44,878 bases of DNA from a virus, in IMG/VR virus record IMGVR_UViG_3300023172_000052, positions 1 through 44,878 of that record. One strand, given 5' to 3'. A program made the translations under genes and the position numbers. The notes under the pieces were generated by a model, which worked only from the letters and a program-made list of their open reading frames with translations, was not told where the DNA came from and did no database searches. This document shows, in pieces, positions 1-44,878 of the stretch; within the stretch, counting starts at the first letter, position 1, and each line of letters begins with the position of its first letter.

Positions 1-30
1 AGTGTAGCAAAAAGTGTAACTAGAAAGTTT

Positions 31-213
31 CTAATCTTCGTCATTCTTGAGTAATTCCTCAACTCTACGGCGCATGTTTTCCATGTCCCGCTTTATATAT
101 CGTTGAGAATAACCATGATGCTGTCTCATTATCATGGTTCCCTGATAAAACATAGTTGCTGCAAATACTAGCAGCAAAACTATGCCAACTACTTCAGCGT
201 GATGTTCAGCCAT
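31..213 (-). CDS. Small membrane protein with charged cytoplasmic-type tail
   Basis: The 60-residue protein has one membrane segment (VVGIVLLLVFAATMFYQGTM) and a strongly charged helical tail (YIKRDMENMRRRVEELLKND). It overlaps the preceding gene by 25 nt and is the last complete gene in the window. Bases 1-30 after it contain no gene or terminator I can support. Together with two similar small proteins upstream it forms a three-membrane-protein cluster between gp16 and, presumably, gp17. Function is unknown. Confidence 0.78.
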   Translation of the reverse strand: MAEHHAEVVGIVLLLVFAATMFYQGTMIMRQHHGYSQRYIKRDMENMRRRVEELLKNDED

Positions 214-389
214 GGCAGAACAGGAGGAATTACTCCAATAAGTCGAAGCAGACCTTCAGCAAAAAGTGCAAGAACAACCCACCCAACACACATAGAGATA
301 ATTGAAGCATTACGATTATGCTTTCGTATGGCAGCATCAATCATCTCCTGTGCTTCAGCTTTAGTTATTAGTACGTTGTTGTTGGTCAT
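189..389 (-). CDS. Small membrane protein
   Basis: The ATG at 389 is preferred over the in-frame TTG at 416, giving 66 residues. The first 30 residues are polar and helical (NVLITKAEAQEMIDAAIRKH). One membrane segment follows (ASIISMCVGWVVLALFAEGL) and then RLIGVIPPVLPW. The gene overlaps the end of the cysteine-containing gene and the start of the next one, typical of this compact cluster. No strong Shine-Dalgarno is seen. I recall similar short proteins in cyanomyoviruses but no function. A pure virion role or an envelope role cannot be separated from sequence. Confidence 0.75.
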   Translation of the reverse strand: MTNNNVLITKAEAQEMIDAAIRKHNRNASIISMCVGWVVLALFAEGLLRLIGVIPPVLPWLNITLK

Positions 390-630
390 CGGGAAAATCT
401 TTGTCGAGGGTCTCAAACCGTTCCGCCCATGTTACTCCACCTTCTTTACCCCTGCAGGGATTGATGCAAGTGTCATCACCTAGTTTATTACAAACAAGTC
501 CAGCAAGGTCAAGTTCGTTTCCTTTCTTACCTGTTCCAGACCAGTAGTGCTCTCCGTTGAGCCATAATGCACCACATTTAGGACATTCCTTCCTATCCAT
601 AGATAGGTCGGACAGTTCTTTGTCAGTCAT
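361..630 (-). CDS. Small cysteine-containing protein, possible zinc binder
   Basis: The 89-residue protein has CPKCG near residue 16, then VCNKLGDDTCINPCRGKEGG at about 46-65. In all five cysteines are present, two of them in a CxxC knuckle. The pattern suggests a small metal-binding or disulfide-stabilised fold. The N-terminus MTDKELSDLSMDRKE is charged, and the C-terminus PDDQQQRTNN is polar. It resembles a conserved hypothetical ORF of cyanomyoviruses from memory. It overlaps both its upstream neighbour (8 nt) and the next gene (29 nt with the chosen start). Function is unknown; zinc binding is inferred from the cysteines. Confidence 0.78.
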   Translation of the reverse strand: MTDKELSDLSMDRKECPKCGALWLNGEHYWSGTGKKGNELDLAGLVCNKLGDDTCINPCRGKEGGVTWAERFETLDKDFPDDQQQRTNN

Positions 631-841
631 CGTTGTGGAGCTCCTGAATAATTTCCTTATATTCTGCGGTGCTTTTGATTAGTTGTGCCTTGAGTTTTCT
701 TGCCATCAAGTACATACGAAACCTAACCCAAAGATAACGCAGTTCCAAATCAAGATACGCGAAAAGTCGCATAGTCGCATCCACACCTGCATATGCCACT
801 AGACATATGAAAATAATAAAGCACAGGTAGAATGCCAACAT
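623..841 (-). CDS. Small single-pass membrane protein
   Basis: The 72-residue protein starts with a hydrophobic segment (MLAFYLCFIIFICLVAYAGV) long enough to cross a membrane. A basic helical tail follows (RYLWVRFRMYLMARKLKAQL). It looks like a small ORF family I associate with cyanomyoviruses, of unknown function. It is the first gene after the 120-bp spacer carrying a candidate promoter. Its stop overlaps the start of the next gene by 8 nt, so the four small genes down to position 31 are probably one unit. A hydrophobic start without an obvious signal-peptidase site favours a membrane anchor. Confidence 0.8.
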   Translation of the reverse strand: MLAFYLCFIIFICLVAYAGVDATMRLFAYLDLELRYLWVRFRMYLMARKLKAQLIKSTAEYKEIIQELHNDD

Positions 842-855
842 TGGTATCGAGCGGA

Positions 856-891
856 TACTATAAGTATAGTACTATTTACCAAAGTTGGCAG
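856..891 (-). promoter_or_regulatory. Candidate sigma70-like promoter with overlapping palindrome
   Basis: On the minus strand CTGCCA (886-891) and TATACT (863-868) are separated by 17 nt, matching TTGACA and TATAAT at 4 of 6 and 5 of 6 positions. A palindrome TACTATA-AG-TATAGTA (plus strand 856-871) covers the -10 box and could be an operator. An alternative reading is a late-type GGTAAATA at 873-880, 31 nt before the ATG at 841. The 120 bp spacer (842-961) holds no gene and no convincing terminator. Confidence 0.45.
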
Positions 892-961
892 CTACAATAG
901 GCTACAATTTTGTCGTTTTGTAAACAGAATTGGGGGGTAACTGCATAAATTACAGGTTTAC

Positions 962-2077
962 TCAACAATTCCAAGCTCTCAGGGACTTATTGATTCTGCT
1001 ATCAGGGTCCGATGCAGTCTTCTTAGAGGTAAGTTTCTTTTTCATTCCACTCATTCGAGCGCAGAATGATGCGCGACGGGGGTTTCCAACCTTCTTGCTT
1101 GGTGCTTTAAGGTCGCTTCCAGGATTTTCTCTCTCGTAAGACTTTCGTCCTTTTTCGTTAAGTCCGCCTGACTCGGACTTACCAGACTTTTTTGTCCAGG
1201 ATGCTGCTTCATTCGTTTGTTCCTTTTTCTTATCTCTTTGTTTGAGATACTTACTGAGCTGCCTTTGCTTCAGTTGACGAATAATTTCCGAACGCTTGCT
1301 GAGATAAGGGGGTTTCGTTTTTTCAATTGCTTTGATGGCAACATCAGTTGCAGTACCTTCTTGAAAATCAAGTTCTTCTTTTTTCAAACCCAAACGACCA
1401 AGTAAAGACTTCTTCTTAGGTTTAGCAGATACAGAACCACCCTTCTGACGCTTAGCATAGTCCATGTAAGACTCACCAGGACGCAGTTTCTTAGGGTCCG
1501 ACTTGGGTTTGGGTTTCGATGAAGAGGCACGGTCCTCGCGAGCACGTTGATTTGCACCAGGACCACCCAACTTACGGTCTTCTTCGGGGTCTGGGTGCCA
1601 CAAATCAGCACGCTCATTGACATGCTCTACTTCTTCTTTAGTAGTTTTTTTGGGTTTCTTTTTAACTGTAGTGGATTTGTTTTTACCAGATTGACCACGA
1701 GTTCTCTCAGCCTCGTCATGGTCAAACGTGGGGTCTTCCATAGGGTCATAATAACCCTCTCTAATCTTTTCTCTCTTTGCTTTTGTCTTAGCAAGGAGAC
1801 GCTCTCTAGCTGCCTTTTTCTCGTCATCGGAGACGGAGAACATGTTACGGTCGGTCTTTAGTTTTTCCGCTGGTTTTCCAGGAACTGCAGATTCGTTAGT
1901 ATTCATTTTCTTCTCAGGCAAACCTTTATGTTTTGTTTTAGCGAATTTTTTTACGTCGGAACGCTTCGTACTGGCAGCAGCTTTGGCAACCTCAGGTGAG
2001 GGGTTTTCCATTTCCCCCTTCTGAGCCGCTCTAACCATCCCGAAGAATCTTTGTTGCGCTTTGGAGACTGCTGGCAT
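962..2077 (-). CDS. Basic DUF3008-type protein fused to a C-terminal conserved domain
   Basis: The ATG at 2077 is chosen because it gives MPAVSKAQQRFFGMVRAAQK, the canonical opening of DUF3008 proteins. It lies just after the preceding stop and has GAGG about 6 nt upstream. An ATG at 2113 in frame would overlap the previous gene. From this start the protein has 371 residues and is strongly basic and low complexity, with runs such as KKKPKKTTKEE and SKPKPKSDPKKLRP, probably disordered. The last 80 residues form a distinct conserved domain: SGGLNEKGRKSYERENPGSD, then NPRRASFCARMSGMKKKL and RINKSLRAWNC, which I believe is the DUF6321 family. The basic character suggests nucleic-acid binding or a head-internal role. 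Its place after gp16 hints at packaging, but function is unknown. Confidence 0.8.
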   Translation of the reverse strand: MPAVSKAQQRFFGMVRAAQKGEMENPSPEVAKAAASTKRSDVKKFAKTKHKGLPEKKMNTNESAVPGKPAEKLKTDRNMFSVSDDEKKAARERLLAKTKAKREKIREGYYDPMEDPTFDHDEAERTRGQSGKNKSTTVKKKPKKTTKEEVEHVNERADLWHPDPEEDRKLGGPGANQRAREDRASSSKPKPKSDPKKLRPGESYMDYAKRQKGGSVSAKPKKKSLLGRLGLKKEELDFQEGTATDVAIKAIEKTKPPYLSKRSEIIRQLKQRQLSKYLKQRDKKKEQTNEAASWTKKSGKSESGGLNEKGRKSYERENPGSDLKAPSKKVGNPRRASFCARMSGMKKKLTSKKTASDPDSRINKSLRAWNC

Positions 2078-2084
2078 ATCAACC

Positions 2085-2630
2085 TCAACCTTCGACTTGT
2101 ACCTCATTGACATACAGGGTCATGCCATTCGTGCTATCACCCTTTGCCTGAATCTTAATGCTGTTTCTAGCAAATGCAGTGCCAGTAAATGCAGCAAGTG
2201 CAGATGCATCAGCATCAATAGTAATAGCACCAGTTACAGGATTAACAGCAGTAACTTCTTTATGGGAGAAGTTATAACCAGAAACAGCAGCACCAGAGAT
2301 GGTTACATAATCACCAACAACAATATTGCTTTGTTGGTTGGGATTATCTAAAGTTAATACACAAGGATTAGCAGCAGTTGCACCTGCAATCTTTGCTGCC
2401 TTGGGTTTTGCAAGTTTGAAGATTTCAGCACCATTTACAGCAACATGGACAACTTGGTCAGTCGCTACATTAGGAGCACCACCCCATGCAAAGTGATTGC
2501 TATGTGCATCAGCATTGATAAATCTATAATATCCAGTTTTCACTGTATATGCAGCAGATGTTTGAGGAGTGTCACTATTATCAGTGAGACTACCCAAGTC
2601 CTGAACGGGTACGGTTACATTCGATGCCAT
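2085..2630 (-). CDS. Beta-rich protein of unknown function, possible virion component
   Basis: I do not recognise this 181-residue family by function. The sequence is predicted to be mostly beta and starts MASNVTVPVQDLGSLTDNSD. It contains AYTVKTGYYRFINADAHSNH and VVHVAVNGAEIFKL in the first half, consistent with a small beta sandwich. The second half reads LTLDNPNQQSNIVVGDYVTI and FARNSIKIQAKGDSTNGMTL. It has one cysteine and no membrane segment. A late promoter lies 26 nt upstream, which implies high late expression suited to an abundant virion or decoration protein. It follows gp16 by 9 nt. Its stop overlaps only an alternative, less likely start of the next gene. Confidence 0.75.
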   Translation of the reverse strand: MASNVTVPVQDLGSLTDNSDTPQTSAAYTVKTGYYRFINADAHSNHFAWGGAPNVATDQVVHVAVNGAEIFKLAKPKAAKIAGATAANPCVLTLDNPNQQSNIVVGDYVTISGAAVSGYNFSHKEVTAVNPVTGAITIDADASALAAFTGTAFARNSIKIQAKGDSTNGMTLYVNEVQVEG

Positions 2631-2639
2631 GTCACTCAG

Positions 2640-3065
2640 TTAGATTTCTTCTGTATTATTTATCTCCTTCTGCTTCTTTAGCATTTTCTGGAGTTCTGCT
2701 GTACTACCAACAAACATTGTATTGTTGACTGTAGACGGTCCCTTTGACTTGGGTTCGTCATCCAGTTCCTTCATTTTCTTCTGAAGGTCAATCAACTTGT
2801 CTGCTACGTCTCCGACGTTTTTGATAAGTTGACCAGCAACTTCATAAGCACGAGGATGGTCGCTCGCTCGTGCCACATCAAGTATGCCATCTACCGCCTC
2901 CTGACCTTTCATAACTAGGTTATGTAGTTGAGCACGAGTAGTCTCATAGTCTTGTTTGACATCTTGAGAGTCTGACTTCTTAAGCGAAGGTTTCTCATCA
3001 ACAACTTTCTGAATCTCTGCGGGTTCAGTACCAAATACTTCGTTCAATCCGTCAAATGTGCTCAT
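2640..3065 (-). CDS. 16: Small terminase subunit gp16
   Basis: The 141-residue protein matches T4 gp16 (164). The central helices DYETTRAQLHNLVMKGQEAV and LDVARASDHPRAYEVAGQL (T4 DYGVVRRNMHFQQQML, ADSPRHMEVFATLMGQM) form the coiled-coil core. These are followed by LIDLQKKMKEL (T4 ILKLHKDMKDI) and the C-terminal VNNTMFVGSTAELQKML (T4 IQNATVFMGSPTELMDEI). T4 gp16 forms a ring that recognises DNA and regulates the gp17 packaging motor in the infected cell. It lies after gp15 as in T4. However, gp17 does not follow directly; two other genes and four small ORFs intervene before the left edge. Confidence 0.92.
   Translation of the reverse strand: MSTFDGLNEVFGTEPAEIQKVVDEKPSLKKSDSQDVKQDYETTRAQLHNLVMKGQEAVDGILDVARASDHPRAYEVAGQLIKNVGDVADKLIDLQKKMKELDDEPKSKGPSTVNNTMFVGSTAELQKMLKKQKEINNTEEI
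2657..2664 (-). promoter_or_regulatory. Late promoter GATAAATA inside the 3' end of gp16
   Basis: The minus strand reads GATAAATA within the last codons of gp16, 26 nt before the ATG at 2630. The octamer and spacing match the other boundaries, so it probably drives the 181-residue gene and those after it. Confidence 0.65.
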
Positions 3066-3847
3066 AAGTCTTCATCCTGACCAGTTACTGGATTGTACTT
3101 CTTATTGTCAACAAACTCAGAGTAAATCTCACCAAATCCAAAATCATCATCTGCATCAGCAGTGATGGGGTCAGGTGTGACTTGATAACGAACTTCACGA
3201 GGAGCAGGTGTTGCGGTAGTTGTATAACTATCGACGATTGCTTTCGTGATAAGTTTGCTCTCTTGAACAGGACCGTAGAGGTACGTTTTTACAGTGAATG
3301 TAAGTGTGTATATGATTGCTCTACGAGTTGCAAAATTGCCTTCGTAGTCATCCTCATATCCAATACTATTTAATACGATAGGTACATCTCTAACATCATC
3401 ATCTTCCGCAAGTTTCATCGAAAGATTGTAATGAGGTTGGAAGAATGGGAGAATTTGTTCTAATACCTGTAGACCATCTTCTTGGTTCTTAGAGATAATT
3501 GAAAGTTCAAATCCAAGGTTGTAAGGAACAGGCATGAATCTAGTGTCTGCTTTGCTGCTATCATCAGACTTAACCCTCTTCATCGTTTGTGTGGGAGACA
3601 CTTTTCTAGAGGGGTCGTAGTCTATACCGTTAATCTCAAAAGAGATACGAGGAAGAGTAATCTGGACACCACGATTCGTCGGGTCGGGATTTTGGTCAAG
3701 ACGCGCCAGAAACTTTTGCTTCGGACCATAAGCCAGAGGCACCTTCATCACTTCATTAGAGCGACGAAGTTCAATGTTGTTGAACAAAGTTCCAAACCCA
3801 ACAACAGTCTTTCTAAAAATTTCGTTGTAAAAATATGTACCTAACAT
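3062..3847 (-). CDS. 15: Tail terminator / proximal sheath stabiliser gp15
   Basis: The 261-residue protein aligns with T4 gp15 (272). It starts MLGTYFYNEIFRKTVVGFG with LFNNIELRR (T4 MFGYFYNSSFRRYATLMG, LFSNIQIKR). It continues with VPLAYGPKQKFLARL, ITLPRISFEI (T4 ILPRINLHL), LSIISKNQEDGLQVLEQILP and FFQPHYNLSMK (T4 YFQPHFNTTM). T4 gp15 caps the completed tail, stabilises the sheath and connects to the neck. It sits between gp14 and gp16, with a 4-nt stop/start overlap to gp16, indicating coupled translation. The C-terminal 40 residues are acidic and probably flexible. No insert like those of gp14 and gp8 is present. Confidence 0.92.
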   Translation of the reverse strand: MLGTYFYNEIFRKTVVGFGTLFNNIELRRSNEVMKVPLAYGPKQKFLARLDQNPDPTNRGVQITLPRISFEINGIDYDPSRKVSPTQTMKRVKSDDSSKADTRFMPVPYNLGFELSIISKNQEDGLQVLEQILPFFQPHYNLSMKLAEDDDVRDVPIVLNSIGYEDDYEGNFATRRAIIYTLTFTVKTYLYGPVQESKLITKAIVDSYTTTATPAPREVRYQVTPDPITADADDDFGFGEIYSEFVDNKKYNPVTGQDEDL

Positions 3848-3850
3848 TTA

Positions 3851-5002
3851 TTATGTTCCCGAAATAGTTCCAAAGGGATTGCCCTCAGTGAAATCAATAA
3901 TGTCGTCATCTTCACTCTCAAACGCTGCGTTTTGGTCGTAACTAGATGCCGTATTATTTAGAGTAGTATAAGTCTCAGGACTCCAGAGAGCACCTGATGT
4001 TAGACCCTTGATAGTCTCAGCAGTATTAAACGTTCCAGTACGATTGATTACTTGGAGAGTTCTAGTTGCTGCATCCCAGGACTTGACTTCTGCTCTATTG
4101 TCTTTTGGACTGTAGTCGATTTCGACAGTAGGTGCAGAAGTGTACCCACTGCCAGGGCTTGTGATAGTAACACCAGTAACGAGACCAGCAGCACTAACCG
4201 TAGCAGTACCCGTAGCACCATTTCCTCCACCTCCGCTAAATGTTACGGTCGGAACAAGTGTCGTGTTGTAATACTGACCACCATCAGTAATTGTCACCGC
4301 AGTAACAGCATCACCAGTGATAGTTGATGTAGCAAATGCACGATAGAGGTCACCAACAATCTCTTCCCCAACGGTAAAGTCTCCAGTACCGCCAGGGTCA
4401 AGAATGAGTTTGATAGAAACTGCGTTGTTAGTTTCTACAGCATCAATTTCAGCAACTCCAGTGTCGATAGACTCATCGCTATACTCGAACAGTTCACACT
4501 GAAGTTCCCAAACATATCCTTTCCCCAACTGGTAGAAAGGTCTTTCGTGCTCTACAAATTTAATTTCAAATAATTTCCTGGCAACAGGGAACCAAATTAG
4601 GTCACCCTCGTTTGGTCTTCCTTCCACGTTGAGGGCGGCGTTCGCGTCCACTTCGCTTTCAAACTTTGCGCGAGATACAACAAACGTCGTTTTGTTCTCG
4701 ATGCGGATTCCGAACTTACTAAGGAGTTCACCTTGTCCTTCCCATCCGTCAACATCGTTGACATATGCTCGGATAGAGAGTGCTTGATTGAATTCAGAGG
4801 TTTCGACTTCATTGAGGATAGTGTCTCGGTTGACGTAGGTCCTAGGTAGATAATACACGTCCTGACCGTACAAGTCAATGCTTTCGTTGATTAAATTTCC
4901 AATAAAAGTCTGCTCCTGGGCAGACCCATTGAGTTTCAAACGGCAAGCACTTGTAGGTAAGGACTGAATGCAGTTGTCTGGATTCGGATTTGAGTAAGTC
5001 AT
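3851..5002 (-). CDS. 14: Neck protein gp14 with inserted beta modules
   Basis: The N-terminal half matches T4 gp14: INESIDLYGQDVYYLPRTYV (T4 AESIQMRGVECYYVPREYV) and GDLIWFPVARKLFEIKFVE with PFYQLGKG (T4 GDLIYFPMDNSLFEINWVE, PFYQLGQ). In T4 gp14 forms the neck collar with gp13. At 383 residues it exceeds T4 gp14 (256). The extra length, about residues 205-345, comprises a strand module (FTVGEEIVGDLY), a glycine-rich GSGYT module (TVTFSGGGGNGATGTATV, SPGSGYTSAPTVEI) and a WD-type module (VKSWDAATRTLQVINRTGTF). The C-terminus DDDIIDFTEGNPFG resembles the acidic T4 end with SPFDNDF. The start overlaps the gp13 stop; gp15 begins 3 nt after the stop. The decorated insert is unusual for a neck protein. 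Confidence 0.9.
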   Translation of the reverse strand: MTYSNPNPDNCIQSLPTSACRLKLNGSAQEQTFIGNLINESIDLYGQDVYYLPRTYVNRDTILNEVETSEFNQALSIRAYVNDVDGWEGQGELLSKFGIRIENKTTFVVSRAKFESEVDANAALNVEGRPNEGDLIWFPVARKLFEIKFVEHERPFYQLGKGYVWELQCELFEYSDESIDTGVAEIDAVETNNAVSIKLILDPGGTGDFTVGEEIVGDLYRAFATSTITGDAVTAVTITDGGQYYNTTLVPTVTFSGGGGNGATGTATVSAAGLVTGVTITSPGSGYTSAPTVEIDYSPKDNRAEVKSWDAATRTLQVINRTGTFNTAETIKGLTSGALWSPETYTTLNNTASSYDQNAAFESEDDDIIDFTEGNPFGTISGT

Positions 5003-5808
5003 CCAACTATGTCAAGGGGAGGGAGTTCGTAACGAGTGTGCAACTCATCGATGAGCGCCTGTTTCTTTTTGTCTGCGTCGTCCAAGATTGCACGACCGTT
5101 GAGGGTGACACCACCAAGCATTTGTACACCATCGTACTTGCTCAGGTTTTGACCCCATTGCTGTTGGAACAATGCCTCGGTGTAACCTTTCAACCATTCG
5201 TTGTTGTAGGCATCGGTATATGTTTCTGGGTCAATCGGCATAGTACAATCTACCAAGATGTAATTATCATTGGTAAGAGTATTCTTCCAATCAAAATCCA
5301 GGAACAATTTGTTTTGGTGGACAGTCCAACGTACTCTTCTATGAGCTGTAGAATTGGTAACCCAATCCAAGGTCTCAAGATACTGAGATGTCATGAAATA
5401 GTGGAGAATCTGACCATGAGCAAATCCATAGATATCGTTCAGGAAGATTTGATATTTGATATTGAAGATATTGCCAGGTACAGTTGTCGAACCATTGAGA
5501 CCTGTATACACATGGTTGATACCTGTGACTCCAGGAGGAAGTTCAACATAATTGTCTAGTTCTTGCCACGCTGTAGAACCCATGGTTGTAGCACCTTGAG
5601 CAGCAGTTCTAATCGCTTCAGTCACCTGAATACGAATGATGGTTTGGTAAGAACCTTCATAATGAAACTCTTGGAACTGATGGATTGCCTCTTCAACTAG
5701 GTCATCCAGTTGCTCATCGCATACGTTAATGTCGATGGCAGGATAACCCAGTCTACGAAGAGCATACGCCTTCAGTTCTGCTTTGGTGGCGGGTTTAGTA
5801 GCGGACAT
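4999..5808 (-). CDS. 13: Neck protein gp13 (head completion)
   Basis: The 269-residue product has the start expected of cyanophage gp13: MSATKPATKAELKAYALRRL, then DEQLDDLVEEAIHQFQEFHY. The middle contains LNDIYGFAHGQILHYF and VRWTVHQNKLFLDFDW, and the C-terminus is helical (KGYTEALFQQQWGQNLSKYD, ILDDADKKKQALIDEL). T4 gp13 (309 residues) completes packaged heads by forming the neck with gp14. The gene is followed directly by gp14 with a 4-nt ATGA overlap, as expected for partners. Its ATG lies 6 nt after the fibre stop. I see no strong Shine-Dalgarno. Identification rests on recalled family sequence plus synteny with gp14, gp15 and gp16. Confidence 0.87.
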   Translation of the reverse strand: MSATKPATKAELKAYALRRLGYPAIDINVCDEQLDDLVEEAIHQFQEFHYEGSYQTIIRIQVTEAIRTAAQGATTMGSTAWQELDNYVELPPGVTGINHVYTGLNGSTTVPGNIFNIKYQIFLNDIYGFAHGQILHYFMTSQYLETLDWVTNSTAHRRVRWTVHQNKLFLDFDWKNTLTNDNYILVDCTMPIDPETYTDAYNNEWLKGYTEALFQQQWGQNLSKYDGVQMLGGVTLNGRAILDDADKKKQALIDELHTRYELPPLDIVG

Positions 5809-5814
5809 TTTTTA

Positions 5815-8800
5815 TCAAGCGAACGGAGTAGAATCGATGACGCGGGTTTCGCCATTGGCAACCCCGCCAGTGCTAAAGGTAAGGGTTTCTCCAGCAACGA
5901 AGAAACCAGTAACGCTATCAACTTGGATACCTTTAATACCACCAGCGAGGTTGAGGACATCGGTGATAGTACCAGTTGCACCAGAAACAGAACCAACGAA
6001 AGTATCACCAACTGTCAAACCAGTGTTAAGACCAGTATGACGAATTATGAGAGTTGTAGTAGTTTCAAGGTTGGACAGCATACTCTGGAGTTGCAGGAAT
6101 GCATTCTCCAAGAACGTCTGGGAAATCTTAACTTCCCCACCAGCAACAGCGAGATGATTGCTGTTGAAGGAAGCAACACCTCGGTTAGAAGCGGTTGCAA
6201 TCTCAGCATCAATCTCGATTTGGTTATTGACATCATTATAATTGATATCAATACCTTCACCTGCAACCAGAGCGTTACCAACGGCATCCTGAGCACGTTC
6301 TGCAGTGAAGTACTGATAGTTAACGTTCTCAGAGATGTCTGCGGTAGAAGCGCCTGTAGCAGACGTTACACGACCTTTGGCGTCTACGGTAACCTTAGTG
6401 TAAGTTCCTGCCGTTACACCGCTGTTTACCAGGGTGCTAGCGATTGTGACATTGCTACCACCATTAAAGGAAACGGAACCAGTGAGGTCACCAGACAAAG
6501 CAATGTTTCTTGCAGTCTGCAGAGTAGATGCTGTGGAAGCATTACCAGCCAAGTTACCAGTTACATCACCAGTCAGGTTTGCGGTGATAGTACCAGCAGA
6601 GAAGTTGCCAGAAGAATCTCTAGCAACCAGACGACCAACAACGTTAGCCGAAGTCGCGTCGGTGACAATCTGACGAGCATTTGCACCGTTATAGGAAGTA
6701 CCAGAAGCAAAGCTCAGGTGTGTTCCAACAGAAAGAGTGTTGCTTACTTGAGTTGCTGTTCCCGAGAGGTTTGCAGTAATTGTACCTGCTGCGAAGTTAC
6801 CGTTAACGTCACGTAGAACAACAGAGTTAGCAGCAGATGCGGTGTTGGTGTTGAGGGTAAAGGTTGTGTTTCCAGAGACACCATTGCCATTGGTAACAGT
6901 AAGACCTGTTCCCGAAACAGCAAATGTTCTCCTATCGTATGTTCCATTTCCAGTCCTTACGAGGTAACCTGTTTGTGTTGTTTGAGATGCCAGTGCAGTG
7001 ATGTCTGCATCATCAAACGTGGTGGTGATAGTTACGTTGCTACCACCATTGAAGTTGACATTACCATTAACAACGCCGTCAATAGCGATGTTGCGGGTTG
7101 TCTTCAGAGTATCTGCCGTAAGAGCATTACCCTGAATACCTGCACTTGCTCCAGTACCACCATTTACAGTGATAATATTTGCTGAGAAGTTACCGATAGC
7201 ATTACGATAAACGACTGTGTTACCTGTAGCACTTGCAGAGGTTGTCATACCATCCAGCAAGTCTGCGTTCAGGTTAGTAACCTTAGTTGTGGATGCAACA
7301 GTAAACGGAGCAGTACCAGTAGCAACGTTGCTAATAAGTTGTCCATCGACAGTGATTGTTCCATCAACATTCAAGTTGCTATCGATGTCAACCGAAGTGC
7401 CTGCACCAGTGACTTCCAGTTTGCCGACACGGAGGGTTGCATCAGTACCTGTGTAAACTTCGGCATTGTTGGTAGCACTCTCAAGCATGCGGTACTTACC
7501 GAGGTTGTTGTCCCAACCAAAGAAACCAAACTTGGCACCACCATCGTAGTAACGGAACTCAACACCACGGTCCTTGCCGTCATTAGAGCTGGGAGCAGTA
7601 TCACCACCCAGAGTAATGATGGGGTCATCAATGGTCATTACCGTCGAATTAACGGTAGTGGTAGTACCGTTGACCGTGAGGTTCTGGTTAATTACAACGT
7701 TGTTTTGGAATGTTGCATTACCATCAACATTCAGCGTATTGTTCAGTTCTGTATGACCGTCAACATCCAGAGTGGAGTTGAGAGTTGTAGCACCGTCAAC
7801 ATCTAATGTATTGTTGAAGGTTACACCACCATCAACATCAAGAGTACCATCGGTGTGGATGTTGCCAGTAGCACCATCGATGGTCATCTCAATGTTGCCA
7901 GCACCATCGATATATCTGTATGTGTTGTTGTTACGATAGTCAATGTTTGCTCTGAACGTAGAAGCGTTATCTACATCGAAAGTGGAACCATTGAAGTTAA
8001 CATTGTCATTTACTGTCAGACTACCTTGAATAAAGGTGGCACCAGTATTAGACCAGACGTTAAACTTATCAGTACCGTTATTGTCTTGTACTCTGAAATA
8101 GGAGTTAACATCATTAACGATGAGGTCTTGCTGGAACGTTGCGTCACCATCAACGTTGAGAGTGCTATTCAGTTCCGTGTGCTGATTAACAGTTAGAGTG
8201 TTATTGAGTGTTGTAGCATTGTATGCATACAACGTACCAGAAATGCTAGTGTTGCCGTTATCGTTATCAACAGAGAAACGAGTAATGTTGGTGCCATCTT
8301 TGATACTGAAGTATCGGTTCGCACCAACAAAGTTGACATTCCCATTTACGGTTTGGTCAGCATTGATTGTTACGTTAGCATCAAACTGGGAAGTATTATC
8401 GACTTCCAGGGTGCCGTAGATATAGGTGTTACCGTTGTCAGTATCAACTGTAAATCTGTTTGCTGCCGCTGCAGTACGAATGATAAACTCTTTGTTGTCT
8501 GCAGTGACAATCAGGTTGTCGGTAATCTCAGTTTCCAATTGAACATCGAGAGTACCTTCGATGACAGTGTTGCCAGTGTCAGTATCAACAGTGAACACCG
8601 CCGCAGCATCACCATCAAGAATAAGAAAATCTTCGTTTGCTGCCTGAATGACGAGAGAATCGAAAATAGTTACTTGACCCTCTATGTCCAAAGTGCTGTT
8701 AGCAAAAATTGCACCACCGATACCTACACCACCAGCAACAATCAGAGCACCTGAGGTATGAGTGTTGGAGACTGTAGTATCTGTCAGCTCAATACTACCT

Positions 8801-10722
8801 GCGACCAGGGTAGAATCTGTACCAGAGAAAACTTCGGATGAGTTGGTTGCAGCATGAAGCAAGTGATACTTGCCCATGTCATTATCCCAACCAAAGAACC
8901 CAAGACGTGCTTGAGTATCATAGTAACGGAACTCAATACCACGGTCTTTGGAGTCATTGACAGTAGGAGCAGTATCACCAGCAAGTGTGATGATGGGGTC
9001 ATCGATTGTTACTACCGTAGAATTTACGGTAGTTGTTGTTCCCATAACCGTGAGGTCACCCATGATGGAAACTGTACCTGCCGTGTTACCACCAGCAGGA
9101 TACGGGTCGATTGTAATAGTGCCCGCAGAAGTATTACCGTAGATTGTAGAACCATTGAAGTGAATATCTTCAATGATAACGTCATTACTTGTAGATTGAA
9201 TTGAGATATCATTATCAGCGGTCATTTCAATCTTCGCTTCACCAGCACCAGCGTTATTTGCTGTGAAGCGAAGGAATCTGTTGGATGTAGTGTTTGCATC
9301 CATGAGAACCGTCAGAGAACCTTGACGGTTGATAGTCTGGATAGATGTGCTTGTCTTATCAAGAGTAATATCACTGAAGATTGTTGCCGTTGCAGTGTTT
9401 ACATCTAGGTCTTGGTCGTGTGCAACATGCAGAAGGGAATTACCACTGGTGTTGTTTACACGCAGAGTATTAATAGTAGTAAAGCCTGTATAAGCATCAG
9501 CAGTAGTGTGCTCGTTGTCGAGCTCATAATCCGTGGTGGAATTTCCGTCTGTGAAGATGAGTCGGTTGTTTTGCAGCTGGGTGTTGTCGATTGCAGCTGC
9601 TGCGATTGTGACGTGTCCGTTAGTATCAACATCAAAGTCCTCTTGAGCAAAAGATGCTAAACCTTTCTGAGGTGTGCCAACTGCTGCCAGGAATCTCCAA
9701 CCACCAGCATCTCCGCTGGTGTGAGAAGGAGCACCAAGACCAGAGTTGATTGATACCAGTGCCTGATATACATTGCCACCAGAGTGAATAATATCGTAGC
9801 GAGAATATGATGTCGCTGCATCATATTCAGGTTGTTTTGTACCTTCGATTGCAGTGGTAATCGGTATCGTTTCAGATGATGTGAAACGACCCCATCTGTC
9901 GAGGGTGTAGCGAACTGTATTGACAGTTCTGTTGGTATTCAGCGGCAGGTCATCCCCACCAACAGAAATAATTGCAGGAATATTATAAAGTGCAGTGTCG
10001 TCAGTGCCTGTAGCAATATATTCCGATTCGAGAGTAACCACAGAGACTGCTAAGTCAATTTGGGGGTTGCCGCTGACAGCGTTACCATTATCAATGTCAA
10101 TTCTACCTGTGGTTCCCAGGAGAGTTCTTGCTTGAATCGTACCAGCAGCGGTACGAGAAACCATGCCCAGAGCAGACAATGCAGCGAGAGATGTCAGGTC
10201 AGGGTCGAGTGGTTGTACGTCAGTAAGACCCATGTCCACATAGGACGTTGGGTTAGAAGCATTTGTGATGCGCCCCTTAGCATCAACAGTTAGTTTTGTA
10301 TAAGTCCCGTTCGATGTGGTTGTACCATCATAGTGAGGTAGGGTTGTAACAACCTGAAGCAGCGCGTTAATGTTCAGGTTAGAACTACCATCAAATACAC
10401 CAGAACCCACAACGTCCTGAGACAACTGAATTTGACGAGCAGTTGTCAGTCTCTGTGCGGTAGAAGCAGAACCAATCAGGTTTGCAGTAATGTTACCTGC
10501 AGAGAAGTTACCGTCAGCGTCTCTTTGAACAAGAGTGTTTGCTGTACTGGTAATCGACTCCAGAGGTCTTTCGTATCGTAGGGAGTTCCAAGACGTAACA
10601 CCATCACCGATTTTGATACGACCTGTATCAAGTTCGATTCCGAGTTCACCTTGAGCCAGAATAGGGTTAGCATTTGCCCATTCCTGAGCGCCACCACGAC
10701 GTAGTTGGATTCTATTTGCCAT
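5815..10722 (-). CDS. Long tail fibre-like protein with Mtd_N-type start
   Basis: The 1635-residue protein begins MANRIQLRRGGAQEW, then NPILAQGELGIELDTGRIKI and GDGVTSW. This resembles the N-terminal domain of the phage major tropism determinant (Mtd_N) found at the start of many fibres. A CBM5/12-like segment lies near residues 297-347 (YSRYDIIHSGGNVYQAL with GGWRFLA). Residues about 550-640 and 1010-1105 are two copies of one module (TIDDPIITLGGDTAP, EFRYYD, FGFFGWDN). Between and after them are short beta repeats such as TLDVDGHTELNNTL, and fibre repeats SGNFSAGTITANLTG and GSVSFNGGSNVTI. This is typical of trimeric beta-helical fibres. A TSGAT-type module ends the protein. It occupies the T4 gp9-to-wac position before gp13. 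No chaperone domain is visible. A receptor-binding role is inferred. Confidence 0.8.
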   Translation of the reverse strand: MANRIQLRRGGAQEWANANPILAQGELGIELDTGRIKIGDGVTSWNSLRYERPLESITSTANTLVQRDADGNFSAGNITANLIGSASTAQRLTTARQIQLSQDVVGSGVFDGSSNLNINALLQVVTTLPHYDGTTTSNGTYTKLTVDAKGRITNASNPTSYVDMGLTDVQPLDPDLTSLAALSALGMVSRTAAGTIQARTLLGTTGRIDIDNGNAVSGNPQIDLAVSVVTLESEYIATGTDDTALYNIPAIISVGGDDLPLNTNRTVNTVRYTLDRWGRFTSSETIPITTAIEGTKQPEYDAATSYSRYDIIHSGGNVYQALVSINSGLGAPSHTSGDAGGWRFLAAVGTPQKGLASFAQEDFDVDTNGHVTIAAAAIDNTQLQNNRLIFTDGNSTTDYELDNEHTTADAYTGFTTINTLRVNNTSGNSLLHVAHDQDLDVNTATATIFSDITLDKTSTSIQTINRQGSLTVLMDANTTSNRFLRFTANNAGAGEAKIEMTADNDISIQSTSNDVIIEDIHFNGSTIYGNTSAGTITIDPYPAGGNTAGTVSIMGDLTVMGTTTTVNSTVVTIDDPIITLAGDTAPTVNDSKDRGIEFRYYDTQARLGFFGWDNDMGKYHLLHAATNSSEVFSGTDSTLVAGSIELTDTTVSNTHTSGALIVAGGVGIGGAIFANSTLDIEGQVTIFDSLVIQAANEDFLILDGDAAAVFTVDTDTGNTVIEGTLDVQLETEITDNLIVTADNKEFIIRTAAAANRFTVDTDNGNTYIYGTLEVDNTSQFDANVTINADQTVNGNVNFVGANRYFSIKDGTNITRFSVDNDNGNTSISGTLYAYNATTLNNTLTVNQHTELNSTLNVDGDATFQQDLIVNDVNSYFRVQDNNGTDKFNVWSNTGATFIQGSLTVNDNVNFNGSTFDVDNASTFRANIDYRNNNTYRYIDGAGNIEMTIDGATGNIHTDGTLDVDGGVTFNNTLDVDGATTLNSTLDVDGHTELNNTLNVDGNATFQNNVVINQNLTVNGTTTTVNSTVMTIDDPIITLGGDTAPSSNDGKDRGVEFRYYDGGAKFGFFGWDNNLGKYRMLESATNNAEVYTGTDATLRVGKLEVTGAGTSVDIDSNLNVDGTITVDGQLISNVATGTAPFTVASTTKVTNLNADLLDGMTTSASATGNTVVYRNAIGNFSANIITVNGGTGASAGIQGNALTADTLKTTRNIAIDGVVNGNVNFNGGSNVTITTTFDDADITALASQTTQTGYLVRTGNGTYDRRTFAVSGTGLTVTNGNGVSGNTTFTLNTNTASAANSVVLRDVNGNFAAGTITANLSGTATQVSNTLSVGTHLSFASGTSYNGANARQIVTDATSANVVGRLVARDSSGNFSAGTITANLTGDVTGNLAGNASTASTLQTARNIALSGDLTGSVSFNGGSNVTIASTLVNSGVTAGTYTKVTVDAKGRVTSATGASTADISENVNYQYFTAERAQDAVGNALVAGEGIDINYNDVNNQIEIDAEIATASNRGVASFNSNHLAVAGGEVKISQTFLENAFLQLQSMLSNLETTTTLIIRHTGLNTGLTVGDTFVGSVSGATGTITDVLNLAGGIKGIQVDSVTGFFVAGETLTFSTGGVANGETRVIDSTPFA
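7411..7690 (-). repeat. Fibre module, second copy
   Basis: This copy encodes TIDDPIITLGGDTAP through VEFRYYDGGAKFGFFGWDNN and AEVYTGTDATL. It is a diverged direct repeat of 8785-9060; short stretches such as gatggggtcatc and accgtgaggt are identical in DNA. Confidence 0.8.
8785..9060 (-). repeat. Fibre module, first copy
   Basis: This copy encodes TIDDPIITLAGDTAP through IEFRYYDTQARLGFFGWDND and SEVFSGTDSTL. It lies about 1.37 kb upstream, in transcription direction, of the second copy, in the same frame. Confidence 0.8.
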
Positions 10723-10764
10723 TGTCTATAAACGCTGCTTAGGGGGACTTCTGTGAGTTATAGT

Positions 10765-10772
10765 TATTTATC
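10765..10772 (-). promoter_or_regulatory. Late promoter GATAAATA upstream of the fibre gene
   Basis: The minus strand reads GATAAATA just after the terminator and 42 nt before the ATG of the 1635-residue fibre gene. Terminator followed by late promoter makes a clean unit boundary, so the fibre-gp13-14-15-16 block can be transcribed independently. Confidence 0.75.
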
Positions 10773-10777
10773 ACAAC

Positions 10778-10803
10778 AAAAAGGGGACCCGAAGGTCCCC
10801 TTT
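10778..10803 (-). terminator. Intrinsic terminator closing the gp8 unit
   Basis: On the minus strand a 7-bp GC-rich stem (GGGGACC / GGTCCCC) with a stable TTCG tetraloop is followed by TTTTT. Flanking A and T bases can extend the stem by 3 bp. It begins 7 nt after the stop of the 71-residue gene. Confidence 0.92.
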
Positions 10804-10809
10804 ACTTAC

Positions 10810-11025
10810 TCATTCTTCAGGAGGGGTATCCGCTACGACCACCTCTTCTTCGGCAGGTGGGTCAACATAATACTCCAGTGCCTCAATAGCACCTTTGAGT
10901 TTGAGGATTGTCTGCTCATTTTGGCGAATAGAAGAGACCAGTTTTTGGTTCTCTTCAAGCAGTCCTTCCATCCGTTGACGGAACTGCGTCAGCATTTCAT
11001 CCTGGGAAACTTTCTCAATTGTCAT
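10810..11025 (-). CDS. Small acidic coiled-coil protein
   Basis: The 71-residue product is mostly one amphipathic helix (residues about 8-50: LTQFRQRMEGLLEENQKL, then IRQNEQTILKLKGAIEALEY) with an acidic, proline-rich tail (PPAEEEVVVADTPPEE). It is the last gene before a strong intrinsic terminator, so it ends the gp8 transcription unit. Its start lies within the end of the 82-residue gene. Function is unknown. Two consecutive coiled-coil proteins after the large wedge-associated protein could act as assembly factors or trimerising elements, but nothing in the sequence proves this. Confidence 0.7.
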   Translation of the reverse strand: MTIEKVSQDEMLTQFRQRMEGLLEENQKLVSSIRQNEQTILKLKGAIEALEYYVDPPAEEEVVVADTPPEE

Positions 11026-11263
11026 GATTTTTTTGGACTAACGTTAGTAGGAGTGATTTGATATCTCCCATTTCTGATTTTAACTCAGAAATCTCATTTT
11101 GTAAATCGTTTAGAGATTTGTTCTTCTTTTTATCCTGTTCAAGACCGCGCATGTAGTTTTCATACTCACGGCGGTTAGTGTTAACAACCGCCCCAGAGTA
11201 CTTATCTCGCCCCAGGTGAGGGTGGTCCGTCACAGGTTGAAGTTCAATTTTCGGGTCAATCAT
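11015..11263 (-). CDS. Small conserved-type phage protein with C-terminal coiled coil
   Basis: The 82-residue protein has a polar N-terminal half (GRDKYSGAVVNTNRREYENY) and a predicted helix from about residue 50 with hydrophobic heptads (LNDLQNEISELKSEMGDI). It starts inside the stop of the DUF4815 gene (ATGA overlap), which indicates translational coupling. It overlaps the next small gene by 11 nt. The family is not recognised by function. A small structural or assembly partner of the upstream protein is possible, by position only. No membrane segment or cysteine is present. Confidence 0.75.
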   Translation of the reverse strand: MIDPKIELQPVTDHPHLGRDKYSGAVVNTNRREYENYMRGLEQDKKKNKSLNDLQNEISELKSEMGDIKSLLLTLVQKNHDN

Positions 11264-14200
11264 GATGCAAGTGCAATTGCTCTAAACTCTTTAATCTGTG
11301 GGGGATATGCTTGGTTTGCACTACGCATTACAATCTTAATTTGATATGCGGAGAATTCCAAACCAGTTACTTCGTACTCATAATCAGAGTACATTACTTG
11401 GTCTGTAGAAGAAGGAATGGTTGCATCGGCTGTGGGGAAGTACTCATATCCGATTTCATCCAACTCCTGACCAGAACCAGGCGCGACTACCTTATATAGG
11501 ACATCAATCTCAGCACCATTTGGACGGTATGCACTAAACATAACCTTAATGGAGCGAGAAGTGTTAGTCAGACGTGCAACCTTAGTCAAGTAAACTGCGG
11601 AATGCGGGTCACCTGTAGGTTGCTTAGAAAGAGTCGGGTTAGAAGGATTGTTAACTCTATTAGAAGTTGTAATCAGAGAAACACGGTCAAGGTCAATGTA
11701 AGGACTTACATTATCAACACTAGACTGCAATGCACACTCAAGTCTAAGAGACTTCTGACCATTTAGTTCTTCATCCTCATTAACCTGCGAACAAACCATT
11801 CTCGGAGAAGCGAAGTAGTTTTGCTCATTCAGGAGAACGTCATCCAGAACACCATCATCAACAAAGGAATTTTGTGTAGTAGTGATACCATCATTAATTG
11901 AAGAGCCAGAGATTGTACCGACCCTAGCAGTCATCTCGGTCTTCGGCAGAACAAGATTTTGTACTGTAGGTGTCAGAACTTCAAACGGAATGTTCTGAGT
12001 CGCAGATGCGTTAGCACCACCACTGACAACGCCAAGGCGTGCAACAGACTGAGTAACGAGTTCATATGTATCCAGAGTCGGACTAGAAATCTGGTTATGA
12101 GTCTTATTGATTTCAATCAGAGGAATGCCATCAAGGTTGTAGCAATGTACTACATCACTTTCAGCATGAGCAGAAGCAGTGGTATTGTTAGCACCTCTTT
12201 CAACTACAGTAATAGACTTACCATCGGCAGAGACTTGGTTGTAGCTAATAATTTCATCGCCAATCTTAATGTATCCAGGATTGCTGGCAGAAATGCCAAG
12301 ACCATTGACAACAGTGTGGAATGCCCGAGCATCGTTGATAGGAATTGTGGTATCATCATCGTCAACACCAGCAGTCAGATATGTGGGATTGACCTCGGAT
12401 TCAACGTTCTGAATAACAACGTTGTTGCGGGTATCATGCATACCATGGTTAGAATGCAGTACGGTAACCTTCTTAGTGGATTGGTCGAATGTCGGTGTGA
12501 TAGAAACGAACGATTCAACAGAGTCGCCAGTTACAGTGTGGTTTGCACCATCAATAACACCAGAAACAACTGTACCACCAGTGTTGGTTGCCTCAACAGT
12601 TTCGTTATCAGTGAATGTCTTAGAAACAAACTTCAGAGTCAGAAGGCGGTTGACACTATCCCAACTTACAACTTCAGCAGTAGCACCACTGGTTTGACCA
12701 GTAATTGTTGTACCAACTTCAAAGTCACCTGTCAGACCAGCAGCAAGGATTGTCATACTGCCTTCCGAACGGGAAGAAACCAGAGAGTACGTTACAACAC
12801 CACCAGTATTAGAACCAACTTGGAAAGCACCACTAATATCAGTTACGGTGATTTGGTTGGGATTCGTAACGGTGTTGACTGCCGTAATGGTAGCAAGAGC
12901 ATTAGAAGTCTTCTGATAGATTCTCGCACCAACAGTAAAGGTCTTACCTACACCATCAAGTACAAAGATTTGGTCAGGTTTATGTGTTTGGATTGGATTG
13001 TTTCTCAGATGGAGAACACCGCCATTACCAAGACCAAGGCGAGCGTTAGTAAACGTTGCCGTAGCACCTGTGGTGCTAAACTTCGCTCTATAAAGGTTGA
13101 ACTTAAGGTCTTCGTACTGGTCAGCAGTCCAGGTAGATGCGTTCTGCGACTTGAACAGAACACCAGCATAGGGTTGTTCGGAGATAGTTCTGTCTCCAGT
13201 GACATCAACGTCACCCATTCTAGAAATCCAGACCTGATACTCGTTAGAGTCAGTGAACAAAATCAGTGCATATTCAACGCCTTGCTGCAAGTAGACAGGA
13301 GCACGGAATGTGAACTTAGTCGGAATTGCTGCAGATTCGGAGAGTTGTACGTCTTCTGGTTTGACCGTAGTATCAGAGAACGGAAGAATCTTGTTAGAAG
13401 GATAACCGTTAACCATACTTCTAATCTGACAGTTAATAGGAATATTAGTATCTTTGGTGTAGAAGTAGAACTCGGCAGAGGTTACGAATACACCACCCTC
13501 ATCGTCAACCAAGAAAGATTGTGCAAGAGGGTCCCACCAACCAATCTGGCGAACCTCAGAACGTGTCGAGGTGATTGTCTGAGTATCGGTAACGGTATCC
13601 TTAACAATATCAGCATTACGAATTGCCAGGATGTTCTCCTGAACGGTGTTCAGTGTACCACTAGCTTCGTACGTAACGTCTGCACTAGAAGATACTGCAC
13701 CAGTAAGAAAGGAGTTTGTTTCACTTGTGGTCATACGAAGGACACGTTTGCCAGTTGCCCAACGAGGGTTAGCATCATTACCAGGGTCGGGAATGAAGAG
13801 AGTACCATAATACTGACCAATTCTATCGGTCAGGATTCTACGTGCTTTAACAACTGCCTTAGCACCAGAGGTGCCAACAAGAACTTCACCAACCTGAATA
13901 TTACCGTAGTAATCACCATTTACCTGAGTTGCCATCGCTTCGACATCAACGTTCAGATATACCGTCTCCGAAGAGTAGGAATCGGGAAGTTCAGAGTCAT
14001 CATAGGGGTTCCACTTGTAACCGTCATTAGGTGCAACAACTTTCAACTTAACACCAGATGTTTCACCAGTAACAGTTTCACCAATCACAAACGGAGTAGC
14101 ATTTGTTCTACTGTCTGTGTTGGGGTCCTTGATAAGTTCAATTAGTTTGGGAGTGATGTAGTTTACAACAGACTGACCATCGAAGAACGGATAGAATGTC

Positions 14201-17200
14201 GTTCTAGGCTTCAGACGTGCAATAGCAACACCAATATTTCTGGAACGAATCCAAGGAATAGAGGTCTGAGAAATTAGAGTATCACCCATCGACTTTCTGT
14301 CGATTCTGGGAACAATTCTAGTTCTAATACCAGTTCTAGACTGCTTCTGAGTTACAGTAATGTCTCTTGCTTCGTGAACATAAGCAAACCAACCAGTACC
14401 ACCCAACCAGTGACCACCACCGATGTTAGTGTGGGAAAGATATCTTCTAGTACCACCAACAGTTTCACCAGTCCAATCAGTCTGCCAGGAGTTCCACTGA
14501 ACAGGTGCAAAACCATTCTGGTCAACGTTGTTTTCTCTAGCAACAGCAGAGAAGTCGCCCTCAATGTTCTCAACACGAGCAGGAAGACGCTTAGTGTCTA
14601 CCCAGTCATCAGATGCAGGAGTCAGGTCAATACGTCCAATGTAAGTGAAAACGTTAAACGGGTTAACATTCTCAACACGAGATGCATAGGGTTGTTGAAT
14701 AGCAAGCATCTCTTCATAAGGAAGAGTCAAAACAGGACCAGTCTTTTGTACGGTAGAGAGGTCTGGTTGGAATTCAAGAGAAACGTTAGTCGTATAGTGT
14801 GTAGGACGGCACTCACCATTAGCAAAGTCCAGAGAAGCACGATAATCTTCATGCTGAAGGTCACTAACGTTGTGGGATGAGAAGTCGTCTACAATATAAC
14901 CATTCTTAAATCTGTCCTTACCATTAGCATCAGTAATCTTGAGATTATTAGTATCTGCTTCCAGCATGGATAGAGCAGTGTAATACTCTACCTGGGAAAG
15001 ACGCTGTTCAATTTCACCGATGTCACGCATTGTGTAACGACGGTTGTCTTCTTTCTTGATATAAACGTCTCTGTCTGGGTTATAACCATAGGGTCTATGG
15101 CGCATAAGTGCCAAGAACATGGCGTTCTTGATATCCTCTGGCGGTTGTGGGTTATCATCAGAAACACCCTTAACAACTTGGAACTGACGGTCTGCAGTCA
15201 GGAAGACCTTATCAATACGTCTGAGATAATAATCATAGTCACAACGGAAGTCAGTATCAATCTTGGGAATATCAAATACTGTTGCGTTTACCAGTCCACC
15301 AATGTCAAATACACGGGATTTGAAGTCATAGGTAGAACAGTTAACATATGCAGGCGAACCAACAGTACCAGTGCCACTGTAGAGAGGTTTAACAGCAGGA
15401 CGGAAGTCGAGTACGTCTCTCAGTTCAATATTCTTGAATCTGGGAATATCTTTGTAAGCAATACCAGTATAAGATTGTCCAGCAAAATAATCGCCAGTGG
15501 ACTGGTGAGAGAACCAGTCAACAACAACCTTAAGTTTACGGATAGGTGCAGCTGCACCAGCAACTCTTACAAGTCTGGAGCAGTCATAGAACATACCTCT
15601 CTGACCGTTGTCCAGATAATAATTGTCAGTCACATCTTTAGAACCAACGACGATAGAACCCTCATTATCATTAATCAGGGCAGAAATCGATTCTTGCTGA
15701 CTGTTAAGACCATCGATTGTTTCACCACCGATGAATGTACCACTCAGGGTAACAAATGTCAGACGCAGTGTAGTAGACGCAAAGTCAACGACAAGACCTC
15801 TAGCACCCGATGTTCTACCAACGATAACAGAACCAACAGCAAAGAATGCTGGTTCAACCAGTTGCATCGAAGGGATTACGGGGTCATTATCATCATAGGA
15901 TTCGTAAACTGCTCTGAGTCTATAACCATCGGGGAGACCCAAAGAGATTTCTTTATCTTCGATACGTGTACCATACAAGTTAGAATACTGAAGACCGAAG
16001 AGTTGATTATCCAGTTCTTGGATAGTCTTGAAGACCTTAAGAACAAACATGCTGTTGTTCGATTTAATCTTCTTAGTAGTTACGTTCTTGGAGATTGTAG
16101 CAGTCAACTTAACAGAAGTAACTGCGGTAAGACCAGTAACTTGAAGTGTAGTTCTGTCACTAGATGTGAAAGTTGCATAACCAGCAACACCAGGAGTACC
16201 GTCTTGTACCTCAATGACATCACCAACGCCAGAACCGCCAGTTACGACAAGACTATAGTTTTCTCTAGAAATAGAGGAGAACTGTTCGTTTTCTGGAAGA
16301 GTAACAGTAAATGCGTTGGATGAAATGGAGATATTATCAAATGTTCTCCGTACTGTCATCGATTCGTCGGAGATGGACTTGATAGATTCCCGAGGCATGG
16401 GAGAGAACAGGTCTGCATTCTCTCTACCCTGAAGACTAGGACGGAATCTCAGTACGGGAGAATATGTGCCATCGGCAGGAGCATTAGCAGCAATACAAGT
16501 AGCAACCTGTGTTGTGGTATTGATAATATTAGTGTAGTTTGTAGTTCCCAGCGAAGCGGGGTTTACTCTATCAACGATGACGTAGTTAGAAGCATTGAAG
16601 TAGATGTAGTCGCCAGGACGGAGGTCCGCACCAAAGTTGGAGTTAAAACCTGTGAGTGTTGTACCAGAGGCACCGAGCTGGAAAGCATCACCACGAAGTT
16701 GTACAATATCATTCAGTACAAGGTCAGATGTAAATTCAATGTTATTAGTCGTTTCATCTCTAGCAACCATCTGACGAGCATCAGTAAACTCGTATTTGTA
16801 CAGATGGGCAATAGAACCTTTCTCTCTACCATCAACATGAATGACTTCATTCTTAGCAAAGTTACCAGTAATTTGGTAGAGTCTCATTTGAGTAGAAGCA
16901 CTAATGCCATCTACAATGAAACCTCTCGCACCAGAAGTGGCACCCACAACCAAAGAACCTTGTCCAATAGTTTGAGCGGAAGAAAGTTCAACAACAGTGA
17001 ACATGTTGATATCAAACAAGTTCGACTGATATTCGTCATCAGTGTTGCTAAAAGTTGCATCTGGGTCAGAAGCATATTCAGACGCAGCAATTCTAGCGTA
17101 TCCAATAACATTGCCAGTAACATCACCAGGAGTTACAGTAGCAGTATCATACAATTCAACAGTTTGATATGAATTAGTTACTGAAGAACCACTAAAGTTG

Positions 17201-18417
17201 GGGAAACCATATACATTCTGGTTGAAAACAACGTTACCCAGGTCAAATGGAATAATTGTGTTTTGAACTGCTTTGGTATCTCTGGGTTTCTCCAGGTCAA
17301 TATATGTTGGTTGCAGAGTTTCCATCTGATAACCACGTACATATGCTTTGCCAGGACCAAACTCCACAGCATACAACGAATCGCCTGCAGCATTACCTTG
17401 TGCAGTTACTTGCCCAAGACTATAAACACCACCATTGAATCCATCGTTTACAGATTCACGCATTCTGATTTGGAAATCAGAGACAGTATAATCACCAGAC
17501 TCATCGTATGTTCTGGCAGCAAGCGTCTTTTCAAGTTCAGAGTATGAAGTACGTTCAACAATCTTCTGAACTTTAGAGTTAGAGATACGAAGAAGTTCTA
17601 CAAAGTTCTTATCAGAGTCATCATCAAGTGCTTTCTTGATAAGAGTGGTGCTAATTTTGAATCGGTGAGCACCAGGAGCCGAATAGTTTGAAGTACCAGC
17701 AGCGTTATCATTCAGGGATACATCGTCTTCTGAAGTGATAATCGATTCGGAGATGGATAGACCAACCCTATATGAGGGGTTGTTTCCATACTGGTCAAGA
17801 AGAATATACTGAGAGGGAACGTCAACAAAGTAACCTCTAATAAAGTAAACACCTTGGTTTACATATGCAGCAGAACCAACCGCAGTACCATTCGCAGGAA
17901 GAATCTGTGCAAAAGGAGAACCAACTTCAATCAGGGTTGTTCCAAAAGTAATATCATTACTTGCAACCAACTGTTCATTATTATCGAACGTATTCTTGGT
18001 TGCCGTCTCGTCGTCAGACTCAATATACTTAACGTAAAGAGTAATGTACCCCTTTTCAGAATCTGCCGCAGAAAGGGTGTACAGAACTTTTGCTTTGATA
18101 CCAGTATTGAGACCAGTAATAATTTTCCCTGACAGTTGGGACCTATACTGCTCAACTGACGCACCCAAGAAACTTTCTTGAATCAGGATAGCACTAACCG
18201 ACAAGTCATAACCGACCTGTCCAGGGATGACCATTGCACCCTCTTTGAACAGGTGCTGACCAATCGACTCCACCTGATTCTGCATGATGCTCTGCATCGT
18301 CGTGAGTTCCCTTGCCTGAATAGGGAAACCAGGACGGAACAGAACTTTGTAGAAGTTCTTATTCTTGTCAAAATCGTCGTAATACGGCGTGACGTTAAGG
18401 TTGGTATTCTGCGGCAT
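11260..18417 (-). CDS. Large virion structural protein, DUF4815-type N-terminus
   Basis: The 2385-residue protein opens with NVTPYYDDFDKNKNFYKVLF, followed by RPGFPIQARELTTMQS and QVESIGQHLFKEGAMVIPG. This is the hallmark of the DUF4815 family of T4-like cyanophage structural proteins. The rest is predominantly beta. At least five short modules of the type GxTVxGxTSGAxAxV occur, near residues 489, 860, 1443, 1505 and 1899. A module with IKIGDEIISY and VVERGANNTTASAH lies after about residue 2000. The C-terminal part (VARLTNTSRSIKVMFSAYRP) resembles a jelly-roll-like end domain. Located directly after gp8, it fills part of the T4 gp9-gp12 position, so a peripheral baseplate or fibre-carrying role is likely. 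The stop overlaps the next start by 4 nt. The exact function is unknown. Confidence 0.8.
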   Translation of the reverse strand: MPQNTNLNVTPYYDDFDKNKNFYKVLFRPGFPIQARELTTMQSIMQNQVESIGQHLFKEGAMVIPGQVGYDLSVSAILIQESFLGASVEQYRSQLSGKIITGLNTGIKAKVLYTLSAADSEKGYITLYVKYIESDDETATKNTFDNNEQLVASNDITFGTTLIEVGSPFAQILPANGTAVGSAAYVNQGVYFIRGYFVDVPSQYILLDQYGNNPSYRVGLSISESIITSEDDVSLNDNAAGTSNYSAPGAHRFKISTTLIKKALDDDSDKNFVELLRISNSKVQKIVERTSYSELEKTLAARTYDESGDYTVSDFQIRMRESVNDGFNGGVYSLGQVTAQGNAAGDSLYAVEFGPGKAYVRGYQMETLQPTYIDLEKPRDTKAVQNTIIPFDLGNVVFNQNVYGFPNFSGSSVTNSYQTVELYDTATVTPGDVTGNVIGYARIAASEYASDPDATFSNTDDEYQSNLFDINMFTVVELSSAQTIGQGSLVVGATSGARGFIVDGISASTQMRLYQITGNFAKNEVIHVDGREKGSIAHLYKYEFTDARQMVARDETTNNIEFTSDLVLNDIVQLRGDAFQLGASGTTLTGFNSNFGADLRPGDYIYFNASNYVIVDRVNPASLGTTNYTNIINTTTQVATCIAANAPADGTYSPVLRFRPSLQGRENADLFSPMPRESIKSISDESMTVRRTFDNISISSNAFTVTLPENEQFSSISRENYSLVVTGGSGVGDVIEVQDGTPGVAGYATFTSSDRTTLQVTGLTAVTSVKLTATISKNVTTKKIKSNNSMFVLKVFKTIQELDNQLFGLQYSNLYGTRIEDKEISLGLPDGYRLRAVYESYDDNDPVIPSMQLVEPAFFAVGSVIVGRTSGARGLVVDFASTTLRLTFVTLSGTFIGGETIDGLNSQQESISALINDNEGSIVVGSKDVTDNYYLDNGQRGMFYDCSRLVRVAGAAAPIRKLKVVVDWFSHQSTGDYFAGQSYTGIAYKDIPRFKNIELRDVLDFRPAVKPLYSGTGTVGSPAYVNCSTYDFKSRVFDIGGLVNATVFDIPKIDTDFRCDYDYYLRRIDKVFLTADRQFQVVKGVSDDNPQPPEDIKNAMFLALMRHRPYGYNPDRDVYIKKEDNRRYTMRDIGEIEQRLSQVEYYTALSMLEADTNNLKITDANGKDRFKNGYIVDDFSSHNVSDLQHEDYRASLDFANGECRPTHYTTNVSLEFQPDLSTVQKTGPVLTLPYEEMLAIQQPYASRVENVNPFNVFTYIGRIDLTPASDDWVDTKRLPARVENIEGDFSAVARENNVDQNGFAPVQWNSWQTDWTGETVGGTRRYLSHTNIGGGHWLGGTGWFAYVHEARDITVTQKQSRTGIRTRIVPRIDRKSMGDTLISQTSIPWIRSRNIGVAIARLKPRTTFYPFFDGQSVVNYITPKLIELIKDPNTDSRTNATPFVIGETVTGETSGVKLKVVAPNDGYKWNPYDDSELPDSYSSETVYLNVDVEAMATQVNGDYYGNIQVGEVLVGTSGAKAVVKARRILTDRIGQYYGTLFIPDPGNDANPRWATGKRVLRMTTSETNSFLTGAVSSSADVTYEASGTLNTVQENILAIRNADIVKDTVTDTQTITSTRSEVRQIGWWDPLAQSFLVDDEGGVFVTSAEFYFYTKDTNIPINCQIRSMVNGYPSNKILPFSDTTVKPEDVQLSESAAIPTKFTFRAPVYLQQGVEYALILFTDSNEYQVWISRMGDVDVTGDRTISEQPYAGVLFKSQNASTWTADQYEDLKFNLYRAKFSTTGATATFTNARLGLGNGGVLHLRNNPIQTHKPDQIFVLDGVGKTFTVGARIYQKTSNALATITAVNTVTNPNQITVTDISGAFQVGSNTGGVVTYSLVSSRSEGSMTILAAGLTGDFEVGTTITGQTSGATAEVVSWDSVNRLLTLKFVSKTFTDNETVEATNTGGTVVSGVIDGANHTVTGDSVESFVSITPTFDQSTKKVTVLHSNHGMHDTRNNVVIQNVESEVNPTYLTAGVDDDDTTIPINDARAFHTVVNGLGISASNPGYIKIGDEIISYNQVSADGKSITVVERGANNTTASAHAESDVVHCYNLDGIPLIEINKTHNQISSPTLDTYELVTQSVARLGVVSGGANASATQNIPFEVLTPTVQNLVLPKTEMTARVGTISGSSINDGITTTQNSFVDDGVLDDVLLNEQNYFASPRMVCSQVNEDEELNGQKSLRLECALQSSVDNVSPYIDLDRVSLITTSNRVNNPSNPTLSKQPTGDPHSAVYLTKVARLTNTSRSIKVMFSAYRPNGAEIDVLYKVVAPGSGQELDEIGYEYFPTADATIPSSTDQVMYSDYEYEVTGLEFSAYQIKIVMRSANQAYPPQIKEFRAIALAS

Positions 18418-18421
18418 TTCT

Positions 18422-19954
18422 TTAGAACTCGATTACGATTTTAATATCTTCGATTTGGTCGTTTGCACGACTAATGGTCCGTCTATTATCTATGTAAATT
18501 ACGTTACCACTATTTCTCTCAACTTCAGGTTTTGCATAACCAGAGGTAAAACGCATACCCAAGTCATACTCAGTGTTGTTAATAACACGAGATGATGTAT
18601 TTGGGATAGCTGGGAAGTTAACGTCGGGTTCACCAGAAGCACCTGAACCAAGACCAGTGATGGAGTTGGAACCATCAAACTCGTTCAGAGAACCAGTTAC
18701 TTCAGGGAAAATTCCGTCAACACGGTTCTGATAATACTTGAGAACTTTTGTAGTGGAGTTCCAAGAAACAACTCTGCCTCTGGATGTGACAGATTGACCA
18801 CCAACAATACGAGTTTGCTGGAGAGTTTCGTCTGCAATAAAATTGCCTTGGAATGTGGGTGAGAAGATTGTTGCTTTAGTAGCAGATACGGTCAAATCAT
18901 CAAGAAGTTCTACAGTACCAAAGCGCAACGGGTTAACTACAAGTCCAACACGACGATAATCGTTATCGATGGGAAAATCGCCAGCACCCTCAGCATAAGA
19001 GAGTTTAGCGTTTACCATGACACGATATGCACCAAGTTCAATCAGGGGGTCTGCTCCGTGGCCACCTGGGGGAGGAATAACAACATCGATGACGGCACCT
19101 GTTCCAGTACCAACACCAGAGATGTTATCAACTGTAATCTTACCAAAGGTGTATCCAGTACCACCAGAGGTCACAGTTGCGGAGATAACTTTACCACCGT
19201 CAATAACAATAGAAACACGTCCACCAACACCGTCACCATTAATAGTAACGTTGTCATATGTACCGTTGTTATAACCAGAACCAGAGGAAGTAATTACAAC
19301 AGTATCAATCTCACCAGGAACTGCGTTTGTTTTAACCGAAAGGTCTTGAAACACAGGCATATAGTCACTGGAGAAAAACTTTAGAACCTGTGCCACTGGG
19401 ATGGTGTAGAGATACTTCCAACGATAACCATCAGCAGTAGAGATGATAGAAGTAGAAGTACCAGTTGGTTCGATAGTCGAGGGTTTTCCATTGGGGTCAG
19501 AAGGAGAAGTCCCGTTGTAAATACACTTATAAACTTGATAGTTCGAGTTTACAACATAGAAATCCGAATCATAAAGTTTGGTCGCACCAGAAGATGCAGT
19601 GTTAGTAGGAGAATAGTCATGACGATACATGTCATAAGTAAAACCCAATCCACCAGTAGTCTTCTCGGGGGGAGTCCAGTCAATACGACGAACAACCTGA
19701 ACCGTATCAGAGGAAAGGACACGCTTCATGGAAATCATGTCGTCATACGAGTCAGAAAACTCGAAGAACGAGTCCACTGCTTGCGGAGGCGAGTTTTCAT
19801 TATCCCACGCTTGAGGTCTACCAATAAACAGATACAATCTGTCTCTGGTGGAACCTGCCGCTGTATCACTTTGGTTTGGGTCGGGACCTTCCAAAGATTT
19901 AATGAATTTTTTCGCAGAAAAAATTCTAAATTGGTCCGTAAGAAGTGCTGACAT
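18422..19954 (-). CDS. 8: Baseplate wedge subunit gp8
   Basis: The product matches T4 gp8 along its length. Near the start it has LYLFIGRPQAWDNE (T4 has FITFGRSEPW), then VVRRIDW (T4 PRRDW), then DGYRWKYLYTIP (T4 DGYVWEYLFEIP). It ends in GNVIYIDNRRTISRANDQIE, equivalent to T4 GEMIYMENRPPIIMAMDQTE. In T4, gp8 is a wedge protein of the baseplate assembling with gp7, gp10 and gp6. At 510 residues it is longer than T4 gp8 (334). Much of the extra length is a glycine-rich beta insertion around residues 220-310 (SGSGYNNGTYDNV, GGTGYTFGKITV, VIPPPGGHGAD), related to modules in gp14 and the giant protein. An AGAGGAAA sequence lies about 20 nt before the ATG. The next gene begins 4 nt after the stop. 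The comparison with T4 is from memory. Confidence 0.9.
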   Translation of the reverse strand: MSALLTDQFRIFSAKKFIKSLEGPDPNQSDTAAGSTRDRLYLFIGRPQAWDNENSPPQAVDSFFEFSDSYDDMISMKRVLSSDTVQVVRRIDWTPPEKTTGGLGFTYDMYRHDYSPTNTASSGATKLYDSDFYVVNSNYQVYKCIYNGTSPSDPNGKPSTIEPTGTSTSIISTADGYRWKYLYTIPVAQVLKFFSSDYMPVFQDLSVKTNAVPGEIDTVVITSSGSGYNNGTYDNVTINGDGVGGRVSIVIDGGKVISATVTSGGTGYTFGKITVDNISGVGTGTGAVIDVVIPPPGGHGADPLIELGAYRVMVNAKLSYAEGAGDFPIDNDYRRVGLVVNPLRFGTVELLDDLTVSATKATIFSPTFQGNFIADETLQQTRIVGGQSVTSRGRVVSWNSTTKVLKYYQNRVDGIFPEVTGSLNEFDGSNSITGLGSGASGEPDVNFPAIPNTSSRVINNTEYDLGMRFTSGYAKPEVERNSGNVIYIDNRRTISRANDQIEDIKIVIEF

Positions 19955-19982
19955 TATTTGACGGGTATTTTTTCCTCTAGTT

Positions 19983-19990
19983 TATTTATC
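19983..19990 (-). promoter_or_regulatory. Late promoter GATAAATA upstream of gp8
   Basis: The minus strand reads GATAAATA immediately after the TAA of the 1181-residue gene and 28 nt before the gp8 ATG. It fits the NATAAATA late motif known from T4-like cyanophages and gives gp8 and the downstream wedge genes their own late start. Confidence 0.7.
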
Positions 19991-22900
19991 TTAGTTGTCG
20001 TCACGTACCAAAACATCATATTCGATGGACTTGATTCTCCAGGAAGCAGCAGTACCAACCAAACGCTCCCCACCAAGGACAACTTCACCGACAGCGCCAG
20101 AGCCAGTTGTGTCTCCTGGGTCGTTGGTGAATGTTACTGTTGGGTGTAAAGTAGAACCAGTCAACTCTTTCTCATAACCATAACCACCAGCAGTAACAGT
20201 AATACTAGAAACTTGGTCTCCAGATGCAGTCATTGTTGCAGTTGCAGTTGCTTGAATATCTCCAGCATTCTCAATCACGACTGACGGAGCTGCTGTATAG
20301 TCAAGACCAGGACTTACAACACGTACTTCAACAATCGTGGAATTGTGTGAGAACGTATAGAAAATACCACCATCACCGATTAGTGCGTTACCAGTATCAT
20401 ATGGAATTGGGTTAATAACTGTAAGAATGTGATTATCAGCATCCCATTCTTCTACAGTTGCACGAACGAGCGATTGGTCTCCTTCAACGAGTTCTCCGAC
20501 TTGATAATTTTGCTGATTACTATTATTAAGGTCAAGTTGGATTTTAAGTCTGGCAACGTGCTCAGTACCACTGTACAAACCGCCTGCTGCAGCAATACCT
20601 GCATATCGGAAGGGGATAGAAGCGTCCTTAATTTGGTCACCAACTGCAAGTAGAGTCGTGTTTTGTCCACCTTGAGTTTCCTCCAAACCATAAAGTGAGT
20701 TGTACAGACCACCATCCAGAGAAATCTGGTTCTCGAAATCTGTACCTGTATTTACGAGGTCAGGAATACCATCTCCCTCACCATCATTTTCATCATCATC
20801 TTCTAATCGAACGTTCTCTAGAACACCGATTGGTTCTGTCAGAACAGGAATAGATACGCCAGAGTCACCTGCAAGGTAAATCAGGACGTGAGGTGGATAC
20901 GACTGGTTTGCCGAAGAGGGCAGACCCGCATCAAACGAAACAATATTTTCTTCAACTTCTGACCTACCAGCATCAATGAATGCAAGTTCGTCAACTTCAA
21001 AGACCAGGAACAATTCTCTAGTGTTTGGATTCCAGTCATATACTTTTGCAACTTTGTTGTTAGCGTTTTCAATTCTTCTGACAATTCTATCGCCAACGTT
21101 GAACTGATACTGAGAGATACCATCGGGAGTATTGTTAATAGTATCTAGAATAACTCTCTGGTCATATCTAAAGTTAGTACCTCGGGTACAATCAAGAAGC
21201 CTATTACCACTCTTAGAGGTATAACGAATTAACTCCCTGTTAACAAGAATAGTACCAGAACCAGGAAGTGCTGCTGTAGAGTTTAATATAACAGTTGGGT
21301 CGGTATCAGTTAGAGACCTAACCAATCCCATAAGGAAGAACTGAGAAGAGTTGAAAGAAACTCGGTTTCTTGTTACCCTCTTTACATTAACCAGTTTGGT
21401 GAAGATAATATTTGGAGGATTTGTATATCCAGAACCAGGGTCTTCAATATCAATACGTGTAATAACACCTTGGTCAATAACTGCTCTACCTTTAGCACCT
21501 TTACCGCCACCGCCTTGAATCAAGATATATGGTGCTTCCTGATAGAATTGTCCAGGGTTATCAATAACAATATTTGTTAAGATGCCAGTTGTGTCAATAG
21601 TAGCAACACCTTCGGCACCAACACCACCACCACCTTGGAAAATAAGTTTTGGTGAGGATGCATATTCTCTACCAGCAGAGGAAATTGACAAACCAGTGAC
21701 ACTTTGAGTTACTGGTACGAGTTGTGCTCCAGTACCACCGCCACCAAGTACCTTTACTTCAGCAGGACCGAAGTATCCGTCACCGCTGCTAACCATCTTA
21801 ACGTAAGAGATAGCACCGAGACTATTCAAAATAGCTTCTGCCTTAGCACCATCTGGAGTATCCTCATTGACAGTTGGGATTGGGTCTCCATATAGAGTGG
21901 GGTTACCAAAATATGTTTGACCAATACAATATGGATATTGTGGTGCGCCAGACCCATCAATAGTCAAGAAGTATGCATATGTTCCTGAGGGGAAGTCTGG
22001 AGTGATGCAGAAACGACCGTTATGTTGGTCCAGGTCACCAATGGTCTCGTCCCAAATATAGTCTTGAGTAAACGCACCCATTGGGTAGTTGTCAACGTTT
22101 ACTCTGTTACCTTTATTGATATGGTTGTGACACCAGTAGTACAATCTACTGGGAGCGTCTACAGGCACTTCAAACTTAACGTATCTATCGGATGCAGCTG
22201 CCATCCCATCAACATATTCAAGCATCGACACCATGGAACCATCCAACCAATAAGAAACACCCTTATTGTAGTGTCCGCCACCTTCATGGTCGCCATCATC
22301 TGTGGCAGAGAACATGACATGGTGTTGGCGAATCAGACTGCCTTCCAGACCATAGTCTTCGTTGGTTGGGTCATTCTGGTCAAAGATGTATGTACGTCCA
22401 CGCTCAAGGTTGATATACGGTTGTTCAACGCCATCAATGTAGAATACACCAGTTGCTTTACCTTCAGTATTATCAACACCAACAGTAACAATGAATGTTG
22501 TAGTTTGTGTAGTATCCCCACTAATCAGAGGACGATTACCATCAATCTCAACACCTTGCTTATGTCTATAGGAAGAGTGCATTCTCTTCCAAATGATTTG
22601 GTTGCCAGGACCAGAAAGTTGGTTGATATCATTATCTAATGTCAGACCACTATCAAGAGTATCACCACCATTTGGTTGGGTTGGGTTTGCATAACCATAT
22701 GGTCCATAGATGGGATAACCATCGTATGAAATACCAAGAATCTTAGAGTGACCGTCTGGGTGTCTTAGATGGTCTCCTTGGAACCCACTGTTCTGATAAT
22801 ATGGTCCAAGTTCAGAAACACTATCATCTTCCCTCCATGCTGGGAGGAATCTTGCATCATGATAGGTGTATAGACCCTCTGGTGTTACGTGACCACTATA

Positions 22901-23536
22901 TTGGTCTTTGTGGAGGAAATCAAACCTAGCAGCATCCAAATCAAACAGTGCTGGAGAATTTCCACCGCCATCAAGAATGGGTGATGAAATCGGTGTTCCA
23001 TTTGAGAGAATACCAATCTGTCCCTGAGAAATTTGTTCAAATACAACTGCGGGAACTTCTTTACCACCTCTATAATAGACATTATGATGATACGACTGCA
23101 CCAAAACAGGTGGCATGCCAGGATAACTTCCAATCGGTGCAGGGTCAGGAAGATTATTAGATTTGATTGTCAGAATCGGAGGATTCTGGAAAGAAAAACT
23201 TGTTAGTGAATATGAATTGCTAACTGCGATTTTGGAGATATCTATACTCGTATCAACCTTAGCACTATCTTGTAAAGGTGTAATTACAAGACGAAGAGGG
23301 TCATATCCTCTTCCAGACTCAAGAACTCTAACGTGAACAATCTTACCAGAGATGTCATTAATTACAGGCCAAAGAACTGCGGGCACAGTTGGAATCCCAC
23401 AGTTTTCAATCCTTAGAATAGGCGCTTGTGCAGACGTATATCCCGACCCACCATTTTCAACCACAACCTCGCTAATGCCGAAAGATTGATTGAAAACGGG
23501 TTTGAGAATAGCACCAGAGCCAGGAACAGTCGCCAT
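19991..23536 (-). CDS. Large virion protein with YHYH domain split by a nested cupredoxin-like domain
   Basis: The 1181-residue protein begins with a glycine-rich strand module (GGSGYTSAQAPILRI). A YHYH-type domain follows: GLYTYHDARF, PDGHSKILGISYDGYPIYG, and MHSSYR near residue 320. The same domain resumes only at about 485-560 (GAFTQDYIWD, DLDQHNGRF, TYAYFLTIDG). Between them, about 342-480, sits a cupredoxin-like insert with RQHHVMFSA and YYWCHNHINKGN. It has His, Cys and a second His but Lys where the Met ligand would be. Three GGGG-type modules follow (575-720), then a CTRG module (LLDCTRG), a WD-type module (VYDWNPNTRELFLV) and two more glycine-rich strands at the C-terminus. It lies just before gp8, so a baseplate-associated role is plausible. 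There is a 15 nt gap to the 398-residue gene and no clear Shine-Dalgarno. Confidence 0.8.
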   Translation of the reverse strand: MATVPGSGAILKPVFNQSFGISEVVVENGGSGYTSAQAPILRIENCGIPTVPAVLWPVINDISGKIVHVRVLESGRGYDPLRLVITPLQDSAKVDTSIDISKIAVSNSYSLTSFSFQNPPILTIKSNNLPDPAPIGSYPGMPPVLVQSYHHNVYYRGGKEVPAVVFEQISQGQIGILSNGTPISSPILDGGGNSPALFDLDAARFDFLHKDQYSGHVTPEGLYTYHDARFLPAWREDDSVSELGPYYQNSGFQGDHLRHPDGHSKILGISYDGYPIYGPYGYANPTQPNGGDTLDSGLTLDNDINQLSGPGNQIIWKRMHSSYRHKQGVEIDGNRPLISGDTTQTTTFIVTVGVDNTEGKATGVFYIDGVEQPYINLERGRTYIFDQNDPTNEDYGLEGSLIRQHHVMFSATDDGDHEGGGHYNKGVSYWLDGSMVSMLEYVDGMAAASDRYVKFEVPVDAPSRLYYWCHNHINKGNRVNVDNYPMGAFTQDYIWDETIGDLDQHNGRFCITPDFPSGTYAYFLTIDGSGAPQYPYCIGQTYFGNPTLYGDPIPTVNEDTPDGAKAEAILNSLGAISYVKMVSSGDGYFGPAEVKVLGGGGTGAQLVPVTQSVTGLSISSAGREYASSPKLIFQGGGGVGAEGVATIDTTGILTNIVIDNPGQFYQEAPYILIQGGGGKGAKGRAVIDQGVITRIDIEDPGSGYTNPPNIIFTKLVNVKRVTRNRVSFNSSQFFLMGLVRSLTDTDPTVILNSTAALPGSGTILVNRELIRYTSKSGNRLLDCTRGTNFRYDQRVILDTINNTPDGISQYQFNVGDRIVRRIENANNKVAKVYDWNPNTRELFLVFEVDELAFIDAGRSEVEENIVSFDAGLPSSANQSYPPHVLIYLAGDSGVSIPVLTEPIGVLENVRLEDDDENDGEGDGIPDLVNTGTDFENQISLDGGLYNSLYGLEETQGGQNTTLLAVGDQIKDASIPFRYAGIAAAGGLYSGTEHVARLKIQLDLNNSNQQNYQVGELVEGDQSLVRATVEEWDADNHILTVINPIPYDTGNALIGDGGIFYTFSHNSTIVEVRVVSPGLDYTAAPSVVIENAGDIQATATATMTASGDQVSSITVTAGGYGYEKELTGSTLHPTVTFTNDPGDTTGSGAVGEVVLGGERLVGTAASWRIKSIEYDVLVRDDN

Positions 23537-23551
23537 TTAACTATTACGCAA

Positions 23552-24748
23552 TTAGACTATGTTGATTGTGTTGCCCATCGAAGAGTGAATCGTACACTGA
23601 TAATACAGTGTAGAAGGAGCATCCATAGGAACAACAAATGTAGTAGTTCCTGTAGAAGAACCACTAACACCATCTGTATATGCCGTACCACCGTTAGACA
23701 CTCTGATTTGGAATGGGTGAGAAACACCAGTACCGTTAATAAAGTGGTAGGTAAATCCTCTATAAAGATAGAGAACAGGGTCTTGCACAGAACCTGTAAA
23801 ACCAGGACCAGAGAAGGTATATGCTGATGTACCAGCAGCTGCTAGTGCCCAAGTAAGAACAGGACCAGCATTGCCTACCCAGTCACTACCATTATGGTAC
23901 AGCATCGTACCAGAAGCAATCGGGTCAGGGAAGGATGTTTCATCAACATCACTCAAACCACCAAGAGTTGCTGACCCGATAGGTCCACTATACGTAATAG
24001 TTAATACTTTGTTTGCTACAGAAGTACTAATATAAGTACTACCTTGAATTGTTACTGTATCTTCTGATTGAGTTGCTGTTGCACTACCTGCATCAGAAGC
24101 AATTACAGAGAATCCATCTCCACCACCAGCACCACCACCAGTTTCAATAGCAGGTGCCCAAGCAGTACCAGACCACTTGAGAACGTTACCAATAGAAGGT
24201 GTTGCGGTAGATACGTTGGAGAGGCTTGAGAGTGGTTTCTCTTCGTCAATCAACTTAATCCAGTTACCACCATGGGCAAAGTAACCAGAAGCAGTTTCAT
24301 GGACGTGGGCAAACATACCGTGGTGGGTAGATGCCAGAGGAAGGTCAGATTCTGTAGCGTAAGCACCTTCCCACTTCAGGTTACCGTCTACACCGTCAAT
24401 ATAAACGTTGGATGAACCACCAGCATTAAAGAGGATGTCTCCACTACCCTCTGCTTCAATGATGATGTTTCTACTAGAAGACGATACAATCTTAAATCCG
24501 TTTGTGTCAAAATGCTCCAGCATCCTGGCAACGGAAAGTTCTCCAGGTTCATATCTGGATGCAGTCGCATTCCAAATCAGAGGTTCTCCATCTTGGGCAC
24601 CCTGAATATTGATTTGCGAGTTAGTACCATCACCGATGGAAGCATACAACTCGGTGAAGTTATCATTGATTTTAATTGCACCAGAGCGTAGGTTATCACC
24701 TGTTCCGTCGTTAGCAACAGAACCTACGCCAATCGCTTGTTTTGGCAT
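23552..24748 (-). CDS. Structural protein: gp9/gp10-like N-terminus and C-terminal cupredoxin-like domain
   Basis: The 398-residue protein starts with GSVANDGTGDNLRSGAIKIN, then FTELYASIGDG, closely resembling the T4 gp10 N-terminus. The middle has fibre-type repeats (LSNVSTATPSIGNVLKW, LSDVDETSFPDP). The last 90 residues look like a cupredoxin: SHPFQIRV, then YYQCTIHSSMGNTI. His344, Cys385, His388 and Met391 match the His-Cys-His-Met ligand set of type 1 copper sites, although C-x2-H-x2-M is tighter than the plastocyanin C-x2-H-x4-M. The similar C-x2-H motif in the 1181-residue protein has Lys instead of Met. There is no signal peptide and no free-standing plastocyanin gene, so a virion adhesin or stabilising domain is likelier than electron transport. 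A TAGAAGACA leader precedes the ATG. Copper binding is inferred. Confidence 0.8.
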   Translation of the reverse strand: MPKQAIGVGSVANDGTGDNLRSGAIKINDNFTELYASIGDGTNSQINIQGAQDGEPLIWNATASRYEPGELSVARMLEHFDTNGFKIVSSSSRNIIIEAEGSGDILFNAGGSSNVYIDGVDGNLKWEGAYATESDLPLASTHHGMFAHVHETASGYFAHGGNWIKLIDEEKPLSSLSNVSTATPSIGNVLKWSGTAWAPAIETGGGAGGGDGFSVIASDAGSATATQSEDTVTIQGSTYISTSVANKVLTITYSGPIGSATLGGLSDVDETSFPDPIASGTMLYHNGSDWVGNAGPVLTWALAAAGTSAYTFSGPGFTGSVQDPVLYLYRGFTYHFINGTGVSHPFQIRVSNGGTAYTDGVSGSSTGTTTFVVPMDAPSTLYYQCTIHSSMGNTINIV

Positions 24749-24757
24749 TGTCTTCTA

Positions 24758-25216
24758 TTAAAGCTGAGTTGTAGTTAAATTACCAGAGTCATCCACACCA
24801 AGTTGGAATCTAGTTCCATTAGGAGATGTCAGTACAAGTCCACTAAGAGGTTTGAAAGAACCACTAGGAACATCCCATGCCAAAGTTTGGTCTGCTGTCG
24901 GAGCAGCAGTTGTAAGGTCAACATCACTAAGTTCTCCGACGCTACCACTATTGTCGAGAATGGTTCTCCACTGCTGACCATCATCACGATGCAGTCTTCT
25001 GTCATCCTCAGTCTGAATCAACCGACCAGGAGCATCAGAATTTACATCAGGTACTTGGGTTGCATCTGCAACAGTACGACTATAAAAGTTTGTACCATCA
25101 CCAAGACGTTGATAAATCTCTCGAAGAGCATTATCAATCTTGGTTGCAGCCTGACGAATAGTATCGCCAGTTCCATCGTTGGGTGCTGCCCCGTAGTTTA
25201 GTGGACTTCTAGGCAT
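24758..25216 (-). CDS. Short structural protein with gp9/gp10-like N-terminus
   Basis: The 152-residue product opens with APNDGTGDTIRQAATKID followed by REIYQRLGDG. This resembles the start of T4 gp10 (DDGTGDYLRKGGIKINENF, from memory) and of gp9, a region used for baseplate attachment. The C-terminal half has a fibre-type repeat, LSDVDLTTAAPTADQTLAWD, also seen in the neighbouring 398-residue protein. Both share NDGTGD and GDGTN, so they are probably paralogues. At 152 residues it is far shorter than gp10 (about 600). It may be a minimal adaptor or fibre stub. The gap to the next gene is 9 nt. No catalytic residues are apparent. The attachment role is inferred from similarity. Confidence 0.75.
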   Translation of the reverse strand: MPRSPLNYGAAPNDGTGDTIRQAATKIDNALREIYQRLGDGTNFYSRTVADATQVPDVNSDAPGRLIQTEDDRRLHRDDGQQWRTILDNSGSVGELSDVDLTTAAPTADQTLAWDVPSGSFKPLSGLVLTSPNGTRFQLGVDDSGNLTTTQL

Positions 25217-25233
25217 GACAGTACTTTTTTAGT

Positions 25234-25241
25234 TATTTATA
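25234..25241 (-). promoter_or_regulatory. T4-type late promoter TATAAATA
   Basis: The minus strand carries an exact TATAAATA, the T4 late consensus, directly after the stop codon of the 288-residue gene and 17 nt before the ATG at 25216. It probably drives the 152- and 398-residue genes. In T4 this element is read by the gp55 sigma factor with the sliding clamp; that mechanism is assumed here. Confidence 0.75.
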
Positions 25242-26108
25242 TCAACCGCCAAGAGCGGGTCTTTGCTCTCTTGTGAATGGACCAAAGATATATGGATAAA
25301 CTGGATTTGACTCAGCATCTTGTGATAAGAAATATGCATAAGTACCGTTCGGGTACTCGGGAGTCTTTTGATAACGACCATTGTGCTGGTCTAGGATACC
25401 CAACTCAGGAACATACTCATAATCCTGAATGAATGTTCCTGCAGGAAGTTGAGAATAGTCATAGATTCTACCTTCAAGAACTTCACTTCTCTTCCGATAT
25501 GAAGATGTCATTCTTACAATATCAGACAGTTGGTCATCTGGGTCTGAATATGAGAAGGGTCCATAAACAGGATATCCATCAAAACACCAACCTACAATTT
25601 TAGAGTGTCCATCGGGGTGTCTAAAATTGTCTCCGTTATAATGTGTAGCGGAAAAATATGAATTTGAATTGATAACTGCTTGACCCCAGCAATGATTTAG
25701 GAAATCTGAAGAGTGGTAGTGATATTCACCACTTGCTTCTGGGTGTCCCCCACATACATCAACACCATAATTGGTTTCGTTAAAAACCGCGTCCCAAACA
25801 AAACCTTCTGGTGGTTGAATCGCTCCTCCAGGGAGTGGTCCAGGACCAGCAGCGGGATTGAAAAGCACAACACCATTTAGTGCAATACCTTGAGGACCCA
25901 AAGTGGTTTCATCAGGGTTTGATGAGTTTTGCCCTCCTCTAAATGGAAACACAAAATTATGTGATTGTGCTACCACCACATTTGGATTACCAACGAAATC
26001 GTTGCTTCCTAGGGGCGTGCCATATCTAGCTGGGTCAGGGAGACCGTTAGAAGTAACAGTCATCTGACCCAGAATGTTGATTGTTGCAGATGTTTGTGAA
26101 ACTGCCAT
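25242..26108 (-). CDS. YHYH-domain virion protein
   Basis: This 288-residue protein is almost entirely one YHYH-type domain (Pfam family YHYH). The signature GEYHYHSSDF lies in the middle, followed by PDGHSKIVGWCFDGYPVYG, MTSSYR, then LDQHNGRYQKTPEYPNGTYA, and it ends at a PYIFGPFTREQR segment. It aligns throughout with the C-terminal 300 residues of the giant protein immediately upstream, so the two look like a tandem duplication. Unlike the giant copy it keeps both motif histidines. The biochemical role of YHYH domains is not known to me. The location among baseplate and fibre genes suggests a virion component. No signal peptide or membrane segment is visible. The gap to the giant gene is 22 nt. 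Confidence 0.85.
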   Translation of the reverse strand: MAVSQTSATINILGQMTVTSNGLPDPARYGTPLGSNDFVGNPNVVVAQSHNFVFPFRGGQNSSNPDETTLGPQGIALNGVVLFNPAAGPGPLPGGAIQPPEGFVWDAVFNETNYGVDVCGGHPEASGEYHYHSSDFLNHCWGQAVINSNSYFSATHYNGDNFRHPDGHSKIVGWCFDGYPVYGPFSYSDPDDQLSDIVRMTSSYRKRSEVLEGRIYDYSQLPAGTFIQDYEYVPELGILDQHNGRYQKTPEYPNGTYAYFLSQDAESNPVYPYIFGPFTREQRPALGG

Positions 26109-26127
26109 GGTGTCTGGGATACAGGGT

Positions 26128-26135
26128 TATTTAGG
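26128..26135 (-). promoter_or_regulatory. Weak late-promoter-like octamer CCTAAATA
   Basis: The minus strand reads CCTAAATA, overlapping the stop of the giant gene and 19 nt before the ATG at 26108. It differs from TATAAATA in its first two bases. It may drive the YHYH gene, but the match is weaker than at the other boundaries. Confidence 0.3.
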
Positions 26136-29100
26136 TGAAGCTACTGGACCAGATAGTAGTCGCGTCGAAGTTGGGAATGGTGTACGCGGTGACTTCAGGG
26201 GTCGGCGGCGTCTCGGGATTCTCAAGGTCATCAATAATCTGCGCGGTAAGAGGAATGACCTCAAGTTGCGAATCAGTGAATCCTTCTGCACGTTGCTGAC
26301 GTGTTGCGTTACCGATGATGTACGGGAAGATGGGGTTACCATCAGCATCAATTGTCATAAAGTATGCATAGGTGCCGTTGGGGAACTCAGGCGTGACAGA
26401 GAATCTTCCGTTGTGGATATCCAGGTCACCAAGTCCGTAGACGTACTCATAATCATTGATGAACGAACCAGGCGGCAAAGTGACGAAACTATGTGTCCGC
26501 CCGTAAGCCTCAGTAGCGAGAAGTCTGTACGAGGAGGTCATACGCTTGACACCACTGGTATTTTCTGCGCTAACGCGATATCCGAAAGGACCATAGATGG
26601 GATAACCATCAGATGCCCAACCGATAATCTTAGAGTGACCATCAGGATGACGATAGAAGTTGGACTTGAAGTTTGTGTCACTCAGGTAAGGGGTAGAGCG
26701 ATAGAAGTTTCTTGTCCAGCAGTTCATCAGGAAGGAACCAGAACGGTAGCTGTACTCGCCAGATTGCTGGTCGGGCACGCCGCCGCAGGCGTCAACGCCG
26801 TACTTGTCTTCATGGAAGACGCGGTTCCAGTAGAATCCTGTAGGTAGTTCCAGAGTTGTGGTTGGGAGAGTTGCCGAATCATCAAATGCAGTGCTGAGAA
26901 CGACACCGTTGATAGCAACACCGACAGGACCAATGCCCGTATGCATCGGGTTGGAAGTATTGCTTCCTGCGCGATAAGTGAAGGAATACTGTTCGTTCTG
27001 AGCGATAATTCCAAGACCAAGGTCGGGGAACTGTGAAGAACCCAGAGGAATGCCATTAAGCGCGGGAGCGGGTGTTCCAGCAGTATTAATCTCAAGCAGA
27101 GTTTGATTAGCGTTCAGGTCAGGGACAGTAGCAGAGTTGTCAACGCTGACGAAAGTTGTCTCGGGATTGAATCCAGAGATAACCGTGGGCGCGAGCACGC
27201 CCGCGAGCACGCCACCTTCGCTATCTAGAGTCTGAATACCATCTGCTGCAGCAGTGACATCGCCAGACTGTGGAGGATTATTTGCAGGAACTGCAGGAGC
27301 GATGATGTCTTCCTCCAGAACCTGAGCAGTACCCTCAGCAGGATATGAATTGATGTCGGGATATACATAACCCTCAGGAACTTCAGTGTCGGGATTTACG
27401 GATGCATAACCGTAGTTTGTACCGCCTTCCTTAACATCAATTCTCTGAACACCAACCAGTGCCTTGAGTTGTCCATCGAAACCACTTGTCGAGTCAACAC
27501 GGACGACGGGTCTGGTTGTGTAACCATCACCAGGCGAGGTAATTTGTGCGTCTGTAATACGTCCTCTGAGAATCTGAGCACTTGCTGCAGCATCCTTACC
27601 AAAGATAGAACCAAGGTAGTCGAAGGTAATGAGCGAGTTAGACGATTCAATGATAGCGATTTCTCTATCTTCAGTTTCACCCTCAATGTCGAGGAGGTCA
27701 CCAGCTTCCAGAGGAGGAACGACGGTCGCCGCCACAACGTCTGCGTCAGAACCAATGTAAGAGAATCCAACGAATGTAGAACCGAATCTAGGAATCTCCG
27801 AGAAGATGATTCTAGAACCAACCAGTTCAAAACCAATTCCAGGTTCCTGCAGAACGCCGTTGAGAGAGACAACGATGTTGTTTTCTGGACGAATAACGGT
27901 AGACTGTACACCTTCCGTCAGGGTCAGCGAGTAGAAGGAATCTTCAAACAGGAGGTTGAAGGAGGAGCGCAAGGAGTCAAACTCGAACGAGATGTCATTC
28001 AGGAAGCGCAGTTTGCCAACATAGTAACCCGTGAAGGAAGAACCAGACTCGGGTGCTTCGGTGAACTGGATTTCATCGGAGAATGCCGTGTAAGCATTAG
28101 ATGCACCAGGAGGTTGAAGAACACCATTGACGAAGGTGAGCAGGTGCCCTGCGGGGTCAGGGAAGTAGGGGTCGCCGTTGTTGGATGTAATCTTGAAGTT
28201 GGTCTGTGTACCGTCAAATCCAACAAAGAATCTCTTGACTCTACCCTCAACAGAAACCACATCAGTAATTGCTGCCTTATAGGAGTTAGGACCAACAATC
28301 GTGTCATACTTAGTAGCAGTGCCCTTGACATCAGTGATGTAAAGTCTTTCATACTGGATGAAATCTTTCTTACTGACGACTGTAGCAGCGAACTGCGAAG
28401 CGACGTTTGTAACGACGCTAACTGCACCTTGACCAACTGGGTTACCACCACCAACATAAGTAGCAACGATGTCACTTGATTGGAAAGCACCCTCAACCAT
28501 GGATACGTAAAGCGTATTTGTATCAGTATCCCACCCAGAAATAATACCTTCAACACCAGGCTGTGGGATGTTGTCGATAATCTTGTAAAGCGTACCACCA
28601 AGAACAAAGTTATCGCGTGTAACATTGTTGAATGTATCTTCGTAAGGAGTAACTGTAAGTGTTACATAACCCTGCGAGAGAATCTTGTCACTGAGAGAGA
28701 TGTCACCAGAACCATTATGCTTGTAAGCATCGATGTAGAAGGAAGACTTATCAGCGTAGATGACCGAGGTTTCTTCAAATGAACCCTGCAAACTATCAGT
28801 ATCAATCGTGAGTTTACCGCCAGTGTTATCAAGAACAGCAGCGTTGTTGTCATAGTATTGAGTGATGATACCAGTAGTTCCAGAATCATATCCCTTGAAT
28901 GCTTCAGAAGCACCGAAGGCACCGATTGGGCGGACCACGACCATTCTGTACTCAACAGAGTCAACAGTAGACTCTTCAGAGTTAGTCATGTCAATGAAAG
29001 TTCTGCCAGTAGTCCAAGCAACAGTTCCATTGTCAATGATATCCATGTACTTGTAGTTGCTATCTTCGTAAAGCGCGTAGATAGTACCTGTAGTATTGAC

Positions 29101-32100
29101 TTCATTGACATCAGTGACTGTCATGCCAAGGGTGTAATTGTCAATTAGGTTCGGGTCAGTCTCTGTGATGGTATAACGCAGACGAATCAGCATCTTCTGA
29201 ACATCAGCAGCATTGCTAAAGATAGTTCCAGATTCAGCAGATGAACCACTAACCGTGCCATAGATGTATTCGTTAGGAATCAAACCACCGCCCAGAGGCG
29301 TGGGAACGATACGAGAGTTGGGTTTCACATATGTCTTAGACAGATACGTAATACCAGTGTTAGAAGCAACGGTCTCATAGTAATTAGAATCCAACCACTG
29401 ACTCTTATACTTGTTCATGATATCGAGAATCTGAGGCATATAGTCAGCAGAACTATATCCATTCATGTCAGACTTGTAGAACGCGGGGAACGATGCTCTG
29501 GTGGAAGGATTGACCAGGGTTTCGTCCATGGACTGCTGGTAGTAGCGATAGAGTTCATCCAGGATGAACGCCTTGATGTTGTACTCCTTATTTGTGTAGA
29601 ACCGCTGGCCATCGCTATTTGCCTCGTATGCATCCAGTGTTCCAGTGTTCAACTTAGCACCCCAGATGAGGATACCGTCCGTACCGTTACCAGCACCGTT
29701 GACCAGAACTTCCGCCATGTAGTTGGAAACTCTAAACTCAGCAATACCGAACGGAATGTTGAATGTAATGTAGCAGCGATACCAACCATCACCATAAGGA
29801 ATGACGTTCATGTCATCCACGGTCATGCCACCACCAACAAAGTTGCTGGACTTCTCACCACTAATCAGGTTGAAGTTGAAGAATGCGTAGGAGTAGTTTG
29901 ACAGATATCCAGCAAGACCACTCATACCCCAGGATACGTGGAATCTTATCTGACCATAACCTGCTTCCTTGTAGAAGCAAGAATATGTAAACTTCTGGGA
30001 GGAACCTTCTGCACCAGTATCGAATGTGCTGGAAGTATTATCGAAAGTAATACTGTTACCATCATACGTGCTGTAGGTAGAGAGTGGATAATTAAAGAAG
30101 ATGACCTTTTGTGTGGTATTGTTACCAGGAATCCACTTGTCAGCAGTCAGAGAACCATTAGGTGCTTCATACTGAGTGCCACTAATGCTGCCACCGTATC
30201 TGTACCATCCGCCAGGTGTCTGGTAGGAAGGAAGCATCATGTTTTCAGAGATGTCACCCCAGATAGTATTGCTCAGAATATTGTCAACAGAGCCTTCATT
30301 ATTAAGCAGGTTGGGCAGAGTACGAAGAGTTGCCAGAGTCTCTGTATTGTTATACGTCGTAGAACGTCCAGGTGTAGTTCTGGTTACAGTGTTCAGGAAG
30401 TCTGTCTGCGAGTTATCTGCTTGGTAGATTGTCTGATAGATGATATCCATCATTGTGGTGATGGATTGTGCAACTTCAGCACACAACGGCAGGTCGTCAT
30501 CCAGAATGATATCATGGTTTCTAACCTGAATCTCATTGTGAGTACCAGTCTTAATTACGAAGTTGTTACGCATGACTTCAATTGCCATGTCTCTAGCAGC
30601 GTTGATTGCCCAGAGAGTTTCGGTAACTTCAGTTTCTACGTGGCTCAGTGCGATAGGATTCTGAGTGCGGTCAACATAAAGTGCAGCAGCATCCCATACT
30701 TCATGGTTTCCACCATTTCTCAGGTTGTATGCAACAGCATCGAGGATATCCTTGATGTCATCAACACAGTTAGAGTTACCGCCAGGAATTTGCAGTGCAG
30801 GATACTCTGCAACCAATCTAGCAACAACTTCTTCAGCAATAAAGTCGCGGTTGATGCCAATCAGGTTACCAGCATCTTGGAACTTATCACCAGGGCGAGA
30901 AGTGAGAGGAGTTGTGATAACGTCGTAAACAATGTCATCGGTGATTGTATCAATCAGACCCTCATACTCGGTTGTATCCCACTCATTGATACCCCACTCT
31001 TGCTTGACAGTTTCTGCAATTTCTTCCTTATAGTAGTGCTCATTAAACAGGATTGCATTCATTGCGCTGACAGACTGGAGTCCGCCAGGTGCAAGTTGCT
31101 CAACAGGAAGTGTCCAGAGAGTTTCGATTGCAGTCTTAACGTCTGCACAATCGCTATCAATGTATGTTCCACTAGAAACATCATGGGTGACCGTAGTGTC
31201 AATATAAGCATCTTCAGTGGTGTACATCGCAACATAATGGTCGGGAGAAGTTTGAACCGAACCTTGAGTTTGCAGCAACTGGTTGATTGCCTTGTGCGCG
31301 AGCATCTTGGCATAGTTTAGAGCATACAGAGTAGCGGGAAGTTGGTCTTCAACGTGAAGTACTTGCTTATTCGCATCAATGTAAGTCTCCAGAGCAATTA
31401 CAGTATTGGAGTTACCACCAGTCAGGAGGTCGGTGATAAGTGCCTTAATCATCTCCTTAACGTCTCTGATGCACTTATTACGTCCATCAATGCTACCACC
31501 AGGATATTCAAATGTCTTGTAAGAGACTTGGTTAATTTCGTAAGTGAAATATGCGTCAAGAGCACCTGCTGTTTCTTCAGCGATATAATCTTGATTCTTC
31601 CAAAGTGCATTACCAGCATCGACAAATCTGTCTCCAGTAGGAGCAAGAATTGCATTCATTTGGTCGAGCATCGTATCAACTGCCGCCTTGACATCAGCAC
31701 ACTTACCAACAGCAACAACCGAGTTAGGAAGGGCGCTGGAGAATGTGTGTGCATAATTACCGCCAGAGACAACTGCGCCAGCTGTAGCAGAGACGAACCT
31801 ATGTTCGTACTGAGAAGACGATGCTGCAATACCAACGTTAATGTTAATCGTGGTAGGTCCTACGCTATTAATCTTCAGAGCAGTGTCATATGCAGGGTCG
31901 GAAGCACGGGGGTAAGTGTGGGTGCTAGCGTAGTTGTCAGAAGAGCATGTGAATGTCAGAGAGTTAGCAGCAAGTTTGATGCTTGTACCAACAGGCAGCG
32001 AATGTGTACCGATAGTCAGTTGCAGGTTACCAGTTGCAGCATTGTAATAAGCATTGCTTACGTCGTAACTAACGATAGGTGAAGCACCTGCATTAACCGT

Positions 32101-35100
32101 AATCGTAGTTGCTGTAGCACCAGTAATAGTAAAGTACTTCTGGTAGTTCGGGTCAGTGGTACGAGGATATGTGTGCAGTGCGTTACCACCGTCCATAGCA
32201 CATGTAAATGTCATGGAGTTGGGAACGAGGTAAATCGAACTTCCAACAGGCAGAGAGTGAGCACCGATAGTGATTACAGAATCACCAGTTGCAGCATCAT
32301 AAGTTGCTGTTGTTGGGGTGTAAGATGCCTGTCCACCTGCAGCAGTATCAGTCGTAATACCAATCGGAGGTACGACAATGCTGTTGCTGTAAACCGTTTG
32401 AAGGGTTCCATCGATAGCATCCTTACACAGGTCCTTAATTTGCTCATGGGCAAATAGTGACTGTAGAAGTTGAAGTCTTACGTGAAGGATACCACCATTA
32501 GAATCCAGATAGAACCTAACTGCTTGCAGAGTCTTCTCATTACCACCAACCTCAAGGTCATCAGCAACTGCGTTAGCAATCTGAACGAGGTCAGTACGGC
32601 ATCTAGTTGTACCTGCATCAGAAAGACCACCATTATTTCTTGGCATCAACTGAGTCAGTGTAGGATACTCATTAAGCATCCGACCGATTGCCTCATCAAC
32701 GATAACATTGATGTTATCTCTAATCAGATTTGCAGCATCTTTGAATCTGTGACGGTCGTCACCATCAATCTGATAGGTAACAATATAATCATTAACGTTA
32801 TCGACAGTACCAGCAATAAAGGGAACCGAAACGTAACCAGAGAAAGAACCACCAGAGTAAATGTAATCAGGAAGAACTCTGGTAATACCGTTCAGGTAGT
32901 TAGTACCAGTATTTGCCTGTTCGATTGTCTGGGTAATAATATTGAAGTGGTCTTCAATTGCAGTTTCGACGTTTGCACAGAAGAGTTGGTTGTTAGAAGC
33001 GGCCAGCGGGTCAATCGTGATGGTAGTATCACGAGAAACATCAGTATTGGTATACAGGGTGCTGTAAACAACAGGCCACTTAGAGGGACGAACTCTACCG
33101 TTGATTTCACCAGTTGTGGTGATAGACAGAGGATATGTAACAGCATCAGAACCACTGGGGTCTTGCAGAGTATCGGTAATAATCTGCATCAAGGTATCGA
33201 TTGCAGACTCAACAGCAGCACAACGAGGAGATGCTGGGTCAATTGTAATTGTAGAATCGATTGTGGGTGTTAGACCATGGGAACCAACAGTTGTGGAAGG
33301 TTGACCCTGCATGATTTCTGTTGCCAGGTCACGAGCAGAGTTGATAATCCAAACAGTCTCTGTCAGGTTAGTGGTGATATGGTTGAAAGAACCACCATTC
33401 AAGAACCACCATGCCGAGTCCCAAACATGGTTGTTACCACCATGCTTCAGGTTAGTTACGACGGAGCGAAGTACATCCTTAATATCGTCGGAGCACTCTG
33501 TAGTCAGAGTTGCAGTAGAACTCGGGAATTGAGCAATACCTCTATCAAGTGCTTCAGCAGCGATGTAGTTGATATTAGCTTCAATCTCATTTGCAGCATC
33601 GATGTAAATGTCATCTACAGCATTCCATGCATTATAGGTCTGAGAACCAATGTTATTCTCAATATTGTCAATACCAAACTGGTTTCTCATGGTTGCAATC
33701 GCGATGTCTTCCGCGATTCTCATGACATAGATGGTCTCAGGAACTTCACCGTCAACATGACTTAGAGTTGCCAGAGCAGGATTGTTCTCGTCCTCAACAC
33801 GATAGTATGCCGCAGCATCCCAAACATAGGAGTTGCCACCACTTCTAATAGATTTGGTCAGAGCATCGAGAGCAAGAACGAGGTCTTGCTTACAACGTGC
33901 TCCACCATCATCATTCGGGAATGTGAAGTTGTTGGGGTGACCAGCACCAGTGTTCTTAAAGAATTCAACTGCCTCATCAGCAATGATGCTAGCATTAGCA
34001 TCAATCTGGTCACATGCATCGTAGTAACGGAAAGGAATGGTGGTGTTTACATACTCATTGCCATAAGCATAAGTAGGTACACCAGACCAATCAGTGGTGT
34101 CAGTATCATTGTTCTCACCATCAAAGTGAGTCAGCAGAACAGTGTTTGTATCACCTTGGAAGATACCCGCACGAGGAGTGAAATCTACATCATAACGTGC
34201 ATTAGTAGAAACACGGACCTCATCAATATAACCAATAAAGAGGTTTGCGTTTGTATAGTCTGCACCAATTCTAATTGGTCTTGTAGAACCATAATCAGAG
34301 GGGTCAGACTGTGTAGGACCTTCTTGAACACCATTCAGGAACATTCTGATGGAGTTATTAGAGCGGCAAACTGCAACATGATACCAAGTGTTAGTGCTAA
34401 TGTTGGTTGTACCAGTAATTGTAATACCACTGTTACCAGCGATATAGGTAAGAATGTCGCCATTCAGTGTCAGAGTTGCTGCTCTATCGGAAGATGCAGA
34501 ACGCATATCAAAGATGAGTTTAGAACCAGCAGCAATAGAACCAGGACGAATCCATCCTTCAATCGTCCAATCACCAGTACCAAAACCAAATTCAGTATGA
34601 GTTGCTACATCAACGTAGTCTCCAGTACCATCTAAGTACAGTGAGGTGCCACCAAACTTAGACTGAACGTCAGAAATCTTGGCATCACCAGTGAAACTAA
34701 ATGAATGTAGGTAGTCTGCACCTCTTGCTTGCTTACCGAGATAGAACCACTTTCTACCATAGTTTGTACCAATGACTTCTGCAGTTGCATTTTCTGCATA
34801 GATAGTCTGACCTGCGGTAACAAGGTCACCTTCAGAATCGAAGAAGGAAAGTTTGTTAACCCGTACTTCCTCATCTGTGATGAAGTTTCCACTTTGTCCA
34901 CCAAACAGAATCTTGTAGTTTCTGAGGGTTTCACCAATAGTAAACCCTGTCCCATTGACGTTGGCTGGATTGTACGTCAGATAAGTGTTTCGTACAACTT
35001 CGTTGCCAGGGAACTTATCATTAATCGCAGTCTCATTATCTGCAACATCGACAACTTGAATCTGAGATTGTGATATATCATCCAGAATAGTATTCGGATT

Positions 35101-38100
35101 TTCTGCAGAAACCAGTCTGTTGAACAGAAGACCAAAGAAACTAGAACCATCAGAAATATTGACCTGAGGAACAACAGTCTGAGTAACAGGGTCTCTGTAT
35201 GGGGCAGAACTTACAACCTGGGCAACAATTCCAGAACGAGCCGAGATAATGTATTCGTCAGTGTTGATGTCAAAGAGACCAGGAGTAGACTGATATGTAC
35301 CAGTTGTCTTACTGACCAGAATATTGTTAGTCTTAATGATATCCGTAGAATAGACATTAGAACCATTCTGGTGAGATACTGCAGCCGTTCCCAGTTCACC
35401 GCGAAGAATTGTCAACCTGTCATTAACGGTATCGATTGCTTGTACAGTGAAGATTTCAGAATCTAGTTGATACTGCTTATTAACTTCCCAAAGAGCATTT
35501 CCTTCAGCATCTTCGGTTTCAATGTACATGAACGTTGCAGAAGCACTAATCGAGAGATTCAAAGTTGCAATAGGCGAAGAAGTGCTATCGTCGAGGTTAA
35601 TTGCCTCAACGGACGCAATATCACCTTGGAAGTCAGTAATATTTTCTTTATACTCAAACAGATTATTGTTCTCTAGAAGAGTTTGACTATCAACGAATGC
35701 ACTGAAACCAACAGCACTAGAGCGAATTTCCTCACCCTGAATTACAAGGATTTCAAACGTACATGTCTGGTCACCAGCAAGAACTGTGATAATATCACCA
35801 ACCTGATAATCTCTACCACCCGTATTCAGGACAATAGAAGTAACCTGACCACTAGCATTAGTATTGGTATCAACAGTGAGACCTGTACCAGAACCACCTG
35901 TGGTTGGGACATTAAAACTATCGGTATAACCATTACCTGCCGTAATCGGTGGACCAAGAGTATTAACAACACCAACACGGAACATAATGTTCGGGTTGAT
36001 AGGAGTGCCTTCTTGCTGGTCAGGATAGATGATATCTATTTCATTGGTGGCACTACGTACAACAAGAGCAGTATTGTTAGTTAGAACACCTCTTACCTGA
36101 TAACCAACAGGAGGATAAGTACCGAGAACCGTGCTCAGGGAAAGACGATAGGTTTCCTTGAACGACAGACCCAAGTCAACATACTTGACGCTAGCAGGGG
36201 GTTGGGGTGGTTCCGCAAATACAAGCTGGTCACCCTGAACTTCATATGCAGTACCAGGAGTCTGGATAACACCATTCATTACGACCATCAACTGATTTGT
36301 GGTCGAGACAACTTGATTTTGCTCAACTGTAAGCGGGAACGAGAATCTAACACCGTCAAACAGGTTAGAAATATCATCAAGCCGCTGTACAACAGAGGTA
36401 AGAATTTGCTCCGAAGAGGTCAATCTCTTTTGACGGAACAGAACCTCAGTATTATTGAAGTCGGTGTAAATCGGTTCAACCAGAGTAAAGTTTTGAATGT
36501 TTGGTACAACTGCAGAATCTGCAAGGTTTACCGACTTAACAAGTTCAAAATCAATCTCTTTGTTCTCAATTGTTGCAGTTTCAGCAAGACCAAGTTCACC
36601 AAAAATCTTAAATCCACCTGGGTGTGCGTTCTTAGTGACAATATCACGCCACTTATCAATAGATACGGAAGACTTAACACTATAAGAGAAGTCCTGATAG
36701 TAGTAGGAGTCTTGAATCTTCTGAATAATTTCGGAAGGTTTACCAACGTCATCGGTAAATTTACCAGGAGTCTTGGTGATAGAGGAGATATTAAGAACAC
36801 CTCTTGCCATGTTCAGGTTATCAATCGTACCAGAAGACTTGGAAATAGTACCAGTAATCTTCTGACCCTTCTCAAAAGTACCTGTGTAACCAGTGACTTT
36901 AAGAATCTTAGGTCCAGACTGCCAACCTTCATTCTCCGAAATATAACCAAAGGCAGTTGCTTGGTCGAGGCTCTCACCCTGATAAATTCTTTCACCAGAG
37001 AGGAACTGACCAGTTGCAACGATTGCCTGAGCAGCACCACCGAAAGATTCGGTCAGAACAATCTGTCTTCCAACACCAGCGTTAACGAAGGAAAGGAAGT
37101 CGCCAATAGCAGCGTTGTCAGGAGTCAGTGCAAGACGCATTTGGTCACCTTCAAGACCATTTGCAATACCTGTAATTGCATAGTACGTTTGACCAGGAAC
37201 CAAAGGACCGAATGCGGTGATGCCGTATGCGGGGTCGCCATCGCCATTATCTTCAACAGTCAGTTTTACTTCAGCACCATTGGGAATACCATGTGGGAAA
37301 GAGAACTGGAAGAGATTCAAGTCAAGGTTAATGACATAAGAGAATGCCGAGTTAAGTGAGATTGTGGGTTCAGAAGAGTAACCTGCACCAGGGTCCTTAA
37401 CTTCAATACTTTCAATACGACCATTCTTGATGTTTGCAACTGCTGTTGCACCTTCTCCACCACCACCTTCAATAATGACGGTAGGTGCCTGAGAGTAACC
37501 AGAACCAGGGTCAGTGACCTTAATGCTAGACAGAACAGATGTGTTAATAAGTTGCAGGTTAACAGGGAACGAAATCTCTGGACGCAGAGTGTAATCTTGA
37601 GGATAGTCGAAACCGAAGTTGTTATTCTTAAGTTTCTTAATCTTACCAACCTTAGTACCCTTAACAAATACCGAGGCACCACTACCAGCAGGGGGAATAA
37701 CAACAGTCAATTCGGCACCAGAACCAGCAAGGCTGGGTCCAAGAATGCCAGAAATTGCCTCAACATCGATAAATGCCGTAGTGTAATTCTTACCAGGAGA
37801 GGTAACAACAACCTGACTGATTTGACCAGGAATAAGTTGCCCTTCTTCATCAAGACCATCTTCAACAGTGATTTGGATAAATCCGCCCTCACCATCACCT
37901 TGGATGGGGACATTATAGTAAACGCCTACAGCATATTCAGTACCAGGGTCTGTGATTTGAACTCTTTCAATTTTACGAGAAGAAACGATGCTATCTACAA
38001 CAGGAAGTTTCTTATAGAAACCACCACCATTAACAATTCTGATATTTGCGATAGGACCAACTGCAGATTCTGCTTCTGTAGAGTAGGAAGAAGTTTCCCT

Positions 38101-41100
38101 ATCAGCAGGACCTTCAGGTTCAATGTTTAGGGGGAACTTCATAATTGTTGCACCGCTGGTAATTGTTGCACCAGCAAGTTGTTCAATACGGAATCTTCCC
38201 AGATAAGGAGAATTCTGAACGTCCAGATATGCCGTGTTGGACATCGGAGGTTCGGAAGTTGTTCTAGAGGGGTCGAAGTAGTACGAAATATTGGTAACTT
38301 CTTCGTTAACTGCAAGAGAAACGTAAGGTTTGACACCACCAGTAACAACGCCAGGAGTACCAGAACGCTCAATAGCATTGAAAGAGTATTCCAGTTTATA
38401 GAGATTATCTTTAGAGAATGTTAGATAATAACCAACCATCGACGGGTCAGATACGTCAAAGACGTACTGGTGACCGTAGAACATCGGAAGAACAGGTGTC
38501 TTAGCAGAAACCACTACATTATTTGCACCACCATTTGCTTCGGCGGGGTTATCTGTAGGAACTCCTCTCAGAGAGTATGTAAATTCTCTGCTGGTGAAGA
38601 CTTCCTTAACGAAGAATGAACCGTCATAGTCATTAGCAGTACCATCACCACTGTTACCAGTAATGTGAATGATTTCATTGGGTTTGAGGTAATGTGCAGT
38701 TGCGGTTGTTACATATGCAATATCTGTGTTATTAATTGCACTATACTTAACAATTTTGGTCAGATTAGTCACCAAAGTAATTTTGGTGACACCAGTCAAA
38801 CCACTAATAGTCAGAGTGCTATATTCGGAGTTGAAAGAAAGTTGGTCAGAGGTCAAACTGACAACAGAACCAACAACAAACTCAGAGGAGCCACTGATAT
38901 CATCGATTCTTACGCTGTAATCTGGGTCACTATGGGGTTTGAATCTTGCAAACTCATCAAGATTATTTGTTGCAGATGGGTCAATCAGAGTGAAGTCTTC
39001 TTGTGCAAGGTTGAAATCAAAGACGCCAGGAGTAGTGTTAATTACTTCAGCAAAGACATATCCTTTAATTTCGTTAATATCATTGACATTAGTTTTCAGT
39101 TCTCCAGAATCAATATAAGTATCCCACTCACCAACAATATCAGCAATGTCAATTGTATTCGGATGTGCAGTTGTATCAACGTCAATAATCTTTGCTTGTG
39201 CTGCAATAGTGCCAGCATTCCAGACCTGAAGTGTTGCACCCTTAGTGAAGTTCACAGGGAAAGCATTTGTAGTCAATCTTTGTACGTTGTTGACCTTGGT
39301 TGTGGTCGATTGTGCAATAAAGAACTTACCATATGCCTTAGGAGTTACCCGAACCTTCTTAGAACCAGGAGCAGGAATTGTAGCAGTTCTAGTCGCCCAA
39401 ACATCAGTAATCTGACTTACCGTCATGATATCCTGAGTAAGAAGCGATGCTACGTCATTATAGTCAAGAACCTGATAACCTTCTGATGCTAGGTCATAAC
39501 CAACAATGTTATTTGTTACCGAAGCACCTCTAGTGATTGTAGTATCATCAGTTTTATTAAATACAATGCCATTATTGGTTGTAGAGAATCTACCAGTTCT
39601 TTCGTTTGCAGTTACCTTATCTAACTTGTGCAGAATTGCATCTGTATGAATGTAATCGGTACGACCATAATACGCAGTGTATTCTGCAGTAACAGAAGGT
39701 GCAGTTTGAGACAGAACTCTATCACTAATCTTAACACCATCAATATAACCAGAGAACTGAGTCGATGCATCATAGGCACCAGCAGTATTGGTGAATCCAG
39801 GAGCGTTAGCAACGAAGAAGTTATTATTCAGATTAATAGAAGGAGCAGTTGCTTGGCAAGCAATAGTACCATCAACAGCAAGAGTGTATGTATTACCACT
39901 CTTAGTCAGCGAAACAAAGTGCCAAGTATCAGTCGAAATTACACCAGCGGGTGAAACAATCGGAGAGCTACCATAAAGTGCTGTAGCATTAGCATACAAC
40001 AGAATTGCATTAGTATTGCCAGAAGAACCAGTTCTATCCCAAACAACACTGATGCCAGGTCCAGTCCAGTCACCAAATGTAAACAGGGCAGGATTTGCTC
40101 CAGTATAACCAGCAGTTACATACTGAGAACTTGCATTGAAGAAACCAGAGACCGTGAAGTCTTTGCTGGTCATGTCACCAAGACCATACAGAGTTGCGGT
40201 GTCTCCACTTTGTACATTCAAGTATGCTGCGGAATATGTTGCAGCATTGATGTCATAACCTTGTACATCCAATGCAGTATTAGAACCTCTACCGATAGAA
40301 CCTGCACTATCACCAGTCCAAGTTACGTTAGTAGTCTTTTCAGTTGTGTCTCCAAACCCTGGGGAAGAACCATCAAGTTCAAAATCAAATAGTGCAACAG
40401 TTCTATTGTGCTTCTGCTGACCAACAAGAACATGGTCTCCAGAAACATCAGAGTGAGATGCATACCAGGAACCACCCTCAGTACCACGCTCATAGTCAAC
40501 CTTATAATTGGTTTGAACGCTACCATTATAAGAAATCTTGAGGAAGTGGTTAATTACCTTCTTATCACTTGCTCGAACAACTTCAAGACCAACGTTAAGG
40601 TGGTTAAAGAGGTCAACATTACCCGAAACCATCTTAATGCTGTCAATATTGACATTACCACAATCATAGATGTAGCTCCAGATAGGAGCAACTCCAAGAC
40701 TGTACTTACCTACCCAGAAATTCTTACGCTCAAGATTAGTCTTATTAACAAGTTCAGCACTAATCCACAGTTCATTAAATTCGTCAATGACCATGTGTGC
40801 ATTATCAAGTGCAAACCCAGCATTAGAAACTTGCTGCAGGGTGTTACTTACAATACCAAACTGAGTCAGTTGACACTTACCAATAACCAATGATTTGTCA
40901 TCGCTGGTCGAGTTAGGGGCAGTTTCCATCAAATAGTAAATTCTATCGATGTCCTGACCAGTAGTTTCGTGGTGTACTACGATATCAAGCAGTTTCTCAG
41001 AACGAGTCAGAGAAGTGAATTTTCTCTTAGCAACAAAGTTACCCAGTTCATTAAGAACGATGATAAAAGCATCATATGCAGAACTGGTGTTAGTATCTGT

Positions 41101-44100
41101 ATATCCACCAAGGATATAACGGTCTGTTGTCAGTTTTGTCAAAGACGTGATGTAATCACCACGAGAAATACCAGAAATACCAGCATACTCACGCTGCCAG
41201 TCGAGAGTTGCAAGAAGACCAGTGTTATTTTGGTTATACTTAGCAACGATGATGTCTGGATTATGTGCGGGGTTGATTCCACTGGGTTTTGTATGTCCTG
41301 CGACGATAACGGTGTTAGCGTCATCTTCATCGACATAAATTTCCGTCAATTCACAATAAGAATCTCCAGTAATATTGGGAGAGTTAGAACGGAGCGACTT
41401 TTCCCAAACTTTGATACCAGTAGAGTTGTACTTAGCAACAAAACCGTAGAAGTTACCAACAGCATCCTGAGTCTTACCTACAACATAGGTATCTTTGTTA
41501 GAAGTTGTGGTGACATTATGAATAACGGTCTCCTCACCAGTACCATTGATTGTGTTGAGGAAGTAGTCTGCCTTCTTAAAGATTTGGGGGTGAGATACCA
41601 GGATTCTGGGGTCAGTTGTGAATCCATTACCAGAATTGATAATATTAAATCCAACAACGTTACCAGTTGCAGTGTCTAGTTTGGGTTCAATAACTGCGTC
41701 TTGTCCAACGCCATCAATTTCAACAGTGATAGGTACTTCTGAGGTATAACCAGTACCAACTTGAGTAACATTCAGTTCTTCAATACCCTCAACAACAGAT
41801 ACCTTAAATTCTTTATTGGTATTTGCCTGAATTGGTGTATATTGAACATTGATGATGTCAGCAATCTTCAGGTCATGAGGGTCTGCACAAGTAATAACGC
41901 CATAAGGAACGTCATTAATCATTTCAAAGGTGTAAGAATCAATCGTCTTACCCTTAATTTCAGAAACTCTCGCAGAAATTCCATATCCATCAGTATCGGT
42001 ATCATCAAAGACCAGTACGTCATTTACCTGATAGGATTGACCAGGGTTTTCAATAATAAAACCGTCAACCTTAGCGTCTTCAAACTTAGTAGTCGTTTCT
42101 ACTTCAATATCGACTCTAGAATCAAATTTGACAGTCGGGAAGTAATCAAATACCTCAAGACGGTCCTCTTCTTCAAGTTGATTGACCGCAGCTGCCTCAG
42201 TGGTATCAATAATAGAGTCTCTGTTATCGTCTTCGGGTTCTAACTGAATAAAGTCACCATCTTCAAAGGTGATTGTGTCAGTTTCAGCGTTAGGAGTTCT
42301 TTCAACGTCAATATCAACATTCTCATAAGGGTCACGGAATCTAACAACACCACCAGGGATATTTTGCTGTACCGCAGTCTGCTGGAGGTTCCACTTATCA
42401 ACAACAGAGTTCCAAGAGGGACCAAGAACATAGGGGAAGACTGGATTGCCTGCTTCAGAAGCATCAATGGTAACGAAATAGCAATATCTGCCTGTTGGGA
42501 AATCAGGAGTCTTAGCAAAACGACCGTTGTACTGGTCAAGGTCACCAGAACCAAAGTTGTACTGATAATCTTCAACAAAAGAACCTTGTACATACTCGGT
42601 CAAAGAAGGACCATCAATACGAGCAGGGGTGGGATTTGTATCTGGATGATAAATTAGGTTTGTTTTTAATGCATAAGACGATGACATTCTCCTGATTGCA
42701 GAAGACTGGTCGGTTGGGTCATCATAACCATAAGGACCGTAAATAGGGTTACCATCAAATGCCCAACCAATAATTGGGGAGTGCTGAAGACCAACCTCTT
42801 GCTCTCTAATCAATCCGTTAGAGTCAAGAATCATATTGTCACCCAGAACGTATCTCAGACGCTGAGGGTTAGCAATGTGAGCATACTCACCACCATACTG
42901 GGTGTTATATCCTTCAAAAACAGCACCATATGCTTCGTCAAAGTCACTGTTTGCTTGGAGGTTATAAGTCCACTCAAATACTTGGGAATCGAACTCAGCG
43001 CCACTACCAACGGATGTCAGAGTAACAATTGTGGTGCCAGATTCGTATCCAATACCTTTGTTGAGGATTTCGATGCCAGTAACACGACCAGCATTCTCGC
43101 CATCGGTATCAATAATAGCACGAGCAACAGCACCAAAACCTTCGCCGTAAATAGCAACTTCAGGAGGAGTGGTGTATCCATTACCTGCAGCAACAATAGC
43201 AATGGAGATAATACGACCATTATTGACGATTGCTTGTGCAGCAGCACCAGTACCAGAGCTTAGAGTAATATTTGGTTTGCTAGTGTAAGAAGTACCACCA
43301 TCACTAACAACAATCTCCTTAATAGGTCCACGAACTTGTGCTCTACCTGTAGCACCAGAACCGCCACCACCAACAATCGTAATATCGGGTCTAGAGGTAA
43401 AACCTGTGCCACCAGAGTTCAGTAGAATTCTAGAAACAACACCTTTAGTTACAATAGCAGTTGCAGATGCTCCTTCGCCTCCGCCTCCAACGATAGAAAC
43501 AAGAGGTGAAGATGTATATCCAGAACCACCGTTCAGTACCTCAATTTCGGTTACAGAACCATTAACGATGACATATCCTTCTGCACCAGTACCACCACCA
43601 CCGCTGATGCTAAGAACTGGCGGAGAAGATGCATCATAACCTTCACCAGCATCAGTAATATTAACAGATGTCAGAGAACCATAGATTTTGGTCAGTTCAG
43701 ACTTGTATGACCAAATAGACACACCATTTGCCCAAGTACCGAGAGGACCAGGAGTAATGTTGTCTTTTGTAGAAATTGTTTCTGGGTTTCTGGGAAGTCT
43801 ATACAGTTTTCTCTGGTTTCCAGGAATCAGAGCAGTTTCATTGAACGGACCAACTTTATAGTTGGGAATACCAGATGCTGCGATGTAAACGTAGTCAGTA
43901 TTGAAGAACGTATTTTGGATGTTTGTGGTATAGTTACCAATAATTTTTTGAATGGACTCAGTGTCAGATTTACCACGGTTAAGGTCAACCGAAATCAAAA
44001 TATTACCTTGAGGAGTGGTAGATGCTGGTTGGGGAAGTTGATACTTGAAGATATAAGCATCTTCTCTAGATTGAACCAGGAATGTACCGTTGTACAGGTT

Positions 44101-44878
44101 AGGGTTTGCACCATAAACCGTAACTTGGTCTCCAACCAGAAGACCATGGGGGTTAGTGCATGTTACGGTAGCAATTCTGTCTCCAACACCACCAAATTCA
44201 ACGCTCTCAACCTGAACAAGTTTTTTGACGTTGTAAATCCAAGATTTCAGTTGAGGAATGTCTTCAGTAGAACCAAGTTTAGAAACGGTCAGTTTATCAC
44301 CAGACAGATAGTAAGAACCATCATCGGTCAGTACTGTTTGTTCTGCTTCAACGATACCAACAATCTGAACAACAACTTCCTGAGCGGTTCCTTTATTGAT
44401 GTATGCATATGTGTCAGATTGTACCTCTGTTGCAGCATCCCACTTCCTAGAAGTTGTTCCATCGATGCCACGAGTACACTCAATGAACTGGTTTAGGGAC
44501 TTTTCCTTATAACGAACTTTTTCCTCGCCATTGATTACAAATACACCGTTTCTCTCAGGCCAACCAACAGTAGAGTCAACAATAATAATCTCCTCCTTAT
44601 CAGTAATACCTTCGCAAAGGCGTGTCTTGTAAGGAATTGTAAAAGAACCTTCGATTGTTTCCTCAGACAGAATCAGTTCAAAGATTTCATAATCCGAAGT
44701 ACGAATAGTCAAATAGTTTTCAATCAGAGCACTTGCTTCTTTGACGTTAGTGTCAACAGCATCTGCATCTTGGGTCAAAAGACCATCAGTGATATTTCTT
44801 GGGTCACCAGAAATCAGAATACAACGAAGAACTGTATCAATAGTCCAAGTCGCAGCAGAAGGTTTAACAATCTGCTCC
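26131..44878 (-). CDS. Giant multidomain virion structural protein (5' end outside window)
   Basis: Unrecognised as a whole; probably a peripheral baseplate or fibre-like adhesin. The frame is open to the right edge, so at least 6,248 codons are present. The TTG at 44776-44778 is an internal Leu codon, not a convincing start. Residues counted from that codon: six glycine-rich beta repeats (about 366-600); a YHYH-type domain (600-775, HSPIIGW and DGNPIYGPYGY); a propeller-like segment with three similar strands (1088-1470); a LamG-like domain (1480-1690); more glycine-rich repeats (2236-2476); a second LamG-like domain (3353-3563, GYIDEVRVS); five helical repeats (3582-4780) interrupted by a two-copy HSLPVG repeat; a jelly-roll carbohydrate-binding-like module (4830-5050); NGVLQ modules near 2823, 5540 and 5630; and a C-terminal YHYH domain (5893-6163). 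Its position upstream of gp8 suggests a baseplate link, which is inference. No frameshift or internal stop is seen. Confidence 0.85.
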   Translation of the reverse strand, partial: EQIVKPSAATWTIDTVLRCILISGDPRNITDGLLTQDADAVDTNVKEASALIENYLTIRTSDYEIFELILSEETIEGSFTIPYKTRLCEGITDKEEIIIVDSTVGWPERNGVFVINGEEKVRYKEKSLNQFIECTRGIDGTTSRKWDAATEVQSDTYAYINKGTAQEVVVQIVGIVEAEQTVLTDDGSYYLSGDKLTVSKLGSTEDIPQLKSWIYNVKKLVQVESVEFGGVGDRIATVTCTNPHGLLVGDQVTVYGANPNLYNGTFLVQSREDAYIFKYQLPQPASTTPQGNILISVDLNRGKSDTESIQKIIGNYTTNIQNTFFNTDYVYIAASGIPNYKVGPFNETALIPGNQRKLYRLPRNPETISTKDNITPGPLGTWANGVSIWSYKSELTKIYGSLTSVNITDAGEGYDASSPPVLSISGGGGTGAEGYVIVNGSVTEIEVLNGGSGYTSSPLVSIVGGGGEGASATAIVTKGVVSRILLNSGGTGFTSRPDITIVGGGGSGATGRAQVRGPIKEIVVSDGGTSYTSKPNITLSSGTGAAAQAIVNNGRIISIAIVAAGNGYTTPPEVAIYGEGFGAVARAIIDTDGENAGRVTGIEILNKGIGYESGTTIVTLTSVGSGAEFDSQVFEWTYNLQANSDFDEAYGAVFEGYNTQYGGEYAHIANPQRLRYVLGDNMILDSNGLIREQEVGLQHSPIIGWAFDGNPIYGPYGYDDPTDQSSAIRRMSSSYALKTNLIYHPDTNPTPARIDGPSLTEYVQGSFVEDYQYNFGSGDLDQYNGRFAKTPDFPTGRYCYFVTIDASEAGNPVFPYVLGPSWNSVVDKWNLQQTAVQQNIPGGVVRFRDPYENVDIDVERTPNAETDTITFEDGDFIQLEPEDDNRDSIIDTTEAAAVNQLEEEDRLEVFDYFPTVKFDSRVDIEVETTTKFEDAKVDGFIIENPGQSYQVNDVLVFDDTDTDGYGISARVSEIKGKTIDSYTFEMINDVPYGVITCADPHDLKIADIINVQYTPIQANTNKEFKVSVVEGIEELNVTQVGTGYTSEVPITVEIDGVGQDAVIEPKLDTATGNVVGFNIINSGNGFTTDPRILVSHPQIFKKADYFLNTINGTGEETVIHNVTTTSNKDTYVVGKTQDAVGNFYGFVAKYNSTGIKVWEKSLRSNSPNITGDSYCELTEIYVDEDDANTVIVAGHTKPSGINPAHNPDIIVAKYNQNNTGLLATLDWQREYAGISGISRGDYITSLTKLTTDRYILGGYTDTNTSSAYDAFIIVLNELGNFVAKRKFTSLTRSEKLLDIVVHHETTGQDIDRIYYLMETAPNSTSDDKSLVIGKCQLTQFGIVSNTLQQVSNAGFALDNAHMVIDEFNELWISAELVNKTNLERKNFWVGKYSLGVAPIWSYIYDCGNVNIDSIKMVSGNVDLFNHLNVGLEVVRASDKKVINHFLKISYNGSVQTNYKVDYERGTEGGSWYASHSDVSGDHVLVGQQKHNRTVALFDFELDGSSPGFGDTTEKTTNVTWTGDSAGSIGRGSNTALDVQGYDINAATYSAAYLNVQSGDTATLYGLGDMTSKDFTVSGFFNASSQYVTAGYTGANPALFTFGDWTGPGISVVWDRTGSSGNTNAILLYANATALYGSSPIVSPAGVISTDTWHFVSLTKSGNTYTLAVDGTIACQATAPSINLNNNFFVANAPGFTNTAGAYDASTQFSGYIDGVKISDRVLSQTAPSVTAEYTAYYGRTDYIHTDAILHKLDKVTANERTGRFSTTNNGIVFNKTDDTTITRGASVTNNIVGYDLASEGYQVLDYNDVASLLTQDIMTVSQITDVWATRTATIPAPGSKKVRVTPKAYGKFFIAQSTTTKVNNVQRLTTNAFPVNFTKGATLQVWNAGTIAAQAKIIDVDTTAHPNTIDIADIVGEWDTYIDSGELKTNVNDINEIKGYVFAEVINTTPGVFDFNLAQEDFTLIDPSATNNLDEFARFKPHSDPDYSVRIDDISGSSEFVVGSVVSLTSDQLSFNSEYSTLTISGLTGVTKITLVTNLTKIVKYSAINNTDIAYVTTATAHYLKPNEIIHITGNSGDGTANDYDGSFFVKEVFTSREFTYSLRGVPTDNPAEANGGANNVVVSAKTPVLPMFYGHQYVFDVSDPSMVGYYLTFSKDNLYKLEYSFNAIERSGTPGVVTGGVKPYVSLAVNEEVTNISYYFDPSRTTSEPPMSNTAYLDVQNSPYLGRFRIEQLAGATITSGATIMKFPLNIEPEGPADRETSSYSTEAESAVGPIANIRIVNGGGFYKKLPVVDSIVSSRKIERVQITDPGTEYAVGVYYNVPIQGDGEGGFIQITVEDGLDEEGQLIPGQISQVVVTSPGKNYTTAFIDVEAISGILGPSLAGSGAELTVVIPPAGSGASVFVKGTKVGKIKKLKNNNFGFDYPQDYTLRPEISFPVNLQLINTSVLSSIKVTDPGSGYSQAPTVIIEGGGGEGATAVANIKNGRIESIEVKDPGAGYSSEPTISLNSAFSYVINLDLNLFQFSFPHGIPNGAEVKLTVEDNGDGDPAYGITAFGPLVPGQTYYAITGIANGLEGDQMRLALTPDNAAIGDFLSFVNAGVGRQIVLTESFGGAAQAIVATGQFLSGERIYQGESLDQATAFGYISENEGWQSGPKILKVTGYTGTFEKGQKITGTISKSSGTIDNLNMARGVLNISSITKTPGKFTDDVGKPSEIIQKIQDSYYYQDFSYSVKSSVSIDKWRDIVTKNAHPGGFKIFGELGLAETATIENKEIDFELVKSVNLADSAVVPNIQNFTLVEPIYTDFNNTEVLFRQKRLTSSEQILTSVVQRLDDISNLFDGVRFSFPLTVEQNQVVSTTNQLMVVMNGVIQTPGTAYEVQGDQLVFAEPPQPPASVKYVDLGLSFKETYRLSLSTVLGTYPPVGYQVRGVLTNNTALVVRSATNEIDIIYPDQQEGTPINPNIMFRVGVVNTLGPPITAGNGYTDSFNVPTTGGSGTGLTVDTNTNASGQVTSIVLNTGGRDYQVGDIITVLAGDQTCTFEILVIQGEEIRSSAVGFSAFVDSQTLLENNNLFEYKENITDFQGDIASVEAINLDDSTSSPIATLNLSISASATFMYIETEDAEGNALWEVNKQYQLDSEIFTVQAIDTVNDRLTILRGELGTAAVSHQNGSNVYSTDIIKTNNILVSKTTGTYQSTPGLFDINTDEYIISARSGIVAQVVSSAPYRDPVTQTVVPQVNISDGSSFFGLLFNRLVSAENPNTILDDISQSQIQVVDVADNETAINDKFPGNEVVRNTYLTYNPANVNGTGFTIGETLRNYKILFGGQSGNFITDEEVRVNKLSFFDSEGDLVTAGQTIYAENATAEVIGTNYGRKWFYLGKQARGADYLHSFSFTGDAKISDVQSKFGGTSLYLDGTGDYVDVATHTEFGFGTGDWTIEGWIRPGSIAAGSKLIFDMRSASSDRAATLTLNGDILTYIAGNSGITITGTTNISTNTWYHVAVCRSNNSIRMFLNGVQEGPTQSDPSDYGSTRPIRIGADYTNANLFIGYIDEVRVSTNARYDVDFTPRAGIFQGDTNTVLLTHFDGENNDTDTTDWSGVPTYAYGNEYVNTTIPFRYYDACDQIDANASIIADEAVEFFKNTGAGHPNNFTFPNDDGGARCKQDLVLALDALTKSIRSGGNSYVWDAAAYYRVEDENNPALATLSHVDGEVPETIYVMRIAEDIAIATMRNQFGIDNIENNIGSQTYNAWNAVDDIYIDAANEIEANINYIAAEALDRGIAQFPSSTATLTTECSDDIKDVLRSVVTNLKHGGNNHVWDSAWWFLNGGSFNHITTNLTETVWIINSARDLATEIMQGQPSTTVGSHGLTPTIDSTITIDPASPRCAAVESAIDTLMQIITDTLQDPSGSDAVTYPLSITTTGEINGRVRPSKWPVVYSTLYTNTDVSRDTTITIDPLAASNNQLFCANVETAIEDHFNIITQTIEQANTGTNYLNGITRVLPDYIYSGGSFSGYVSVPFIAGTVDNVNDYIVTYQIDGDDRHRFKDAANLIRDNINVIVDEAIGRMLNEYPTLTQLMPRNNGGLSDAGTTRCRTDLVQIANAVADDLEVGGNEKTLQAVRFYLDSNGGILHVRLQLLQSLFAHEQIKDLCKDAIDGTLQTVYSNSIVVPPIGITTDTAAGGQASYTPTTATYDAATGDSVITIGAHSLPVGSSIYLVPNSMTFTCAMDGGNALHTYPRTTDPNYQKYFTITGATATTITVNAGASPIVSYDVSNAYYNAATGNLQLTIGTHSLPVGTSIKLAANSLTFTCSSDNYASTHTYPRASDPAYDTALKINSVGPTTININVGIAASSSQYEHRFVSATAGAVVSGGNYAHTFSSALPNSVVAVGKCADVKAAVDTMLDQMNAILAPTGDRFVDAGNALWKNQDYIAEETAGALDAYFTYEINQVSYKTFEYPGGSIDGRNKCIRDVKEMIKALITDLLTGGNSNTVIALETYIDANKQVLHVEDQLPATLYALNYAKMLAHKAINQLLQTQGSVQTSPDHYVAMYTTEDAYIDTTVTHDVSSGTYIDSDCADVKTAIETLWTLPVEQLAPGGLQSVSAMNAILFNEHYYKEEIAETVKQEWGINEWDTTEYEGLIDTITDDIVYDVITTPLTSRPGDKFQDAGNLIGINRDFIAEEVVARLVAEYPALQIPGGNSNCVDDIKDILDAVAYNLRNGGNHEVWDAAALYVDRTQNPIALSHVETEVTETLWAINAARDMAIEVMRNNFVIKTGTHNEIQVRNHDIILDDDLPLCAEVAQSITTMMDIIYQTIYQADNSQTDFLNTVTRTTPGRSTTYNNTETLATLRTLPNLLNNEGSVDNILSNTIWGDISENMMLPSYQTPGGWYRYGGSISGTQYEAPNGSLTADKWIPGNNTTQKVIFFNYPLSTYSTYDGNSITFDNTSSTFDTGAEGSSQKFTYSCFYKEAGYGQIRFHVSWGMSGLAGYLSNYSYAFFNFNLISGEKSSNFVGGGMTVDDMNVIPYGDGWYRCYITFNIPFGIAEFRVSNYMAEVLVNGAGNGTDGILIWGAKLNTGTLDAYEANSDGQRFYTNKEYNIKAFILDELYRYYQQSMDETLVNPSTRASFPAFYKSDMNGYSSADYMPQILDIMNKYKSQWLDSNYYETVASNTGITYLSKTYVKPNSRIVPTPLGGGLIPNEYIYGTVSGSSAESGTIFSNAADVQKMLIRLRYTITETDPNLIDNYTLGMTVTDVNEVNTTGTIYALYEDSNYKYMDIIDNGTVAWTTGRTFIDMTNSEESTVDSVEYRMVVVRPIGAFGASEAFKGYDSGTTGIITQYYDNNAAVLDNTGGKLTIDTDSLQGSFEETSVIYADKSSFYIDAYKHNGSGDISLSDKILSQGYVTLTVTPYEDTFNNVTRDNFVLGGTLYKIIDNIPQPGVEGIISGWDTDTNTLYVSMVEGAFQSSDIVATYVGGGNPVGQGAVSVVTNVASQFAATVVSKKDFIQYERLYITDVKGTATKYDTIVGPNSYKAAITDVVSVEGRVKRFFVGFDGTQTNFKITSNNGDPYFPDPAGHLLTFVNGVLQPPGASNAYTAFSDEIQFTEAPESGSSFTGYYVGKLRFLNDISFEFDSLRSSFNLLFEDSFYSLTLTEGVQSTVIRPENNIVVSLNGVLQEPGIGFELVGSRIIFSEIPRFGSTFVGFSYIGSDADVVAATVVPPLEAGDLLDIEGETEDREIAIIESSNSLITFDYLGSIFGKDAAASAQILRGRITDAQITSPGDGYTTRPVVRVDSTSGFDGQLKALVGVQRIDVKEGGTNYGYASVNPDTEVPEGYVYPDINSYPAEGTAQVLEEDIIAPAVPANNPPQSGDVTAAADGIQTLDSEGGVLAGVLAPTVISGFNPETTFVSVDNSATVPDLNANQTLLEINTAGTPAPALNGIPLGSSQFPDLGLGIIAQNEQYSFTYRAGSNTSNPMHTGIGPVGVAINGVVLSTAFDDSATLPTTTLELPTGFYWNRVFHEDKYGVDACGGVPDQQSGEYSYRSGSFLMNCWTRNFYRSTPYLSDTNFKSNFYRHPDGHSKIIGWASDGYPIYGPFGYRVSAENTSGVKRMTSSYRLLATEAYGRTHSFVTLPPGSFINDYEYVYGLGDLDIHNGRFSVTPEFPNGTYAYFMTIDADGNPIFPYIIGNATRQQRAEGFTDSQLEVIPLTAQIIDDLENPETPPTPEVTAYTIPNFDATTIWSSSFT
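30440..34033 (-). repeat. Five-copy helical GGN/Cys repeat array in the giant protein
   Basis: Five diverged copies begin near 34033, 33618, 32755, 31630 and 30885. Each opens with a helix like DAANLIxxNxxxIxxEA, followed by Cys-x2-Asp, a helix ending in GGN, and often VWDAA and ETxW. A second element, CAxVxxAIxTL, is also present five times (for example CAAVESAIDTL, CADVKTAIETL). Predicted helices and conserved cysteines stand out in an otherwise beta-rich protein. I do not recognise a named family. Confidence 0.7.
31825..32310 (-). repeat. Two-copy HSLPVG repeat in the giant protein
   Basis: Two adjacent copies of about 75 residues share YxAATG, IGxHSLPVGxSI, LTFTC or MTFTC, and HTYPR. Similarity is visible in the DNA too: plus-strand positions near 31988 and 32236 both begin ccaacaggcag and continue with few changes. 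The block sits between helical repeats 3 and 4. It may be a small beta domain; the function is unknown. Confidence 0.7.
42985..43690 (-). repeat. Tandem glycine-rich beta repeats in the giant protein
   Basis: Five full copies and one partial copy of a module of about 38-43 residues follow one another. Each reads as GSGYTSxPxVxI, then GGGGxGAxAxA, then a short strand around V..G.V..I.V. Copies 1 to 3 keep the GGGG core; copies 4 and 5 have drifted (SSGTGAAA, YGEGFGAVA). Related copies occur in gp14, gp8 and the 1181-residue protein. Confidence 0.8.

Follow-up and report, generated by a model that had tools for sequence, protein, structure and literature searches.

A cupredoxin-like domain nested inside the YHYH domain of a baseplate wedge protein from a relative of marine T4-like cyanophages

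The 1181-residue baseplate wedge protein encoded in IMG/VR virus record IMGVR_UViG_3300023172_000052 carries a cupredoxin-like domain nested inside its YHYH domain (PF14240). The stretch analysed, here called the window, comprises positions 1 to 44,878 of that record; feature coordinates are given in Table 1. Based on sequence comparison and structure modelling, we consider it moderately probable (about 0.6) that in this protein family, T4-GC399, the nested cupredoxin-like domain serves interactions at the outer baseplate and is stabilised by metal. In the clade of the window the site probably holds no ordinary blue copper, because the axial Met is replaced by Lys.

Identity and genomic context of the wedge protein

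The 1181-residue protein matches PHROG 708 ('baseplate wedge subunit') with 1459.9 bits and is encoded between gp9-like and gp8-like genes, as is its counterpart T4-GC399 in S-SM1 and P-SSM4; profile match and gene position thus both place it in T4-GC399/PHROG 708. Gene order in the window runs from a giant protein of 6215 residues with YHYH domains through the 288-residue YHYH protein and a small gp9/10-like protein to the wedge cluster, in which the gp9-like connector, the 1181-residue protein and the gp8-like protein are followed, at the location of VrlC, by a 2385-residue DUF4815 protein. Since this order matches that of S-SM1 and P-SSM4, the window is, judging by its genes, a stretch from a relative of marine T4-like cyanophages. 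The closest named phage by the 1181-residue protein is S-SSM4 (49% identity over the protein length). In databases, members of the family are called 'hypothetical protein' or 'baseplate wedge subunit', and the metaG-MbCM1 copy is annotated as gp7. We rejected gp7 as a name for the 1181-residue protein: the P-SSM4 protein of that name is the giant one encoded upstream, and the counterpart is T4-GC399.

Table 1. Positions of the features discussed, in window coordinates
Feature	Positions	Strand	Basis
gp8-like baseplate wedge protein, downstream neighbour of the 1181-residue protein	18422-19954	minus	profile searches
1181-residue baseplate wedge protein, T4-GC399/PHROG 708	19991-23536	minus	PHROG match and gene position
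Second YHYH part, PF14240 profile 138-183	21956-22096	minus	Pfam profile search
Whole insert, residues 325-486 (162 residues)	22079-22564	minus	motif positions and split Pfam match
Predicted cupredoxin-like fold core, residues 342-483	22088-22513	minus	AF2 model residues 203-344; Foldseek and VIA matches
Lys475 codon (AAA), axial-Met position	22112-22114	minus	motif position
His472 codon, ligand position	22121-22123	minus	motif position
Cys469 codon, ligand position	22130-22132	minus	motif position
His406 codon, first ligand position (second His of HHVMFS by alignment)	22319-22321	minus	alignment
First YHYH part, PF14240 profile 48-141	22595-22945	minus	Pfam profile search
398-residue gp9-like tail fibre connector (PHROG 677, T4_gp9_10_N)	23552-24748	minus	profile searches
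C-terminal cupredoxin-like domain of the gp9-like connector, H..CTIHSSM	23555-23881	minus	motif scan, hhalign, ligand columns
288-residue YHYH paralogue, without insert, 3/3 conserved His	25242-26108	minus	PF14240 search; His count
C-terminal YHYH copy of the giant protein, without insert	26344-26988	minus	PF14240 search
N-terminal YHYH copy of the giant protein, without insert	42460-42927	minus	PF14240 search

The YHYH domain and its insert

Searching the window with PF14240 returned five segments, namely, three unbroken YHYH copies (25314-25955 in the 288-residue paralogue and the two copies of the giant protein) and two half-matches in the 1181-residue protein, the only one in which the match is split. 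This protein scores 82.5 bits against a Pfam cut-off of 25, with both halves above it, and is therefore a YHYH protein, but one that is split by the insert and has Thr in place of one conserved His. As an earlier note made from the letters had it, the YHYH domain stops after MHSSYR (residues 319-324, 22565-22582) and resumes at GAFTQDYIWD (487-496, 22049-22078) and DLDQHNGRF (501-509, 22010-22036). Between the SSYR/SSYA and GxFxxDY landmarks lie 162 residues in the 1181-residue protein, compared with 18 in the 288-residue paralogue, whose short linker had also been noted, and 28 and 18 in the two YHYH copies of the giant protein. The interval first proposed for the insert, 22050-22510, falls in the right place, but extends 29 bases into the resumed YHYH domain and misses 54 bases of upstream linker. 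The insert is present in five other IMG/VR contigs at 99-100% identity and in a sixth at 70%, which rules out an assembly slip as its source.

The parent domain on both sides, an insert that is modelled as folding independently and relatives that are uninterrupted together constitute a domain insertion. That the insertion point may be a surface loop of the YHYH fold is supported only indirectly: 13 YHYH proteins encoded on genome contigs differ in the length of this loop, as would be expected if it tolerates change.

All 13 of these proteins have three conserved His residues (one in GH or AH, two in YHYH); four of them (L088, L089, L090 and L092) look phage-like although their contigs are filed as cellular, so that not all 13 are independent cellular witnesses, and L091 was excluded as a near duplicate of L090. 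The 288-residue paralogue retains 3/3 of the conserved His, the 1181-residue protein 2/3 and the two copies in the giant protein 0/3. The 1181-residue protein retains the DGYPIYGP and GTYAYF regions. A motif scan found the YHYH motif in none of the 56 readable relatives. The domain has been described as a predicted zinc-dependent hydrolase, with zinc coordinated by an Asp and three His (PMC7824862). If that prediction is right, the baseplate copies are probably not enzymes. The L088-L092 YHYH proteins have Ig-like tails, are filed as Nonlabens, Euryarchaeota or Flavobacteriales and resemble a protein of phage P-RSM6; by this likeness, their contigs may be proviruses or wrongly binned viral contigs.

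Predicted fold of the insert

An AlphaFold2 model of the insert region, built with 22 aligned relatives, contains a separate β-domain at model residues 203-344 (protein residues 342-483), with mean confidence in ten-residue blocks mostly of 67-93 and at lowest 60. It has ten strands of at least three residues and one helix. Judged by its strands and by its Foldseek and VIA matches, the model is consistent with the Greek-key β-sandwich of 7-8 strands that defines cupredoxins. Foldseek found ten PDB matches at E ≤ 0.001, all of them cupredoxins or multicopper oxidases, headed by rusticyanin, pseudoazurin and plastocyanin; the single-domain cupredoxins at ranks 1-8 have TM-scores to the targets of only 0.44-0.56 and identities of 12-16%, and M98K amicyanin (PDB 3rym) stands at rank 44. 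Among 999 chains compared with VIA-align, the best Z-score, 8.1, was shared by rusticyanin (108 aligned residues, rmsd 3.3) and copper nitrite reductase (109 residues, rmsd 3.1), and auracyanin A gave 7.7; the tool warns that a Z of about 8 can reflect a common arrangement and is not decisive alone.

At the sequence level the insert matches no Pfam or NCBIfam model, and when four copies of the domain were compared with these libraries the sole copper-protein match was halocyanin (E = 0.024, with the gp9 copy). A PDB sequence search with the insert retrieved antibody chains only (E = 0.14 and above), and searches with the whole 1181-residue protein, the 288-residue paralogue and a profile of the module likewise yielded no solved relative. 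With a profile of ten copies, copper nitrite reductase was the best match in PDB sequences (E = 0.0068, with single-domain E-values of 24 and above). Fold and ligand motif agree with each other, because H406, C469 and H472 sit at fitting strand positions: H406 lies just before the strand at model residues 268-271, C469 ends strand 325-330 and H472 starts strand 333-343. Taken together, the model supports a cupredoxin-like β-sandwich as the fold class of the insert, and the domain insertion proposed in the earlier note stands on the insert's own confident fold, its cupredoxin matches and the split Pfam match.

It is very improbable that one continuous fold, or an assembly artefact, is mistaken here for a nested domain. 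The YHYH halves are modelled with pLDDT of only about 25, and neither their mutual contact nor the junction of the two domains, which structure prediction had been expected to reveal, is seen. Nevertheless, the insert folds on its own in the model and recurs in six other contigs. It is missing from three paralogues and from the YHYH proteins of the genome contigs, and related domains occur by themselves in structural proteins, tail-fibre-like ones among them.

Ligand positions

HHVMFS corresponds to residues 405-410 (22307-22324) and CHNHINKGN to residues 469-477 (22106-22132). The equatorial cupredoxin ligands His, Cys and His are all present and in order as H406, C469 and H472, at positions that are invariant in ligand-keeping relatives. 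The axial position, Met in typical cupredoxins and Gln or Leu in variants, is Lys475 in the window and in the related loci L001-L005 and L007, just as had been read from the window at first sight. We therefore classify this copy as cupredoxin-like and not as a type-1 copper protein. Across the 14,241 residues of 13 window proteins, the pattern C..H..[M/K/Q] occurs twice, in the insert of the 1181-residue protein and in the 398-residue connector; shuffled sequences contain it 0.05 times on average, and two or more occurrences were seen in 0.05% of 2000 shuffles.

CHNHINK is found in the window, in the five near-identical contigs and also in L007, whose insert shows 74.5% identity; all 4/4 distinct copies of this clade have H, C, H and Lys, the Lys being encoded by AAA or AAG. 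When five parts of the protein were compared between the window and L007, the insert was the best conserved (74.5% identity versus 60.3-67.9%) and had the lowest dN (0.22 versus 0.26-0.36 in the other four parts), only dN being used as synonymous change was saturated or undefined in three of the five parts, the insert included. Because two lineages share the Lys and the insert is well conserved, the residue is fixed in the window clade and is no sequencing slip.

The insert resembles cupredoxins such as rusticyanin, pseudoazurin, plastocyanin, auracyanin and amicyanin in its predicted fold, in the His before a mid-domain strand and in Cys-x2-His at the last hairpin. It differs from them in the axial Lys of the window clade, in being nested in another domain, in its occurrence in a phage baseplate protein and in matching no Pfam cupredoxin model. 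The ligand spacing of amicyanin is Cys-x2-His-x2, as in the insert. By analogy, the nearest counterpart of the Lys site of the window clade would be the engineered M98K amicyanin, which combines this spacing with Lys at the axial Met; unlike the insert, it is a single-domain protein, and its Lys is engineered whereas that of the insert is natural and common to two lineages. The M98K change reportedly turns amicyanin into a zinc binder.

Related domains in the gp9 connector and other virion proteins

The C-terminal domain of the gp9-like connector, encoded next to the 1181-residue protein, is also cupredoxin-like, and in gp9 C-terminal domains H, C, H and M are all kept in 37/37 distinct copies. 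A 2538-residue fibre-like structural protein of P-RSM6 contains a further domain of this type, in which Gln takes the place of the Met, and related domains occur in several other metagenomic structural proteins and in predicted viral structures named tail-fibre-like or connector. The best single match of the window clade's domain is a stretch of the same P-RSM6 protein (47%). We make no claim that the window-clade domain arose by exchange with a tail-fibre protein: in a tree of 51 domains, for which every third second-site, long first-site and gp9 copy was taken, the deep forks are open, and 16/48 inner branches are starred.

Two alternative nested sites in relatives

The insert had been taken as a feature of this one protein, but it turned out to be part of a family-wide architecture, in which most relatives have a second nested site. 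We classified 68 relatives bearing the module, 62 IMG/VR loci and 6 named GC399 proteins; both YHYH landmarks are readable in 63/68 (52 distinct proteins), with L047, L053, L055, L057 and L062 left out as partial or too distant. In 48/63 loci, a second cupredoxin-like insert lies upstream in another YHYH loop and carries the C..H motif, which is absent from the first insert. This second insert has H-C-H-M in 47/48 loci (including the N-terminally cut L109, counted by its motif against the length label of the script), whereas L048 has Tyr for Met. The other 15/63 loci have no second insert (although L011 is cut upstream and may have one) and keep the motif in the first, as H-C-H-M in nine, with a His of S-ShM2 that the script missed being seen in the motif check, and as H-C-H-K in six. 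Ligand motifs in both sites, or in neither, are found in 0/63 loci. Because the 63 loci are related sequences, mostly from one search and with some phages represented twice, this either-or pattern may reflect one or two events. Locus L014 exemplifies the long type, with full ligands in the second insert (7024-7392) and the motif lost from the first.

Counted over distinct copies, second-site domains have the ligands in 31/31 (His), 31/31 (Cys), 31/31 (second His) and 30/31 (Met) cases, and short-type first-site domains in 5/5 at all four columns. When ten copies chosen for their diversity were aligned, no column was invariant apart from those of the two His, the Cys and a Tyr, and that of the Met was nearly so. 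Using hhalign, the insert, second-site, gp9 and fibre copies were linked at 74-99.9%, compared with at most 3.6% against three control stretches; one control pair, an N-terminal and a C-terminal stretch of the same protein, reached 77%, but these look like internal repeats and involve none of the cupredoxin-like domains. When the window and 69 loci were scanned for the motif, 54 sources gave two matches, 9 gave one and 7 gave none, several of the last being cut contigs or excerpts. Long-type first-site domains have lost the ligands and keep the predicted cupredoxin-like fold (VIA Z = 7.9 with auracyanin), which suggests that metal is not needed for that fold. For the second site, the fold is indicated by hhalign similarity and a model of middling AlphaFold2 confidence, in a stretch barely covered in the VIA list; another part of this second model matches the T4 baseplate chain 5iv5_BJ (VIA Z = 7.7).

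GC399 of P-RSM6 (614 residues, L069 5639-7483) and S-CREM1 (L108 3001-5109), both outside the 68, have neither the YHYH nor the cupredoxin part, so the module as a whole is dispensable in GC399. Directly upstream of the module-less S-CREM1 gene lies a gene annotated as a peptidase, subtilisin-like by sequence (L108 1317-2996). In Syn33, GC399 (L111 1992-7154) has 1721 residues, and further nesting is likely since about 520 of them separate the two YHYH landmarks. Syn1, S-RSM4 and S-TIM54 stand outside the comparison, as the stretches taken from them hold no GC399.

These distributions bear on the possibility, which we take seriously without favouring it, that the nested domain is a metal-free structural decoration, the cupredoxin fold serving as a β-sandwich spacer or contact surface and Lys475 marking a lost site. 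The long-type first-site domains, which lost the motif and not the fold, would fit this explanation, as would the replacement of the axial ligand by Lys and the C..H..Y of L048. Against it, His, Cys and His are kept alongside Lys in both lineages of the window clade, whereas long-type first sites lost the whole motif; C..H is kept in one nested site at 63/63 readable loci, and the gp9 copies are invariant at the ligands.

Discussion

We prefer the explanation in which the nested domain is a metal-stabilised interaction module. According to this scenario, the YHYH domain of GC399 would act as a scaffold, with a cupredoxin-type β-sandwich set in a loop of variable length. Relatives retain the full type-1-copper pattern (His ... 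Cys-x2-His-x2-Met) in one of two nested positions and never in both, and the domain would sit at the baseplate rim beside a gp9-like connector with its own copy. The change of axial Met to Lys in the window clade may then signify zinc, a differently coordinated metal or a step towards a metal-free fold. In T4, the long tail fibre is described as attaching to the C-terminal domain of gp9 (PMC3004832). Because the corresponding end is cupredoxin-like here and GC399 is encoded adjacently, contact of GC399 with gp9 or the fibres is, by analogy, a reasonable guess.

A bolder version, in our view rather doubtful, is that common marine T4-like cyanophages have baseplates with two sets of cupredoxin metal sites, in gp9 and GC399, that GC399 needs one working site in either of two YHYH loops, that the metal works in host contact or in triggering of the baseplate, and that in the window clade a natural Met to Lys change re-tuned the nested site from copper to another metal. 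We likewise regard it as unlikely that the domains are functional metal cargo, with copper or zinc on the baseplate and connector serving host contact in the manner of a 'Trojan horse' or redox triggering of the baseplate. The ligands are invariant in two wedge proteins encoded side by side, and the T4 fibre attaches at the gp9 end; both facts point in this direction, as does a precedent of iron in phage tails: the HxH iron-binding tail proteins of the 'Trojan horse' proposal likewise have proposed metal ligands in a marine phage tail (PMC11705849), but they differ in metal and motif, and no relation by descent is claimed. For such cargo, the metal, a redox partner and a receptor would all have to be supposed, and the nested copy of the window clade has lost its Met ligand. 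The scarcity of free copper in the cytoplasm, the place of virion protein synthesis, also counts against cargo.

Like T4-GC399 of cultured cyanomyoviruses, the window protein lies in the order gp9 - GC399 - gp8 and has the same first nested site; most relatives hold the ligands in a second nested site, while the window clade has Lys for Met. The fold itself is old, and databases already list the gene family, but we found no description of a cupredoxin in a phage baseplate in the open-licence literature searched, and among the titles seen on phages and cupredoxins none concerned virion proteins. The intact pattern in relatives suggests that the tails of common ocean viruses contain a metal site not described in that literature.

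If the ligand-keeping copies do bind metal, the infection apparatus of common marine tailed viruses includes domains of copper or zinc proteins, and one such domain would form the extreme end of gp9, to which the long tail fibres are joined in T4. This would bear on how fibres are held and released, on effects of trace metals on adsorption and on the metal load of virus particles. The finding is of middling interest as it stands and would be of high interest if the metal is real. The either-or pattern of the nested sites amounts to a natural experiment on the purpose of the site, and cultured phages of both types (S-SM1 and S-SSM4) make it testable.

Follow-up and report, generated by a model that had tools for sequence, protein, structure and literature searches.

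Amicyanin, a type 1 copper protein of methylotrophs, works as a free periplasmic electron carrier, and the cupredoxin domains of three-domain copper nitrite reductases (PDB 2dv6, 6tfo and 6hbe) are parts of an enzyme, where they pass electrons to a catalytic copper. To our knowledge, no cupredoxin domain occurs in gp9 or gp10, the baseplate adaptors of phage T4; the metal sites on phage tails known from T4 include zinc. Iron has also been described, held by HxH sites on the tail fibres of T4 (gp37) and of Alteromonas phage R22Y (PMC11705849). Cyanophages carry a cupredoxin of their own in the auxiliary gene petE, whose product, the soluble protein plastocyanin, stands on its own and is thought to support photosynthesis in the host (PMC2984593). 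A search of the open-access literature on phage structural proteins, tail fibres and baseplates brought up no account of a virion protein with a cupredoxin domain. Here we argue that the C-terminal ~104 residues of a T4-like cyanophage baseplate-fibre adaptor probably form such a domain, with a mononuclear type 1-like copper site.

The window—the whole stretch of DNA analysed, 44,878 nucleotides, spanning IMG/VR virus record IMGVR_UViG_3300023172_000052 from position 1 to 44,878—holds structural genes of a T4-like cyanophage: a gp15 sheath stabiliser, neck proteins, gp8, baseplate wedge proteins and a giant. The last of these is a virion protein of 6215 aa, encoded by a single ORF (26131-44778, minus strand). 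A megablast search with positions 18000-26100 returned 199 records, all of them cyanophages (Synechococcus, Prochlorococcus or named "Cyanophage"), with 75-77% identity among the matches listed. Neighbouring virion proteins contain YHYH domains (PF14240; 25242-26108, 19991-23536 and 26131-44778, all minus strand), those of the giant being seen by eye only. These domains have many conserved His and Tyr residues and are possibly metal-related too.

The adaptor ORF runs on the minus strand from 24748 down to 23552 and encodes 398 aa; the plus-strand reading of 23552-24748 in the same frame is interrupted by stops. PHROG 677, a "baseplate wedge tail fiber protein connector" whose description does not mention copper, matches the adaptor over its full length (E 9e-116). 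Residues 3-53 (24590-24742, minus strand) form a T4 gp9/gp10-type region, which scores 36.8 bits against Pfam T4_gp9_10_N (PF07880; cut-off 25), and phmmer against the PDB finds T4 gp10 at E 3e-8 (adaptor residues 3-42) and T4 gp9 at E 0.0025. A gp8-like gene lies nearby, as judged by Pfam and PHROG matches. Both the N-terminal attachment region and the baseplate gene neighbourhood thus place the protein among the T4 gp9/gp10 adaptors, as a preliminary description had proposed when it likened the N-terminus to T4 gp10. Orthologues occur in hundreds of T4-like cyanophages, annotated as gp9 in S-SM1, P-SSM4 and P-RSM4 and as "T4 gp10-like" in Syn9 and P-TIM40; a virion proteome is published for S-SM1 (PMC3037559). 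The adaptor corresponds to T4-GC 398 and the adjoining wedge protein to T4-GC 399. Beside the adaptor lies a gene for a 152 aa protein (24758-25216, minus strand) with a gp9/gp10-type N-terminus and no cupredoxin domain.

What follows the attachment region falls into two parts. The middle of the adaptor, residues 54-294 (23867-24589, minus strand), is probably fibrous, and residues 120-225 match tail-fibre PHROG 9729. AlphaFold modelled residues 1-294 too poorly for a fold search (pLDDT 60, pTM 0.27). The C-terminal part, residues 295-398 (23555-23866, minus strand), is where the adaptor departs from T4 gp9 and gp10, with which it shares its N-terminal ~50 residues, its gene location near gp8 and the names of its orthologues. 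Given residues 285-398 together with 52 relatives, AlphaFold predicts an all-beta domain of nine strands with a mean pLDDT of 93.2 and a pTM of 0.84.

That the domain is cupredoxin-like, as had been suggested at the outset, and so a Greek-key beta sandwich, is borne out by structure and profile searches alike. Among the matches listed, nearly all Foldseek hits in the PDB are copper proteins, including three-domain nitrite reductase, rusticyanin, laccases, amicyanin, pseudoazurin with an amicyanin loop, AcoP and plastocyanin. Normalised by query length, the TM-scores to these are moderate (about 0.4-0.54), which tells against the copper-site reading. VIA-align gives best matches that are again cupredoxins (Z 8.7-10.6 among the matches listed), headed by nitrite reductase 2dv6 with Z 10.6 and an rmsd of 2.2 over 92 residues. 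The three-domain nitrite reductases are therefore the best structural match, and they are the best sequence match too: searched against PDB sequences, the family profile finds nitrite reductases at E 3.6e-4 and 4.6e-4, plastocyanin at 9e-4 and amicyanin at 0.013. In Pfam, neither Copper-bind nor Cupredoxin_1 matches the adaptor above the gathering cut-off, and 53 relatives yield weak matches, 13 to Copper-bind (best E 2e-4) and two to Cupredoxin_1 (best E 4e-4).

Four residues of this domain make up a candidate type 1 ligand set: His344, in the motif S-H-P-F (codon 23717-23719), the thiolate ligand Cys385 (23594-23596), His388 (23585-23587) and the axial ligand Met391 (23576-23578), all on the minus strand. 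All four had been named in the preliminary description, with exact numbering. In the model they are residues 60, 101, 104 and 107, respectively. By DSSP, residue 60 lies directly ahead of strand 62-65, residue 101 is the last of a strand, residues 104 and 107 sit in the loop that follows, and residues 108-113 form the final strand. In the predicted structure this placement relative to the strands is the classic layout of a type 1 copper protein. The refuting condition named at the outset, a predicted structure that sets the four residues apart, was checked by this strand placement, from which we infer that the side chains would converge on one point.

Alignment brings the same residues into register with known copper ligands. 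In the profile alignment, Cys, the second His and Met of the family fall on the C-S-I-H-P-Y-M and C-T-L-H-P-W-M loops of nitrite reductases, and the leading His of T-H-G-L-S-I-H, which we take to be their type 1 His, pairs with the first His of the family. Sequence, alignment and strand placement thus agree on the pattern His...Cys-x(2-4)-His-x(2-4)-Met at the ligand positions. The short C-x2-H-x2-M spacing had been raised as a ground for doubting metal binding, a doubt that falls away: it is the natural loop length of amicyanin (CTPHPFM, the loop that was put into nitrite reductase in PDB 2vmj, as its title states) and recurs in both top nitrite reductases of the profile search (CSIHPYM and CTLHPWM), 6hbe among them. 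In blue and red cupredoxins the gap from Cys to His is two to four residues (PMC4059628). Amicyanin therefore shares with the adaptor domain the fold, the His and a loop of identical length, and differs from it as a free carrier differs from the C-terminus of a virion protein.

Two surveys that were blind to the ligands bear on whether the site is under selection. The first searched viral contigs with the pattern VPxDAPxxLYY, which contains no ligand, and yielded at least 108 unique domains. Among the matches listed, 64 of 108 have all four ligands, and the remainder have none (26), only Met (10), only the first His (5) or Cys and Met (3); Cys and the second His are lost together almost without exception. 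Reduced to 70% identity, 32 of 59 domains among the matches listed keep the full set. Across the 946 column pairs of these 59 listed domains, five of the ligand pairs rank as the top five (phi 0.93, 0.84, 0.77, 0.76 and 0.72) against a median phi of 0.04, and the sixth, first His with Met, reaches 0.48. The sequences share ancestry, and a weakly resolved tree of the listed domains, built without the ligand columns, implies at least eight changes of the full set, with only one to three well-supported independent pairs of coupled change, too few for significance.

The second survey chose adaptors by their N-terminal motifs, from loci ranked by similarity to proteins first found through the cupredoxin domain. 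It comprises 72 complete ORFs, of which 58 carry the domain (one, at locus L319, was missed by the pattern and assigned by eye) and 14 do not. Every one of the 58 keeps the His and C-x2-H-x2-M, as do all 20 domains that remain at 70% identity; a ligand-less version appears in none of the 72, and the kept set spans sequences below 60% identity. With one incomplete ORF included, the copper-type Cys is the sole cysteine in 52 of 59 domain-bearing adaptors, as it is in the 398 aa adaptor of the window. Named phages with the full set include S-SM1, P-SSM4, P-RSM4, S-ShM2, Syn9, P-TIM40, S-WAM1 and the podovirus P-GSP1. The full type 1 set of the preliminary description thus extends to all adaptor domains surveyed, and the sequences indicate that, for the most part, the four ligand residues persist or disappear together.

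A second such domain lies next door. In the adjoining wedge protein (23536-19991, minus strand), residues ~360-481 (22094-22459) form a cupredoxin-like stretch that interrupts a YHYH domain (profile E 7e-9); with the profile run over the full record, cupredoxin-type domains turn up only here and in the adaptor. His, Cys and His are present in this copy, and Lys replaces the axial Met. The corresponding wedge protein of S-SM1, P-SSM4, P-RSM4 and Syn9 has C-x2-H-x2-M, with its Met. The Lys of the window's copy counts against the copper-site reading, as does a longer Cys-His loop in S-SKS1, where our match (locus L212, 3001-3276) reads C-TTGG-H-GG-M, two extra residues standing between Cys and His.

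Beyond these phages the domain recurs in several settings. A tblastn search with the C-terminal domain found 324 phage records, made up of cyanophages and four marine viruses, and other marine phages carry the domain in fibre-like proteins, as does the podovirus P-GSP1 in its own set. It is also recognisable by fold in predicted proteins of giant viruses, and it occurs in rare bacterial surface proteins. For instance, one Bacteroidetes genome encodes secreted collagen-like proteins with a full-set domain, with matches in only four of 150 genomes of the order. Bacteroidetes surface proteins at loci L084 (1364-8209), L236 and L242 combine collagen-like GxTG repeats with a full-set copper-type domain. 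A cellular origin was considered and set aside: the relatives in metagenome-assembled genomes are mostly phage contigs filed under bacteria, as judged by their neighbouring genes. One contig of this appearance, filed as gammaproteobacterial (L081), encodes at 4575-6986 a subtilase-like protein of 803 aa with its own C-x2-H-x2-M cupredoxin-like domain, beside another such protein.

The survey also turned up a ligand-less clade in other phage proteins (L133, L203, L168 and relatives), where Tyr-Ser-Gln-Leu and similar residues replace the ligands. These sister domains have the same sequence frame, so the cupredoxin fold does not need metal, and they count against the copper-site reading and in favour of a metal-free alternative. 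In that alternative the sandwich has been put to new use as a module for structure or adhesion, its four residues are kept for packing or by descent, and the virion holds no copper; the scarcity of copper in surface seawater is a further point in its favour. Yet a Cys, two His and a Met that are kept as a unit are hard to explain by packing, the Cys and second His being lost together and the set surviving in 58 of 58 adaptor domains, and the adaptor's sole Cys is the very residue that would serve as ligand. We consider the metal-free alternative unlikely.

We thus return to the copper-site reading. By analogy with characterised relatives of the same fold and ligand set, the domain would bind a single copper ion tightly. 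As to what the metal would do, we tentatively suggest that it acts as a clamp within the domain, holding the ligand loop in position near the C-terminus; the clamped loop might in turn set the adaptor surface for docking to a fibre or to the cell. A clamp is favoured over an electron carrier because no redox partner is visible in the adaptor or its neighbours. The T4 virion has 18 gp9 chains and 18 gp10 chains. Should that stoichiometry be valid here, there would be about 18 predicted sites per virion, plus those of the adjoining wedge protein.

It is conceivable that such a site is a switch rather than a clamp. A type 1 copper that changes redox state, through light absorption in its Cys-to-copper band or through host reductants, could gate irreversible adsorption and would give a physical basis for the light-dependent adsorption of cyanophages; conservation of the full set fits this too, since the axial Met tunes the potential and is unneeded for binding. 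P-HM2 is unable to adsorb in darkness (PMC7112961). Several full-set domains occur in this dark-blocked phage, against none in P-SSP7, whose infection proceeds in the dark, but the comparison is tiny and is confounded, as it is also one of a myovirus with a podovirus. Adsorption of S-PM2 is likewise light-dependent, yet S-PM2 has a single, degenerate domain. The latter case leaves a light switch as a minor rival only, and with no redox partner in sight we judge redox gating to be quite improbable.

Contact through the metal itself would be a further use, in which a copper-uptake or copper-binding component of the host surface recognises virion copper and so aids attachment. The proposal transfers to copper the "Ferrojan horse" idea put forward for iron, and iron-bearing phage fibres provide a precedent (PMC11705849). 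The presence of the domain in fibre-like proteins, in a podovirus as in other marine phages, agrees with such a role. Type 1 copper, however, lies mostly inside the protein, with a single His exposed, and is hard to hand over; we know of no host receptor for virion copper, and the adaptor is not known to us to contact the cell. We would give this proposal a slim chance at best. A chance resemblance, with His, Cys and Met scattered in an unrelated beta domain, is hardly credible: that no Pfam cupredoxin model matches the adaptor by itself speaks for it, whereas conservation, ligand coupling, fold search and profile search agree against it, both ligand-blind surveys contradict it, and Pfam Copper-bind independently matched the 13 relatives noted above.

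Taken at its broadest, the copper-site reading would place functional type 1 copper centres, tens of them per virion, in the baseplates of most T4-like cyanophages, where they would work in adsorption as a redox- or light-gated switch or through copper-mediated contact. We regard this broad form as rather unlikely, and we know of no virus in which blue copper has a role in adsorption. A more restrained statement is that a blue-copper-type domain built into the virion likely adds copper, predicted from sequence and model, to the known metal sites of phage tails. Like the iron HxH fibres, the adaptor would hold metal on the tail through conserved side chains, in a predicted single-chain type 1 pocket as opposed to iron between paired His residues; and like cyanophage plastocyanin it is a cyanophage-encoded cupredoxin, from which it differs in that plastocyanin is not part of the particle.

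The domain, then, resembles the blue copper proteins that serve photosynthesis and respiration and belongs to a virus that is itself an ocean cyanophage. As the four copper-holding residues are kept across its relatives, very abundant cyanophage particles may carry copper on their tails. Because the domain is found in hundreds of cyanophage records, copper-bearing virions, if real, could matter for attachment and for the poorly explained light-dependent adsorption of some cyanophages, as well as for copper speciation in surface seawater.
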